Shown here piece after piece: positions 1 through 44,747 of a DNA stretch of 44,747 nt. Origin of the DNA: Clostridia bacterium (GTDB taxonomy: Bacteria > Bacillota > Peptococcia > Peptococcales > BICA1-8); assembly GCA_030154225.1 (NCBI GenBank), contig JASKKI010000013.1, forward strand, positions 1 to 44,747, written 5' to 3'. The position numbers and the translations under genes were made by a program. Within the stretch, counting starts at the first letter, position 1. Each line of letters opens with the position of its first letter. Below the pieces are notes generated by a model. The model saw only the letters and a program-made list of their open reading frames with translations, was not told the DNA's origin and searched no databases.

Positions 1-2
1 GA

Positions 3-113
3 ACAGTAAGAGGTCCTCATAAAGGGGGTTTTCCTGTGAAAGCTAAATTATTTAAAGTTGTTTCAGCTTTAATGGCATTATTATTAGCCGGTGGCGCTAA
101 CTGGAAGTGGTAA
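3..113 (+). CDS. C-terminal end of a truncated upstream gene, possibly AgrB-like
   Basis: The frame is open from the left edge to the stop at 111-113 and encodes a basic stretch followed by a hydrophobic helix ending in GGANWKW. The lysine-rich segment before a short hydrophobic tail resembles the C-terminus of AgrB-type peptide-processing membrane proteins, which often sit near HD-GYP genes in Clostridia; this is inference from a 36-residue remnant. Alternatively the GTG at 36, with GGGGG about 7 bases upstream, starts a 25-residue peptide. An AgrD-like autoinducer precursor would fit that position, but the peptide has no Cys and no acidic tail, so I prefer the partial-gene reading. Confidence 0.4.
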   Translation, partial: TVRGPHKGGFPVKAKLFKVVSALMALLLAGGANWKW

Positions 114-156
114 TTAATATATAAAAATACGACCCCTTTATTTAATTTAAAGACTA

Positions 157-1482
157 ATGGTGAGAATTATGAAAGAATTAAATGGTTCTACAAAATTATA
201 TATTCTTATAATAGAAGCTTTAGCGCTCTTAATCATTTTTACAAGGTTATTCAATGTCTCATTGAATAACCAATTGCTTTCTGGACTATTGGTATTTACA
301 TTTTTTAATATCCTTTCTGATCAGTTTTCATTAAAACTACCTAAAGTTGGGGATGTATCGGTCTCTTTTCCGATTCAAATTGCCGCTTTGATATTATTTG
401 GTCCTCTAGTTCCCATGATTAGTGAATTTTTTTCAACCCTGATTCGGTTTCTTAAGAGGAAAAAAACTGAAAGATATAAAGAGATTTTTAATGGAAGCCA
501 ATTAATTGTTTCTATCTATATTGCTGGTTTACTCACTAACGGTTGGATGGAAAGGCAAGATTTATTTTTTGATTTCCATGAATTAACAATATCTTTTTTA
601 GTGAGTTTGATTTATTTTGTGGTCAATACGATATTAGTTACAATTGTTATAAGTCTATCCCAGAAAGCTAAACTAATTGATATCTGGACTACAAATTTTA
701 GACTTTTAACTCCTCATTATCTAACATTAGCACCATTAGGATTTATAGTAGCTTTAATATACTATTATATAGGGATTTTTGGGATAATATTATTTTTAAT
801 CCCGCTCCTGTTAGCTAGGCACTCTTTCAAATTATATTTGGAAATGAGAGAAAATTATCTTAACACCATTGAAACCTTAGTAAAATCCATTGAAGCTAAA
901 GATGTGTACACCTGTGGTCATTCCGAAAGGGTAGCCAGATATAGTGTTGCCATAGGGAAAGAATTAGGGTTAGATGCAATATCTTTAGAACAATTAAACT
1001 ATTTAGCTTTACTTCATGATATTGGGAAAGTGGCTGTGAGTGATAAAATTTTAAATAAAATGGAAAAATTGAATGATGAAGAATTTAATATAGTAAAACA
1101 TCATCCTGAAATTGGTGCGCAAATTGCAAAAAATATTAAGTTACTTAAAGACTATCAAAATGCCATTCTCCATCATCACGAACGATGGGATGGGGTGGGG
1201 TATCCCTCTAAATTAAAAGGTGAAGATATACCGTTATTTTCTAGGATAATTGCTGTTGCTGATAGTTTTGATGCTATGACCAGTGATAGACCTTACCGTA
1301 AAGCTTTAGAATATTCAACTGCCATTAATGAAATTACCTTATGTTCTGGCAAACAATTTGATCCTCAAATAGTTAATGCTTTTATAAAAACAATACCAGA
1401 GGTTTTGCCGGAAGTTGACATGTCAGCTATTGAGAAAAATCTTAAGATTACTAATAAAACTAATCTTGCATATTTAAGGTGA
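157..1482 (+). CDS. Membrane-anchored HD-GYP domain protein, probable c-di-GMP phosphodiesterase
   Basis: The first roughly 220 residues form a set of hydrophobic segments, read as an integral-membrane sensor region. The remainder is an HD-GYP domain with the metal-binding LLHDIGK motif (His287, Asp288), an HHERWDGVGYP segment (GYP at 348-350) and the conserved ADSFDAMTSDRPYR stretch. HD-GYP proteins hydrolyse cyclic di-GMP; the His-Asp pair and GYP loop are present, so activity is plausible. The nearest ribosome site (GGTGAG at 159-164) sits inside the first codons, so the ATG at 169 may be the true start. It is followed after 4 bases by a DUF5317 gene, implying co-transcription. What the membrane part senses cannot be told. 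Confidence 0.85.
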   Translation: MVRIMKELNGSTKLYILIIEALALLIIFTRLFNVSLNNQLLSGLLVFTFFNILSDQFSLKLPKVGDVSVSFPIQIAALILFGPLVPMISEFFSTLIRFLKRKKTERYKEIFNGSQLIVSIYIAGLLTNGWMERQDLFFDFHELTISFLVSLIYFVVNTILVTIVISLSQKAKLIDIWTTNFRLLTPHYLTLAPLGFIVALIYYYIGIFGIILFLIPLLLARHSFKLYLEMRENYLNTIETLVKSIEAKDVYTCGHSERVARYSVAIGKELGLDAISLEQLNYLALLHDIGKVAVSDKILNKMEKLNDEEFNIVKHHPEIGAQIAKNIKLLKDYQNAILHHHERWDGVGYPSKLKGEDIPLFSRIIAVADSFDAMTSDRPYRKALEYSTAINEITLCSGKQFDPQIVNAFIKTIPEVLPEVDMSAIEKNLKITNKTNLAYLR

Positions 1483-1486
1483 GTAT

Positions 1487-1996
1487 ATGTTAATTGAGAG
1501 CCTTATATTGGGTATAATAGTTGCGTTAATTAGAAAAGGAAAAATAAATAATCTGGGGCTGATTCAATTAGAGAGAATTAGTTTTTTGTTTTTTGCCCTT
1601 ATTTTACAACTAATAATTGACTTTTTTGGTAGAATTACACTAGGCCAATTGGGTAGTATAGTGCATTTTACCAGTTATTTATTATTATTTTATTTCTATT
1701 GGTTTAATAGAAATAGATTAAACATTCTTATACCCATTGGATTAGCACTAAACTTTTTGGTAATTAGTTTTAATAATTTTTCAATGCCGGTGCATACTTC
1801 TTATATGCCTAAAGATGTAATACTTAAGCTAAGTAATAGTGTTACCCATTCCATAATGACCAGTAATACTAAATTATCTTGGTTAGGTGATATATTTTAT
1901 ATAAGTTGGCCGGTTAAACAAATGCTAAGTGTAGGAGATATTTTTCTTGATTTAGGAATATTTTTCTTAATTCAAAAGATAATGGTTAAAAATTAG
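1487..1996 (+). CDS. DUF5317 family membrane protein
   Basis: A 169-residue protein with about four or five hydrophobic segments and little soluble sequence. The N-terminal MLIESLILGIIVALIRKGK, the central NNFSMPVHT and the C-terminal GDIFLDLGIFFLI are features I associate with DUF5317, a family of unknown function. It starts 4 bases after the HD-GYP gene and ends at a terminator, so the two probably form one transcript. A role with the HD-GYP membrane domain is possible but unproven. Confidence 0.7.
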   Translation: MLIESLILGIIVALIRKGKINNLGLIQLERISFLFFALILQLIIDFFGRITLGQLGSIVHFTSYLLLFYFYWFNRNRLNILIPIGLALNFLVISFNNFSMPVHTSYMPKDVILKLSNSVTHSIMTSNTKLSWLGDIFYISWPVKQMLSVGDIFLDLGIFFLIQKIMVKN

Positions 1997-1999
1997 AAT

Positions 2000-2023
2000 C
2001 CTCTGGTTTTTTAGAGGTTTTTT
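2000..2023 (+). terminator. Rho-independent terminator after the DUF5317 gene
   Basis: CCTCT (2000-2004) pairs with AGAGG (2013-2017), followed directly by six T residues. It lies 3 bases after the stop codon. Confidence 0.75.
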
Positions 2024-2068
2024 ATATTCTTAGATACTATTTTTTGGTGGTGAGGAGTTGAATTATTT

Positions 2069-2506
2069 TTGAAAAGACCTGGTATATCTGTTGCGGTAGT
2101 TATTAAAAAAGATGAAAAATATTTATTGGGTAGACGTCATCCCCATATAGTTGGCGGAAATTACTGGTGCTTACCAATGGGAAAATTGGAATGGGGTGAA
2201 AATTTGATTGATTGTGCCAGAAGAGAAGTATTGGAAGAAGCGGGAATTAGTGTTTTGGAGGTTAAACCTATAGCCCTAGCTAATGTTATTTTAACTGATT
2301 CCCATTACCTTACTTTAGGTTTTCTGGCAACTGTTTGGGCCGGTAAACCTGAAATAACGGCTCCCCAGGAAATAGTAGAATGGAACTGGTATAATTTCAA
2401 TAATTTACCTAAGCCTTTATTTCAGCCCTCAAAAGAAATTATTGAGGCCTCAATAAAAACCGGTACTTTTTCAAATAGTTCAGTAATTGAAATAAACAAC
2501 ATATAA
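2069..2506 (+). CDS. Nudix hydrolase
   Basis: A 145-residue single-domain Nudix protein. A full Nudix box spans residues 38-60, beginning GKLEWGE and ending REVLEEAGI, with the metal-binding glutamates intact. The family cleaves nucleoside diphosphates linked to another moiety; the substrate cannot be read from the sequence. Similarity to NUDT15/MutT-like enzymes that clean up oxidised or deoxy-NTPs is possible. The TTG start at 2069 is the only usable one in this frame; a strong GGTGGTGAGGAG site lies about 12 bases upstream, a slightly long spacing. It stands alone between terminators. Confidence 0.85.
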   Translation: MKRPGISVAVVIKKDEKYLLGRRHPHIVGGNYWCLPMGKLEWGENLIDCARREVLEEAGISVLEVKPIALANVILTDSHYLTLGFLATVWAGKPEITAPQEIVEWNWYNFNNLPKPLFQPSKEIIEASIKTGTFSNSSVIEINNI

Positions 2507-2540
2507 GGTTTTGTGTTTTGGTTTAATTCAAAAAAAGTTA

Positions 2541-2571
2541 CAACCACTGTCTCAATGTGAGACAGTGGTTG
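2541..2571. promoter_or_regulatory. Perfect 14-bp inverted repeat: candidate upstream activator site for the AOR promoter (or Nudix terminator)
   Basis: CAACCACTGTCTCA (2541-2554) and its exact complement (2558-2571) are separated by 3 bases. The core TGTCTCA-N3-TGAGACA is centred about 85 bp upstream of the start predicted by the sigma-54 promoter at 2616, the usual distance for an enhancer-binding protein site. A further half site, TGAGACA, lies at 2580-2586. The repeat could also terminate the Nudix transcript, since TTTT follows it. Both uses can coexist. Confidence 0.6.
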
Positions 2572-2615
2572 TTTTAAATTGAGACAAAGAAAACCCAAAA
2601 CACTAAAATTCATGC

Positions 2616-2631
2616 TGGCATGAAAATTGCA
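2616..2631 (+). promoter_or_regulatory. Sigma-54 (-24/-12) promoter of the AOR operon
   Basis: TGGCATGAAAATTGCA matches the sigma-54 consensus TGGCAYR-N4-TTGCW. The invariant GG (2617-2618) and GC (2629-2630) have the correct 12-base offset. The predicted start is near 2642, giving a leader of about 30 bases. Confidence 0.85.
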
Positions 2632-2672
2632 TTAAATTATAGAGAATTCAAAAAATTTGGAGGTGGAGGAGT

Positions 2673-4436
2673 TTGAAATTATTACGAATCGATTTAACTA
2701 ACAAAAAAGCCGAATTTCAAGTTGTACCCCAAGAATATGCTGCCCTAGGAGGAAGAGCATTAACTTCTAAAATTATCCTGGATGAAGTAGATCCTACTTG
2801 TAATCCACTTGGCAAAGGTAACAAACTGGTTTTTGCTCCTGGATTGTTAAGTGGAACTACTGCTCCTAGTTCAGGCCGTTTATCTGTAGGAGGTAAAAGC
2901 CCTCTAACAGGAACAATAAAGGAATCAAATGCCGGGGGAGTAGCTGCTCAAAAATTAGCCCGCATGGGTATCAAGGCTCTTATTTTAGAAGGAGCTGCTG
3001 ATGACTGGAATGTTCTAAAAATTACTAAAGATGGCGTAGAATTTGTAGATGCTAGTGATGTAATTGGTAAAGGTAATTATGCTGTAGGCGAAATCCTCAG
3101 AAATAAATTTGGAGAAAAAACTGGGGTTATCTCCATTGGACCGGCAGGTGAAAACAAGATGTCTGCTGCTTCCATTGCAGTTGCTGACATGGAGGGAAGA
3201 CCTGTAAGACATGCTGGCCGAGGTGGAATGGGTGCAGTTTTAGGCTCTAAAAAAGTTAAAGCACTAATTATTAATGATGAAGGTGCACCAGGAGTAGAAA
3301 TTAAAAATAAAGAAGCTTTTAAAGAAGCCGCCCAGTCATTTAGTAAAATGCTTTTGGCCCACCCTGTATGTGGTCAAGGTTTACCCACTTATGGAACAGC
3401 GGTATTAATAAATGTTCTTAATGAAGCAGGTGGTTTACCAACAGAAAACTTTAGAACCGGTAGATTTGACGGGGCAGACAAAATTAGTGGAGAAACCATG
3501 TATGATACTATCAATGCTAGAGGTGGTAAACCTACCCATGCCTGTCATCCAGGCTGTGTAATGCGTTGTTCCCAAGTATATAATGATGATAAAGGTGAGT
3601 ATTTAACTGCCGGTTTTGAATATGAAACAATCTGGGCTTTTGGTGCCAATTGTAAAATTGATAACCTCGATGCAGTAGCTAAGCTGGATAGGTATTGTGA
3701 TGATCTGGGCTTAGATACTATTGAAATGGGAGTTACCTTGGGGGTTGCTATGGAAGCAGGAATTATTCCCTTTGGTGACCATGAAGGAGCTTTAAAACTA
3801 TTTGGTGAAGATATTGCCAATGGTACTCCATTAGGCAGGATTTTAGGCCAAGGTGCTGAATTTACAGGAAAAGCTTATGGTGTAACCAGAATACCTACAG
3901 TAAAACGGCAGGCAATTCCTGCTTATGACCCCAGAGCTGTTAAAGGGGTAGGGGTAACCTATGCAACTACTCCAATGGGTGCAGATCATACTGCCGGATA
4001 CAGTGTCACTGCCAATATCTTAAAGGTTGGTGGCTATGTAGATCCATTAAAAATAGACGGACAAGTTGAATTATCCCGTAACTTGCAAATAGCAACTGCT
4101 GCTGTAGATTCTACAGGTTTATGCTTGTTTGTTGCCTTTGCAGTTTTAGATGAACCGGAAGCATTACCAAAAGTAGTAGATATGCTTAATGCTCAATATG
4201 GTATCAATCTTACCCTGGATGATGTAACAGAGCTGGGTAAGTCTGTTTTGAGATGGGAAAGAGAATTTAATAAAAAAGCAGGATTTAACAATGCCCATGA
4301 CAGACTTCCGGAATTTTTCCAAGAAGAATGTCCACCTCACAACACTACCTTTGATTTTACAGGGGAAGAATTAGATAATTTATTTGCACCTATTGAAAGT
4401 GAAGTATTAGCTGAGGCTGCTGCTGGAAAAGAATAG
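2673..4436 (+). CDS. aor: Tungsten-dependent aldehyde:ferredoxin oxidoreductase (AOR family)
   Basis: A 587-residue, full-length AOR-family enzyme. Such enzymes oxidise aldehydes to acids (or reduce acids) with ferredoxin, using a tungsten bis-pyranopterin and one [4Fe-4S] cluster in the cytoplasm. The N-terminal domain shows GGRALTSKI, the PSSGRLSVGGKSPLTGT segment and GRGGMGAVLGSKKVKA, typical pterin-binding stretches. Cluster ligands are Cys291, Cys295 and Cys299 (CHPGCVMRC, C-x3-C-x3-C) and probably Cys484. The TTG start has a GGAGGTGGAGGAG site. A MoaD-like carrier gene follows 8 bases later, and a sigma-54 promoter with an adjacent activator gene indicates substrate-responsive control. 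The precise aldehyde is unknown. Confidence 0.92.
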   Translation: MKLLRIDLTNKKAEFQVVPQEYAALGGRALTSKIILDEVDPTCNPLGKGNKLVFAPGLLSGTTAPSSGRLSVGGKSPLTGTIKESNAGGVAAQKLARMGIKALILEGAADDWNVLKITKDGVEFVDASDVIGKGNYAVGEILRNKFGEKTGVISIGPAGENKMSAASIAVADMEGRPVRHAGRGGMGAVLGSKKVKALIINDEGAPGVEIKNKEAFKEAAQSFSKMLLAHPVCGQGLPTYGTAVLINVLNEAGGLPTENFRTGRFDGADKISGETMYDTINARGGKPTHACHPGCVMRCSQVYNDDKGEYLTAGFEYETIWAFGANCKIDNLDAVAKLDRYCDDLGLDTIEMGVTLGVAMEAGIIPFGDHEGALKLFGEDIANGTPLGRILGQGAEFTGKAYGVTRIPTVKRQAIPAYDPRAVKGVGVTYATTPMGADHTAGYSVTANILKVGGYVDPLKIDGQVELSRNLQIATAAVDSTGLCLFVAFAVLDEPEALPKVVDMLNAQYGINLTLDDVTELGKSVLRWEREFNKKAGFNNAHDRLPEFFQEECPPHNTTFDFTGEELDNLFAPIESEVLAEAAAGKE

Positions 4437-4444
4437 AATAGGGT

Positions 4445-4681
4445 GTGAGCTATTTGCAAATAGAGGTTAGGCTTTTTGCCCATTTAAGACAAAAAACACC
4501 TAATGGCCCACTTAAATTAAATTTGGAAGAAGGAAGTACAGTCCAAGATTTACTTAATATTTTAAAATTAACTGAAGAACAGTCTTTAATAATAATGGTT
4601 AATGGTAAACGGGAGTATTATGAAACTATTTTAAATAATGGAGACCGGGTAGGAATATTCCCACCTGTCGGTGGGGGATAA
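4445..4681 (+). CDS. moaD: MoaD/ThiS-like sulfur carrier protein linked to AOR
   Basis: A 78-residue beta-grasp protein ending in PPVGGG. A terminal Gly-Gly is what MoaD and ThiS use to form the thiocarboxylate that donates sulfur to molybdopterin or thiazole. The placement directly after aor favours molybdopterin synthase small subunit; no MoaE partner is visible in the window. The start could be the TTG at 4454, giving the family-like beginning MQIEVRLFAHLRQ with GGGTGTG at a better distance; the GTG at 4445 is the longest option. The MoeB-like enzyme at 6454 could adenylylate it. Confidence 0.8.
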   Translation: MSYLQIEVRLFAHLRQKTPNGPLKLNLEEGSTVQDLLNILKLTEEQSLIIMVNGKREYYETILNNGDRVGIFPPVGGG

Positions 4682-4687
4682 AATTTA

Positions 4688-4717
4688 AGAGGTGACGGCT
4701 CTTTCTCCGTCACCTCT
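4688..4717. terminator. Convergent hairpin between the AOR operon and its putative regulator
   Basis: An 11-bp perfect stem (AGAGGTGACGG, 4688-4698, with 4707-4717) and an 8-base loop lie between two converging genes. Neither side has a tight T-run, so termination strength is uncertain. It probably serves both strands. Confidence 0.6.
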
Positions 4718-4738
4718 CTAAAACATAAACAAAAAAAT

Positions 4739-6334
4739 TTATCTGATATTATATTTTTCTAATTTTCTATATAAGGTAGCTCTACCTATACCTAAAAGTT
4801 CTGCCGCTCTCGAAATATTATTTCCTGATTGGGCTAAGGCTGACTTAATCAAATTAGCTTCGGCATTTTCTATTAGTAAAGATTGGTTATCCCATGAATT
4901 TATGTTTTTGATTTGTACCGGTAAATGTTCTGGTAAAATAAGATCTTCATCAACTAGAAGTAAAGCCCTTTCTAGGACATTTATTAATTCGCGAATATTA
5001 CCGGGCCACCAGTAGTTGTGAAAAATTTGTTTAACTTCCGGGGATACTTTTACTAAAGAACGGTGGAGCTTGCTTCCTATTTTTCCTAAATAGTGAGAGG
5101 TTAGAATTTCTATATCTTCAGGTCTTTCCCTTAAGGGGGGGATATCAATACTGATAACATTAATTCTGTAAAACAAATCCAATCTAAATTTTCCTTTTTT
5201 GATTTCTTCATGCAAGTCTTTATTAGTAGCAGCTATGATACGGACGTCAATAGGGATGGGTTTTGTTCCACCTATACGGACAAAACTATGCTCCTGTAGA
5301 ACCCGTAAAAGACTGGCCTGGGATTCCAGGGGAAGTTCACTGATTTCATCTAGGAACAAAGTGCCACCATGGGCTAATTCAAATTTTCCAATTTGTCCTT
5401 GGGCTTTTGCACCTGTAAAGGCACCGCCTTCATAGCCAAAAAGTTCACTTTCAATGAGAGTCTCGGGTAAGGCAGCACAATTTAGAGCTACAAAAGGTCC
5501 ATATTTACGATGGCTGTGATTATGAACTGCATGGGCAAATAGCTCCTTACCTGTACCGCTTTCCCCTTGTAAAAGAACAGTACTGTCAGTTTGAGCTGCT
5601 TTTTTGGCAAGTTTAATAGCCTCTTTTATTTTTTGGCTTTCACCAATAATATAATCGAAATTATACCTGGCAGAGTGATAATACGCAGGTGAATTTTTAG
5701 ATGTTTTGGTATTATTCATAATAAGTTTACTTTGAATAGCTTTAGCTGCAGCTAAGGCTAAACCTAGATTGTGGGGATGGGCTGCCTGGAAATTACCGGA
5801 AATATCAAGGATACCTATAAGATTAAAAAAATTATCGAAAATTGGTGCTGCTGAGCACGTTAGAAAATGATTTTCCTGGTGGAAATGTTCCTGAGCGAAA
5901 ATAGTAATGGGACGTTGTTCATGTAAAGCTAGGGCTATGGCATTTGTACCTTTGACTTTTTCATGCCAGTTTACACCCTCAGAAAGGTGAACTTTGTTGG
6001 AATGCTGTAGAAAATGGGGATCACCGATTACTTTAAGAATGTAGCCTTCATTATCTGTTAAAATTACCGAAAAACCGGAGCCTTTTATGGATAAGTAAAG
6101 ATCTTCCATAATAGGAATGGCAACCTCTAGAAGAATCTGGTATTTTTCCTGTCGTTCTCTAATTCGGGGTTGTTCTAGTTTGTCTAAAGGTGCCTTTTCT
6201 AAAGGATTCAAATTATTTTTACATCTTAACCAGGATCTAATTACTTCAGGGGCTAAGGAGTTATCTATTTCACCCTCTGTGACAAATTTTTGCCAGGCAT
6301 TGGCTACCTTTGTATATTTCTCTAAATTTGTCAT
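4739..6334 (-). CDS. Sigma-54-dependent transcriptional activator, AcoR-like (GAF / AAA+ / Fis-HTH)
   Basis: A 531-residue enhancer-binding protein. The N-terminus carries the VIRSWLRC motif typical of AcoR/DhaR-type activators, followed by a GAF-like sensory region (about 65-200). The AAA+ domain has Walker A GESGTGKE (257-264), the sigma-54-contacting GAFTGA loop (304-309), GGTLFLDEI and [11 protein letters not shown] Fis-type helix-turn-helix closes the protein. The ATG start has AGGGGGTG at good spacing. It lies tail-to-tail with the AOR operon, which has the only clear sigma-54 promoter I found, so it is the probable AOR activator; the effector, perhaps an aldehyde or alcohol, is inference. 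Confidence 0.9.
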
Positions 6335-6367
6335 GCGAACACCCCCTAATATTTATTATTATATGTT

Positions 6368-6396
6368 ATCATAGATATTGGACACGAACCTACCAA
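6368..6396 (-). promoter_or_regulatory. Probable sigma-A promoter for the sigma-54 activator gene
   Basis: On the minus strand TTGGTA (6391-6396) and TATGAT (6368-6373) are separated by 17 bases, about 30 bases upstream of the activator start codon. Seen by inspection only. Confidence 0.4.
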
Positions 6397-6453
6397 TATT
6401 CCTGCTTTTTATTGTAATTATTTGTGAATATTTTTAAATTTTGGGGTGATATT

Positions 6454-7173
6454 TTGAAATCAGAACGTTATTTTCGCCAATTAATTATTCCGGAAATAGG
6501 AGAAAAAGGACAGGAGAAATTATCCCGTTCAAAAGTATTAATTGTGGGAATAGGAGGTCTAGGTTCTCCGGTGGCCTTTTATTTAACTGCTGCTGGAGTT
6601 GGAACAATCGGCTTGCTTGATAAAGATAAAATAGAATTATCTAATTTACAAAGACAAATTTTGCATAGTACTACTAAAATTGGCATGGCCAAGGTATTTT
6701 CAGCGGAACAAGTGTTAAAAGAACTTAATCCTGAAATCTTAATTAATACATATAATGAAAAAATAGATGAAACTAATGTTTATGATCTTATAAAAAAATA
6801 CGATGTTGTAGTAGCGGCAGTAGATAATTTAAACACCCGGTATTTATTAAATAGTGCTTGTATTAAAACCGGTATTCCTTTAGTTGAAGGGGGAGTTTTT
6901 AACTGGGATGGAACGGTACACACTATTATCAAAGGACAGGGGCCATGTTATAATTGTTTATATCCTCAAGTAAAAACTAATAATCCTGTCCCCGGTGTTA
7001 TTGGACCCATAGTAGGAATTGTTGGTTCTTGGCAAGCCATGGAAGTAATAAAAATATTATTAGGTGTAGGTGAACTATTGACCGATAGAATGCTTCTTAT
7101 CGATGGGTTGGGTTCCAAAGTCACTGAGTTAAAAGTAACTATTAATGATAATTGCCCTGTTTGTAGTCAATAA
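6454..7173 (+). CDS. moeB: MoeB/ThiF/HesA-family adenylyltransferase
   Basis: A 239-residue E1-like enzyme that activates the C-terminal glycine of MoaD or ThiS with ATP. It shows GIGGLGSPV nucleotide binding (32-40), the DKDKIELSNLQRQ segment with its conserved Arg, and two CxxC-type zinc pairs (CYNC and CPVC). The ThiF-type catalytic Cys region CLYP is present. The TTG at 6454 is chosen because GGGGTG lies 6 bases ahead and the protein then begins MKSERYFRQ, as in the family; an in-frame GTG at 6424 is less likely. Next to pterin genes, a MoeB role is favoured over thiamine synthesis. Confidence 0.85.
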   Translation: MKSERYFRQLIIPEIGEKGQEKLSRSKVLIVGIGGLGSPVAFYLTAAGVGTIGLLDKDKIELSNLQRQILHSTTKIGMAKVFSAEQVLKELNPEILINTYNEKIDETNVYDLIKKYDVVVAAVDNLNTRYLLNSACIKTGIPLVEGGVFNWDGTVHTIIKGQGPCYNCLYPQVKTNNPVPGVIGPIVGIVGSWQAMEVIKILLGVGELLTDRMLLIDGLGSKVTELKVTINDNCPVCSQ

Positions 7174-7256
7174 TTTTACAGTTAAAAGAGGAAAAACGCA
7201 AGTTATAGAGAAGTATATAAGAGAAGTATATTTTTATACATAAATTAAATATAAAA

Positions 7257-7352
7257 ACTTCTCCGAATCTAAAATCCTAAGGGAAAGCTATGGATTTTAG
7301 GTCTTTGGGTAAGAGTAGAAATGCTTTTGCCTCCCGTGTTTGGAAAGGAGAC
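7257..7352 (+). promoter_or_regulatory. Moco-family riboswitch aptamer lacking the P3 stem (candidate Tuco type)
   Basis: A 5' TTCTCC strand pairs with GGAGA at the 3' end (P1). Inside are a TAAAATCC/GGATTTTA stem (P2), a small hairpin near 7311-7329 and the conserved GCCTCC followed by TTTGGAAAGGAGA. The same elements occur in the copy at 25806, but the extra hairpin there is absent here. Moco-family RNAs without that stem have been proposed to sense the tungsten cofactor. It lies upstream of a moeA/tup/moa operon. Confidence 0.8.
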
Positions 7353-7368
7353 ATTTTCACCGAATATG

Positions 7369-7402
7369 TCCAGTTTCTCTAAACAGGGGAACTGGATTTT
7401 TT
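7369..7402 (+). terminator. Intrinsic terminator downstream of the first riboswitch (expression platform)
   Basis: TCCAGTT (7369-7375) pairs with AACTGGA (7390-7396), followed by six T residues. It lies 17 bases after the aptamer and before moeA, fitting transcription attenuation. Confidence 0.75.
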
Positions 7403-7406
7403 AATT

Positions 7407-7455
7407 GGGGACATACCTCAACCCCAGATTAAACTTAAAATAGAGGTGTGTCCCC
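7407..7455. repeat. Dispersed palindromic repeat, copy 1 (REP/MITE-like)
   Basis: GGGGACATACCTC (7407-7419) and GAGGTGTGTCCCC (7443-7455) are inverted ends with one mismatch, around an interior starting with CCCCAGA. A second copy lies in opposite orientation at 30515-30564. Similarity continues past the palindrome into TTTCATT on one side. Confidence 0.7.
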
Positions 7456-7481
7456 TTTCATTATAGTTAGGGGTGTGCTTA

Positions 7482-8711
7482 ATGAAACTACTACAAGTTA
7501 AATCTGTTGAAGAAGTAGTAAAAATTATAACTGATAGTTTTCAAGAAATTAATAGAGTCCAAGAGTTAAAAATGGAGGACAGTTTATTTAAAGTATTAGC
7601 CGAAGATGTTTATTCACCGGAAATTCTACCTCCTTTTTCCCGCTCAAGTGTCGATGGGTATGCTGTAAACGCCACTGATACTTATGGTGCAGGTGAAAGT
7701 TTGCCAGCCTTTTTACAACTGGTAGGGGAAATTAAAATGGGTGAAAATGCAGAAAAAATCAATAGAAGTGAAACAAGATATATTCCAACAGGTGGAATGC
7801 TTCCCAAAGGGGCGGATGCCGTTGTCATGATTGAATATACGGAGAAGTTAGGTAATCAAGTAATGATTTATAAGCAGGTAGGACCTGGTGAAAATGTTAT
7901 ACTTGCGGGAGATGATGTCAAGGAAGGAGAGCTTATCTTAAAAAAGGGTACTGTTTTAAAAGAAGCTGAGCTTGGTGCCCTTGCTGCTTTAGGTATAAAT
8001 AATGTCACAGTTTATGAAAAACCTGTAGTTGGTATCTTATCTACAGGGAATGAGTTAGTATCAAATACAGAAAAAGAATTAAAAAATGGTCAAATTAGGG
8101 ATATTAATTCTATTACTTTGGCCAGTATTGCTAAAAAATATGGTGCCAAGGTTTTATTAGGTGGTATTGCTTCTGATGATTTCGATGAGATTCTTAATAA
8201 GGCGAGTAACCTATTAGATAAAGTAGATGTTTTGCTTCTTTCTGGTGGTAGTTCCGTTGGGACCTTAGACTTTACTTCTCAGGTAGTTAAAAAATTAACT
8301 GGAGGGAACTTACTTGTAGAAGGAATATCAGTCAAACCAGGCAAACCAACTATATTTGCCAAAAAAGATAATAAAGCCGTTTGGGGGTTACCCGGTCATC
8401 CGGTATCAGCAATGATGATTTTTAATTATTTTGGTGAGATACTGTTAAATATTCTTAGTGGTAGTAGGGAATTAAAATTTAAAAAAATTTGCAAAGCCCT
8501 TCTTACCAGAAATATACCTAGTAGTGCAGGCCGTACAGACTGGATAAGAGTAAGATTGACCAAGGATACTAACAACTACCAGGCCACACCGGTTTTTGGA
8601 AAATCAGGTTTGATTACAACCCTTATTGAGACTCAGGGATATATTGAAATACCTCCTCAAAAAGAAGGATTGGAAAAAGGTACTTGGGTTGATGTAATAC
8701 TTTGGGGTTAA
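7482..8711 (+). CDS. moeA: Molybdopterin molybdenumtransferase MoeA
   Basis: A 409-residue MoeA, which inserts molybdate or tungstate into adenylylated molybdopterin. The MoeA N-terminal region shows PFSRSSVDGYAV and PTGGMLPKGADAVVMIE. The central MogA-like fold shows STGNELV and LLLSGGSSVGTLDF, and VKPGKPTIFA with GLPGHPVSA precedes the C-terminal beta domain. The ATG at 7482 follows AGGGGTG at 6 bases; an in-frame GTG at 7473 overlaps that ribosome site. It is the first gene behind the riboswitch and terminator and is followed closely by a second MoeA-type gene, an arrangement seen where Mo and W cofactors are handled by separate paralogues. Confidence 0.92.
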   Translation: MKLLQVKSVEEVVKIITDSFQEINRVQELKMEDSLFKVLAEDVYSPEILPPFSRSSVDGYAVNATDTYGAGESLPAFLQLVGEIKMGENAEKINRSETRYIPTGGMLPKGADAVVMIEYTEKLGNQVMIYKQVGPGENVILAGDDVKEGELILKKGTVLKEAELGALAALGINNVTVYEKPVVGILSTGNELVSNTEKELKNGQIRDINSITLASIAKKYGAKVLLGGIASDDFDEILNKASNLLDKVDVLLLSGGSSVGTLDFTSQVVKKLTGGNLLVEGISVKPGKPTIFAKKDNKAVWGLPGHPVSAMMIFNYFGEILLNILSGSRELKFKKICKALLTRNIPSSAGRTDWIRVRLTKDTNNYQATPVFGKSGLITTLIETQGYIEIPPQKEGLEKGTWVDVILWG

Positions 8712-8722
8712 GGAGGAAAATT

Positions 8723-10627
8723 ATGCGGCAAGTTTATTTAGATAATGTTCCTTTAGAAGAAGCACAATCTATATTTTTAGAAAAGGTTCATTTACCAAGA
8801 TGGACTGAAAAAATTAAAACAGAAGATGCTCTAGGAAGAGTACTGGCCAAATCTGTTTATGCTAGACGTTCAATGCCAGCTTTTCATGCATCAGCTATGG
8901 ACGGGATTGCCGTTAATTCCCAAAAAACAATAGGTGCTGATGAACAGAGACCTGTGACTTTGGAAATTGAGAAAGATTTTCTACAAGTTGATACGGGGGA
9001 TCCTATTCCTGAAGGTTTTGATGCTGTAATTATGATTGAAGATATCCAATGGCTTAATGATAGTGAAATAGAAATTCTAGCTCCGGCTACCCCCTGGCAG
9101 CATATTAGACCGGTAGGTGAAGATGTAGTGGCGGGAGAAATAATTATTCCTGCCCACCATAAAATAACTCCTCCGGATTTGGGGGTTCTACTGGCAGGTG
9201 GGGTATTGGAGCTTGAGGTTTTTATACCTCCTAAAGTTTCAATTATTCCAACAGGGTCAGAGTTAATCAGGCCGGAAGAAACAGTATCACCGGGTAAAAT
9301 AGTGGATTTTAATAGTACTGTATTAAAAGCTTATGTTACCCAGTGGGGGGCAGAAGCAAAAGCTTCCCCAATTATAAAAGATGATGTTGACTTAATAAAG
9401 CAAGGTATTATCGAGGCCTTGGACATTTGCGATATTTTAGTGGTTAATGCCGGTTCTTCGGCCGGAAGGGAAGATTTTACTGCCCAAATTATCAGGGAAC
9501 TGGGTAAGGTTTTTGTTCACGGAGTGGCAACTAAGCCAGGAAAACCTGTTATTTTAGGAATGATTAACAACAAACCTGTTGTTGGTATACCTGGTTATCC
9601 TGTTTCTGCTTATTTGGCTTTGGAGTGGTTTGTTAAGCCTTTAATTTATAAATATTATGGTATTCCTCAACCGGAAAGGCAAAAAGTTGATGTTACTTTA
9701 GGTCGGAGAGTAGTTTCTACCATGGGTAAAGAAGAGTTTGTCAGAATGACTGTGGGCTTTGTTAATGGTAAATATGTGGCCAACCCATTAAATAGAGGAG
9801 CTGGGGTTACCATGTCTTTGGTTAAAGCCCATGGCTTATTGAGAATCCCAGCCAATAGCCTGGGTTATGAGCAAGGAGAACAGGTGGAAATTGAGCTTTT
9901 TAGACCCAAAGCTGAGCTGAAGAACACTATTGTTATGGTAGGCAGTCATGATTTAACTTTAGATCTACTAGCCGCGGAAATAAGGAAATTTTCCGATGAT
10001 TTGTTTTTATCCTCTTCCCATGTAGGAAGTATGGGTGGTTTATTGGCTATTCAAAAGGAAGAAGCCCACGCTGCAGGTATACATTTGTTAGATCCGGACA
10101 CAGGGGAATATAATATACCTTATGTTGAAAAGTATATAAAAAAACCCGATCTGGTGTTAATTAACCTGGTTTACCGCGAACAGGGCTTTATTCTACCTAA
10201 AGGTAATCCAGATAATGTTCAAAATTTAGAGGATATTGCACAAAAAGACCTCTTGCTTATTAACCGTCAAAGAGGAGCAGGTACTAGAATACTTTTTGAC
10301 CACTTGTTAAAGGAAAAGGGTATTAATCCTAGTTTAATAAAAGGGTATACAAGAGAAGAGTTTTCCCATCTGGGGGTGGCGGCAGCTGTTCAGAGTGGCA
10401 GTGCTGATGTGGGAATAGGTATTAAATCAGCATCAATAGCTTATAATCTAGATTTTATTCCTATTGGTGAAGAGCGTTATGACCTGTTAATGGCGAAAAG
10501 CTTCTTAAATTCTTACCACGGCCAAATGTTTTTGAATATTATTAACTCTCCTGGATTTAAAAGTCAAGTAGAAGAATTGGGAGGTTATAGCACCAGAGAT
10601 ACAGGCCAAATTATTTGGGAAAGTTAA
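8723..10627 (+). CDS. MoeA fused to a periplasmic-binding-protein-like (PBP) domain
   Basis: A 634-residue fusion. Residues 1 to about 393 are a complete MoeA (SMPAFHASAMDGIAV, VNAGSSAGREDFTAQ, VATKPGKPVILG, GIPGYPVSA). Residues about 397-634 form a PBP-like domain (VGSHDLTLDLLA, SSHVGSMGGLLAI, RQRGAGTRILFDH, AAVQSGSADVGIGI), the type also found after a helix-turn-helix in ModE-like regulators. There is no signal peptide, so the binding domain is cytoplasmic; it may sense or hold oxyanion or cofactor. The ATG at 8723 has AAGGAGG 6 bases upstream. It sits directly before tupBC. This architecture is known in Firmicutes and archaea, but its ligand is not established. Confidence 0.9.
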   Translation: MRQVYLDNVPLEEAQSIFLEKVHLPRWTEKIKTEDALGRVLAKSVYARRSMPAFHASAMDGIAVNSQKTIGADEQRPVTLEIEKDFLQVDTGDPIPEGFDAVIMIEDIQWLNDSEIEILAPATPWQHIRPVGEDVVAGEIIIPAHHKITPPDLGVLLAGGVLELEVFIPPKVSIIPTGSELIRPEETVSPGKIVDFNSTVLKAYVTQWGAEAKASPIIKDDVDLIKQGIIEALDICDILVVNAGSSAGREDFTAQIIRELGKVFVHGVATKPGKPVILGMINNKPVVGIPGYPVSAYLALEWFVKPLIYKYYGIPQPERQKVDVTLGRRVVSTMGKEEFVRMTVGFVNGKYVANPLNRGAGVTMSLVKAHGLLRIPANSLGYEQGEQVEIELFRPKAELKNTIVMVGSHDLTLDLLAAEIRKFSDDLFLSSSHVGSMGGLLAIQKEEAHAAGIHLLDPDTGEYNIPYVEKYIKKPDLVLINLVYREQGFILPKGNPDNVQNLEDIAQKDLLLINRQRGAGTRILFDHLLKEKGINPSLIKGYTREEFSHLGVAAAVQSGSADVGIGIKSASIAYNLDFIPIGEERYDLLMAKSFLNSYHGQMFLNIINSPGFKSQVEELGGYSTRDTGQIIWES

Positions 10628-10657
10628 CTTTCGATAAAAGAAGAAGGAGAAATACAA

Positions 10658-11398
10658 GTGTTAATAGATTCATTTTTTATTGCTGTAAAATTAATACTAT
10701 CCTTTGATCCCGAGCTTTATACCATTCTTTTTCGTTCTCTATATTTAGCTTTAGCTTCAATTATTATAGCTGGCCTCCTGGGTATACCTCTTGGTACCTG
10801 GTTAGCCTTAAAAAAGTTTGGACTTAAGAGTTTTATTGTAAAATGGCTTTATGTTTTTATGGGATTACCACCTGTTTTTGTAGGGTTAATTGTATTTTTG
10901 TTCCTTTCCCGTAGTGGCCCTATTGGCCCAATAATTTACATTTTGTTTACTCCCTGGGCGATTATTATCGCCCAAACGATCCTGGCTTTACCCATTATAA
11001 TGGGTTTGACCTTAAATGCTGTTGAAGAGAAAGCGGAAATAGTTTTAATGACAGCTAGGGGGCTAGGAGCCCGGAAAAGGCAGGGATTTATTACTTTAAT
11101 AATTGAAGTTAGAATGGCAATAATTGCAGCTTTAGTTACAGCTTTTGGTAGAGTAATTGCTGAAGTAGGAGCTGTTATGATTGTAGGTGGGGATATTGAA
11201 GGTAAAACCCGGGTTTTAACTACCTCGATAGTAATGGAAACTAGGCAGGGTAATTTTGGAGAAGCATTAGCTTTAGGGCTAATTCTTTTACTCCTTTCTT
11301 TTGTGGTAAATACCGTTTTATATAACTGGCAGCATAAAGAAAGTCCCTCCAGATTAAGTTTGTTTTTGCAAAAATCTTTGACAAAAGGGAGGGATTAG
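10658..11398 (+). CDS. tupB: Tungstate ABC transporter permease TupB
   Basis: A 246-residue membrane protein with about five or six hydrophobic segments. The cytoplasmic EAA-type loop (MTARGLGARKRQGF) contacts the ATPase. The GRVIAEVGAVMIVGGDIEGKTRVLTTSI stretch is characteristic of TupB/WtpB-like permeases. The GTG start has GAAGGAG 8 bases upstream. tupC follows with one base between. Tungstate is favoured over molybdate by similarity to TupB and by the AOR and pterin-cofactor context; a substrate-binding TupA gene is not in this window. Confidence 0.85.
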   Translation: MLIDSFFIAVKLILSFDPELYTILFRSLYLALASIIIAGLLGIPLGTWLALKKFGLKSFIVKWLYVFMGLPPVFVGLIVFLFLSRSGPIGPIIYILFTPWAIIIAQTILALPIIMGLTLNAVEEKAEIVLMTARGLGARKRQGFITLIIEVRMAIIAALVTAFGRVIAEVGAVMIVGGDIEGKTRVLTTSIVMETRQGNFGEALALGLILLLLSFVVNTVLYNWQHKESPSRLSLFLQKSLTKGRD

Positions 11399-11399
11399 G

Positions 11400-12098
11400 T
11401 TGTTAGAAATACGGAATATTTCAAAAAAATATGGTGATCAATTGGTTGTAAATAATGTGAGTTTTAATTTTGAACCAGGTAAAATTTATGGGATAATTGG
11501 TCCCAATGGTGCAGGTAAGAGCACTTTATTAAGATTAATTTCTGCTTTTGAAAAACCATCTAGCGGTGAGGTTTTACTGCAAAATAAGAAACTTCTGGAA
11601 CCAACTACAAAGATCGCATGTATGTGGCAAAAACCTTATCTTTTTCAAACTACTGTATTTAAAAATATCGCTTATGGTCTCAAGGTAAGAGGAATTGAGA
11701 AAAAAGAGATCAAGAAGCGAATGGAAAAAATACTTAAACAATTTCGACTGGAAGATTTAAGAGATAAGCCGGCAAAATTTTTATCTGGTGGGGAAGGGGC
11801 AAGGGTTGCCCTAGCACGGGCAATAGCTTGTGATAGCCCAATTATTGTTTTGGATGAACCTGCTGCCAATCTTGACCCGCCTAACACAAGGATGATGGAA
11901 GAAATTCTTTTAAAAGTTCAAAAGGAAAAAAAATTAACTGTAATTATTGTTACCCATGACATGTTTCAAGCAAGAAGGTTGGCCCATTATACCTTGTTTA
12001 TGGAAAATGGTATCTTAAAAGAAGCTAATTTTACCAGTGAACTGTTTACAAAACCTCTAGAGAAAAGTACACAAAGGTTTTTACAGGGGCTACTTTAA
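11400..12098 (+). CDS. tupC: Tungstate ABC transporter ATP-binding protein TupC
   Basis: A 232-residue ABC ATPase with Walker A GPNGAGKST (34-42), signature LSGGEGARVALARA, Walker B IIVLDEPAANLD and the switch His in VTHD. The signature glutamine is replaced (LSGGEGAR). It drives the TupB permease. The TTG start follows GGGAGGG, and only one base separates it from tupB, so translation is coupled. Substrate assignment rests on the TupB partner. Confidence 0.88.
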   Translation: MLEIRNISKKYGDQLVVNNVSFNFEPGKIYGIIGPNGAGKSTLLRLISAFEKPSSGEVLLQNKKLLEPTTKIACMWQKPYLFQTTVFKNIAYGLKVRGIEKKEIKKRMEKILKQFRLEDLRDKPAKFLSGGEGARVALARAIACDSPIIVLDEPAANLDPPNTRMMEEILLKVQKEKKLTVIIVTHDMFQARRLAHYTLFMENGILKEANFTSELFTKPLEKSTQRFLQGLL

Positions 12099-12115
12099 CT
12101 TAAGGGGGAAAAGAT

Positions 12116-13105
12116 ATGAAATTACAAGATAATTTTGGAAGAAAACATGATTATTTGCGGATATCTATAACTGATAGGTGTAATTTGCGCTGTATTTATT
12201 GTATGGGAGAAGAAGGTATTAAGCTTCTGGACCACAGGGATGTCCTTAGTTATGAAGAAATTATTGGTTTTGTTAAATTTTTAGCCCCCTTGGGAATTAA
12301 GAAACTGCGTATTACCGGTGGGGAGCCTCTGGTTAGAAAAGGTGTAGAGAACTTAATTGGTGGATTAAATGAAATAAGTGGAATTGAAGATATTGCCTTA
12401 ACAACCAATGGGGAGTTATTAGCACCTATGATTGATAAGCTTATGGACAACGGGTTGCGGAGAGTAAATATAAGCCTAGATTCGTTAAAACCCAATACTT
12501 ATAAAGAGATTACCCGTATTGGCAATCTAAATAAAGTTTTACAAGGAATAAATATTGCATTAAAGAAAGGGCTAACACCCCTAAAAATTAACGTGGTTCT
12601 TATGGCAGGGGTAAATGACGAAGAAATTTATGATTTTCTTAAACTAACTTTAGATGACCCTATCCATGTCAGATTTATTGAGTATATGCCATTAGATGGT
12701 CATGACCTTAAGTGGTCTAAACGTTATCTTTCTTTACAGGTAGTAAAAGAAAAGGCTACTGCTTTAGGGTTTAAATTAAATCCTGTCGAAGGTTTAATAG
12801 GTAATGGAACAGCTGAAACCTGGCGCATTCATGGAGCGAAGGGTACAGTGGGCTTTATTCATCCTGTTAGCAATCACTTCTGTGCTTCTTGTACCCGTTT
12901 ACGCCTAACTGCCGATGGTAAATTTAAACCTTGTCTTTACTGGCAGGAAGAACTTAATGTAAGGGATACTTTAAATGATCCCCCGGCTTTAACTAATTTA
13001 ATTAAGCAGGGGTTAGCAATGAAACATGAAAAACATTTAATGTCTCCCGGTATTGAAAATCAAGAACAAGGTTATGTGCGGTGTATGGCTCAGATTGGAG
13101 GTTAA
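12116..13105 (+). CDS. moaA: GTP 3',8-cyclase MoaA (radical SAM)
   Basis: A 329-residue radical SAM enzyme that converts GTP to 3',8-cyclo-GTP, the first step of molybdopterin synthesis. The SAM cluster is Cys22, Cys26 and Cys29 (CNLRCIYC). The second, substrate-side cluster is Cys256, Cys259 and Cys273. The essential C-terminal Gly-Gly is present (AQIGG). The ATG follows AAGGGGGAAAAG. The next gene starts 3 bases after its stop and carries MoaC, the following enzyme of the pathway. Confidence 0.95.
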   Translation: MKLQDNFGRKHDYLRISITDRCNLRCIYCMGEEGIKLLDHRDVLSYEEIIGFVKFLAPLGIKKLRITGGEPLVRKGVENLIGGLNEISGIEDIALTTNGELLAPMIDKLMDNGLRRVNISLDSLKPNTYKEITRIGNLNKVLQGINIALKKGLTPLKINVVLMAGVNDEEIYDFLKLTLDDPIHVRFIEYMPLDGHDLKWSKRYLSLQVVKEKATALGFKLNPVEGLIGNGTAETWRIHGAKGTVGFIHPVSNHFCASCTRLRLTADGKFKPCLYWQEELNVRDTLNDPPALTNLIKQGLAMKHEKHLMSPGIENQEQGYVRCMAQIGG

Positions 13106-13108
13106 CTA

Positions 13109-14107
13109 ATGGATATTCCCATTATATCAGTTGTTGCAGCTGGTTCAGGCACTGGCAAAACAACTTTTCTGGAAAAACTTATTGGAGAATTGGTTGCTAG
13201 AGGAATCAAAGTTGGCACAATTAAAAGTGATGCCCATGGTTTCGAAATAGATAGACCAGGCAAGGATAGCTGGAAACATGCCCAGGCCGGGGCTAAAGCA
13301 ACTGCCATTATCGGGCCTGATAAATATGCAATTATTCATAAAGTTCCTGTGCGCAAAAATTTAGATGATGTGGCAGGTATTTTTGAAGATGTAGATATAA
13401 TTCTTGTTGAAGGATACAAAAAGGGTGATAAACCCAAAATTGAAGTGATAAGGAAGGAAAAAGGAACAGAACTATGTTCACCACTAAAGGATTTAATTGC
13501 TGTTGTAACTGATATGGAATATTTAGATGTTCCTGTTCCGGTATATGACCTGAATGATGCCGAAGGAATAGCCGATTTAATTGAAAAGCAGTTTTTAAAA
13601 AAGGAACAGGCAAATAATGATTCATATGAAGTTTTAACCCATTTCAACCAACAAGGAAGGGCACATATGGTGGATGTAACATCCAAAGATGTTACTACTA
13701 GAGAGGCCATTGCTCGGGGTGAAGTTTGGATGAAAGAAGAAACTTTAAAGTTGGTTGCCCAGGGTAAAATGGCGAAAGGGGATGTACTTGCTGTTGCTCA
13801 GGTGGCGGGAATAATGGGAGTTAAAGAAACCAGCCGTTTAATTCCAATGTGCCATCCTCTTAATATTGGTTCAGTTAATATAGAATTTAATTTAGACCAG
13901 AAAAAAAATAAGGTTGATATTGAATGCCGGGTTAAAATTACTGGGCAAACAGGTGTAGAGATGGAAGCTTTAACGGGGGTAAATATAGCTGCTTTAACCA
14001 TTTATGATATGTGTAAAGCAGTTGATAAAAATATGGTTATTAATAACATTCGCCTGGTTAGAAAAACAGGTGGTAAAAGTGGTACTTATCAAAGGGAGGG
14101 AGAATAA
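13109..14107 (+). CDS. MobB-MoaC fusion protein
   Basis: A 332-residue two-domain protein. Residues 1 to about 165 are MobB, a GTP-binding protein that assists guanylylation of molybdopterin (P-loop GSGTGKTT at 12-19, [31 protein letters not shown]). Residues about 175-332 are a complete MoaC, cyclic pyranopterin monophosphate synthase ([59 protein letters not shown]). It joins an early and a late step of the pathway. A GGAGG at the end of moaA serves the ATG at 13109. A separate mobB exists at 28830. Confidence 0.92.
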
Positions 14108-15021
14108 TGGGTAAGGTAGTTGCTGTATGTACCAGTCCTAAAAAAGGAATGCGTAAAAAAAATGTAGGACAGGGTATGCTTTTAGTTGATCTAGGTTTAA
14201 AAGGAGATGCCCACGCCGGTTTTGCTCATCGTCAAGTTAGTTTATTAGCTTTGGAAAGTATAGAGAAGATGAAAAAAATGGGGCTAGATGTAGGTCCGGG
14301 GGACTTTGCTGAAAACCTGACAACCCAGGGTATTGATCTGGTTAATCTGCCGATAGGGACCCGTTTTAAGATAGGTGAAGCTGTTCTCAGAGTAACCCAA
14401 ATAGGAAAAGAATGTCATACCAGATGTGCTATTTATTATCAAGCCGGTGATTGTGTAATGCCTAAGGAAGGTATTTTTGCAGAAGTATTGAAAGGTGGAG
14501 AGGTTAAGGTAGATAATGAAATAAAGTTTTTACCCAGTTATAAACTCGGCATAGTAACTGCTAGTGATAAAGGTGCACGAGGAGAAAGGGAAGATGAAAG
14601 TGGGCGGGTAATTAAAGACAAGCTTCGTTTTCTAGCTGATGTTGCTGATTACAGAATAGTTCCCGATGAGAAAGAAGAGTTAAAAAAAGCTTTTATAGAG
14701 TTAGCCGATGAAAAGAAGGTTGATTTAATATTGACCACAGGTGGAACTGGTTTTAGCCCCAGGGACGTAACCCCTGAGGCTACTATAGAAGTTATAGATA
14801 GACATGTTCCCGGTATTCCTGAAGCCATAAGGTGGCAAAGCTACCAAATTACTCCCAAGGCCATGCTTTCCAGAGGTACTGCCGGTATTAGGGGAAAAAC
14901 TTTAATCATAAATTTACCCGGAAGTCCTAAGGCTGTGAGTGAATGTTTGGATGTTGTTTTACCGGTGTTGGATCATGGGTTGGAGATTCTTACGGGGCAG
15001 GGCGGCGAATGTGCCAGGTAA
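14107..15021 (+). CDS. MOSC domain fused to MogA/MoaB molybdopterin adenylyltransferase
   Basis: A 304-residue fusion. The first roughly 140 residues are a MOSC domain with GLKGDAHAG, QVSLLA, the GDFAENLTT segment and the conserved Cys in GKECHTRC, a fold associated with sulfur carriage to metals. The rest is MogA/MoaB (VTASDKGARGEREDESG, LTTGGTGFSPRDVTPEAT, INLPGSPKAV), which adenylylates molybdopterin before MoeA acts. The ATG overlaps the previous stop by one base (TAATG). Last gene of the operon; a long hairpin follows. Confidence 0.92.
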   Translation: MGKVVAVCTSPKKGMRKKNVGQGMLLVDLGLKGDAHAGFAHRQVSLLALESIEKMKKMGLDVGPGDFAENLTTQGIDLVNLPIGTRFKIGEAVLRVTQIGKECHTRCAIYYQAGDCVMPKEGIFAEVLKGGEVKVDNEIKFLPSYKLGIVTASDKGARGEREDESGRVIKDKLRFLADVADYRIVPDEKEELKKAFIELADEKKVDLILTTGGTGFSPRDVTPEATIEVIDRHVPGIPEAIRWQSYQITPKAMLSRGTAGIRGKTLIINLPGSPKAVSECLDVVLPVLDHGLEILTGQGGECAR

Positions 15022-15056
15022 TTAGCATTCAAATACCAGTATAGCAAAGCATCTCT

Positions 15057-15106
15057 AAAAATCTAGGCCTCAGTCGTATAATAATACGTCGAGGACCTAG
15101 GTTTTT
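15057..15106 (+). terminator. Terminator-like hairpin closing the pterin operon
   Basis: An imperfect stem joins AAAAATCTAGGCCTC to GAGGACCTAGGTTTTT around TCGTATAATAATACG. Five T residues follow. The sequence is related, in opposite orientation, to the hairpin after the formate dehydrogenase gene at 17975. Confidence 0.7.
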
Positions 15107-15152
15107 AAATAATGTAGCTAGACGAAGTATTTCAATGGTCTTAAAGTAATTT

Positions 15153-15184
15153 TTATGTGAATTATTAACATAATAAGTTATAAT
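15153..15184 (+). promoter_or_regulatory. Putative promoter and palindromic operator of the formate dehydrogenase gene
   Basis: A perfect TATAAT lies at 15179-15184. The -35 region is poor and overlaps a 21-bp palindrome (TTATGT...ACATAA, 15153-15173, with inner AAT/ATT pairing). This suggests a regulated promoter with a leader of about 75 bases. The factor is unknown. Confidence 0.35.
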
Positions 15185-15267
15185 GTAATAGAATATTCCA
15201 TTAAGGTTTTATAGTACAGATTTTTTTTTGAATAGTTTAGAATATTTACAACTTTGGGAGGGATAGA

Positions 15268-17952
15268 ATGGTTACTTTTAAGATAAATGGTCAAGTTGTA
15301 AAAGCCCCGGAAGGTACGACTATCCTGGAAGCTGCTAAAAAAATGGGTATAGAAATTCCTACCTTTTGTTATGATTCCAGGTTAAAGCCCCATGGTACTT
15401 GTAGAATATGTGTTGTGGAAGTAGAAAAGGCAAAAAGTCTACAAGCGGCTTGTTCCACCCCTATTGCTGAAGGAATGAGTATTTGGACCGAAAGTGAGCC
15501 GGTGGTGGAAGCCAGGAAAGAAATTCTAAATTTATTACTATCCAACCATCCTTTAGATTGTTTAACCTGTGATAAGTCAGGCAATTGTACCCTGCAAGCC
15601 TTATGTCAAAAATATAATATAACAGGTAGTACGCATCAGGGCCAAAAAAGCAGATATGAAAGAGATGAATCTAATCCTTTTTATTATGTGGATTTGAATA
15701 AATGTATTTTATGTAGAAAATGTGTACTCGTTTGTTCTGAGTTACAGTGTTCTGATGCCATTGGAGTGGCTGATAGAGGTTTTGCTTCCCATATAACCCC
15801 TCCCTTTGAAAAAGATATTGAACATTCCAACTGTGTTTCCTGTGGGAACTGTGTGGCAGTATGTCCTACAGGGGCACTGGTTCCTAAGAGAAAAGAAAAA
15901 TTTAGTTATGGTGAAGTCCAGATTGTGCAAACCACCTGTCCTTACTGTGGTGTAGGCTGTCAGATGGAATTGCTAGTAAAAAATAATAAAGTGGTAGAAG
16001 TCAGACCGGTATTTGCTAAACCCAACGATGGCTTGTTGTGTGTTAAAGGTAGATTTGGTTTTAATTTTATTAACCATCCTGACCGTCTGAAAAAACCGTT
16101 AATCAAGAAAAATGGTACTTTTGTAGAAGCAACTTGGGAAGAAGCCTATCAAATAATTGTTGATAAAATTAAAGAAATTAAGGAAAAGTATGGAAGTGAT
16201 GCCCTGGCGGGCTTAGCATCAGCAAGGTGTACCAATGAAGAAAACTATTTAATGCAAAAATTATTTAGAGCGGTAATTAGAACTAACAATATTGATCATT
16301 GTGCCCGACTTTGTCATGCTTCCACCGTTGCCGGTTTAGCTACAACATTAGGTAGTGGGGCCATGACAAACAGTATTGCTGAAGTACTGGATGCCGATGT
16401 TATCTTTGTTACCGGTTCAAATACAACGGAAACTCACCCGGTTATTGGAGCCAAAATCAGACAGGCTATTCGCCACAATGGAGCTAAACTGATAGTGGCC
16501 GAGCCTAGGAGAATAGATTTAGCAAAGGATGCGGATGTGTTTTTACAAATAAAACCTGGGACAAATGTAGCTTTGATGAACGGTTTGATGAGTGTTATCT
16601 TAGAAGAAGGACTTTATGATGAAGATTTTATAAGAAACAGGACAGAAAACTTTTCAGAGTTGAAAAAAATAATAACTGCTTTTTCCGCTGAAAAAGCTGC
16701 GGAAATTTGTGATGTTGATGTACAAGATATTAGAAAAGCTGCTAGAATATATGCAGCTGGAGAAAAGGGAGCAATTTATTATGCCATGGGAATTACCCAG
16801 CATAGTACAGGAACTCAGCATGTAATGAGTATATCTAACCTGGCTTTATTATGTGGCAATATAGGTAAAGAAGGGGTAGGAGTTAATCCTCTCCGCGGTC
16901 AAAATAATGTTCAAGGTGCCTGTGATATGGGAGCATTGCCTAATGTCTACCCAGGTTATCAAAAGGTAAATAGCCCGGAGGTACAGGAAAAGTTTGAAAA
17001 AGCCTGGGGATTTAAATTATCACCCAATGCCGGTTTAACCTTACCGGAGATGTTAGAAAAAGCTGAAAATAATGAATTGAAATTATTGTATATTATGGGT
17101 GAAAATCCTCTTGTTTCTGATCCGGATATAAATCATGTCCGCAAAGCGTTAGAAAATCTTGATTTCTTAGTAGTTCAAGACATTTTTTTAACAGAAACCG
17201 CCCAATTAGCTGATGTAATTTTACCAGCTGTATCTTTTGCAGAAAAAGATGGAACTTTTACCAATACGGAAAGAAGGGTGCAATTAATCCAAAAAGCTAT
17301 TAAGCCTATTGGTGATGCCAAACCGGATTGGGTAATCTTAATGGAAATTATGGATAGGCTGGGTTATAAAAAGGAATATTTACATCCTTCCGAAATTATG
17401 GAAGAAATTGCAGCTGTTACTCCCCAGTATGGAGGAATAAACTATTTCAGGATTAAGCAGGAAGGTGGTTTGCAATGGCCTTGTCCTACAAAAGATCATC
17501 CCGGTACTAAGTACCTACACCAGGGTCATTTTACCCGAGGAAAAGCATTATTTATGGCCGTTGATTATCAACAGCCTGCGGAAAATGCAGATGAAGATTA
17601 TCCTTTGATCCTAACTACCGGACGTATACTATACCAATATCATACTCGAACCATGACTGGGCGAGTAGAAGGATTAAACAAAAAAGCACCTGAAAGTTAT
17701 ATAGAAATTCATCCTGAAACAGCAAACAAACATAAAATAGAGGATGGAGAAATAATAAGGGTTATATCCCGCAGAGGTGCTATTTTTACCAAAGCACGGG
17801 TAGTTGATATAGTTAATAAAAATATAGTATTTATGCCATTTCATTATGCGGAAGGGGCAGCTAATGTCTTAACTAATAATACCTTAGATGAGAATTGTAA
17901 AATACCAGAATTGAAGGTTTGTGCCGTTAAGATAGAAAAAATAGAAATTTAG
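15268..17952 (+). CDS. fdhA: Formate dehydrogenase catalytic subunit with NuoG-like N-terminus (Cys form)
   Basis: An 894-residue W/Mo bis-pyranopterin enzyme that interconverts formate and CO2 in the cytoplasm. Domains in order: [2Fe-2S] (Cys34, 45, 48, 62); a His-Cys cluster (His94, Cys98, 101, 107); two [4Fe-4S] clusters (CILCRKC, CVSCGNC); the molybdopterin Fe4S domain (Cys224, 227, 231, 258); catalytic domain; C-terminal dinucleotide-binding domain. The active-site position is Cys349 (CARLCHAST), where many relatives have selenocysteine. Length and layout match NAD(P)-linked FDH alpha subunits such as Moorella FdhA, but no diaphorase or HydABC-like partner is adjacent. The ATG has GGGAGGG upstream. 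A role in CO2 fixation or formate oxidation is inferred. Confidence 0.88.
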   Translation: MVTFKINGQVVKAPEGTTILEAAKKMGIEIPTFCYDSRLKPHGTCRICVVEVEKAKSLQAACSTPIAEGMSIWTESEPVVEARKEILNLLLSNHPLDCLTCDKSGNCTLQALCQKYNITGSTHQGQKSRYERDESNPFYYVDLNKCILCRKCVLVCSELQCSDAIGVADRGFASHITPPFEKDIEHSNCVSCGNCVAVCPTGALVPKRKEKFSYGEVQIVQTTCPYCGVGCQMELLVKNNKVVEVRPVFAKPNDGLLCVKGRFGFNFINHPDRLKKPLIKKNGTFVEATWEEAYQIIVDKIKEIKEKYGSDALAGLASARCTNEENYLMQKLFRAVIRTNNIDHCARLCHASTVAGLATTLGSGAMTNSIAEVLDADVIFVTGSNTTETHPVIGAKIRQAIRHNGAKLIVAEPRRIDLAKDADVFLQIKPGTNVALMNGLMSVILEEGLYDEDFIRNRTENFSELKKIITAFSAEKAAEICDVDVQDIRKAARIYAAGEKGAIYYAMGITQHSTGTQHVMSISNLALLCGNIGKEGVGVNPLRGQNNVQGACDMGALPNVYPGYQKVNSPEVQEKFEKAWGFKLSPNAGLTLPEMLEKAENNELKLLYIMGENPLVSDPDINHVRKALENLDFLVVQDIFLTETAQLADVILPAVSFAEKDGTFTNTERRVQLIQKAIKPIGDAKPDWVILMEIMDRLGYKKEYLHPSEIMEEIAAVTPQYGGINYFRIKQEGGLQWPCPTKDHPGTKYLHQGHFTRGKALFMAVDYQQPAENADEDYPLILTTGRILYQYHTRTMTGRVEGLNKKAPESYIEIHPETANKHKIEDGEIIRVISRRGAIFTKARVVDIVNKNIVFMPFHYAEGAANVLTNNTLDENCKIPELKVCAVKIEKIEI

Positions 17953-17954
17953 TG

Positions 17955-18095
17955 ATATTTTTCAAAAACAAGGTCCTCGTATTATATTTATACGAGGGCT
18001 TTTTTTGTATTATTAGTCACTATAAATTACGTAGTCAATTTTTAAATATCTTGCAAATAGATAGGTTTTCTCTGATTTTTGTTTTTGAAAAATAT
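17955..18095. repeat. 16-bp perfect inverted repeats bracketing a terminator
   Basis: ATATTTTTCAAAAACA (17955-17970) recurs as its exact reverse complement at 18080-18095, with 109 bp between. The interval contains the terminator of the formate dehydrogenase gene and no ORF. It could be a tiny MITE-like remnant or chance in AT-rich DNA. Confidence 0.4.
17975..18006 (+). terminator. Rho-independent terminator after the formate dehydrogenase gene
   Basis: CCTCGTAT (17975-17982) pairs perfectly with ATACGAGG (17990-17997). A run of seven T residues follows at 18000. Confidence 0.85.
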
Positions 18096-18315
18096 AAAAA
18101 AAATTAATACATAAAAAAGGAAAAAAGTAAATCTTATAGAAACATTAAATTAATATAATAATATATAACGTAAAATTAATATTTAAATAAATTAATAATA
18201 AAAAAAACAGAGATTCTGTTTATTTTATTAAAAAAGGAGAGGATAATTATTAAAATATCTATAAACCAATATATAAGAATTATAGAAAATAATAACTTTC
18301 ACGAGGGGGTTAATT
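18007..18315. other. AT-rich intergenic region before the sulfur-reductase cluster
   Basis: About 310 bases of extremely AT-rich sequence with no credible ORF. It contains the right arm of a 16-bp inverted repeat (18080-18095), a 7-bp hairpin AAACAGA/TCTGTTT (18205-18221) followed by ATTTTATT, and an isolated strong Shine-Dalgarno (about 18234-18243) with no normal start codon behind it. The promoter of the downstream cluster should lie here, but I cannot pick one with confidence among many TATAAT-like strings. Confidence 0.5.
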
Positions 18316-19404
18316 ATGAATTTGCTACGAGCTAGATTATTATCTTATTTTCTCGTTGTATTTTTGGCATTGTCATTGGTGGGTTGTGCTGCTAATGTTC
18401 CAGAAGGTACAAAAAATATAGAGAACTCAATGTCGAAAAGTACTAATGGAAGTGAAAAAAGTAATAATGAATTTGAAATTATCCGTCAAGTATCAGACAA
18501 ATTTTTAAAAAATAATAAAGTGAAGCTCATAACCGCCCGGGAACTTTATGAAAGAGTAATCCTTACTGGAGATAAAAGTTTTCATATTGTAGATATCCGC
18601 GGCGGTAGTCATTTTGCCGAGGCCCATATTCCTGGATCTATTAATATACCTTATGGCGAGACCTGGAAAGAATTAAAAACTGAGTTTTTACCTAGAGACA
18701 AAAAAATTGTTTTAGTTTGTTATTCTGGTCATACTTCAAGTCAAACTGCAGCATTTTGGGGAATGCTGGGATTTGATGTAGTTGTTTTAAAAAACGGGAT
18801 GGCAGGATGGTCTAAATATGAACAATTTATTGGTAGTACACCTTTAGCCTGTGAACCTTTTGATTTTCCTTTAGTATCAGATGTTGTTAAGGAGCAATCC
18901 TTTTCTTTACCAGTTATTAAAGAGGGTATAACCGATCCTACAAGCCTGATACGCAAACGTTCTGAAAATTATTTGAAAGGTAATTTCAGTCCCGTTATTT
19001 TAGCCAAAGATGTAAAAGAAAGAATAGTTGATGGCATCGAAGGTAACAATTTTTACCTGGTAGATATCCGTACTCTTGAACATTATCAAACTGGCCATAT
19101 TGCCGGCAGTATTAATATTCCTTTGAAAACTGTTGCTGAAATTGATAGTCTTAAAAAACTTCCTACCGATAAAAAAATTATTGTTATTGGGTATGACGGT
19201 CATGATGCCAGTCAGGTTGTTCGTATTTTAGTCCAATTAGGCTATAATGCAACAGCGATGAAGGATGGTATACGGATCTGGAACGGAAATGAACAAGTTA
19301 CCGGTATTCAGGGTATAAACTGTGCCAATGTTAAAAACCTACCAACTGATAAATTAAATTATAAACCTAAGACAGATAGTGCACCGGCAACTTGTAGTGG
19401 CTGA
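18316..19404 (+). CDS. Lipoprotein with two rhodanese domains, the second lacking its active-site Cys
   Basis: A 362-residue protein with a lipoprotein signal peptide (LVGC, lipid-attached Cys24), so it should be anchored on the outer face of the membrane. Rhodanese domain 1 (about 72-170) has VDIRGGSHFAEAHIPGSINIP and the loop VCYSGHTSSQ with catalytic Cys135. Domain 2 (about 225-325) has VDIRTLEHYQTGHIAGSINIP, but the loop reads IGYDGHDASQ, with Gly292 in place of Cys, so it should not carry sulfane sulfur. It is the first gene of a Psr-like reductase cluster. By analogy with Sud of Wolinella, it may bind polysulfide and feed the reductase; this is inference. Confidence 0.88.
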   Translation: MNLLRARLLSYFLVVFLALSLVGCAANVPEGTKNIENSMSKSTNGSEKSNNEFEIIRQVSDKFLKNNKVKLITARELYERVILTGDKSFHIVDIRGGSHFAEAHIPGSINIPYGETWKELKTEFLPRDKKIVLVCYSGHTSSQTAAFWGMLGFDVVVLKNGMAGWSKYEQFIGSTPLACEPFDFPLVSDVVKEQSFSLPVIKEGITDPTSLIRKRSENYLKGNFSPVILAKDVKERIVDGIEGNNFYLVDIRTLEHYQTGHIAGSINIPLKTVAEIDSLKKLPTDKKIIVIGYDGHDASQVVRILVQLGYNATAMKDGIRIWNGNEQVTGIQGINCANVKNLPTDKLNYKPKTDSAPATCSG

Positions 19405-19433
19405 TTTCAATAATATTGATAGGAGGAGTTTAA

Positions 19434-21635
19434 ATGGTAAGAGTTAGTCGTCGTACTTTTTTGAAAGCTTCCGCTCTAGCAGGTGTAGCCAGTTCTTTAC
19501 CCCTAATGGTTAATTTTAATGATTTCGCCAGAGCGGCTCAAGAAGCTCCTATTACCAAAATTCCTACCATGTGTAACGGATGTTCCAGTACTTGTGGAAA
19601 GTATGTTTATATAAAAAATGGTAGGGTGTGGAAGGTAGAAGGTAATCCTATTAACCTAAAGTCTTCCGGTAAATTATGTGCCCGCGCGCATGGGATGGCA
19701 GCAGATGTATACGGCCTCGGACGGGTTACCCAGCCTATGAAGCGTATAGGGGAGATGGAATTTGAACCTATTAGTTGGGCCCAAGCTTTTGAAGAAATCG
19801 GTAATAAATTATATGAGATAATCAATGAACATGGTGGTAATTCTGTGATGTGGTTAGGCCATGGTGGCAAAGAACACTATGCCAGTACTTTTTTAGATGA
19901 AATAGGGTCAGCCAACTATGTTACCCACTATGCTACCTGTTTTTCTTCCAAAACCAATGTATGGGATAGAATGGTAGGAACAATGCTTAATTCTGATTTT
20001 GATAATGCCAACTACATGCTTTTTGTCGGTCGGAATTTTGCCGGAGGAATTATTCCCGGGGTTATGAACCGCATTACAAAAGCAAAGGAGCGGGGAGCCA
20101 AGGTTGTAGTTGTTGATCCCAGATACTGTGAGTTAGCAATCATTGCCGATGAATGGATTCCAATCAGGCCGGGGACAGATTTAGCACTTTTCTTAGGCAT
20201 AGCCCATACCTTAATTTCTGAAAAAATTTATGATAGATCCTTTGTAACAAATTATGTTTATGGTTTTGACGAATTCTGGAGTGCCAATAAAGACTTTACT
20301 GCCGAAAAAGCTGCGGAAATTACCGGGATACCTGCAGAAAAAATTCGGGAAATAGCCCGTGAAATGGCTGCCAATGCTCCTAAAGCATTTTTGGATACCG
20401 GCTATCACGGCTTACATGCTCATTATGCAAATAGTACTCAAATTGCTATGATGAACGTTGTGGTTAACGCTTTACTTGGTAATATGTTTCAGGTCGGAGG
20501 TTTAATGCCCAGTGCCGGCATAACTTTGGGTCATGTGGAAACACCCCAAAGGGAAATTCCTGAAAAAGGTCCCAGGGCAGATGGAGCGGGAGTGGATGAT
20601 GAATATCCAACTGTAGAACCAAGCCGGGGTATTCCTCAAATTGTACCGGATTTAATAAAAAAAGGTAGGATTAAAGCTTTGTTTATCTACCACTACAATC
20701 CATTAAGGACTGCTCCAGATCCGGAATACCAGAAAGGTTTAAAAGAAGCAGACTTAGTTGTCAGTATTCCTGTAGATTGGAATGAAACTTCTTTATATAC
20801 AGCTGATTATATTTTACCTGAAAGTTATTACCTGGAACGTACAGAGCCTCCTAAAGTAATATCCGGTTTTATCGCCCATGCATATCCTCAGATTGCTGTG
20901 AGAAGGCAGGCTATTAAGCCTATTCATAATACTTTACCTCTTCTAGATATACTGAAGGGGATTACGGCTGCGGCTGGCTATTACAATTTATATCCTTTTA
21001 CAGTTGAAGAGGAAATAAAGGCTAGTGTGAAGCCACTGAACATAGCTCCTGAGTTATTAATGGAAACAGGTTGCCTGGAGTTCCCGGCAAGTGTCCAGCC
21101 AGGTTTCCCTATGAAAGATGGAAAACCTGCCTTAAATACATTTACAGGTAAAGTTGAGTTCTCCATAGGTGCATTTAAACTTTATGGACGGCAGGGTGTA
21201 GCTACTTGGGTTCCCCCTCTGGTTATGCCCAATGGTGAAGATGAATTCCGGCTTATTCATGGGAAACAACCTTGGCATTCCCATCATTTTACCTGTAATA
21301 ATCCGTATCTCATGGCTATTTCTGATAAATATAATGGAACCTGGCTGTGGATGAATAAGACCAGAGCTGAAAAATTGGGAATTAAAAACGGAGATCTGGT
21401 AACCATTTCTTCAGAAAAAGCAACAAAAGAAATACGGGTAAAAATTACCGAATTATTACATCCCGATTGTGTTTGGATACCTTCTGCTTACGGTGGTTTT
21501 TCAGAAAAATTAAAAACTGCTTATCAAGAGGGTATCAATTATAACGATTTTATACCGGCTCGTGTTGAACCATTATCGGGAAGTGTTATGGGTCAGGAAG
21601 TAATAGTTAAGGTCCGTAAGGGGGGTAATAGCTAG
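19434..21635 (+). CDS. Psr/Phs-type molybdopterin oxidoreductase catalytic subunit (probable polysulfide or thiosulfate reductase)
   Basis: A 733-residue DMSO-reductase-family enzyme. A twin-arginine signal (SRRTFLK, Arg6-Arg7) precedes a hydrophobic stretch, so it is exported folded through Tat. An N-terminal [4Fe-4S] cluster uses Cys47, Cys50, Cys54 and Cys82. The likely metal ligand is Cys169 (YATCFSSK), as in PsrA/PhsA. The C-terminal dinucleotide-binding domain is complete. The following genes encode PsrB- and PsrC-like subunits. Neighbouring rhodanese lipoproteins favour sulfur compounds as substrate, though arsenate, tetrathionate or other oxyanions cannot be excluded without phylogeny. 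Confidence 0.87.
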   Translation: MVRVSRRTFLKASALAGVASSLPLMVNFNDFARAAQEAPITKIPTMCNGCSSTCGKYVYIKNGRVWKVEGNPINLKSSGKLCARAHGMAADVYGLGRVTQPMKRIGEMEFEPISWAQAFEEIGNKLYEIINEHGGNSVMWLGHGGKEHYASTFLDEIGSANYVTHYATCFSSKTNVWDRMVGTMLNSDFDNANYMLFVGRNFAGGIIPGVMNRITKAKERGAKVVVVDPRYCELAIIADEWIPIRPGTDLALFLGIAHTLISEKIYDRSFVTNYVYGFDEFWSANKDFTAEKAAEITGIPAEKIREIAREMAANAPKAFLDTGYHGLHAHYANSTQIAMMNVVVNALLGNMFQVGGLMPSAGITLGHVETPQREIPEKGPRADGAGVDDEYPTVEPSRGIPQIVPDLIKKGRIKALFIYHYNPLRTAPDPEYQKGLKEADLVVSIPVDWNETSLYTADYILPESYYLERTEPPKVISGFIAHAYPQIAVRRQAIKPIHNTLPLLDILKGITAAAGYYNLYPFTVEEEIKASVKPLNIAPELLMETGCLEFPASVQPGFPMKDGKPALNTFTGKVEFSIGAFKLYGRQGVATWVPPLVMPNGEDEFRLIHGKQPWHSHHFTCNNPYLMAISDKYNGTWLWMNKTRAEKLGIKNGDLVTISSEKATKEIRVKITELLHPDCVWIPSAYGGFSEKLKTAYQEGINYNDFIPARVEPLSGSVMGQEVIVKVRKGGNS

Positions 21636-22174
21636 TGGCTAGATTTGCAATGTTAATCGATGCATCCCGTTGTACAGGTTGTAATGCTTGTCGAATTGCC
21701 TGTCAAATGCAGTGGCAGTTGCCACCGGAAAGATACTTCAATAGATTGGAACATCGTGAACGGGGTATCTATCCCAATGCAAAATGGGAAATTGTACCAA
21801 TACAGTGTATGCATTGTGATAACCCACCCTGTCGGGACGTTTGTCCAACAGGGGCTACTTATAAACGAACTGATGGAATTGTTTTAATCGACAGCAAAAA
21901 ATGTATAGGTTGTAAATATTGCCTGGCTGCCTGCCCCTATGGTGTCCGCCAGATAAATGAAAATGGTGTGCCTGAAAAATGCAGATTCTGTGCTGAATAT
22001 ATTATCGAAGGTATAATGCCTCCCTGCACTAGTACCTGTATGAATGAAGTAAGGGTTTTCGGTGATTTGGATGATCCTAATAGTAAGATCAGTAAGCTAA
22101 TGGCTAAAAAAGAAGTCTATCAATTACTTCCGGAAAAAGGTACAAAACCGCGGATTTATTATGTGAAAAAGTAG
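21635..22174 (+). CDS. PsrB/PhsB-like four-cluster ferredoxin subunit
   Basis: A 179-residue electron-transfer subunit with four [4Fe-4S] motifs: CTGCNACRIAC, CMHCDNPPCRDVC, CIGCKYCLAAC and CRFC with CTSTC. It relays electrons from the quinol-oxidising membrane subunit to the catalytic subunit. It has no signal peptide and should travel with the catalytic subunit through Tat. The GTG start overlaps the preceding stop by one base, indicating translational coupling. Confidence 0.9.
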   Translation: MARFAMLIDASRCTGCNACRIACQMQWQLPPERYFNRLEHRERGIYPNAKWEIVPIQCMHCDNPPCRDVCPTGATYKRTDGIVLIDSKKCIGCKYCLAACPYGVRQINENGVPEKCRFCAEYIIEGIMPPCTSTCMNEVRVFGDLDDPNSKISKLMAKKEVYQLLPEKGTKPRIYYVKK

Positions 22175-22189
22175 AAAGGAGGGAATGTT

Positions 22190-23365
22190 TTGTTTACTAA
22201 AAAAAATTGGTTGTTAATTTCTTTATTGCTAATAGGTATTGGAGCCATTGGTGCTATTAACGTTTTACTTCACGGGGAACATGTATTAGGTATTAATAAT
22301 CAAGTACCCTGGGGTATTTTAATTGCCGGTTATGTATTTTTCGCTGTTTCCAGTACAGGTGTCGGTTTAATTTCTTCCTTGGGCCATGTCTTTGGTTTTA
22401 CCCGCTTTGAATTATTAGGCAGAAGAGCCCTTCTTGTCTCCATTATTCTTTTACTTTGCGGTTTTGGGGTACTTGGTTTGGAATTGGCTAATCCATTTAA
22501 TTTGATTTATATTTTACTATCACCAAATTTCAGATCTCCTATCTGGTGGATGGGTGCTTTTTATGGATTATATTTGATCTTGCTTTTTGCCGAATTTTAC
22601 TATAGTCTCCACAATGATCATAAAAAAGTAAAGCCAATTGCCAATGTGGCTTTTATTACTAAACTTGCAGCAGTTAGTAACCTTGGTGTAGTTTTCGGTA
22701 TGCTTCATTCCCGTCCCTTTTGGCAAGGTCCGTATTTTTCTTTGTATATGATTTTAACGGCTATTTTATCTGGATCCGCAATTCTGGCCATTATATTTTA
22801 CCTGGTGGGTGAAAAGGGCGGCCAGGTTGCATACAGGGGTGAGCATATTGTAATTTCCCTTGGTAAGATATTGGTTGCGGCTTTGTTTATTACCGCTATA
22901 TTTACTTTTTGGAAACTTATAACCAGTATTTATGGTGGTGTTCCCGGAAAATATGAAGCAGCTATTGCTTTGCTAAAAGGGCCACTAAGTCTTAAGTTTT
23001 GGTTATTTGAAATAATAGCTGGTTTAATTATACCCATTTACATCTTATTCAAATACCAATTTCAACCGGCCAAGGTTTTCCTGGCAGCAATATTAGCCAT
23101 GATCGGTGTTTTGTTTATGCGGATGGATTTTGTTTTTGCCGGACAAATCATTCCTTTAAGGGTAATAGAGGGGGCACTAAGTGTTCCTTACAATACCTAT
23201 GTACCGGGGTGGTCGGAATGGGCTTTAATACTTGGTGCCATTGGTGTAACTATTTTTCTTTATATAATTGGTGAGCAAAAATTTAAATTAGATGTTCAAG
23301 TAGAAGAAGAGTATCACGACCAAGCAGGAAATTTGGTTTCCGGAAAAGCACCGTTAAATAATTAA
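22190..23365 (+). CDS. PsrC/NrfD-like quinol-oxidising membrane anchor
   Basis: A 391-residue hydrophobic protein with about ten predicted membrane segments, the NrfD/PsrC type. It would bind the catalytic and ferredoxin subunits to the membrane and take electrons from menaquinol. There are no haem-binding CxxCH motifs. The TTG at 22190 has AAAGGAGGG upstream. The C-terminal tail is acidic and soluble. Confidence 0.85.
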   Translation: MFTKKNWLLISLLLIGIGAIGAINVLLHGEHVLGINNQVPWGILIAGYVFFAVSSTGVGLISSLGHVFGFTRFELLGRRALLVSIILLLCGFGVLGLELANPFNLIYILLSPNFRSPIWWMGAFYGLYLILLFAEFYYSLHNDHKKVKPIANVAFITKLAAVSNLGVVFGMLHSRPFWQGPYFSLYMILTAILSGSAILAIIFYLVGEKGGQVAYRGEHIVISLGKILVAALFITAIFTFWKLITSIYGGVPGKYEAAIALLKGPLSLKFWLFEIIAGLIIPIYILFKYQFQPAKVFLAAILAMIGVLFMRMDFVFAGQIIPLRVIEGALSVPYNTYVPGWSEWALILGAIGVTIFLYIIGEQKFKLDVQVEEEYHDQAGNLVSGKAPLNN

Positions 23366-23395
23366 CCACTAATTTAAGGGGGAGGAGGATTGATA

Positions 23396-24022
23396 GTGCC
23401 AAGTCTGGTCATGAGGCGGCAAGAAGCGGTTGCAGAAATATTTTTGATCTTCGCGGAATTTTTTAAATATCCCAGTAGAAGTTTTTTTGATGATCTCAAA
23501 TGGGGTAATGTTGATAATCAACTGAAAATCTTATTTAAAACCGCCAACTTTAACCTGGGAGTTCCTAATTTTTATTCATTTATTAGCGAATTTTCAGAAT
23601 TAAAATCCACATATGCCCGCTGTTTTTTAGGTATAACTAAACCATTTGCTTTACCGATAGAATCGGTATATAAGACTTGGACAACGGACCCTACTGTAAA
23701 ATTACCAATAGCTAATAGTAAAGGGTATGTAATGGGGGATTCCGCAATGCATATTCTACATTTATTTGAACATTTTCAATTAGAGATTCCAGAAGAATAT
23801 GGGATGATGCCCGACCACCTGACAATTCTTTTAGAGTTATATGCTTTTATGATTGGAAAACGTTCTCCAAAAGAATGTGAAATTTTTATTAAAGATCATT
23901 TTAATTGGCTGGATGATTTTAAAGATGCTTTATATCAGGTAAAGGAAAGTGGGTTTTATCTCTATGTTCTAGATACTCTACAGAAAGTGATTAGAGAAGA
24001 ACAGTGTTATTTAGAAGGCTAG
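23396..24022 (+). CDS. TorD/DmsD-family chaperone for the molybdoenzyme
   Basis: A 208-residue, mostly helical protein. TorD-like features are the early AEIFLIFAEFFKYPS, the central TYARCFLG and the PDHLTILLELYAFM segment, close to the family's E-PDH motif. Such chaperones hold the twin-arginine signal and apo-enzyme during cofactor loading. The GTG at 23396 is preferred because GGAGGAGG lies 7 bases upstream; an in-frame TTG at 23390 almost touches that site. It directly follows the PsrC-like gene, so its client is probably the catalytic subunit encoded at 19434. Confidence 0.82.
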   Translation: MPSLVMRRQEAVAEIFLIFAEFFKYPSRSFFDDLKWGNVDNQLKILFKTANFNLGVPNFYSFISEFSELKSTYARCFLGITKPFALPIESVYKTWTTDPTVKLPIANSKGYVMGDSAMHILHLFEHFQLEIPEEYGMMPDHLTILLELYAFMIGKRSPKECEIFIKDHFNWLDDFKDALYQVKESGFYLYVLDTLQKVIREEQCYLEG

Positions 24023-24050
24023 GAAAATTAAGAAAAAGGGAGAGGTGTAT

Positions 24051-25307
24051 ATGAAAAAGGGTTTTCCAAAATTCTTATTGGTTAGTTTACTAATTTTAAT
24101 GTTAGTTATTTCCGGTTGTGCAGCAAATGAGGTTAAAGCTCCGGAACCCAAGGCTAAAGTTGAAGAGCCTAAAGCTGATCCTAATGCCAAGGTTGAAGCC
24201 CCAAAAGCTGAAGGACCTAAACCACTTCCTAAAGATCCTAATTTGAATTATGTTGAAACTGCATTTATGGAAAAACTGATCAAAGATGCTAAAGTAGTAA
24301 GCCAGAGAACTTCTTATGATCAACCCCATCCGGAGTGGGATTTTGTCCTAGTAGATGCTCGTCCCAAAGCAAAATATGATGAAGGTCATATTCCCGGTGC
24401 CATCAATATTCCTTTTGATGAATGGGATAAATACAATAAATTATTACCCGAAGATAAGGAGAAGCCTATTTATTTCTACTGTGGTGGTCTTGCCTGTGGT
24501 TTAAGTCCTAAATCAGCCCATAAAGCTAAAGAAATGGGTTATAAAAATGTATTTAATTATCAAGAAGGTGAACCTGGTTGGAAGGAGGCAGGCAATTATT
24601 TAATTGTTACCCAAGATTATGTAAAAGCTTTATTGACTGAAAACAATATTACTAATACCGAACTAAAACCATACTTAATTTTAGATGCCCGTCCCTATAA
24701 ATTATATTTTGAAGGGCATATTCCAAATGCTATTCCAACTCCCGATGAAATATTTACTGAAAAATTCCTGGCCGCTATGCCCAATGATAAAGAAACGGAA
24801 CTTATAGTTTACTGTGGTGGTTTCTTCTGTGGTAAAAGCCATAAAGTTGCAGATATCCTAACTGGTAATGGTTATAAGAATGTAAAGGTATTTGCCGGTG
24901 GTATGCCATCCTGGGTTGAAGCCAAACTACCTGTATTTGGTACAAAATCAAGTGGAGCCAGTTTTGATGTAGCTGTCCAAGGTGAAGTAAATCGTGGCTT
25001 AACTCCCGGTGAATGGCAAGCTAAGATGAAAGGTAATTATGTAGTACTGGATGTAAGAACAGCCGGTGAAAGGGAAAATGGAGCTATCAAAGGTTCCCTG
25101 CATATCCCCAGTGGAGATATTAATAAAGATCCTCAAGCCATAGTATCCAAATTACCAAATGATAAAAATACAACAATTTTAATTCACTGTGCCAGTGGAG
25201 CAAGGGCGGCCAGTGTTATTGATAAAATTGTCGACTTAGGATATAAGAATGCATTTTACCTAAAGAGCAGGATAGTAATTGATAAAGAAGGTAATTTTAG
25301 TTTCTAA
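24051..25307 (+). CDS. Lipoprotein with three rhodanese domains
   Basis: A 418-residue protein with a lipoprotein signal (VISGC, Cys23) and a Lys/Pro/Glu-rich spacer (about 28-62) that would hold the domains off the membrane. Domain 1 (about 90-182) has the active loop YCGGLACG with Cys144; domain 2 (about 190-292) has YCGGFFCG with Cys255; domain 3 (about 312-410) has HCASGARA with Cys379. All three catalytic cysteines are present, and the first two loops each carry a second Cys five residues later. It ends the Psr-like operon and likely binds sulfane sulfur on the outer membrane face. The ATG at 24051 has GGGAGAGG upstream. Confidence 0.88.
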   Translation: MKKGFPKFLLVSLLILMLVISGCAANEVKAPEPKAKVEEPKADPNAKVEAPKAEGPKPLPKDPNLNYVETAFMEKLIKDAKVVSQRTSYDQPHPEWDFVLVDARPKAKYDEGHIPGAINIPFDEWDKYNKLLPEDKEKPIYFYCGGLACGLSPKSAHKAKEMGYKNVFNYQEGEPGWKEAGNYLIVTQDYVKALLTENNITNTELKPYLILDARPYKLYFEGHIPNAIPTPDEIFTEKFLAAMPNDKETELIVYCGGFFCGKSHKVADILTGNGYKNVKVFAGGMPSWVEAKLPVFGTKSSGASFDVAVQGEVNRGLTPGEWQAKMKGNYVVLDVRTAGERENGAIKGSLHIPSGDINKDPQAIVSKLPNDKNTTILIHCASGARAASVIDKIVDLGYKNAFYLKSRIVIDKEGNFSF

Positions 25308-25313
25308 GTAAGC

Positions 25314-25347
25314 AAAGTGGAGTTTGATTATTTATAAACTCCACTTT
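25314..25347 (+). terminator. Terminator after the triple-rhodanese gene
   Basis: A perfect 12-bp stem joins AAAGTGGAGTTT (25314-25325) and AAACTCCACTTT (25336-25347), with a 10-base loop. The T-rich 3' arm is followed by CTT. Confidence 0.75.
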
Positions 25348-25416
25348 CTTCCTACCTATCGATAAAAAAGATGGCAAGTATTATTTACTGCTTACATTTT
25401 AAAGGAGAGCAAACAG

Positions 25417-25539
25417 ATGTTGGCTTTTTACCTAATATCGATTATAGGCTTTTTTAGTTATCATCTTTTTGTGCAATTTATAATTGAAAAACTTATGCTA
25501 AAATTATTTGTCAAAATAAAAAAAACAATTTATAATTAA
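25417..25539 (+). CDS. 40-residue single-span membrane peptide upstream of tatA
   Basis: An ATG preceded by AAAGGAGAG (spacing about 7) opens 40 codons. The product has an N-terminal hydrophobic helix (about residues 2-24) and a basic C-terminal tail rich in Lys (KLFVKIKKTIYN), a positive-inside single-pass topology. It ends 38 bases before tatA and follows the terminator of the rhodanese operon. I recognise no family. It could be a small accessory of TatA or an unrelated micropeptide; the ribosome site and composition are the only evidence that it is translated. Confidence 0.55.
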   Translation: MLAFYLISIIGFFSYHLFVQFIIEKLMLKLFVKIKKTIYN

Positions 25540-25577
25540 ATTGGAATAAATAAATATATTTAAGGAGAGGAATTTAA

Positions 25578-25781
25578 ATGCTCGGTTTCTTACCCAATAT
25601 TGGTATGCCTGAGTTGATATTGATTCTCGCATTGGCATTGATTATTTTTGGTCCAGGAAAACTACCCGAGGTAGGTAGAGCTATGGGTAAAAGTATTAAA
25701 GAGTTTAAAGGTGCAATGAGTTCTGCCCAAAAAGAAATAACAGAAGAGGCAGATGATAAAGATAATAATAAAAGCAATTAA
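25578..25781 (+). CDS. tatA: Twin-arginine translocase subunit TatA
   Basis: A 67-residue protein with one hydrophobic helix, the hinge [17 protein letters not shown] and an amphipathic then charged tail, the standard TatA layout. It forms the size-adjustable pore for folded Tat substrates. AAGGAGAGG precedes the ATG. No tatC is in the window. Its place just after the Psr-like cluster suggests it serves the twin-arginine catalytic subunit at 19434. Confidence 0.92.
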
Positions 25782-25805
25782 TTTATAACCTGAGAAAATT
25801 TATTA

Positions 25806-25919
25806 TTCTCCGAGTCTTTATTCCTAAGGTTAAGTCTATGGAATATTGACCTGAGTAATTCTGTTACTCACGGGGTATAGCTGGAAACGGCTGTGCCTCC
25901 ACATTTTTGGAAAGGAGAA
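25806..25919 (+). promoter_or_regulatory. Moco-family riboswitch aptamer with P3 stem
   Basis: TTCTCC (25806-25811) pairs with GGAGAA (25914-25919) as P1. Inside are TATTCC/GGAATA (P2), TGAGTAA/TTACTCA (an extra stem, P3), AGCTG-GAAA-CGGCT, and the conserved GCCTCC...TTTGGAAAGGAGA. It lies in front of mobA and three further cofactor genes. The stem set matches the molybdenum-cofactor-sensing form better than the copy at 7257. Confidence 0.85.
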
Positions 25920-25937
25920 AAAGTTTAGACATAGTCT

Positions 25938-25969
25938 ATCCTTGTCTCCTTTGGGGACAAGGATTTTTT
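25938..25969 (+). terminator. Riboswitch-controlled terminator before mobA
   Basis: ATCCTTGTC (25938-25946) pairs with GACAAGGAT (25956-25964), followed by a T-run to 25969, only a few bases before the mobA ribosome site. AAAGGAGA (25911-25918), the 3' strand of P1, is exactly complementary to TCTCCTTT (25945-25952) inside this hairpin, giving an antiterminator. The predicted logic is: cofactor bound, P1 forms, transcription stops. Confidence 0.85.
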
Positions 25970-25982
25970 ATTGGAGGAAACA

Positions 25983-26594
25983 ATGGTTATTAAGTATCAA
26001 AATTTAGGACTTATTATCCTTGCCGGTGGTAAAAGCAGTAGAATGGGTAAAGATAAAGCCTTTTTAGAACTGGGTGAAGGCACCTTAATTGAAATGCTGG
26101 TTGAAAAGGGTAGGGATTTTGGCTTTGATGAAATAATAATTGTCAGCAATGAGATAGAAAAATACTTATTTTTAAAAGTAAAAGTTGTCAAGGATTTTTA
26201 TCCCGGTATGGGTCCATTAGCAGGTATCCATGCCGGTTTAACCCATTCAAGATATTGGAATAATTTTGTTATTCCCTGTGATATGCCTTTTATTTCTTTA
26301 GAGCTTATTAAACAATTATTAGCTGTTCAAAATGATTGTAAGGTAGTAGTTCCGAAGATAGGTGATAAATTTCAACCTCTTGCCGCTCTTTATACAAAAG
26401 ACTGTGTTTCACACATTGCATACCTACTAGAAAATAAAATCAGTAAGGTTATTGAACTTTATGATTTGGTAAAGACTTGTTATTTGGAAATTGAGGAGAA
26501 TAATTGCTTTTTTAATATCAATACACCGGATGATTTTTTAAAAGCCAAGAAATATGTTAAGGAGGATGTGGGGTATGGAAAAAGTGAGGGTTGA
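25983..26594 (+). CDS. mobA: Molybdenum cofactor guanylyltransferase MobA
   Basis: A 203-residue nucleotidyltransferase that attaches GMP to molybdopterin to give the bis-MGD form used by FDH and the Psr-like enzyme. LAGGKSSRMGKDK (13-25) is the nucleotide-binding signature, followed by GPLAGIHAG and the metal-binding IPCDMPF. The ATG at 25983 is preferred over an in-frame TTG at 25971 because GGAGG (25973-25977) lies between them. It is the first gene behind the second riboswitch. Confidence 0.9.
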   Translation: MVIKYQNLGLIILAGGKSSRMGKDKAFLELGEGTLIEMLVEKGRDFGFDEIIIVSNEIEKYLFLKVKVVKDFYPGMGPLAGIHAGLTHSRYWNNFVIPCDMPFISLELIKQLLAVQNDCKVVVPKIGDKFQPLAALYTKDCVSHIAYLLENKISKVIELYDLVKTCYLEIEENNCFFNINTPDDFLKAKKYVKEDVGYGKSEG

Positions 26595-27597
26595 AGATGC
26601 TGTGGGAATGGTTTTAGGTCATGACATAACAAAAATTATTCCCAATGAATTTAAAGGTAGGGCCTTTAAAAAGGGCCATATAATCTCTCTGCAAGATATT
26701 CCGGAATTATTAAATCTTGGTAAAGAACACATTTATATTATGAAAACAGATAGTGGAACCATTCATGAAAATGAAGCTGCTTTGAGATTGGCAAAAGCAG
26801 GTGGAAAAATAGGAGTTTCCTTTTCTGAACCTAAGGAAGGAAAGGTAAATCTGATAGCAGATAATCCAGGCCTTTTAAAAGTAAACAGAGAACTACTTAA
26901 AACAATTAATTCTCTTGATGATATCATGTTTGCCACCTCCCATAATAACCGTCCTGTATTAAAAGGAGAGATTGTGGCCGGTACCCGGATCATTCCTCTG
27001 GTAATTGATGAAAAACCTATAAAATATATTGAAGAACTGTGTGCAAAAGAAAACTTGATTGAGATAAAACCATATAAAAAAGCTAAAGTAGGTATAGTGA
27101 CTACAGGAAATGAAGTTTATTATGGAAGAATTAAAGATGCCTTTGGTCCGGTATTAAGAAATAAATTAGAGCCTTATGGCTGTACTATTTGGGGACAAAA
27201 AATAGTTTCTGATTCCCAGGAACAAATTCAAGTAGCAATAAAGGATTTTATGCAAGAAGGGGTAGATATTATCCTGACTACAGGGGGAATGTCTGTCGAT
27301 CCTGATGACGTAACCCCTTCAGCTATCAGAGAGTTGGGAACAAGGATAATATCTTATGGTGCACCTGTCCTTCCTGGGGCTATGTTCCTGATGGGATACC
27401 TGGGGAATATCCCCATTATGGGGTTGCCGGGTTGTGTTATGTATGCCAAAATAACGGTTTTTGATTTGATCTTGCCCCGTGTACTTGCAGGTGAAGTTAT
27501 AAATAAGTCTGATATAGTTGAATTAGGTCATGGTGGTCTCTGTTTTGAATGTAAGCCCTGCCGCTACCCAAACTGCAGTTTTGGGAAAGGAGTTTAA
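26575..27597 (+). CDS. MoeA/MoaB-like molybdopterin-binding protein with a C-terminal Cys motif
   Basis: A 340-residue protein. The N-terminal half is a MoeA-like region (VEDAVGMVLGHDITKIIP). The second half is a MogA/MoaB-like molybdopterin-binding fold (VGIVTTGNEVYYG, LTTGGMSVDPDDVTPSAIR, PGAMFLMGYL, MGLPGCVMY). It ends in a Cys-rich tail, CFECKPCRYPNC, that probably binds a metal or an Fe-S cluster. The ATG at 26575 has AAGGAGG 8 bases upstream and overlaps mobA by 20 bases. Homologues occur near molybdenum hydroxylases and cofactor-insertion genes, but I know no defined reaction. Confidence 0.78.
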   Translation: MEKVRVEDAVGMVLGHDITKIIPNEFKGRAFKKGHIISLQDIPELLNLGKEHIYIMKTDSGTIHENEAALRLAKAGGKIGVSFSEPKEGKVNLIADNPGLLKVNRELLKTINSLDDIMFATSHNNRPVLKGEIVAGTRIIPLVIDEKPIKYIEELCAKENLIEIKPYKKAKVGIVTTGNEVYYGRIKDAFGPVLRNKLEPYGCTIWGQKIVSDSQEQIQVAIKDFMQEGVDIILTTGGMSVDPDDVTPSAIRELGTRIISYGAPVLPGAMFLMGYLGNIPIMGLPGCVMYAKITVFDLILPRVLAGEVINKSDIVELGHGGLCFECKPCRYPNCSFGKGV

Positions 27598-27600
27598 AGT

Positions 27601-28845
27601 ATGTTTAAAGGAGTTCAGCTTGAAGAAGCACAAAAATTGTTATTAGAAGTAACAGATATAATGCCGAGTATAACAATATCATTAGAAAAAGCATTGGGTA
27701 AAGTATTAGCCGAAGGAGTTTTTGCCCCCATAAATGTTCCTCACTTTAGGAGATCCCCACTAGATGGTTTTGCCCTAAAAGCGTGTGATACAATAGGAGC
27801 ATCGGTAAATACACCTCGAATAATTGAAATTATTGATGAAGTACAGGCTGGAGATACAAGGGAAATAAATACTTTACCCCACAACTGTGGAGTAAAAATA
27901 ATGACTGGTGCACCTTTACCCCTCGAAGCAGATGTAGTCATTAAAAAAGAAGATGTTATCTATAAAAATAATAAAATATATGTAACTGAAGAATTATGTA
28001 AAAATAATAATGTTATTTTCGTCGGCTCTGACCTGGAAGAAGGACAGCTTATTTTTTCGGAAGGAGAAAATTTAGGACCATATCATATTGGTGTATTAGC
28101 AGCTTTAGGGTTAATCTATGTTAAAGTTTATCAAATCCCGGAAATTGCCCTGATAAGCACAGGAAATGAACTTAAAAATCCGGGAGAAAAATTGGCATAT
28201 GGACAAATTTATAACAGTAATCTATACTCTTTAAAATCATTAATTACTAGTTTGGGTGGAGAAGCCCACAATCTTGGAATCGTTCAGGATAATGAGGAAG
28301 AAATAAAAGAAAAAATTTCACAAGCTTTAAACAAATATCAAATGGTATTGACAACAGGCGGTGCTTCAGTTGGTGATTATGACTTGATAGAGAAAGTTTT
28401 AAAAATGATTGATGCTTCAATTCTTTTTAATAGAGTGGCTATTAAGCCCGGTTCACCAGTTATTGCAGGAGTTAAAGATGGTAAATTAATTATAGGTTTA
28501 TCCGGTAATCCGGCTGCCGCTTTAATAAGTTTTGAATTACTAATAAGGCCCCTTATTAAAAAAATGTTGGGTTATCAAAAATTTGCAAATAGATACTTAG
28601 AAGCAGAGCTTGAAGATGGTTTTTCAAAAACAAGTCCTCAACGAAGATTTTTACGGGTCCGAATAACCTATGAAAATGGCAAGTGGGTAGCGAGACAGAC
28701 TGGCAAACAACAATCCAGTATTTTAAGATCTATGGTCGGTTGCAATGCACTAGTAGATATCCCCAGAGGTTCAGGACCTATTGCACCGGGTTCTGTAGTA
28801 AAGGCTATATTATTAAAGGAGGAACTATTATGTTACCACCTATAG
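27601..28845 (+). CDS. moeA: Molybdopterin molybdenumtransferase MoeA (second copy)
   Basis: A 414-residue MoeA with PHFRRSPLDGFAL, the KIMTGAPLPLEADVVIKKED stretch, STGNELKNPGEKL, LTTGGASVGDYD, AIKPGSPVIAG and GLSGNPAAA. It should insert molybdate into molybdopterin-AMP. The central loop reads DGF and the PGxPxxxG motif carries Ser rather than Lys, unlike the MoeA at 7482, consistent with a paralogue of different metal preference (inference). It starts 3 bases after the preceding gene and its end overlaps mobB by 16 bases. Confidence 0.9.
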   Translation: MFKGVQLEEAQKLLLEVTDIMPSITISLEKALGKVLAEGVFAPINVPHFRRSPLDGFALKACDTIGASVNTPRIIEIIDEVQAGDTREINTLPHNCGVKIMTGAPLPLEADVVIKKEDVIYKNNKIYVTEELCKNNNVIFVGSDLEEGQLIFSEGENLGPYHIGVLAALGLIYVKVYQIPEIALISTGNELKNPGEKLAYGQIYNSNLYSLKSLITSLGGEAHNLGIVQDNEEEIKEKISQALNKYQMVLTTGGASVGDYDLIEKVLKMIDASILFNRVAIKPGSPVIAGVKDGKLIIGLSGNPAAALISFELLIRPLIKKMLGYQKFANRYLEAELEDGFSKTSPQRRFLRVRITYENGKWVARQTGKQQSSILRSMVGCNALVDIPRGSGPIAPGSVVKAILLKEELLCYHL

Positions 28846-29336
28846 TTTCAGTTGTAGGTACAACAGGTTCGGGCAAAACTACATTTCTGGAAAGGCTAAT
28901 AAAAGAATTAAAAAAAAGAAATTGGAAAATCGGAGTAATTAAAAATGATGTGCATGGATTTGATATTGATAAACCGGGAAAGTCCACCTGGCGTTTTCGA
29001 GAAGCAGGCGCAGATAATGTTATGATTTGTGGGCCTGATAAAATGGCTTTTATAGAAAAACATCAGGAAAAAAAGAGCTTAGATGCTTATTTATCCTATT
29101 TCCGAGAAATGGATTTAGTATTAACAGAAGGATTTAAGCGGGAAAATAAACCTAAAATAGAGTTATATAGAAAGGATAATGCTAAAGACTATATTCTATG
29201 TAATGAAGATGAGCTAATAGCTTTTGTAACCGATGATATCCCACCTAAAGAAATTGCTAAACCAATTTTTGGTTTTGAAGAAATCTCAAAAATTGCCGAT
29301 TTTCTGGAAGAAATCTTTATAAAAACCGGGATTTAG
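28830..29336 (+). CDS. mobB: Molybdopterin-guanine dinucleotide biosynthesis adapter MobB
   Basis: A 168-residue P-loop GTPase-like protein (VGTTGSGKTTFLERL) with DVHGFDIDKPGKSTW and LTEGFKRENKPKIEL. It is closely similar in motif pattern to the MobB half of the fusion at 13109, but free-standing. It assists MobA in making MGD. The ATG at 28830 has AAAGGAGG upstream. Last gene of the riboswitch operon, closed by a hairpin. Confidence 0.9.
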   Translation: MLPPIVSVVGTTGSGKTTFLERLIKELKKRNWKIGVIKNDVHGFDIDKPGKSTWRFREAGADNVMICGPDKMAFIEKHQEKKSLDAYLSYFREMDLVLTEGFKRENKPKIELYRKDNAKDYILCNEDELIAFVTDDIPPKEIAKPIFGFEEISKIADFLEEIFIKTGI

Positions 29337-29347
29337 TATCCCGGTTT
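29323..29347. terminator. Bidirectional terminator between mobB and the polyferredoxin gene
   Basis: AAACCGGGAT (29323-29332) pairs perfectly with ATCCCGGTTT (29338-29347). A-rich and T-rich flanks on both sides let it serve both converging genes. It overlaps both coding ends. Confidence 0.8.
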
Positions 29348-30437
29348 ATCTTTTGCATAAAAAACACAAATTGTTTTCATCATTGGTTAATTCAAAATAG
29401 TCTTGCTGGCATTTTTCGCAAGTCCTTTTTTCAGCTTCTCCTAAAATTTGCGGTTGGGTACTGATTAAATCTTTAACAGTTAAATTTACAGACCAATCCA
29501 GTCCTTGATAAAAACAGACATCTCGACAGATATTACAACCTGTACATAAGCCAGGTATAAAGATTAGTTGTTTATATTCACTCTCATTTTTAATTTGTAT
29601 AGCATTTGCTGGGCACAAACGACTACAGACACCACAAAAGTTACAATTAGTTAATTTAAGTTTTTTTGTTGGGAGGGTTACAGAAAGGTTAACATTATTG
29701 TGATTTTTTAGTGCTTCTAGTAAATATTGTTTTTTTAAGGGTTTTAATTTCTCTATTTTTTCATTATCTTTAGCATCCAGGTTTTCTAAAGCGGAATTTA
29801 AGATCTGCTTAGATAAAGTTTTAGAACCGGTAAAAATTGATTTGAAAAAAGAGCGCCTACCAGATGCCGGTTGTATATTACTAGTTTTTATGAAAGGTAT
29901 TAAATCCGCTACTTTATTAACAAAGAAAAGTTTGTTATCAAAATCAATAAATACATTTTTATACTCTTCTAAATCTGAAAGTATTTTAATTTCTGCTTGT
30001 AAGCATTGCTTACAATGGTTAGCATCCTGGAATATAACAACTTTTCGGAAAGTAGCAAGTAATTTTAGGACTAACTCAGGATAGAGTTGACCTAAACAGT
30101 TAATTTTAGTAACATAATTTTTGTATTTATTTTCTAATTTAGTATACAAAGGAGAACAACTGATTATTAAAGTATCATTATTATCTTCTTTAACTTCCAG
30201 TAATTGATCTTCATTTAGTTTAAAAACATGGTTTGGGCATACTGTTACACAAAGTCCACAGGAAATACAATCATTTATTTTTATACTATTTTTATCCAAA
30301 GTAATTCCTTGAGTGGGACAAATTTCCATACATTTTTGACATGATGATTTGGGAGTAATATTGTTACTGCAAAGGCTTGGTCTAACTATTACTGGAGATA
30401 AATATTCTAGAAAAGATACTAGTTTTTCAATATCCAT
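29346..30437 (-). CDS. Polyferredoxin with split 4Fe-4S domains and a C-terminal zinc-ribbon-like motif
   Basis: A 363-residue cytoplasmic iron-sulfur protein. An N-terminal pair of clusters (CQKCMEIC, CISCGLCVTVC) is separated by about 170 residues with extra cysteines (HCKQC) from a C-terminal pair (CNFCGVCSRLC, CTGCNICRDVC). The last 30 residues hold CEKC and CFLC, like a zinc ribbon. I do not recognise a named family; the layout resembles ferredoxins found near membrane molybdoenzymes or heterodisulfide-reductase-like systems. An electron-shuttle role with FDH or AOR is only a suggestion. The ATG has GGGAGG upstream. Confidence 0.7.
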   Translation of the reverse strand: MDIEKLVSFLEYLSPVIVRPSLCSNNITPKSSCQKCMEICPTQGITLDKNSIKINDCISCGLCVTVCPNHVFKLNEDQLLEVKEDNNDTLIISCSPLYTKLENKYKNYVTKINCLGQLYPELVLKLLATFRKVVIFQDANHCKQCLQAEIKILSDLEEYKNVFIDFDNKLFFVNKVADLIPFIKTSNIQPASGRRSFFKSIFTGSKTLSKQILNSALENLDAKDNEKIEKLKPLKKQYLLEALKNHNNVNLSVTLPTKKLKLTNCNFCGVCSRLCPANAIQIKNESEYKQLIFIPGLCTGCNICRDVCFYQGLDWSVNLTVKDLISTQPQILGEAEKRTCEKCQQDYFELTNDENNLCFLCKR

Positions 30438-30514
30438 GTTGCTAAACCTCCCTTAAAACCAGCGCTAAATATAGTTTAAATTTTTTTATAAAACACTGCA
30501 ACCTAAAAATGAAA

Positions 30515-30564
30515 GGGACACACCTCTCATATAATGCCTAACTCTGGGGTCGAGGTATGTCCCC
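30515..30564. repeat. Dispersed palindromic repeat, copy 2 (inverted relative to 7407)
   Basis: GGGACACACCTC and GAGGTATGTCCCC form the ends. Read on the minus strand it shares the ends, the CCCCAGA interior and a downstream TTTCATT with the copy at 7407-7455. It lies in the gap between two minus-strand genes. Confidence 0.7.
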
Positions 30565-30599
30565 CTAATTAATAATCCTCTGGGTGGCCAGAGCATTTA

Positions 30600-30974
30600 T
30601 CATTTTAATAGCGTTCCTTTTTGATCAACAACTTTTTCTACTATGGGAATATCCTGGTTTAAAAATTTTAAAGCTTCTTTTACTAGCTTGGTTAAATAAC
30701 CACAGCAATGTTTTTCTACTCTAACTGTTATTATTTTATCCAGGTGGTGTTCCTTAATAATATTGGCTAATTTTACTATGCATTCTGAGTTATTATCTAG
30801 CTTTGGACAAACTAAATCACTATTTTTTTCTTTAATAAAATCATAATAAAAATTAGTATAAAAAGATGGAACACATTCGGCAATTAATAATAATTCTTTA
30901 TCTTTTTGTTTTATTGCAGAAGGGGTTATTTTATAGAAAGGCCAACCACAATTTTTTAGCTGGTTATTTGTCAT
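30600..30974 (-). CDS. Truncated paralogue of the adjacent ferredoxin-linked protein (C-terminal domain only)
   Basis: A 124-residue protein matching, motif by motif, the C-terminal half of the gene at 31086: ECVPSFYTNFYYDFIKEK against DCVPIAYANFHQELLKEK, CPKLDN in both, and HCCGYLTKLVKEAL against PCCGGLSMLVKKAI. The N-terminal ferredoxin domain is absent. The ATG at 30974 follows GCAGGAG; longer in-frame starts give an unlikely leader. Three cysteine positions (CVP, CPK, CCG) are conserved and may bind a metal or cluster. It looks like a tandem partial duplication; function unknown. Confidence 0.7.
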   Translation of the reverse strand: MTNNQLKNCGWPFYKITPSAIKQKDKELLLIAECVPSFYTNFYYDFIKEKNSDLVCPKLDNNSECIVKLANIIKEHHLDKIITVRVEKHCCGYLTKLVKEALKFLNQDIPIVEKVVDQKGTLLK

Positions 30975-31061
30975 ATTCATCACTCCTGCTATTAATTTAT
31001 GAATATTTTTTGTGTATTGATAATAAGCAGGAAGCAATAAAATTATTATTGGCGTTAGTTT

Positions 31062-31092
31062 ATAAAAAAGGTAGACCATTTGAGTCTACCTT
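31062..31092 (-). terminator. Terminator of the ferredoxin gene at 31086
   Basis: On the minus strand AAGGTAGAC pairs with GTCTACCTT, followed by a T-run. The stem includes the stop codon. It separates this gene from its downstream paralogue. Confidence 0.75.
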
Positions 31093-31823
31093 AAAATATT
31101 TCCTCTTACTCCAATAATTTTTTCTTTTACAGGTACATCAACACCAGATTGCTCTATAGCCTTTTTGACTAGCATACTTAAACCACCACAGCAGGGAACT
31201 TCCATTCTAGCGATAGTAATACTCTTAATATTATTGTACTTAATAATTTCGGTAAGCTTATTGACATAAGGAGCTGTGTTATCAAGTTTAGGGCAGGCAA
31301 TAGCTACCGCTTTTTCTTTCAATAATTCCTGGTGGAAGTTGGCATAAGCTATTGGTACACAATCGGCAGCAACTAATAAGTCAGCATTTTGAAAATACGG
31401 TGCATTGACAGGAACAAGATGTAATTGTACAGGCCATTGTCTAAGCTCGGAATTTATATTAACTTTTTCCGATGTTGTTTCTTGAGTAAAAGATTGGGTC
31501 CTACTTCCGGGACATCCTCCAAAGAATTGGGGTCTGCTACCGGGACAACTTCCAATGTGTTGGTTGCTAGTAGTTTGCTTTAATTGTTCTAGTCGTAGTT
31601 GAACCGCTTCTTCATCAAACTCATCGGCTTCCCTTTCAATAATTTGGATGGCATCTTGCGGACATTCCCCTAAACAGTTTCCTAAACCGTCACAGAGGTT
31701 ATCGGCAACTAATTTAGCTTTACCATTAATAATTTGAATTGCACCTTCGTGACAGGATGGAATACATAAACCACAACCATTACATTTTTCTTCATCAATA
31801 TGAACAATTTTTCTCATTACCAT
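31086..31823 (-). CDS. Two-cluster ferredoxin with a Cys-rich C-terminal domain
   Basis: A 245-residue protein. The N-terminus holds two [4Fe-4S] motifs (CNGCGLCIPSC and CDGLGNCLGEC). A linker contains two CPGSR units separated by about 8 residues. The C-terminal domain has DCVP, CPKLDN and PCCGG. Proteins of this build are common in anaerobes, often with hcp, and their role is undefined; electron delivery to the hybrid-cluster protein is a fair guess. AAGGAGG precedes the ATG. A Crp/Fnr-type box lies about 130 bases upstream, shared in style with hcp. Confidence 0.78.
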   Translation of the reverse strand: MVMRKIVHIDEEKCNGCGLCIPSCHEGAIQIINGKAKLVADNLCDGLGNCLGECPQDAIQIIEREADEFDEEAVQLRLEQLKQTTSNQHIGSCPGSRPQFFGGCPGSRTQSFTQETTSEKVNINSELRQWPVQLHLVPVNAPYFQNADLLVAADCVPIAYANFHQELLKEKAVAIACPKLDNTAPYVNKLTEIIKYNNIKSITIARMEVPCCGGLSMLVKKAIEQSGVDVPVKEKIIGVRGNILR

Positions 31824-31953
31824 TTTTTATTCCTCCTTTTATACTTTAAGAAATTTTCTCGGTTCAATTACTAGCGGCTATGACTAGTATAATTTTTTTA
31901 ACAAAAACTTTATTGCTTTAATTATATTGTAAAGATTATAGGTCATAGGGTCG

Positions 31954-31967
31954 GTGATATTAATCAC
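31954..31967 (-). promoter_or_regulatory. Crp/Fnr-type box upstream of the ferredoxin gene
   Basis: GTGATATTAATCAC is a GTGA-N6-TCAC palindrome. Read towards the gene at 31086-31823, a TACAAT -10 (31926-31931) would put the box centre at -41.5, the class II activator position. A matching box precedes hcp. Confidence 0.6.
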
Positions 31968-31996
31968 AAATTTAAAAAAATGGTTATAATTGTCGC

Positions 31997-32031
31997 GTAT
32001 AAGGGCCAGACAAAAAGTCCGGCCCTTATAC
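31997..32031 (-). terminator. Strong hairpin after hcp
   Basis: A 15-bp stem with one mismatch (GTATAAGGGCC/GGCCCTTATAC plus GAC/GTC) and a 5-base loop lies 20 bases beyond the hcp stop. It lacks a clear T-run, so it may stabilise the 3' end rather than terminate alone. Confidence 0.6.
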
Positions 32032-32050
32032 TAGTCACTTATTATTTATT

Positions 32051-33337
32051 TTAACCTAACATTTCCTTTAAATCTTCTTGGGGATTTCCGATTAATTTTA
32101 AACCAAAGTTATCAACTAAAACATTTAGGACACCGGGAGTGATAAATTCAGGAGCTTTGGCACCTATACGGATATCTTTTACACCCAGGCTAAATAATCC
32201 TAAAAGAATAGCTACAGCTTTTTGTTCAAACCAGGATAGAACAATACTTACAGGCAAGTCATTAATATCACATTCAAAAGCATCCGCAAGTGCTAAAGCA
32301 ATTTTTACTGCGGAAACTGAGTTATTACATTGACCCAGGTCAATAAAACGGGGAATATTAGTACCTGGTACAGTTCCGTAATCTACATCATTAAATCTAA
32401 ATTTACCGCAAGAGGTTGTTAAGATTACACATTCTTTAGGTAAAGAAGTGGCGAGTTCTCTATAATATTCATTACCTTTTCCAGGTGCATCACATCCTGC
32501 AATAACAAAAAATCTTTTTATTTTACCAGTTTTTACGGCCTCAATTATTTCTGGTGCTAAACCTAAGACAGTCTGATGGTGGAAGCCAGTGGTTAATGTT
32601 TTATCAGAATTTATATTTGCTTCAGGTAATTCCAAAGCTTTATTAATAATTGGAGTAAAATCATTATTTTTAATCTTTTCTACACCTTCCAAACCTGCTA
32701 CTTCATAAGAGAAAGTTCTATCGGCATATGAGCCTTTAATAGGCATTACACAGTTTGTAGTTGCTAAAATTGCTCCGGGAAACTCTTCGAATACTTTTCT
32801 TTGGTCAAACCAGGATTTACCTACATTACCTTTTAAATGGGGGTATTTTTTTAATTCTGGGTAACCATGAGCTGGTAACATTTCCGAATGGGTGTAAATA
32901 TTTATTCCTTTACCAGCACTTTGTTTTAATAACTCTTCTAACGCCAGTAGATTATGTCCGGTAACTAAAATGCATTTACCTTCAATTCTATCATTTGTAA
33001 CTTGAACAGGTTGAGGAACACCTAATCTATCGGTATGGGCTTTATCCAATAGTTCCATTACCCTTACAGTAGCGGAACCTACTTTTAAAGCCATTTTTAT
33101 ATGTTCATCCAGATTAAAGTTAACATTTGTTAATGTGAAATATAATGCTTCATGGGTAATTTTATCAACTTCTGGGTCGGTATAACCCAATTCTCTAGCA
33201 TGGGTTGCATAAGCAGCCACACCTTTTAAACCAAATACAATGGTATCTTGTAAACTAGCTAAATCTTCATTTTTTCCACAGACGCCAATTTTAGTACAAC
33301 CGCCTTTGGGAGTTTGTTCGCACTGATAACAAAACAT
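32051..33337 (-). CDS. hcp: Hybrid-cluster protein (short form, class III-like)
   Basis: A 428-residue hybrid-cluster (prismane) protein, linked to hydroxylamine or NO/nitrosative-stress metabolism. The N-terminal cluster ligands are Cys3, Cys6, Cys14 and Cys20. Hybrid-cluster regions are visible: TGHNLLALEELL, NCVMP, CDAPGKGNE, TSCGKFRF, QCNNS and WFEQKA. It is about 110 residues shorter than class I/II proteins, consistent with the class III form that lacks a helical insert after the first domain. The ATG at 33337 has AAGGAGG upstream and gives the usual MFCYQCEQT start; a longer frame has no ribosome site. Confidence 0.93.
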   Translation of the reverse strand: MFCYQCEQTPKGGCTKIGVCGKNEDLASLQDTIVFGLKGVAAYATHARELGYTDPEVDKITHEALYFTLTNVNFNLDEHIKMALKVGSATVRVMELLDKAHTDRLGVPQPVQVTNDRIEGKCILVTGHNLLALEELLKQSAGKGINIYTHSEMLPAHGYPELKKYPHLKGNVGKSWFDQRKVFEEFPGAILATTNCVMPIKGSYADRTFSYEVAGLEGVEKIKNNDFTPIINKALELPEANINSDKTLTTGFHHQTVLGLAPEIIEAVKTGKIKRFFVIAGCDAPGKGNEYYRELATSLPKECVILTTSCGKFRFNDVDYGTVPGTNIPRFIDLGQCNNSVSAVKIALALADAFECDINDLPVSIVLSWFEQKAVAILLGLFSLGVKDIRIGAKAPEFITPGVLNVLVDNFGLKLIGNPQEDLKEMLG

Positions 33338-33377
33338 AAAATAATTCCTCCTTAAATCAATTATTAATTTCATTTAA

Positions 33378-33419
33378 ATCATAAGAGAATTTATGTCATT
33401 ATGCAGTGATATATATCAC
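33378..33419 (-). promoter_or_regulatory. hcp promoter with Crp/Fnr-type (HcpR-like) box
   Basis: GTGATATATATCAC (33406-33419) is a perfect 14-bp palindrome of the GTGA-N6-TCAC type. A TATGAT -10 (33378-33383) implies a start near 33371, placing the box centre exactly at -41.5 with no good -35. This is the classic arrangement for a class II Crp/Fnr activator; HcpR is the family member known to control hcp genes. Confidence 0.7.
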
Positions 33420-33617
33420 AAATATAGAAATTTTTATTACCCTATGCCTTTTTTGTATGACTTTAATTCATTCAGATAAAAATAAGTAGGTTAAATAAAG
33501 AGGATCTTACAAATTCTTTGCTAATTTAATTTAAGTAGCACAACATTTTAATGTAATCATGGCAATTTTTATAGGAAAAAACCTATTTTAATAGCTTACA
33601 AATAAGGAGGAAAAACC

Positions 33618-34226
33618 GTGGAATCATTTCGAGTAGAAGGTTGTAGAGGGTTAAATGGATGTCGACGGGCAGTAGCAGATACTAGTATACTTAAAGAGAT
33701 GATAGAAAAAACATTTGCCGAGATAAATTTTCATTCCAAAAGAAGAAAACAACTGGGATCTGGTTTTAAGGAGCATCATGTATTTAAAGTATGTCTGGCA
33801 GGGTGTGCTAATTGCTGTTCACAACCTCAAATAAAAGATTTTGGTCTCATCGCTAAAGCACTTCCTGAATTTAATAACAAATCATGTAATTTCTGTGGCG
33901 CCTGTTGTAAAGCTTGTAAAGAGCTGGGATTAAAAATAGATAGAGATACATTAATTTTTGATAAAGAGAAATGCTTAGGCTGTGGTGATTGTTGGCGAGT
34001 ATGCCCAAATAACGCAATTAAGCCTACTACAGTGGTCTGGCGGCTATTGTTAGGTGGTAAACTAGGTAGACATCCCCAACTTACTCAGGAGATAACAGAA
34101 GTAGATGAAAAGGAAGTACTGGAACACCTCCGGAAATCTTTAAAATTAGTGCTGGAAGCGGACAATCCTAAAAAAAGATTTGCTGATTTATTAAAAGAAA
34201 AAAGTATAAGCAAAAAAGGAATCTAA
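33618..34226 (+). CDS. Small siroheme (low-molecular-weight sulfite reductase-like) protein with a 2x[4Fe-4S] domain
   Basis: A 202-residue protein with the siroheme/[4Fe-4S] signature in compressed form: Cys9-x5-Cys15, then Cys59-x3-Cys63. Two further ferredoxin motifs follow (CNFCGACCKAC at 90-100, CLGCGDCWRVCP at 119-130). It corresponds to about half of a normal sulfite or nitrite reductase, like the small assimilatory-type sulfite reductases of Desulfovibrio and Methanosarcina. Sulfite or nitrite reduction is possible; the physiological substrate is unknown. The GTG start has AAGGAGG upstream. It is divergent from hcp and may share its control region. Confidence 0.72.
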   Translation: MESFRVEGCRGLNGCRRAVADTSILKEMIEKTFAEINFHSKRRKQLGSGFKEHHVFKVCLAGCANCCSQPQIKDFGLIAKALPEFNNKSCNFCGACCKACKELGLKIDRDTLIFDKEKCLGCGDCWRVCPNNAIKPTTVVWRLLLGGKLGRHPQLTQEITEVDEKEVLEHLRKSLKLVLEADNPKKRFADLLKEKSISKKGI

Positions 34227-34251
34227 ATAAGATAAGAGGGGAGGGGAAGGA

Positions 34252-35445
34252 ATGAGGTTAAAATTAAAAGTCATTTATCTATTACTATTATTATATTTTT
34301 CCCTGGCTCCTTCCGCCCAAGGTGCGGTTTTGTTACAACGGGTTCATTTAAAAGCTGTGGGCGATATAATGGTCCATGATGTTCAATACCGGTCAGCTTA
34401 TAACTGGCAGGATAATACTTATGATTTTATGCCTATGTTTGAACCTGTTCAAGAGGAATTAAAGGCTGACATTCTAGTAGGAAATTTAGAGACTACTCTC
34501 AGTGGATCTGAACTTGGTTACTCTAGTTATCCACGTTTTAATAGTCCCGATAATATTGCAGAAACCCTTAAAAAGTTAGGCTTTGATTTATTATTTACAG
34601 CTAATAATCATTGTTTGGATAGAGGAGAACTTGGCTTAAAACGTACACTTGAAATTTTGGATAAAAATAATATTCAACATACTGGAACCTTTGTCAATAA
34701 TACGGAAAGGGATAAACCAACAATAATTACTACTAATGGAATTTCCTTTGGTTTTCTAAATTACACCTATGGTACCAATGGTTTAAATCCACCAAAAGGT
34801 AAAGAATATTTGGTTAATTATCTTGAATTAGAAAAAATTAAAGTTGATATAAGTAATTTACGTCCTTTAGTAGATATGATTGTTATAGGTTTGCATTTTG
34901 GTAATGAATACTGGCGGGAACCTACCCAGGAACAAAAGAATCTAGTTCATGAGCTTGCTAGAGCCGGTGCAGATATTATTTTAGGGACCCATCCCCATGT
35001 GCTTCAACCTTTTGAATTTATAGTAACAGAACATGGAAAAACCTTTGTTGTTTATTCTCTAGGTAACTTTGTTTCGGGCCAGAAACAAAGATATCGAGAC
35101 AGTGGTGCAATCCTAAATTTAGTTATTGAAAAGTCATTATTAGATAGACGACCGAAAATTGTTAAGGTAGACTATACTCCTGTTTGGGTGAGGCGTTATG
35201 TTTTGCAGAAAAGGTTACAAATGGAAGTAATCCCAGTCAAAGCAAATTTTCGGCTTAAATACCCACTTACTGATTTAGAATATAAAAAACTGGCCCAGGT
35301 GGAGCGAGATGTGCAGGAGATATGGAAACCTTTTAATAATGATAATAAAATTAATAATTTACTTGGTATTTGGGCTAATAATTATTTATCAGTCATAGAT
35401 CCCAAATCCTGGTTAACTATTTTAATAAAATCAGCCCTAAATTAA
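34252..35445 (+). CDS. CapA-family metallophosphatase-like protein
   Basis: A 397-residue protein with an N-terminal signal peptide. The CapA/PgsA calcineurin-like fold is shown by AVGDIMVHD, ADILVGNLETTLSG, TANNHCLDRGELGL, IGLHFGNEYW, ADIILGTHPHVLQ and VYSLGNFVSGQ, which carry the expected metal-binding Asp, Asn and His residues. CapA homologues are tied to poly-gamma-glutamate or other surface polymers, but no capB or capC is nearby. It begins 25 bases after the siroheme gene with GGGGAGGGG upstream. Confidence 0.85.
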   Translation: MRLKLKVIYLLLLLYFSLAPSAQGAVLLQRVHLKAVGDIMVHDVQYRSAYNWQDNTYDFMPMFEPVQEELKADILVGNLETTLSGSELGYSSYPRFNSPDNIAETLKKLGFDLLFTANNHCLDRGELGLKRTLEILDKNNIQHTGTFVNNTERDKPTIITTNGISFGFLNYTYGTNGLNPPKGKEYLVNYLELEKIKVDISNLRPLVDMIVIGLHFGNEYWREPTQEQKNLVHELARAGADIILGTHPHVLQPFEFIVTEHGKTFVVYSLGNFVSGQKQRYRDSGAILNLVIEKSLLDRRPKIVKVDYTPVWVRRYVLQKRLQMEVIPVKANFRLKYPLTDLEYKKLAQVERDVQEIWKPFNNDNKINNLLGIWANNYLSVIDPKSWLTILIKSALN

Positions 35446-35469
35446 AATTAAAAATGTTCTTTACTATTA

Positions 35470-35510
35470 CTCCTTTGCATACAATTTTTATGGGCAAAGG
35501 AGGATTTTTT
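35470..35510 (+). promoter_or_regulatory. Hairpin that traps the Shine-Dalgarno of the VanW gene, with T-run
   Basis: CTCCTTTGC (35470-35478) pairs exactly with GCAAAGGAG (35494-35502). The 3' arm is itself the AAAGGAGG ribosome site of the next gene, and TTTTTT (35505-35510) runs up to its ATG. It is at once a terminator for the CapA-like gene and a possible translational or transcriptional switch. Confidence 0.65.
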
Positions 35511-36788
35511 ATGCCAAAAAAGGTGTGGGTTAAAATTTTTTTTAGCATATCTATTTTTTCTGTTTTGCTAATATCCGGCTATGCTACCTCAGGTATTATT
35601 CCAACAAATGTTTTTATGGAGGAGATAGATATAAGCGGGTTAAGTATTGAAAAAGCGGGGAAAAAGGTTCAAGATAACCTTAGTAAAATTTTTTTCACTT
35701 ATAAAACTTTTAGTTGTTCATTATCTCCTGAGGAACTGGGAATAAATATAGATTATCATAAATCATTTAACAATTTAAAGAATAGAACAATTTGGCAAAA
35801 GGTTCTTATGAATTTTCAAGAGACTCATTTTGTTCTAGAAAAAACTTATGATGAAAATAAAATGGAAGATGCCTTAATAGCAATATCTAATGGAGTTAGC
35901 ATTCCCCCAAAAGATGCTTATTTGGAAATGGAGGGTACAAAAATAGTCGAGAAGCCGGGAACATGGGGTACTAAAGTAGATATAGAGCTATTAAAATCCA
36001 TAATCATTAAAGGTAATTTAAAGAATAAATATCTTATTCCAGTAAGGTCAGTTGAGCCAAAAATAACAGTTGCTGATTTAAAAGAACTAAAACCCAATAT
36101 TTTGCTTGCCCAATATACTACAAAATTTGTCAAAAATCCTAATCGTACCGAAAACATTAGAATCGCCTGTGAGGCTATTAAAAAAACTTTAATACCACCT
36201 GGTGAAATTTTTTCCTTTAACCAGGTGGTTGGTCCCCGTGAAGAAGAGAAAGGGTATTTAAATGCTATGGTAATTTTAGGTGGAGATTTTATTCCCGGTA
36301 TAGGTGGAGGTATTTGCCAGGTTTCCAGTACTCTTTATAATGCAGTATTACTAGCGGGATTAGAAATAGTGGAAAGATATCCCCATAGTTTAAGAATAGA
36401 TTATGTACCATTAGGAAGAGATGCAACTGTTACTTATGGAATTAAAGATTTCAAATTTAAAAATAATACTCCTGGTTACTTATTAATAGATTACAATATT
36501 GTTGGGCAAGAACTTACTCTATCAATTTATGGAACTAAGGATTGGACTGAAACAATAAAAGTAATAGATATACCACATCATATTATAAAAATTATTGAAG
36601 CACCTGTTCAAACTATTATCTCAACAGGATTAGCGCCAGGGGAAAGTAAGGTGAAAAGTTCGGGACGTCCTGGCTATGTTGTAAATACATTTAGAATTAT
36701 AGAAATAAAGGGTAAGCCCCAGAAAGAATTTTTAGCAAAAGATTATTATCAACCTGTTCCCCGGGTGATAGAAAAAGCCGCTTTTTAA
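35511..36788 (+). CDS. VanW family protein with C-terminal G5 domain
   Basis: A 425-residue envelope protein. A signal or anchor helix (about 5-27) precedes a peptidoglycan-binding-like region, then the VanW domain (NRTENIRIACEAI, GEIFSFNQVVGPR, GGGICQVSSTLYNA, RYPHSLRIDYVPLGRDATV). The last 75 residues resemble a G5 domain. VanW proteins are widespread in Clostridia, sit at the cell wall and lack a proven activity. The ATG at 35511 is fixed by the AAAGGAGG site; an in-frame ATG at 35454 lacks one. Confidence 0.85.
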   Translation: MPKKVWVKIFFSISIFSVLLISGYATSGIIPTNVFMEEIDISGLSIEKAGKKVQDNLSKIFFTYKTFSCSLSPEELGINIDYHKSFNNLKNRTIWQKVLMNFQETHFVLEKTYDENKMEDALIAISNGVSIPPKDAYLEMEGTKIVEKPGTWGTKVDIELLKSIIIKGNLKNKYLIPVRSVEPKITVADLKELKPNILLAQYTTKFVKNPNRTENIRIACEAIKKTLIPPGEIFSFNQVVGPREEEKGYLNAMVILGGDFIPGIGGGICQVSSTLYNAVLLAGLEIVERYPHSLRIDYVPLGRDATVTYGIKDFKFKNNTPGYLLIDYNIVGQELTLSIYGTKDWTETIKVIDIPHHIIKIIEAPVQTIISTGLAPGESKVKSSGRPGYVVNTFRIIEIKGKPQKEFLAKDYYQPVPRVIEKAAF

Positions 36789-36806
36789 AAGCGGCTTAAT
36801 TTTTTT
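36775..36806. terminator. Bidirectional terminator between vanW-like and znuB-like genes
   Basis: AAGCCGCTTTT pairs with AAAAGCGGCTT, with A/T-runs on both sides. It spans both stop codons of the convergent genes. Confidence 0.85.
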
Positions 36807-37588
36807 ACAAATAAAACAACTATTAAAATTAAAAGGGAAATCACTATGATGGTTCCACCGGGGGGCCAATTAAAATAAAAGGATGAAATCAAACCGAAAA
36901 AAACACTTAAAAGAGCAAATAAAATAGAAAAAAAACTCGTTTGCTTAAAACTTCTGGCTATCTGAATACTAGTAGCAACAGGGATAGTCATTAAAGCAGA
37001 AATTAATAATATACCTGTAACTTTTATAGAGACTGCTACAGTCATAGCCGTTAACAACATAAAAAGAATATTTATAAAATTTACTGGTATTCCGTTTAAT
37101 CTAGCAGCTTCTTCATCAAATGCTATAAAAAAAAGTTTATTATAAAAAACGATCATAAAAGTTAAAATTATCAACGATATAATTAAAATAATAAATAAGT
37201 CAAAGGGAGAAATAGCAATTATACTACCAAACAAGTAACTCATGACATTTGCAGTATTACTTCCACCTATAGTTATTAAAATAATTCCTATCCCCAAACC
37301 GCCCGCCATGATGATAGCGATTGCTATTTCAGCAAATTTACTATAAGTCTTTCTTAATAAATCTATTAAAAGACTGGCTGTCATTGTCGAAATTAAGGCT
37401 GTTATTGTTGGGTTTAGTCCTAGAATTAAACCAGTTGCTATACCTGCCATAGAAACATGAGCTAAAGCATCCCCAATCATAGATAATCTCCGTAAAACTA
37501 AAAACATACCCATTAGAGGGCAAACTATTCCTATGGCAAAACCGGATAGTAAAGCTCTTTGCATAAAGCTATAATCTAAAAAATCCAT
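36785..37588 (-). CDS. znuB: Metal (zinc/manganese-type) ABC transporter permease
   Basis: A 267-residue membrane protein with about eight hydrophobic segments, matching the ABC-3 family (ZnuB/MntB/TroC). Diagnostic stretches are GMFLVLRRLSMIGDALAHVSMAGIA and DEEAARLNGIPV. The ATG at 37588 has GGGGAGG upstream; upstream in-frame codons extend into znuC and lack a site. Zinc and manganese permeases cannot be told apart by eye. No substrate-binding protein gene is adjacent. Confidence 0.87.
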   Translation of the reverse strand: MDFLDYSFMQRALLSGFAIGIVCPLMGMFLVLRRLSMIGDALAHVSMAGIATGLILGLNPTITALISTMTASLLIDLLRKTYSKFAEIAIAIIMAGGLGIGIILITIGGSNTANVMSYLFGSIIAISPFDLFIILIISLIILTFMIVFYNKLFFIAFDEEAARLNGIPVNFINILFMLLTAMTVAVSIKVTGILLISALMTIPVATSIQIARSFKQTSFFSILFALLSVFFGLISSFYFNWPPGGTIIVISLLILIVVLFVKKLSRF

Positions 37589-37607
37589 ATTTCCTCCCCA
37601 GTTAAAA

Positions 37608-38318
37608 CTAGTGATTATGATACATGACATGATTTTTAAAATTAACAGGACAGTGGAGATGGATACTTCCCTTCTCAACACATACTAGAAGGTCAATTTC
37701 TTCTTTTAACCACCGTAAATCATGGGTAATCATTATTATGGTAGTACCTCTATCATTTAATTCTTTTAGAGTATTAAATATTAATTTGATAGAAGTTTGA
37801 TCAATTCCTACAAATGGTTCATCTAAAATTAAAATTTCAGGTTCAGTAATAAGGGTACGCGCTAAAAATACCCTTTGTTGCTGTCCCCCGGATAGATTTC
37901 CAATTAATGATTTTTTATAAGACAATAAGTCTACCAGGCTTAAAGCTCGTTCAATCTTTTTTTGAATATTCCCGGTGATTTTAGGTAGAAATGATTTTGA
38001 CAGTAAGGGGGCTGCTATAACTTCTTCTACAGTTGCAGGAAAACTACTATTAAACGAAGCAGCTTTTTGAGATATATAACCTATTTTTGACCAGTCTTGA
38101 AAATTTTCTAAAGCCTGCCCATTAATAAGTATTTTACCCCGGGAAGGTTTTAGGAGACCAAGAATTAATTTAATCAAGGTGCTTTTTCCAGCTCCATTTG
38201 GTCCAAAAATTCCAACAAATTGCTTCTTTTGGATATTTAATGTAACATTATTTATAATTGGTTTTTGAGAAGGATAAGCAAAGGAAATATTATTGATATA
38301 AATAGCTGATTTTTCCAT
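37608..38318 (-). CDS. znuC: Metal ABC transporter ATP-binding protein
   Basis: A 236-residue ABC ATPase with GPNGAGKSTL, the signature LSGGQQQRVFLARTL, Walker B ILILDEPFVGID and the switch His in MITHD. It pairs with the ABC-3 permease 19 bases downstream. The ATG at 38318 follows GGGGAAA; an upstream in-frame ATG at 38381 would put coding sequence over the promoter and operator and is rejected. Confidence 0.88.
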   Translation of the reverse strand: MEKSAIYINNISFAYPSQKPIINNVTLNIQKKQFVGIFGPNGAGKSTLIKLILGLLKPSRGKILINGQALENFQDWSKIGYISQKAASFNSSFPATVEEVIAAPLLSKSFLPKITGNIQKKIERALSLVDLLSYKKSLIGNLSGGQQQRVFLARTLITEPEILILDEPFVGIDQTSIKLIFNTLKELNDRGTTIIMITHDLRWLKEEIDLLVCVEKGSIHLHCPVNFKNHVMYHNH

Positions 38319-38351
38319 AGTTTTTTCCCCATTAAGAATATTTCTTATGTA

Positions 38352-38381
38352 ATTATAATTACCCTTTATGACTATAGTCAA
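38352..38381 (-). promoter_or_regulatory. znuCB promoter with palindromic operator over the -35
   Basis: On the minus strand TTGACT and TATAAT are 18 bases apart. The perfect palindrome TGACTATAGTCA (38369-38380) covers the -35. A second short palindrome, TTAGACTAA, lies at 38408-38416. A metal-responsive repressor (Zur, MntR or DtxR type) would fit. Confidence 0.55.
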
Positions 38382-38462
38382 ACATTTATCTATTTATTTT
38401 AATTACGTTAGACTAATCACGAGTATTGTGAAAAATATATATTTATAGAGGGAGGCCAAAAA

Positions 38463-39053
38463 ATGTCCTTTGAAAAAGGGTATGTACAAGTTTACACTGG
38501 AAATGGTAAAGGCAAGACAACAGCAGCTATTGGATTGGCTATTCGAGCCCTGGGAGCCGGAAAAAGGGTTTTGTTTTTACAGTTTATGAAAGCTAAATCT
38601 TACAGTGAGCATAAAATTCTACCTAATATTTCACAAAATCTTACACTGGAAACTTTAGGTAAACCTTTTTTTGTTGCCCGTAAAGAAGATTTAGATCCTG
38701 CAACTTTAGCGAAATGGCAGGATAAATGTGTAATTTTTGAGCCGGGTAATCCACCCCAGGAATACATTAAGTTAATGAAAAAAGGGATTGTTATGGCTCA
38801 AAAAGCGGTAACCAATGGAGAATATGACCTGGTTATTTTAGATGAAATCAACGTTGCTATGTTTTTTGAACTTATTAATATTGAGGATGTGGTAGAAATT
38901 ATTGAAAATAAAGCAGCCCATGTTGAATTGGTTCTTACCGGTAGAAATTGTCCAGAAAAAATTTTAGATAAAGCTAATTTAGTTACAGAAATGAGGGAAA
39001 TAAAACATTATTATCAGGAAGGTGTAGAAGCCAGGATGGGAATAGAAAATTAA
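38463..39053 (+). CDS. cobO: Cob(I)yrinic acid a,c-diamide adenosyltransferase (CobO/BtuR)
   Basis: A 196-residue P-loop protein with GNGKGKTTAAIGLAIRA, LFLQFMK, YDLVILDEINVA and VELVLTGRNCP, the standard CobO/CobA/BtuR pattern. It transfers adenosyl from ATP to Co(I) corrinoids in B12 synthesis or salvage. GGGAGGCC precedes the ATG. No other cobalamin genes are nearby. It is divergent from znuCB and closed by its own terminator. Confidence 0.93.
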   Translation: MSFEKGYVQVYTGNGKGKTTAAIGLAIRALGAGKRVLFLQFMKAKSYSEHKILPNISQNLTLETLGKPFFVARKEDLDPATLAKWQDKCVIFEPGNPPQEYIKLMKKGIVMAQKAVTNGEYDLVILDEINVAMFFELINIEDVVEIIENKAAHVELVLTGRNCPEKILDKANLVTEMREIKHYYQEGVEARMGIEN

Positions 39054-39082
39054 AAGACCGAATAAAATCGGTCTTATTTTTT
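39054..39082 (+). terminator. Terminator after cobO
   Basis: AAGACCGA (39054-39061) pairs with TCGGTCTT (39068-39075), followed by A and six T residues. Confidence 0.8.
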
Positions 39083-39928
39083 GGCTATTGCACCTAATAT
39101 TTTTTTTGTGATTAGAAATTTTCCAGGTATGGTGGGTTTAATTAAAGAAATAAATTCTTCTAGTAAATGGGGTTCTTGAAAATCTAATATTTGATCCCAA
39201 GCGGCTAAAAGTCCAGTTAATCTAGCCCAGCTACTTACTTCAATAGGGGACTGGAAATTGTAATCTTGTGATTTATTCCAGACAATTGTTTGCTTGAAAT
39301 TGGTTTCATTAAAATATTTAGTTAATTCATGGGAATCTGATGGTAAAAATGTTTTAGGTAGCACAAGGTTAATTTGATTTATATTATTAGCTATTAACTT
39401 ACTAATAGCATCATTAATCTCGAATTCGCTATTATTTGTTTCAGTTAAGAGAGCTAATTTTCCATCTGGTTTTAGAATCCTTAAAACTTTTGAAAATAAT
39501 TCCCTGAAATTATTAAATTTTAATGACCAGTTTAGAAATACGACATCATAGGAATTATCAGGCATTAATTCCAAAATTGCTTGAAAATTACCATGTTCTA
39601 ATTTAAGATTAGAATTTTCGGAAAGGGTTTTTCGTGCTTCATAAATCATACCCGTAGAAATATCAATTCCGTGATAAAAAATAGGAGAGTATTTAGTATA
39701 TAATAGTTTTCCAAACCAACCGGTACCACAACCTAGATCTAATACTGTTTTGTTATTTACTCCGCCTAGTAAATTAAGTAATTGGAGATAACAATCTGTT
39801 AATTGATAATTAAAGTTTTTTGAATAATCTTTACTTATTTTATCATAGCTGGAGGCTAAATTTTGGACAGTAAAGTTCTTTCTTTTCACTTTTAATAAAG
39901 TTTGTTTTAATTGGGAACTTAATACCAT
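39074..39928 (-). CDS. SAM-dependent methyltransferase
   Basis: A 284-residue class I methyltransferase. Motif I is VLDLGCGTGWFG, followed by HGIDISTGMI, NSYDVVFLNWSLKF and LKPDGKLALLTE. The organisation is like BioC/UbiE-type enzymes; a BioC (malonyl-ACP methyltransferase) role is possible, but no bio genes are present. The ATG at 39928 has AAGGAG 8 bases upstream; the in-frame TTG at 39946 does not. Substrate unknown. Confidence 0.75.
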   Translation of the reverse strand: MVLSSQLKQTLLKVKRKNFTVQNLASSYDKISKDYSKNFNYQLTDCYLQLLNLLGGVNNKTVLDLGCGTGWFGKLLYTKYSPIFYHGIDISTGMIYEARKTLSENSNLKLEHGNFQAILELMPDNSYDVVFLNWSLKFNNFRELFSKVLRILKPDGKLALLTETNNSEFEINDAISKLIANNINQINLVLPKTFLPSDSHELTKYFNETNFKQTIVWNKSQDYNFQSPIEVSSWARLTGLLAAWDQILDFQEPHLLEEFISLIKPTIPGKFLITKKILGAIAKK

Positions 39929-40003
39929 TCTTTGGACTCCTTGCAATAAATGTAATCATTTATTATTTCTCTAATTTTAGAAAAATCCCTTCCTAAGTTT
40001 TAA

Positions 40004-40037
40004 ATAAAAAAAGCGTGACTCATTAGATCACGCTTTT
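40004..40037 (-). terminator. Terminator after the M23 peptidase gene
   Basis: AAAAGCGTGA pairs with TCACGCTTTT around a 9-base loop. Read on the minus strand it is followed by a T-run. Confidence 0.8.
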
Positions 40038-40041
40038 CGCC

Positions 40042-41184
40042 TCATTTTCTTAAATAGGGCATGGGGTTAACATGGTCTCCGTTAATTCTAACCTCGAAAT
40101 GGATATGGGGACCGGTACTCCAACCGGAAGTACCAATTTTACCTACAGGTTCATTACGTTTAACATAATCTCCCACTTTAACCAGGTATTTTGAAAGGTG
40201 AGGATACATGGTTGCCATTCCACCACCATGATCAACTATTATCGTATGTCCATAACCTCCACGCCAGCCTGTATAAATAACCTTTCCATTTGCTGCTGCA
40301 ATAGCATTAGAACCATAGGGAGCAGCTATGTCAACACCGGTATGAAAACGCCGTGATTTTAAAATGGGATGAAATCTCCACCCATAGGGTGAAGTAATCC
40401 GGTAATAACCGGGAGTTGGCCATTGCAACCAACCTGGTCTTACTCCCCCTAGTGACTGTAATCTTCTAATTTCTGATGCTATTTGTTTGGATTGTTCTTC
40501 TAATTCATCCAACATTCTTTCATAGGCTTCTTTTTGGGATTCTATTTTTTTAACCAGGTCTTGTCTTCTGGCACTAGCAATTTGAAGCTGTTGTCGTTTC
40601 TTTTCCCGGGAATTTTTTAAGACCAGGAGTTCTTGCTTTTTATTTTCTAAATCGGTTTTTTGTTTCTCTAATACTATCCTTTCGGCTTCTAATGCCGCTA
40701 ATAAATTGGTATCATTATTGGCTATTCTTTTTAAAAGTTCAAATCTAGTTAAGAAATCTGTAAGACTTGTAGATTGAAAAAGTACTTCTAAAAAATTCAC
40801 ATCTCCTTGTTGGTAAATTTGTCTTAAACGATTTTCTAAAATTTTTGTTCTTTCACTTAATTCTTCTTCTTTAAGATTTATATCTTTTTGGGTATTAGCA
40901 ATATATTTTTCGGCAATAACTAATTTATTTTCTAGAGTTTCAATTTCATCAGTTGTTTTTTCCATACTTCTATTTAAGGATTGAAGTTCGGAAAGGGTTT
41001 TTTGCTTCTCCTGTTCTTTTTGTTTAATTTTTGACTCTGTTTCCTTAATCTTTTTATCTATTTGTTCTTGTTGCCTGTAGAAAGTATCTAATTCCGAGCT
41101 ACTAGCTGGTAAAACTATATTAAATGTAAGTGAACAAATTAAAATAATGTTGACAAGTATTAGTATTTTACTTCTTCTGGCCAC
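40042..41184 (-). CDS. Coiled-coil M23 peptidase (EnvC-like murein hydrolase)
   Basis: A 380-residue exported protein. A signal peptide (about 1-29) is followed by a long coiled coil rich in Glu, Lys and Gln (about 35-240) and a C-terminal M23 domain (about 265-380). Zinc ligands are visible in FHTGVD and HIHFEV. Such proteins cleave peptidoglycan cross-links or activate amidases during division or sporulation. The family is LytM/EnvC. It is monocistronic. Confidence 0.9.
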   Translation of the reverse strand: MARRSKILILVNIILICSLTFNIVLPASSSELDTFYRQQEQIDKKIKETESKIKQKEQEKQKTLSELQSLNRSMEKTTDEIETLENKLVIAEKYIANTQKDINLKEEELSERTKILENRLRQIYQQGDVNFLEVLFQSTSLTDFLTRFELLKRIANNDTNLLAALEAERIVLEKQKTDLENKKQELLVLKNSREKKRQQLQIASARRQDLVKKIESQKEAYERMLDELEEQSKQIASEIRRLQSLGGVRPGWLQWPTPGYYRITSPYGWRFHPILKSRRFHTGVDIAAPYGSNAIAAANGKVIYTGWRGGYGHTIIVDHGGGMATMYPHLSKYLVKVGDYVKRNEPVGKIGTSGWSTGPHIHFEVRINGDHVNPMPYLRK

Positions 41185-41297
41185 TTACTAACACTCTCCT
41201 TTAATTCTATCTAGAACTTTTTTCGACATGGAAAGATTATTTCCTCTTTACTTTTTGTGGAATTTCCAGAATTTTAGCAAGAAATTTTATCTATTAA

Positions 41298-41326
41298 TTG
41301 AGGTGTGTAATTTAGTGTCGTATAAT
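41298..41326 (+). promoter_or_regulatory. Sigma-A promoter of the AlbA_2-domain gene
   Basis: TTGAGG (41298-41303) and TATAAT (41321-41326) are separated by 17 bases. They lie about 90 bases upstream of the start codon at 41424. Confidence 0.55.
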
Positions 41327-41423
41327 AAAGTAAAAAGGTAAATAATGTAATTGTTTTGAATTAGCATATTTAACAATTATTAATAATATGAATATCTTAG
41401 ATATAGTTGTAGGGGGATAAAAA

Positions 41424-42326
41424 ATGAATATTGATAAAGCCAAAGATTGGACCCTTAAAGACATTGAATTAATTATTCAAAATAATATTTTAGAAAATAA
41501 ACAATTAGAATTTAAAGCTTGTGATGCTTTAAAAGATGAATATAAAGATGAGATAAGTAAAGATGTGTCTAGTTTTGCCAATTCTGCAGGTGGTGTTATT
41601 ATTTATGGCATCAAGGAGTTAGAGGAAGGAAGAACCATAAGACTTGAATTAGATGAAGGATATGATATTAATGATCGTATTAATAAGGAATGGTTAGAGA
41701 ATGTAATTTACTCACGGATTAGTCCAAAAATCGAGGGCATTTATATAAATCCTATTGAAATAAAAAATGGGAAAGTTATTTATGTTGTCATTATACCTCA
41801 AAGTACAACAGCCCATATGGCCGGTAATTATCGTTATTATAAACGAAGGAATTTTAAATCTGAACCTATGGAAGACTATGAAGTTCGAGATGTTATGAAT
41901 AGGCAAAAAAAACCTGATTTACAGATCCGTCTAACTGTTCCCCGGGAAATTCCTCAGGATAGTAACTACACGTTTCGTGTATTAGTGAGAAATACTGGTG
42001 TAATTATGGTGAAATATTTTGCTGTACGAATTTGTATTCCAGAACAATTAATCGATAAACGAAATTTTAAAAGTGGTAGGAGAACTACAATTAATGGGAT
42101 ATTTTACAGGGAATATGCAAAACAAGGTGGGTTTAGACAATTTGTGTTTCCTGGATTTCATATATTTTTAGAAAATAATTTTTTACCACCCTTATCAGCT
42201 TTAAAAAGTTTAGAGAAAAAGGATTTGTTAATTTATTGGACAATATATATGGACTACAATAATCCGCAAACAGGTTATGTGAAACTGGATAAAATAATCG
42301 GGAACAGGATTTTAGTAGATAACTAG
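41424..42326 (+). CDS. AlbA_2 (Schlafen-like) domain protein
   Basis: A 300-residue protein. Residues about 15-160 match the AlbA_2 putative nucleic-acid or ATP-binding domain: LEFKACDAL, SSFANSAGGVIIYGI, ISPKIEGIYI and YYKRRNFKSEPM. The last 130 residues are beta-rich and unrecognised. AlbA_2 proteins include transcription factors and defence-associated proteins. Nothing defence-like surrounds it. AGGGGG precedes the ATG. Confidence 0.72.
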   Translation: MNIDKAKDWTLKDIELIIQNNILENKQLEFKACDALKDEYKDEISKDVSSFANSAGGVIIYGIKELEEGRTIRLELDEGYDINDRINKEWLENVIYSRISPKIEGIYINPIEIKNGKVIYVVIIPQSTTAHMAGNYRYYKRRNFKSEPMEDYEVRDVMNRQKKPDLQIRLTVPREIPQDSNYTFRVLVRNTGVIMVKYFAVRICIPEQLIDKRNFKSGRRTTINGIFYREYAKQGGFRQFVFPGFHIFLENNFLPPLSALKSLEKKDLLIYWTIYMDYNNPQTGYVKLDKIIGNRILVDN

Positions 42327-42395
42327 AAAGAAATCAGAAGGAGAAATTTAAAATAGAGCGAAATAGTATTCAATTTAAAAATGGAGGCAATATAA

Positions 42396-43367
42396 ATGGC
42401 TAAGATAGGTTTTCCTAAAGCATTATATTATTATTTGTATTACCCTTTTTGGCAAGAGTTTTTTACAAACTTAGGGCATGACATGATTGTCTCATCATCT
42501 ACTTCTAAAGCTATTCTAGATTTAGGTGTAAAAGAAACAGTTAATGATGCCTGTTTACCTATTAAACTTTTCCATGGTCATGTAGGGGATTTAGCGAGTA
42601 AGGTTGATGTTATATTTATTCCTCGTATGGTAAGTGTACGCAAGTTTGCTACAGAAACCTTTTGTCCAAAATTTTTAGGACTTCCGGATATGGTACATGC
42701 ATCCATGGAAGATTTACCTCCGGTTATAGAGGAAAAAATTGACCTTTCTAAAAGCCCATTAGAACTTTGGCGAGTATGTCAAAGAATAGGAAAAGAATTT
42801 GGACATAGTCAATGGCAGATAAATAATGCTTATTGGCATGCTAAAAAGGTACAGCATAGATTTTTTAAATCTATGGAAAATGGCTTAACTGCAGAAAAAG
42901 CCATGACCGGAGAGAAGAAAAAATATACTAAAGATAAAAATAATTTAAAATTAGCATTTTTAGGCTACCCCTATCTTGTTTATGATAATTTTATTAATGT
43001 AAATTCACTAGAGCTCTTGGAGAAGATGGATGTTGAGATTAAAACTGTAGAAATGGTTCCAGCTAAAAAACTACTAGCGCAAAGGAAAAAACTTCCTAAG
43101 GACCTCTTTTGGAATTTTAGTAACAGGGTAATGCATAGTTGTTTATATTATCTTGATGATGAGAAAGTAGATGGAATAGTTCATGTTACTGCTTTTGGTT
43201 GTGGTCCGGATGCCATGGTTGATAAGATGATGGAGCTAGAGTCTAAAAATAGGGGGGAAGTTCCTTTTTTAACCTTGTCCTTAGATGAACATACAGGTAA
43301 TGCAGGTGTAGCTACTCGTTTAGAAGCATTTGTAGATATGTTAAAGATACGGAGGGAAAAACAGTGA
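42396..43367 (+). CDS. CoA-dehydratase-activase-related protein, DUF2229 type (first of a pair)
   Basis: A 323-residue protein resembling the DUF2229/COG3580 group linked to 2-hydroxyacyl-CoA dehydratase activases. Conserved features: GFPKALYYYLYYPFW, DACLPIKLFHGHV, FIPRMVS, FCPKFLGLPDM, TAFGCGPDAM and LSLDEHTGNAGVATRLEAFVD. Cysteines in DACLP, FCPK and GCGP suggest a cluster. The gene overlaps the next by four bases. In many relatives this region is fused to a BcrA/BadF ATPase, absent here. Confidence 0.75.
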   Translation: MAKIGFPKALYYYLYYPFWQEFFTNLGHDMIVSSSTSKAILDLGVKETVNDACLPIKLFHGHVGDLASKVDVIFIPRMVSVRKFATETFCPKFLGLPDMVHASMEDLPPVIEEKIDLSKSPLELWRVCQRIGKEFGHSQWQINNAYWHAKKVQHRFFKSMENGLTAEKAMTGEKKKYTKDKNNLKLAFLGYPYLVYDNFINVNSLELLEKMDVEIKTVEMVPAKKLLAQRKKLPKDLFWNFSNRVMHSCLYYLDDEKVDGIVHVTAFGCGPDAMVDKMMELESKNRGEVPFLTLSLDEHTGNAGVATRLEAFVDMLKIRREKQ

Positions 43368-44470
43368 AGGTTAGTTTTCCATATATGGGTACTTCCCATA
43401 TAGCCTTTTCTATGCTGTTAAGAAATTTAGGTCATGAACCTGTGGTTGTAAAACCTACCCAAAAGACTCTGACATTAGGAACCCAATATTCCCCTGAATT
43501 TGCATGTTTACCTTTTAAAATATTATTGGGTACTTACCTAGAAGCTATCGAAAAAGGTGCAGAGCTTATCCTTACCTCCGGTGGGATTGGCCCTTGTAGA
43601 GCGGGATATTATGGAGTACTACATCAAAAAATTATTGACGATTTGGGATTAAATGCTAAGATTATTGTCTTTGAACCACCCCGGAATTTGAGTATATTTG
43701 ATTTACTAAATAAAATAAATTATGTAATAAAACTAAATAAAATAAAATGGCTTGATTTTATTCACTATTTTAAATTAGGGTGGCAAAAATTAAAAGCACT
43801 AGATGAAATTGAAAATTATGTTCATAAAATAAGGCCTTATGAAACTAATAAGGGTGATACAACACAGGCTTTCGAAGAGGCTCAAAAAATTCTTGAGAAA
43901 GCTCAAACGAAAGAGGAAATAGAAGAGGCTTTACAGGCAGCGAAAAATGTTTTAGATAATGTTCCCCAGGACAAAAGCCGGCAGCCATTAAAAATAGGTA
44001 TAATAGGTGAAATATACGTTGTACTGGAGCCTTTTGCTAATCATCATGTAGAAACAGTTTTAGGGGAACTGGGTGTTGAAGTTCATCGCTCCATTAGTTT
44101 AACAGGATATACTTCCAACAGTTTTATTAAAGAAGGTGAACAAGATGTTATAAAAGCAGCCCATCCTTATCTAAACCAGTTGATAGGAGGACATGGAATA
44201 AATAGTATCGGCGAAACAGTTCTTTATGCTCGTCACGGTTATGACGGCGTAGTACAACTAGCACCTTTTGCTTGTATTCCGGAAATAGTTGCCAAAGGTA
44301 TATTACCAAAAGTTCAAAAAGATTTGGGAATTCCGGTGTTAACTTTATTCCTGGATGAACAAACAGGAAAAGCTGGAATTGAAACAAGATTGGAAGCTTT
44401 TGTAGATTTGCTTAAGCAAAAACGTTATAGGGCTAATGTTCAGGATAAATTAGTGGCCGTAAATTTATAA
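43364..44470 (+). CDS. CoA-dehydratase-activase-related protein, COG3581 type (second of a pair)
   Basis: A 368-residue protein with the same architecture logic as its neighbour: EFACLPFKILLG, SGGIGPCRAGYYG, APFACIPEIVA and LFLDEQTGKAGIETRLEAFVD. A central helical insert (about 160-205) is charged. The GTG start overlaps the previous stop (GTGA). The two probably form one complex. The reaction is unknown; HgdB-like cysteine patterns suggest a [4Fe-4S] protein. Confidence 0.75.
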   Translation: MKVSFPYMGTSHIAFSMLLRNLGHEPVVVKPTQKTLTLGTQYSPEFACLPFKILLGTYLEAIEKGAELILTSGGIGPCRAGYYGVLHQKIIDDLGLNAKIIVFEPPRNLSIFDLLNKINYVIKLNKIKWLDFIHYFKLGWQKLKALDEIENYVHKIRPYETNKGDTTQAFEEAQKILEKAQTKEEIEEALQAAKNVLDNVPQDKSRQPLKIGIIGEIYVVLEPFANHHVETVLGELGVEVHRSISLTGYTSNSFIKEGEQDVIKAAHPYLNQLIGGHGINSIGETVLYARHGYDGVVQLAPFACIPEIVAKGILPKVQKDLGIPVLTLFLDEQTGKAGIETRLEAFVDLLKQKRYRANVQDKLVAVNL

Positions 44471-44473
44471 AAT

Positions 44474-44506
44474 AAAAAGCAGCTGGTTAGGCTACTTTTT
44501 ATTTTT
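44474..44506 (+). terminator. Terminator after the activase-like pair
   Basis: AAAAAGCAGC (44474-44483) pairs with GCTACTTTTT (44491-44500), with one mismatch and a 7-base loop. T residues follow. Confidence 0.7.
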
Positions 44507-44614
44507 AATTTATTATTTTAATTTCATATATTTATTATTTTTTCTAAAGGGATTTTGGCTAACTGATGGAATTTAAAATACTTAAAAAGTAGTTTATGTT
44601 ATGTTTATTACACT

Positions 44615-44747
44615 TTATTGTATGGGCTGTTTATAATTTATTTGCTGTCCTGCTTGAGTACCCAATGTTTGACGAACATTTTGCAAGTAATTTTGCTCCT
44701 GAAATTGTTGATTTTGTTGTTGATTCATTTGTTGAGGTTGTCCGCCC
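44615..44747 (-). CDS. C-terminal fragment of a Gln-rich protein, cut by the window edge
   Basis: The minus strand is open for 43 codons from the right edge to a TAA at 44615-44617. The product is very rich in Gln and Asn (MNQQQNQQFQEQNYLQN, then RQTLGTQAGQQINYKQPIQ). No ribosome site precedes its internal ATG, so it is probably the end of a longer gene. Gln-rich tails are common in clostridial spore coat or surface proteins, but identity is open. Confidence 0.5.
   Translation of the reverse strand, partial: GGQPQQMNQQQNQQFQEQNYLQNVRQTLGTQAGQQINYKQPIQ

Follow-up and report, generated by a model that had tools for sequence, protein, structure and literature searches.

A srrEABCDF-type operon, most likely for selenite respiration, in a Clostridia bacterium and a probable selenocysteine form of its three-domain rhodanese in relatives

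Results and discussion

A six-gene operon among molybdenum-cofactor genes

The window analysed here is a 44,747-nucleotide stretch of a Clostridia bacterium genome (GenBank assembly GCA_030154225.1, contig JASKKI010000013.1). Positions 18316-25307 contain six genes on the same strand, which encode a lipoprotein with two rhodanese domains, a TAT-exported MopB protein, an Fe–S protein with four clusters, an NrfD protein, a TorD-type chaperone and a lipoprotein with three rhodanese domains (Table 1). All six match their Pfam families far above the cut-offs, which confirms the Psr/Phs-like A, B and C subunits, the chaperone and the two rhodanese lipoproteins recognized in an earlier sequence-only reading of this DNA. 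The intergenic gaps are 29, −1, 15, 24 and 22 nt, and the six genes are, as read from the sequence, spaced as a single operon. The two terminator-like hairpins on either side of it are taken as supportive only, because the number of hairpins in the region (eight observed, 6.1 by chance) is close to that expected by chance. Mo/W-cofactor, aldehyde ferredoxin oxidoreductase (AOR) and formate dehydrogenase genes flank the operon (window positions 2673-17952 and 25971-29336): the AOR gene, ThiF-, MoeA-, MoaA-, MobB–MoaC- and MOSC-type genes and the formate dehydrogenase gene lie 5′ of it, and MobA-, MoeA- and MobB-type genes lie 3′.

Table 1. Features of the operon in the window, with the masses given for the MLS10 subunits in a 2025 review (PMC12481199), and in-frame TGA codons in the homologous genes of relatives
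Feature	Position	Strand	Remarks	MLS10 mass (kDa)
Terminator-like hairpin	17970..18002	+	Between upstream formate dehydrogenase gene and operon; pattern only	
srrE-like, lipoprotein, 362 aa, 40.1 kDa, two rhodanese domains	18316..19404	+	Pfam Rhodanese x2, 111 bits	38
srrA-like, catalytic Mo-bisPGD subunit, 733 aa, 81.2 kDa, one [4Fe-4S] domain	19434..21635	+	Pfam Molybdopterin/Molydop_binding/Molybdop_Fe4S4	80
srrB-like, Fe-S subunit, 179 aa, 20.5 kDa, 16 Cys, enough for four [4Fe-4S] clusters	21635..22174	+	Fer4_11	17
srrC-like, NrfD/PsrC membrane anchor, 391 aa, 43.2 kDa	22190..23365	+	NrfD	43
srrD-like, TorD/Nitrate_red_del chaperone, 210 aa, 24.7 kDa	23390..24022	+	Nitrate_red_del	24
srrF-like, lipoprotein, 420 aa, 46.5 kDa, three rhodanese domains	24045..25307	+	Pfam Rhodanese x3, 170 bits	45
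Codon TGT of srrF-like Cys262	24828..24830	+	Replaced by an in-frame TGA in the homologues of seven relatives	
Terminator-like hairpin	25938..25964	+	3′ of operon, ahead of mobA; pattern only	
In-frame TGA, SECIS-like hairpin 3′	L030:13440-13442		Column of window SrrF Cys262	
In-frame TGA, SECIS-like hairpin 3′	L159:1385-1387		Column of window SrrF Cys262	
In-frame TGA, SECIS-like hairpin 3′	L052:13163-13165		Column of window SrrF Cys262	
In-frame TGA, SECIS-like hairpin 3′	L053:12448-12450		Column of window SrrF Cys262	
In-frame TGA, SECIS-like hairpin 3′	L064:11967-11969		Column of window SrrF Cys262	
In-frame TGA, SECIS-like hairpin 3′	L157:7374-7376		Column of window SrrF Cys262	
In-frame TGA, SECIS-like hairpin 3′	L158:8802-8804		Column of window SrrF Cys262	

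The catalytic subunit belongs to the PsrA/PhsA/SrrA lineage

The leader of the srrA-like protein reads RRTFLK and scores just below the cut-off of the TAT_signal model (20.6 of 22.7 bits), and its Cys169 aligns with the Cys-ligand stretch of Thermus thermophilus PsrA (PDB entry 2vpw). In a maximum-likelihood tree of 60 catalytic subunits, 17 close sequences, which share 58-87% identity with the window protein (about 43% or less for the next homologues), form one clade (SH-aLRT 100) within the PsrA/PhsA lineage, which is published as PsrA/PhsA/SrrA. The clade takes in Mesobacillus selenatarsenatis and Tepidibacillus decaturensis, and the formate dehydrogenase sequences lie apart from it.

The sequence-only reading had asked whether the catalytic subunit might group with arsenate or other non-sulfur reductases, and the tree places it in the PsrA/PhsA/SrrA lineage with the ArrA-like sequence outside. 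A reductase of arsenate, selenate or some other substrate that is not a chalcogenite could be argued from the distant scores to ArrA and DmsA/YnfE-type models, but the ArrA score is only 147 of 1600 bits (NF041714), and both the ArrA-like row (L146_9225) and NapA lie well outside the 17-member clade; such a function is thus highly improbable, and arsenate reductase in particular is excluded by the ArrA score and the tree.

The nearest NCBIfam family is the PhsA thiosulfate reductase (NF012032), whose model gives 382 bits where 694 are required. The window complex has in common with Thermus PsrA and enteric PhsA the catalytic lineage and the Fe–S subunit, and with Psr also the NrfD anchor; it differs in the low identity to PhsA (about 29%, with the family cut-off not reached) and in its multi-domain rhodanese lipoproteins, which Psr and Phs do not have.

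The layout of the operon matches srrEABCDF of Bacillus selenitireducens MLS10

A six-gene operon is known for the selenite respiratory reductase (Srr) of Bacillus (Salisediminibacterium) selenitireducens MLS10. According to a 2025 review (PMC12481199, citing Wells 2019), SrrA carries a TAT leader and one 4Fe–4S cluster, SrrB carries four 4Fe–4S clusters, SrrC is the anchor, SrrD is the chaperone, and SrrE and SrrF are rhodanese proteins. The window has the same six genes, with the same functions, domain content, TAT leader, 4Fe–4S counts and two rhodanese proteins, and the masses correspond closely (Table 1), although SrrB is 3.5 kDa larger in the window. The abstract of the original description (Wells et al. 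2019, J Bacteriol) reportedly gives the gene order as srrE, A, B, C, D, F, and the window genes follow the same order.

The window operon therefore agrees with Srr in its six-gene content, in its subunit masses and in the PsrA/PhsA/SrrA lineage of its catalytic subunit. From layout, masses, lineage and named carriers, the two operons are probably orthologous. The layout, which the sequence-only reading had believed undescribed, is not new, since its domains and masses match the published srrEABCDF, both rhodanese proteins included; Psr operons with rhodanese genes have also been reported in haloarchaea (PMC6176080). The accounts of MLS10 Srr that we consulted make no mention of a lipoprotein tether, of the numbers of rhodanese domains, or of the C-x4-C loops and selenocysteine forms described below.

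The sequences themselves show the gene order, the domains, the export signals, the lineage and the conservation. With good probability, in our judgement, the island is an srrEABCDF operon, whose product would be a respiratory reductase that depends on quinol and faces outward from the cytoplasmic membrane, with selenite as its most likely substrate. Of the earlier proposal of a sulfur reductase, the Psr/Phs type holds, but sulfur as the substrate is weakened, because the best-matching characterized system, on the accounts consulted, reduces selenite.

Conservation of the operon and its carriers

In all 17 clade members, multi-domain rhodanese lipoproteins are encoded next to the catalytic subunit, or in the same genome where the contig ends. 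A draw of 300 genomes from the phylum contained six with a close catalytic subunit, counting that of the window; all six (6/6) encode the three-domain SrrF, and none of the remaining genomes does. Together with the gene order, which a synteny survey found conserved in relatives, this co-occurrence bears out the proposed functional link between the Psr/Phs-type complex and the rhodanese lipoproteins. Of 18 genomes, 17 have the three-domain SrrF, a Negativicutes MAG having a two-domain lipoprotein in its place, and 16 have SrrE, reduced to one domain in two of these; G326 and G347, both 59% hits, showed no SrrE upstream.

Several variations of the locus should be mentioned. The gene for the three-domain lipoprotein is tandemly duplicated in G326 (L137:12022-14727), and Natroniella and Fuchsiella have no NrfD gene between B and D (L052:11206-12399 and L053:10484-11692). 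Two contigs carry a second PsrA/PhsA-like catalytic gene, of about 40% identity, near the srr operon (L068:16194-18374 and L048:10931-11791). Three loci from Halanaerobiia (L157, L158 and L064) have the order D-B-A-F; there, a three-domain rhodanese of the Sec type neighbours an A subunit that reaches only 38% identity and lies outside the srr clade. Finally, in MAGs of Nitrospirota and deltaproteobacteria (L056, L058, L059, L065, L067 and L072), a single-domain exported rhodanese gene directly precedes a PsrA-like gene; the full-length A subunits of these loci form one clade in the 60-row tree.

The named carriers include Mesobacillus selenatarsenatis SF-1, Tepidibacillus decaturensis, Bacillus sp. 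ISL-41 and ISL-45, Natroniella sulfidigena and Fuchsiella alkaliacetigena. Fuchsiella uses selenate, and a Tepidibacillus MAG (98% ANI to T. decaturensis) was dominant in reactors supplied with selenite and, in the same study, gave matches to MLS10 SrrA and SrrB with E values below 1e-50. These carriers make selenite the likeliest substrate in our inference, despite Natroniella sulfidigena AHT3, which was described for sulfur-dependent respiration.

One may wonder whether the enzyme instead reduces polysulfide or elemental sulfur, with SrrE and SrrF capturing the sulfane sulfur of polysulfide and feeding it to the catalytic subunit. Such a model has been proposed for haloarchaea, where rhodanese genes lie within a psrA–D operon and these operons are expressed on sulfur, although they are archaeal and differ in gene composition (PMC6176080). 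The PsrA/PhsA/SrrA lineage, the operon of strain AHT3 (without an NrfD gene at that place) and the exported rhodaneses before related A subunits in Nitrospirota and deltaproteobacteria all point the same way, and the naming of the nearest NCBIfam family as a thiosulfate reductase, albeit below its cut-off, speaks against selenite. Yet the only characterized operon found with the six-gene layout is, on the accounts consulted, a selenite reductase, the named carriers feature selenium-oxyanion reducers prominently, domain 2 of SrrE has no Cys, and the residue that replaces a cysteine of SrrF in relatives is probably selenocysteine, which suits selenium chemistry without proving it. We consider a sulfur substrate unlikely and retain selenite.

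The rhodanese lipoproteins do not form a five-domain relay

Both window proteins have a lipobox, with Cys24 in srrE-like (LVGC) and Cys25 in srrF-like (ISGC). Domain 1 of SrrE has the loop C135YSGHT, the Cys of which is missing from several relatives in the loop alignment, and in domain 2 the active-site position is occupied by GYDGHD, with no Cys. The three loops of SrrF in the window are C146GGLAC151, C257GGFFC262 and HC382ASGAR. Among the aligned loops, the C-[GN]-G-x-x-C motif of domain 1 is found in 17/18, CGGFx followed by Cys or UGA in domain 2 in 18/18, and the canonical HCAxGxRA loop of domain 3 retains HCxxGxR in 18/18. These conserved loops support, at the level of sequence, a specialized role for SrrF. 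Multi-domain rhodaneses such as EanB and YnjE match its AlphaFold model (pLDDT 84) only domain by domain, with TM-scores below 0.3, and the arrangement of the domains is uninformative.

The sequence-only reading had envisaged five tethered domains, joined by a flexible Lys/Pro spacer, that pass sulfane sulfur to the reductase. The domains are present (two and three), but only four of them could carry a persulfide, as domain 2 of SrrE has no active-site Cys. The Lys/Pro-rich spacer (about residues 26-60 of srrF-like) is real and predicted to be disordered (pLDDT below 50 at residues 23-55), but it is common only to the window and its closest relative, BRH_c20a. The membrane tether is seen on both window proteins, but SrrF of Natroniella and of Fuchsiella has no lipobox. 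With a Cys-less domain 2 and a variable domain 1 in SrrE, an unconserved spacer and lipoboxes missing from SrrF of some relatives, a relay through five tethered domains is not supported and is ruled out as it was formulated.

Sud-type polysulfide carriers are exported rhodaneses tied to sulfur respiration. They share export with the two lipoproteins, but are single-domain and soluble, and neither window protein, with two or three domains and a lipobox, belongs to this type. Rhodanese ExtH is also tied to selenite reduction, in the selenite/tellurite ext cluster of Geobacter; however, no MopB reductase is listed for that cluster (PMC5877670), whereas the window operon has one, and the ExtH model score is far below its cut-off (20.6 of 200 bits).

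A probable selenocysteine codon in SrrF of seven relatives

Seven relatives have a single TGA, in frame, in the column of Cys262: G086, G154, Natroniella, Fuchsiella and three further Halanaerobiia, G706, G738 and G739 (Table 1). The UGA takes the place of the second cysteine of domain 2, and the frame downstream is open and conserved through domain 3. Fission of the gene into two ORFs, or an error, was ruled out, as the break is one TGA in the same column in seven genomes.

In each of the seven UGA forms, a hairpin stem of 7-8 bp, capped by a tetraloop whose first base is G, stands at position 27 from the UGA; such a stem is found in only one of 13 Cys forms (G083), with A first in the loop. 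Tested gene by gene against synonymous shuffles, this signal is weak both for a hairpin at any position (P 0.11-0.30) and for a fixed position with a G-first tetraloop, a rule set post hoc (P 0.008-0.11). The stem shows one two-sided A–U/G–C exchange, at one pair.

SelB is present in all five UGA-form genomes tested (G086, G154, Natroniella, Fuchsiella and G706). Among the 19 carrier genomes tested, SelB is lacking only in the window's genome (G000) and BRH_c20a, and a tRNA-Sec over the cut-off is missing in these two and in the incomplete G154 (85% complete). Since G000 and BRH_c20a lack both, the window lineage appears to be without Sec machinery and has Cys; its srrF-like gene, with a TGT codon, no SelB and no tRNA-Sec over the cut-off, does not encode a selenoprotein. 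In the seven relatives, the in-frame UGA and the SECIS-like hairpin, together with the Sec machinery of the five genomes tested, mark SrrF as a probable selenoprotein, with Sec in the C-x4-U loop of domain 2. The U/C state requires at least two changes on the SrrF tree. A 2026 review of prokaryotic selenoprotein families gives the rhodanese forms UxxS, UxxG, CxU and UxxxxU (TsoB), and CxxxxU is not among them; we found no description of Sec in the active-site loop of a three-domain SrrF-type rhodanese.

We lean towards a reading in which SrrF is a partner dedicated to handling chalcogen for the selenite reductase, the active-site loop of its domain 2 being C-x4-Sec in several lineages but C-x4-Cys elsewhere; it would then be a selenoprotein encoded within a selenium-respiration operon, in a CxxxxU form absent from the 2026 list. 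A more tentative possibility, compatible with either substrate, is that SrrF acts as a thiol-redox partner: its C-x4-C/U loops would alternate between a dithiol state and a disulfide or selenylsulfide state and exchange electrons with the substrate or another exported protein. Redox sites typically have two nearby cysteines, as in domains 1 and 2, and allow Sec to replace Cys, as at the second position, and the paired chalcogen residues of TsoB, a rhodanese/DsbD-fusion selenoprotein, have the same x4 spacing (U-x4-U), although SrrF itself is not a TsoB (109 bits against a cut-off of 805 for NF045694). This possibility fits less well with the canonical HCxxGxR loop kept in domain 3 in 18/18 and with an operon that encodes no thioredoxin-like or DsbD-like electron donor.

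Proposed mechanism and implications

As a member of the Psr family, the complex is expected to pass electrons from menaquinol to SrrC, then through the four [4Fe–4S] clusters of SrrB to the Mo site of SrrA, which would reduce selenite to Se(0) on the outer side of the membrane; SrrD would serve as the cytoplasmic chaperone of SrrA. SrrF, and less strictly SrrE, may handle the zero-valent chalcogen formed outside the cell, a suggestion favoured by a report that rhodanese binds selenium in the form of a perselenide (Ogasawara 2001, cited in PMC8538045). The paired Cys (or Cys/Sec) of SrrF domains 1 and 2 could take up the chalcogen as a perselenide or a Cys–Se–Cys adduct, and the HCxxGxR loop of domain 3 could hand it on or release it, the direction of transfer being a guess; such handling would keep SrrA and the cell surface from being poisoned.

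The srr operon, barely sampled and with one characterized example, now counts 18 or more genomes within the sets covered here, and a rule that combines synteny with clade membership is now available for telling srr from other Psr/Phs homologues. The role of SrrE and SrrF has also become testable, as the C-x4-C/Sec loop marks the residue pair that would be expected to bind or exchange selenium.
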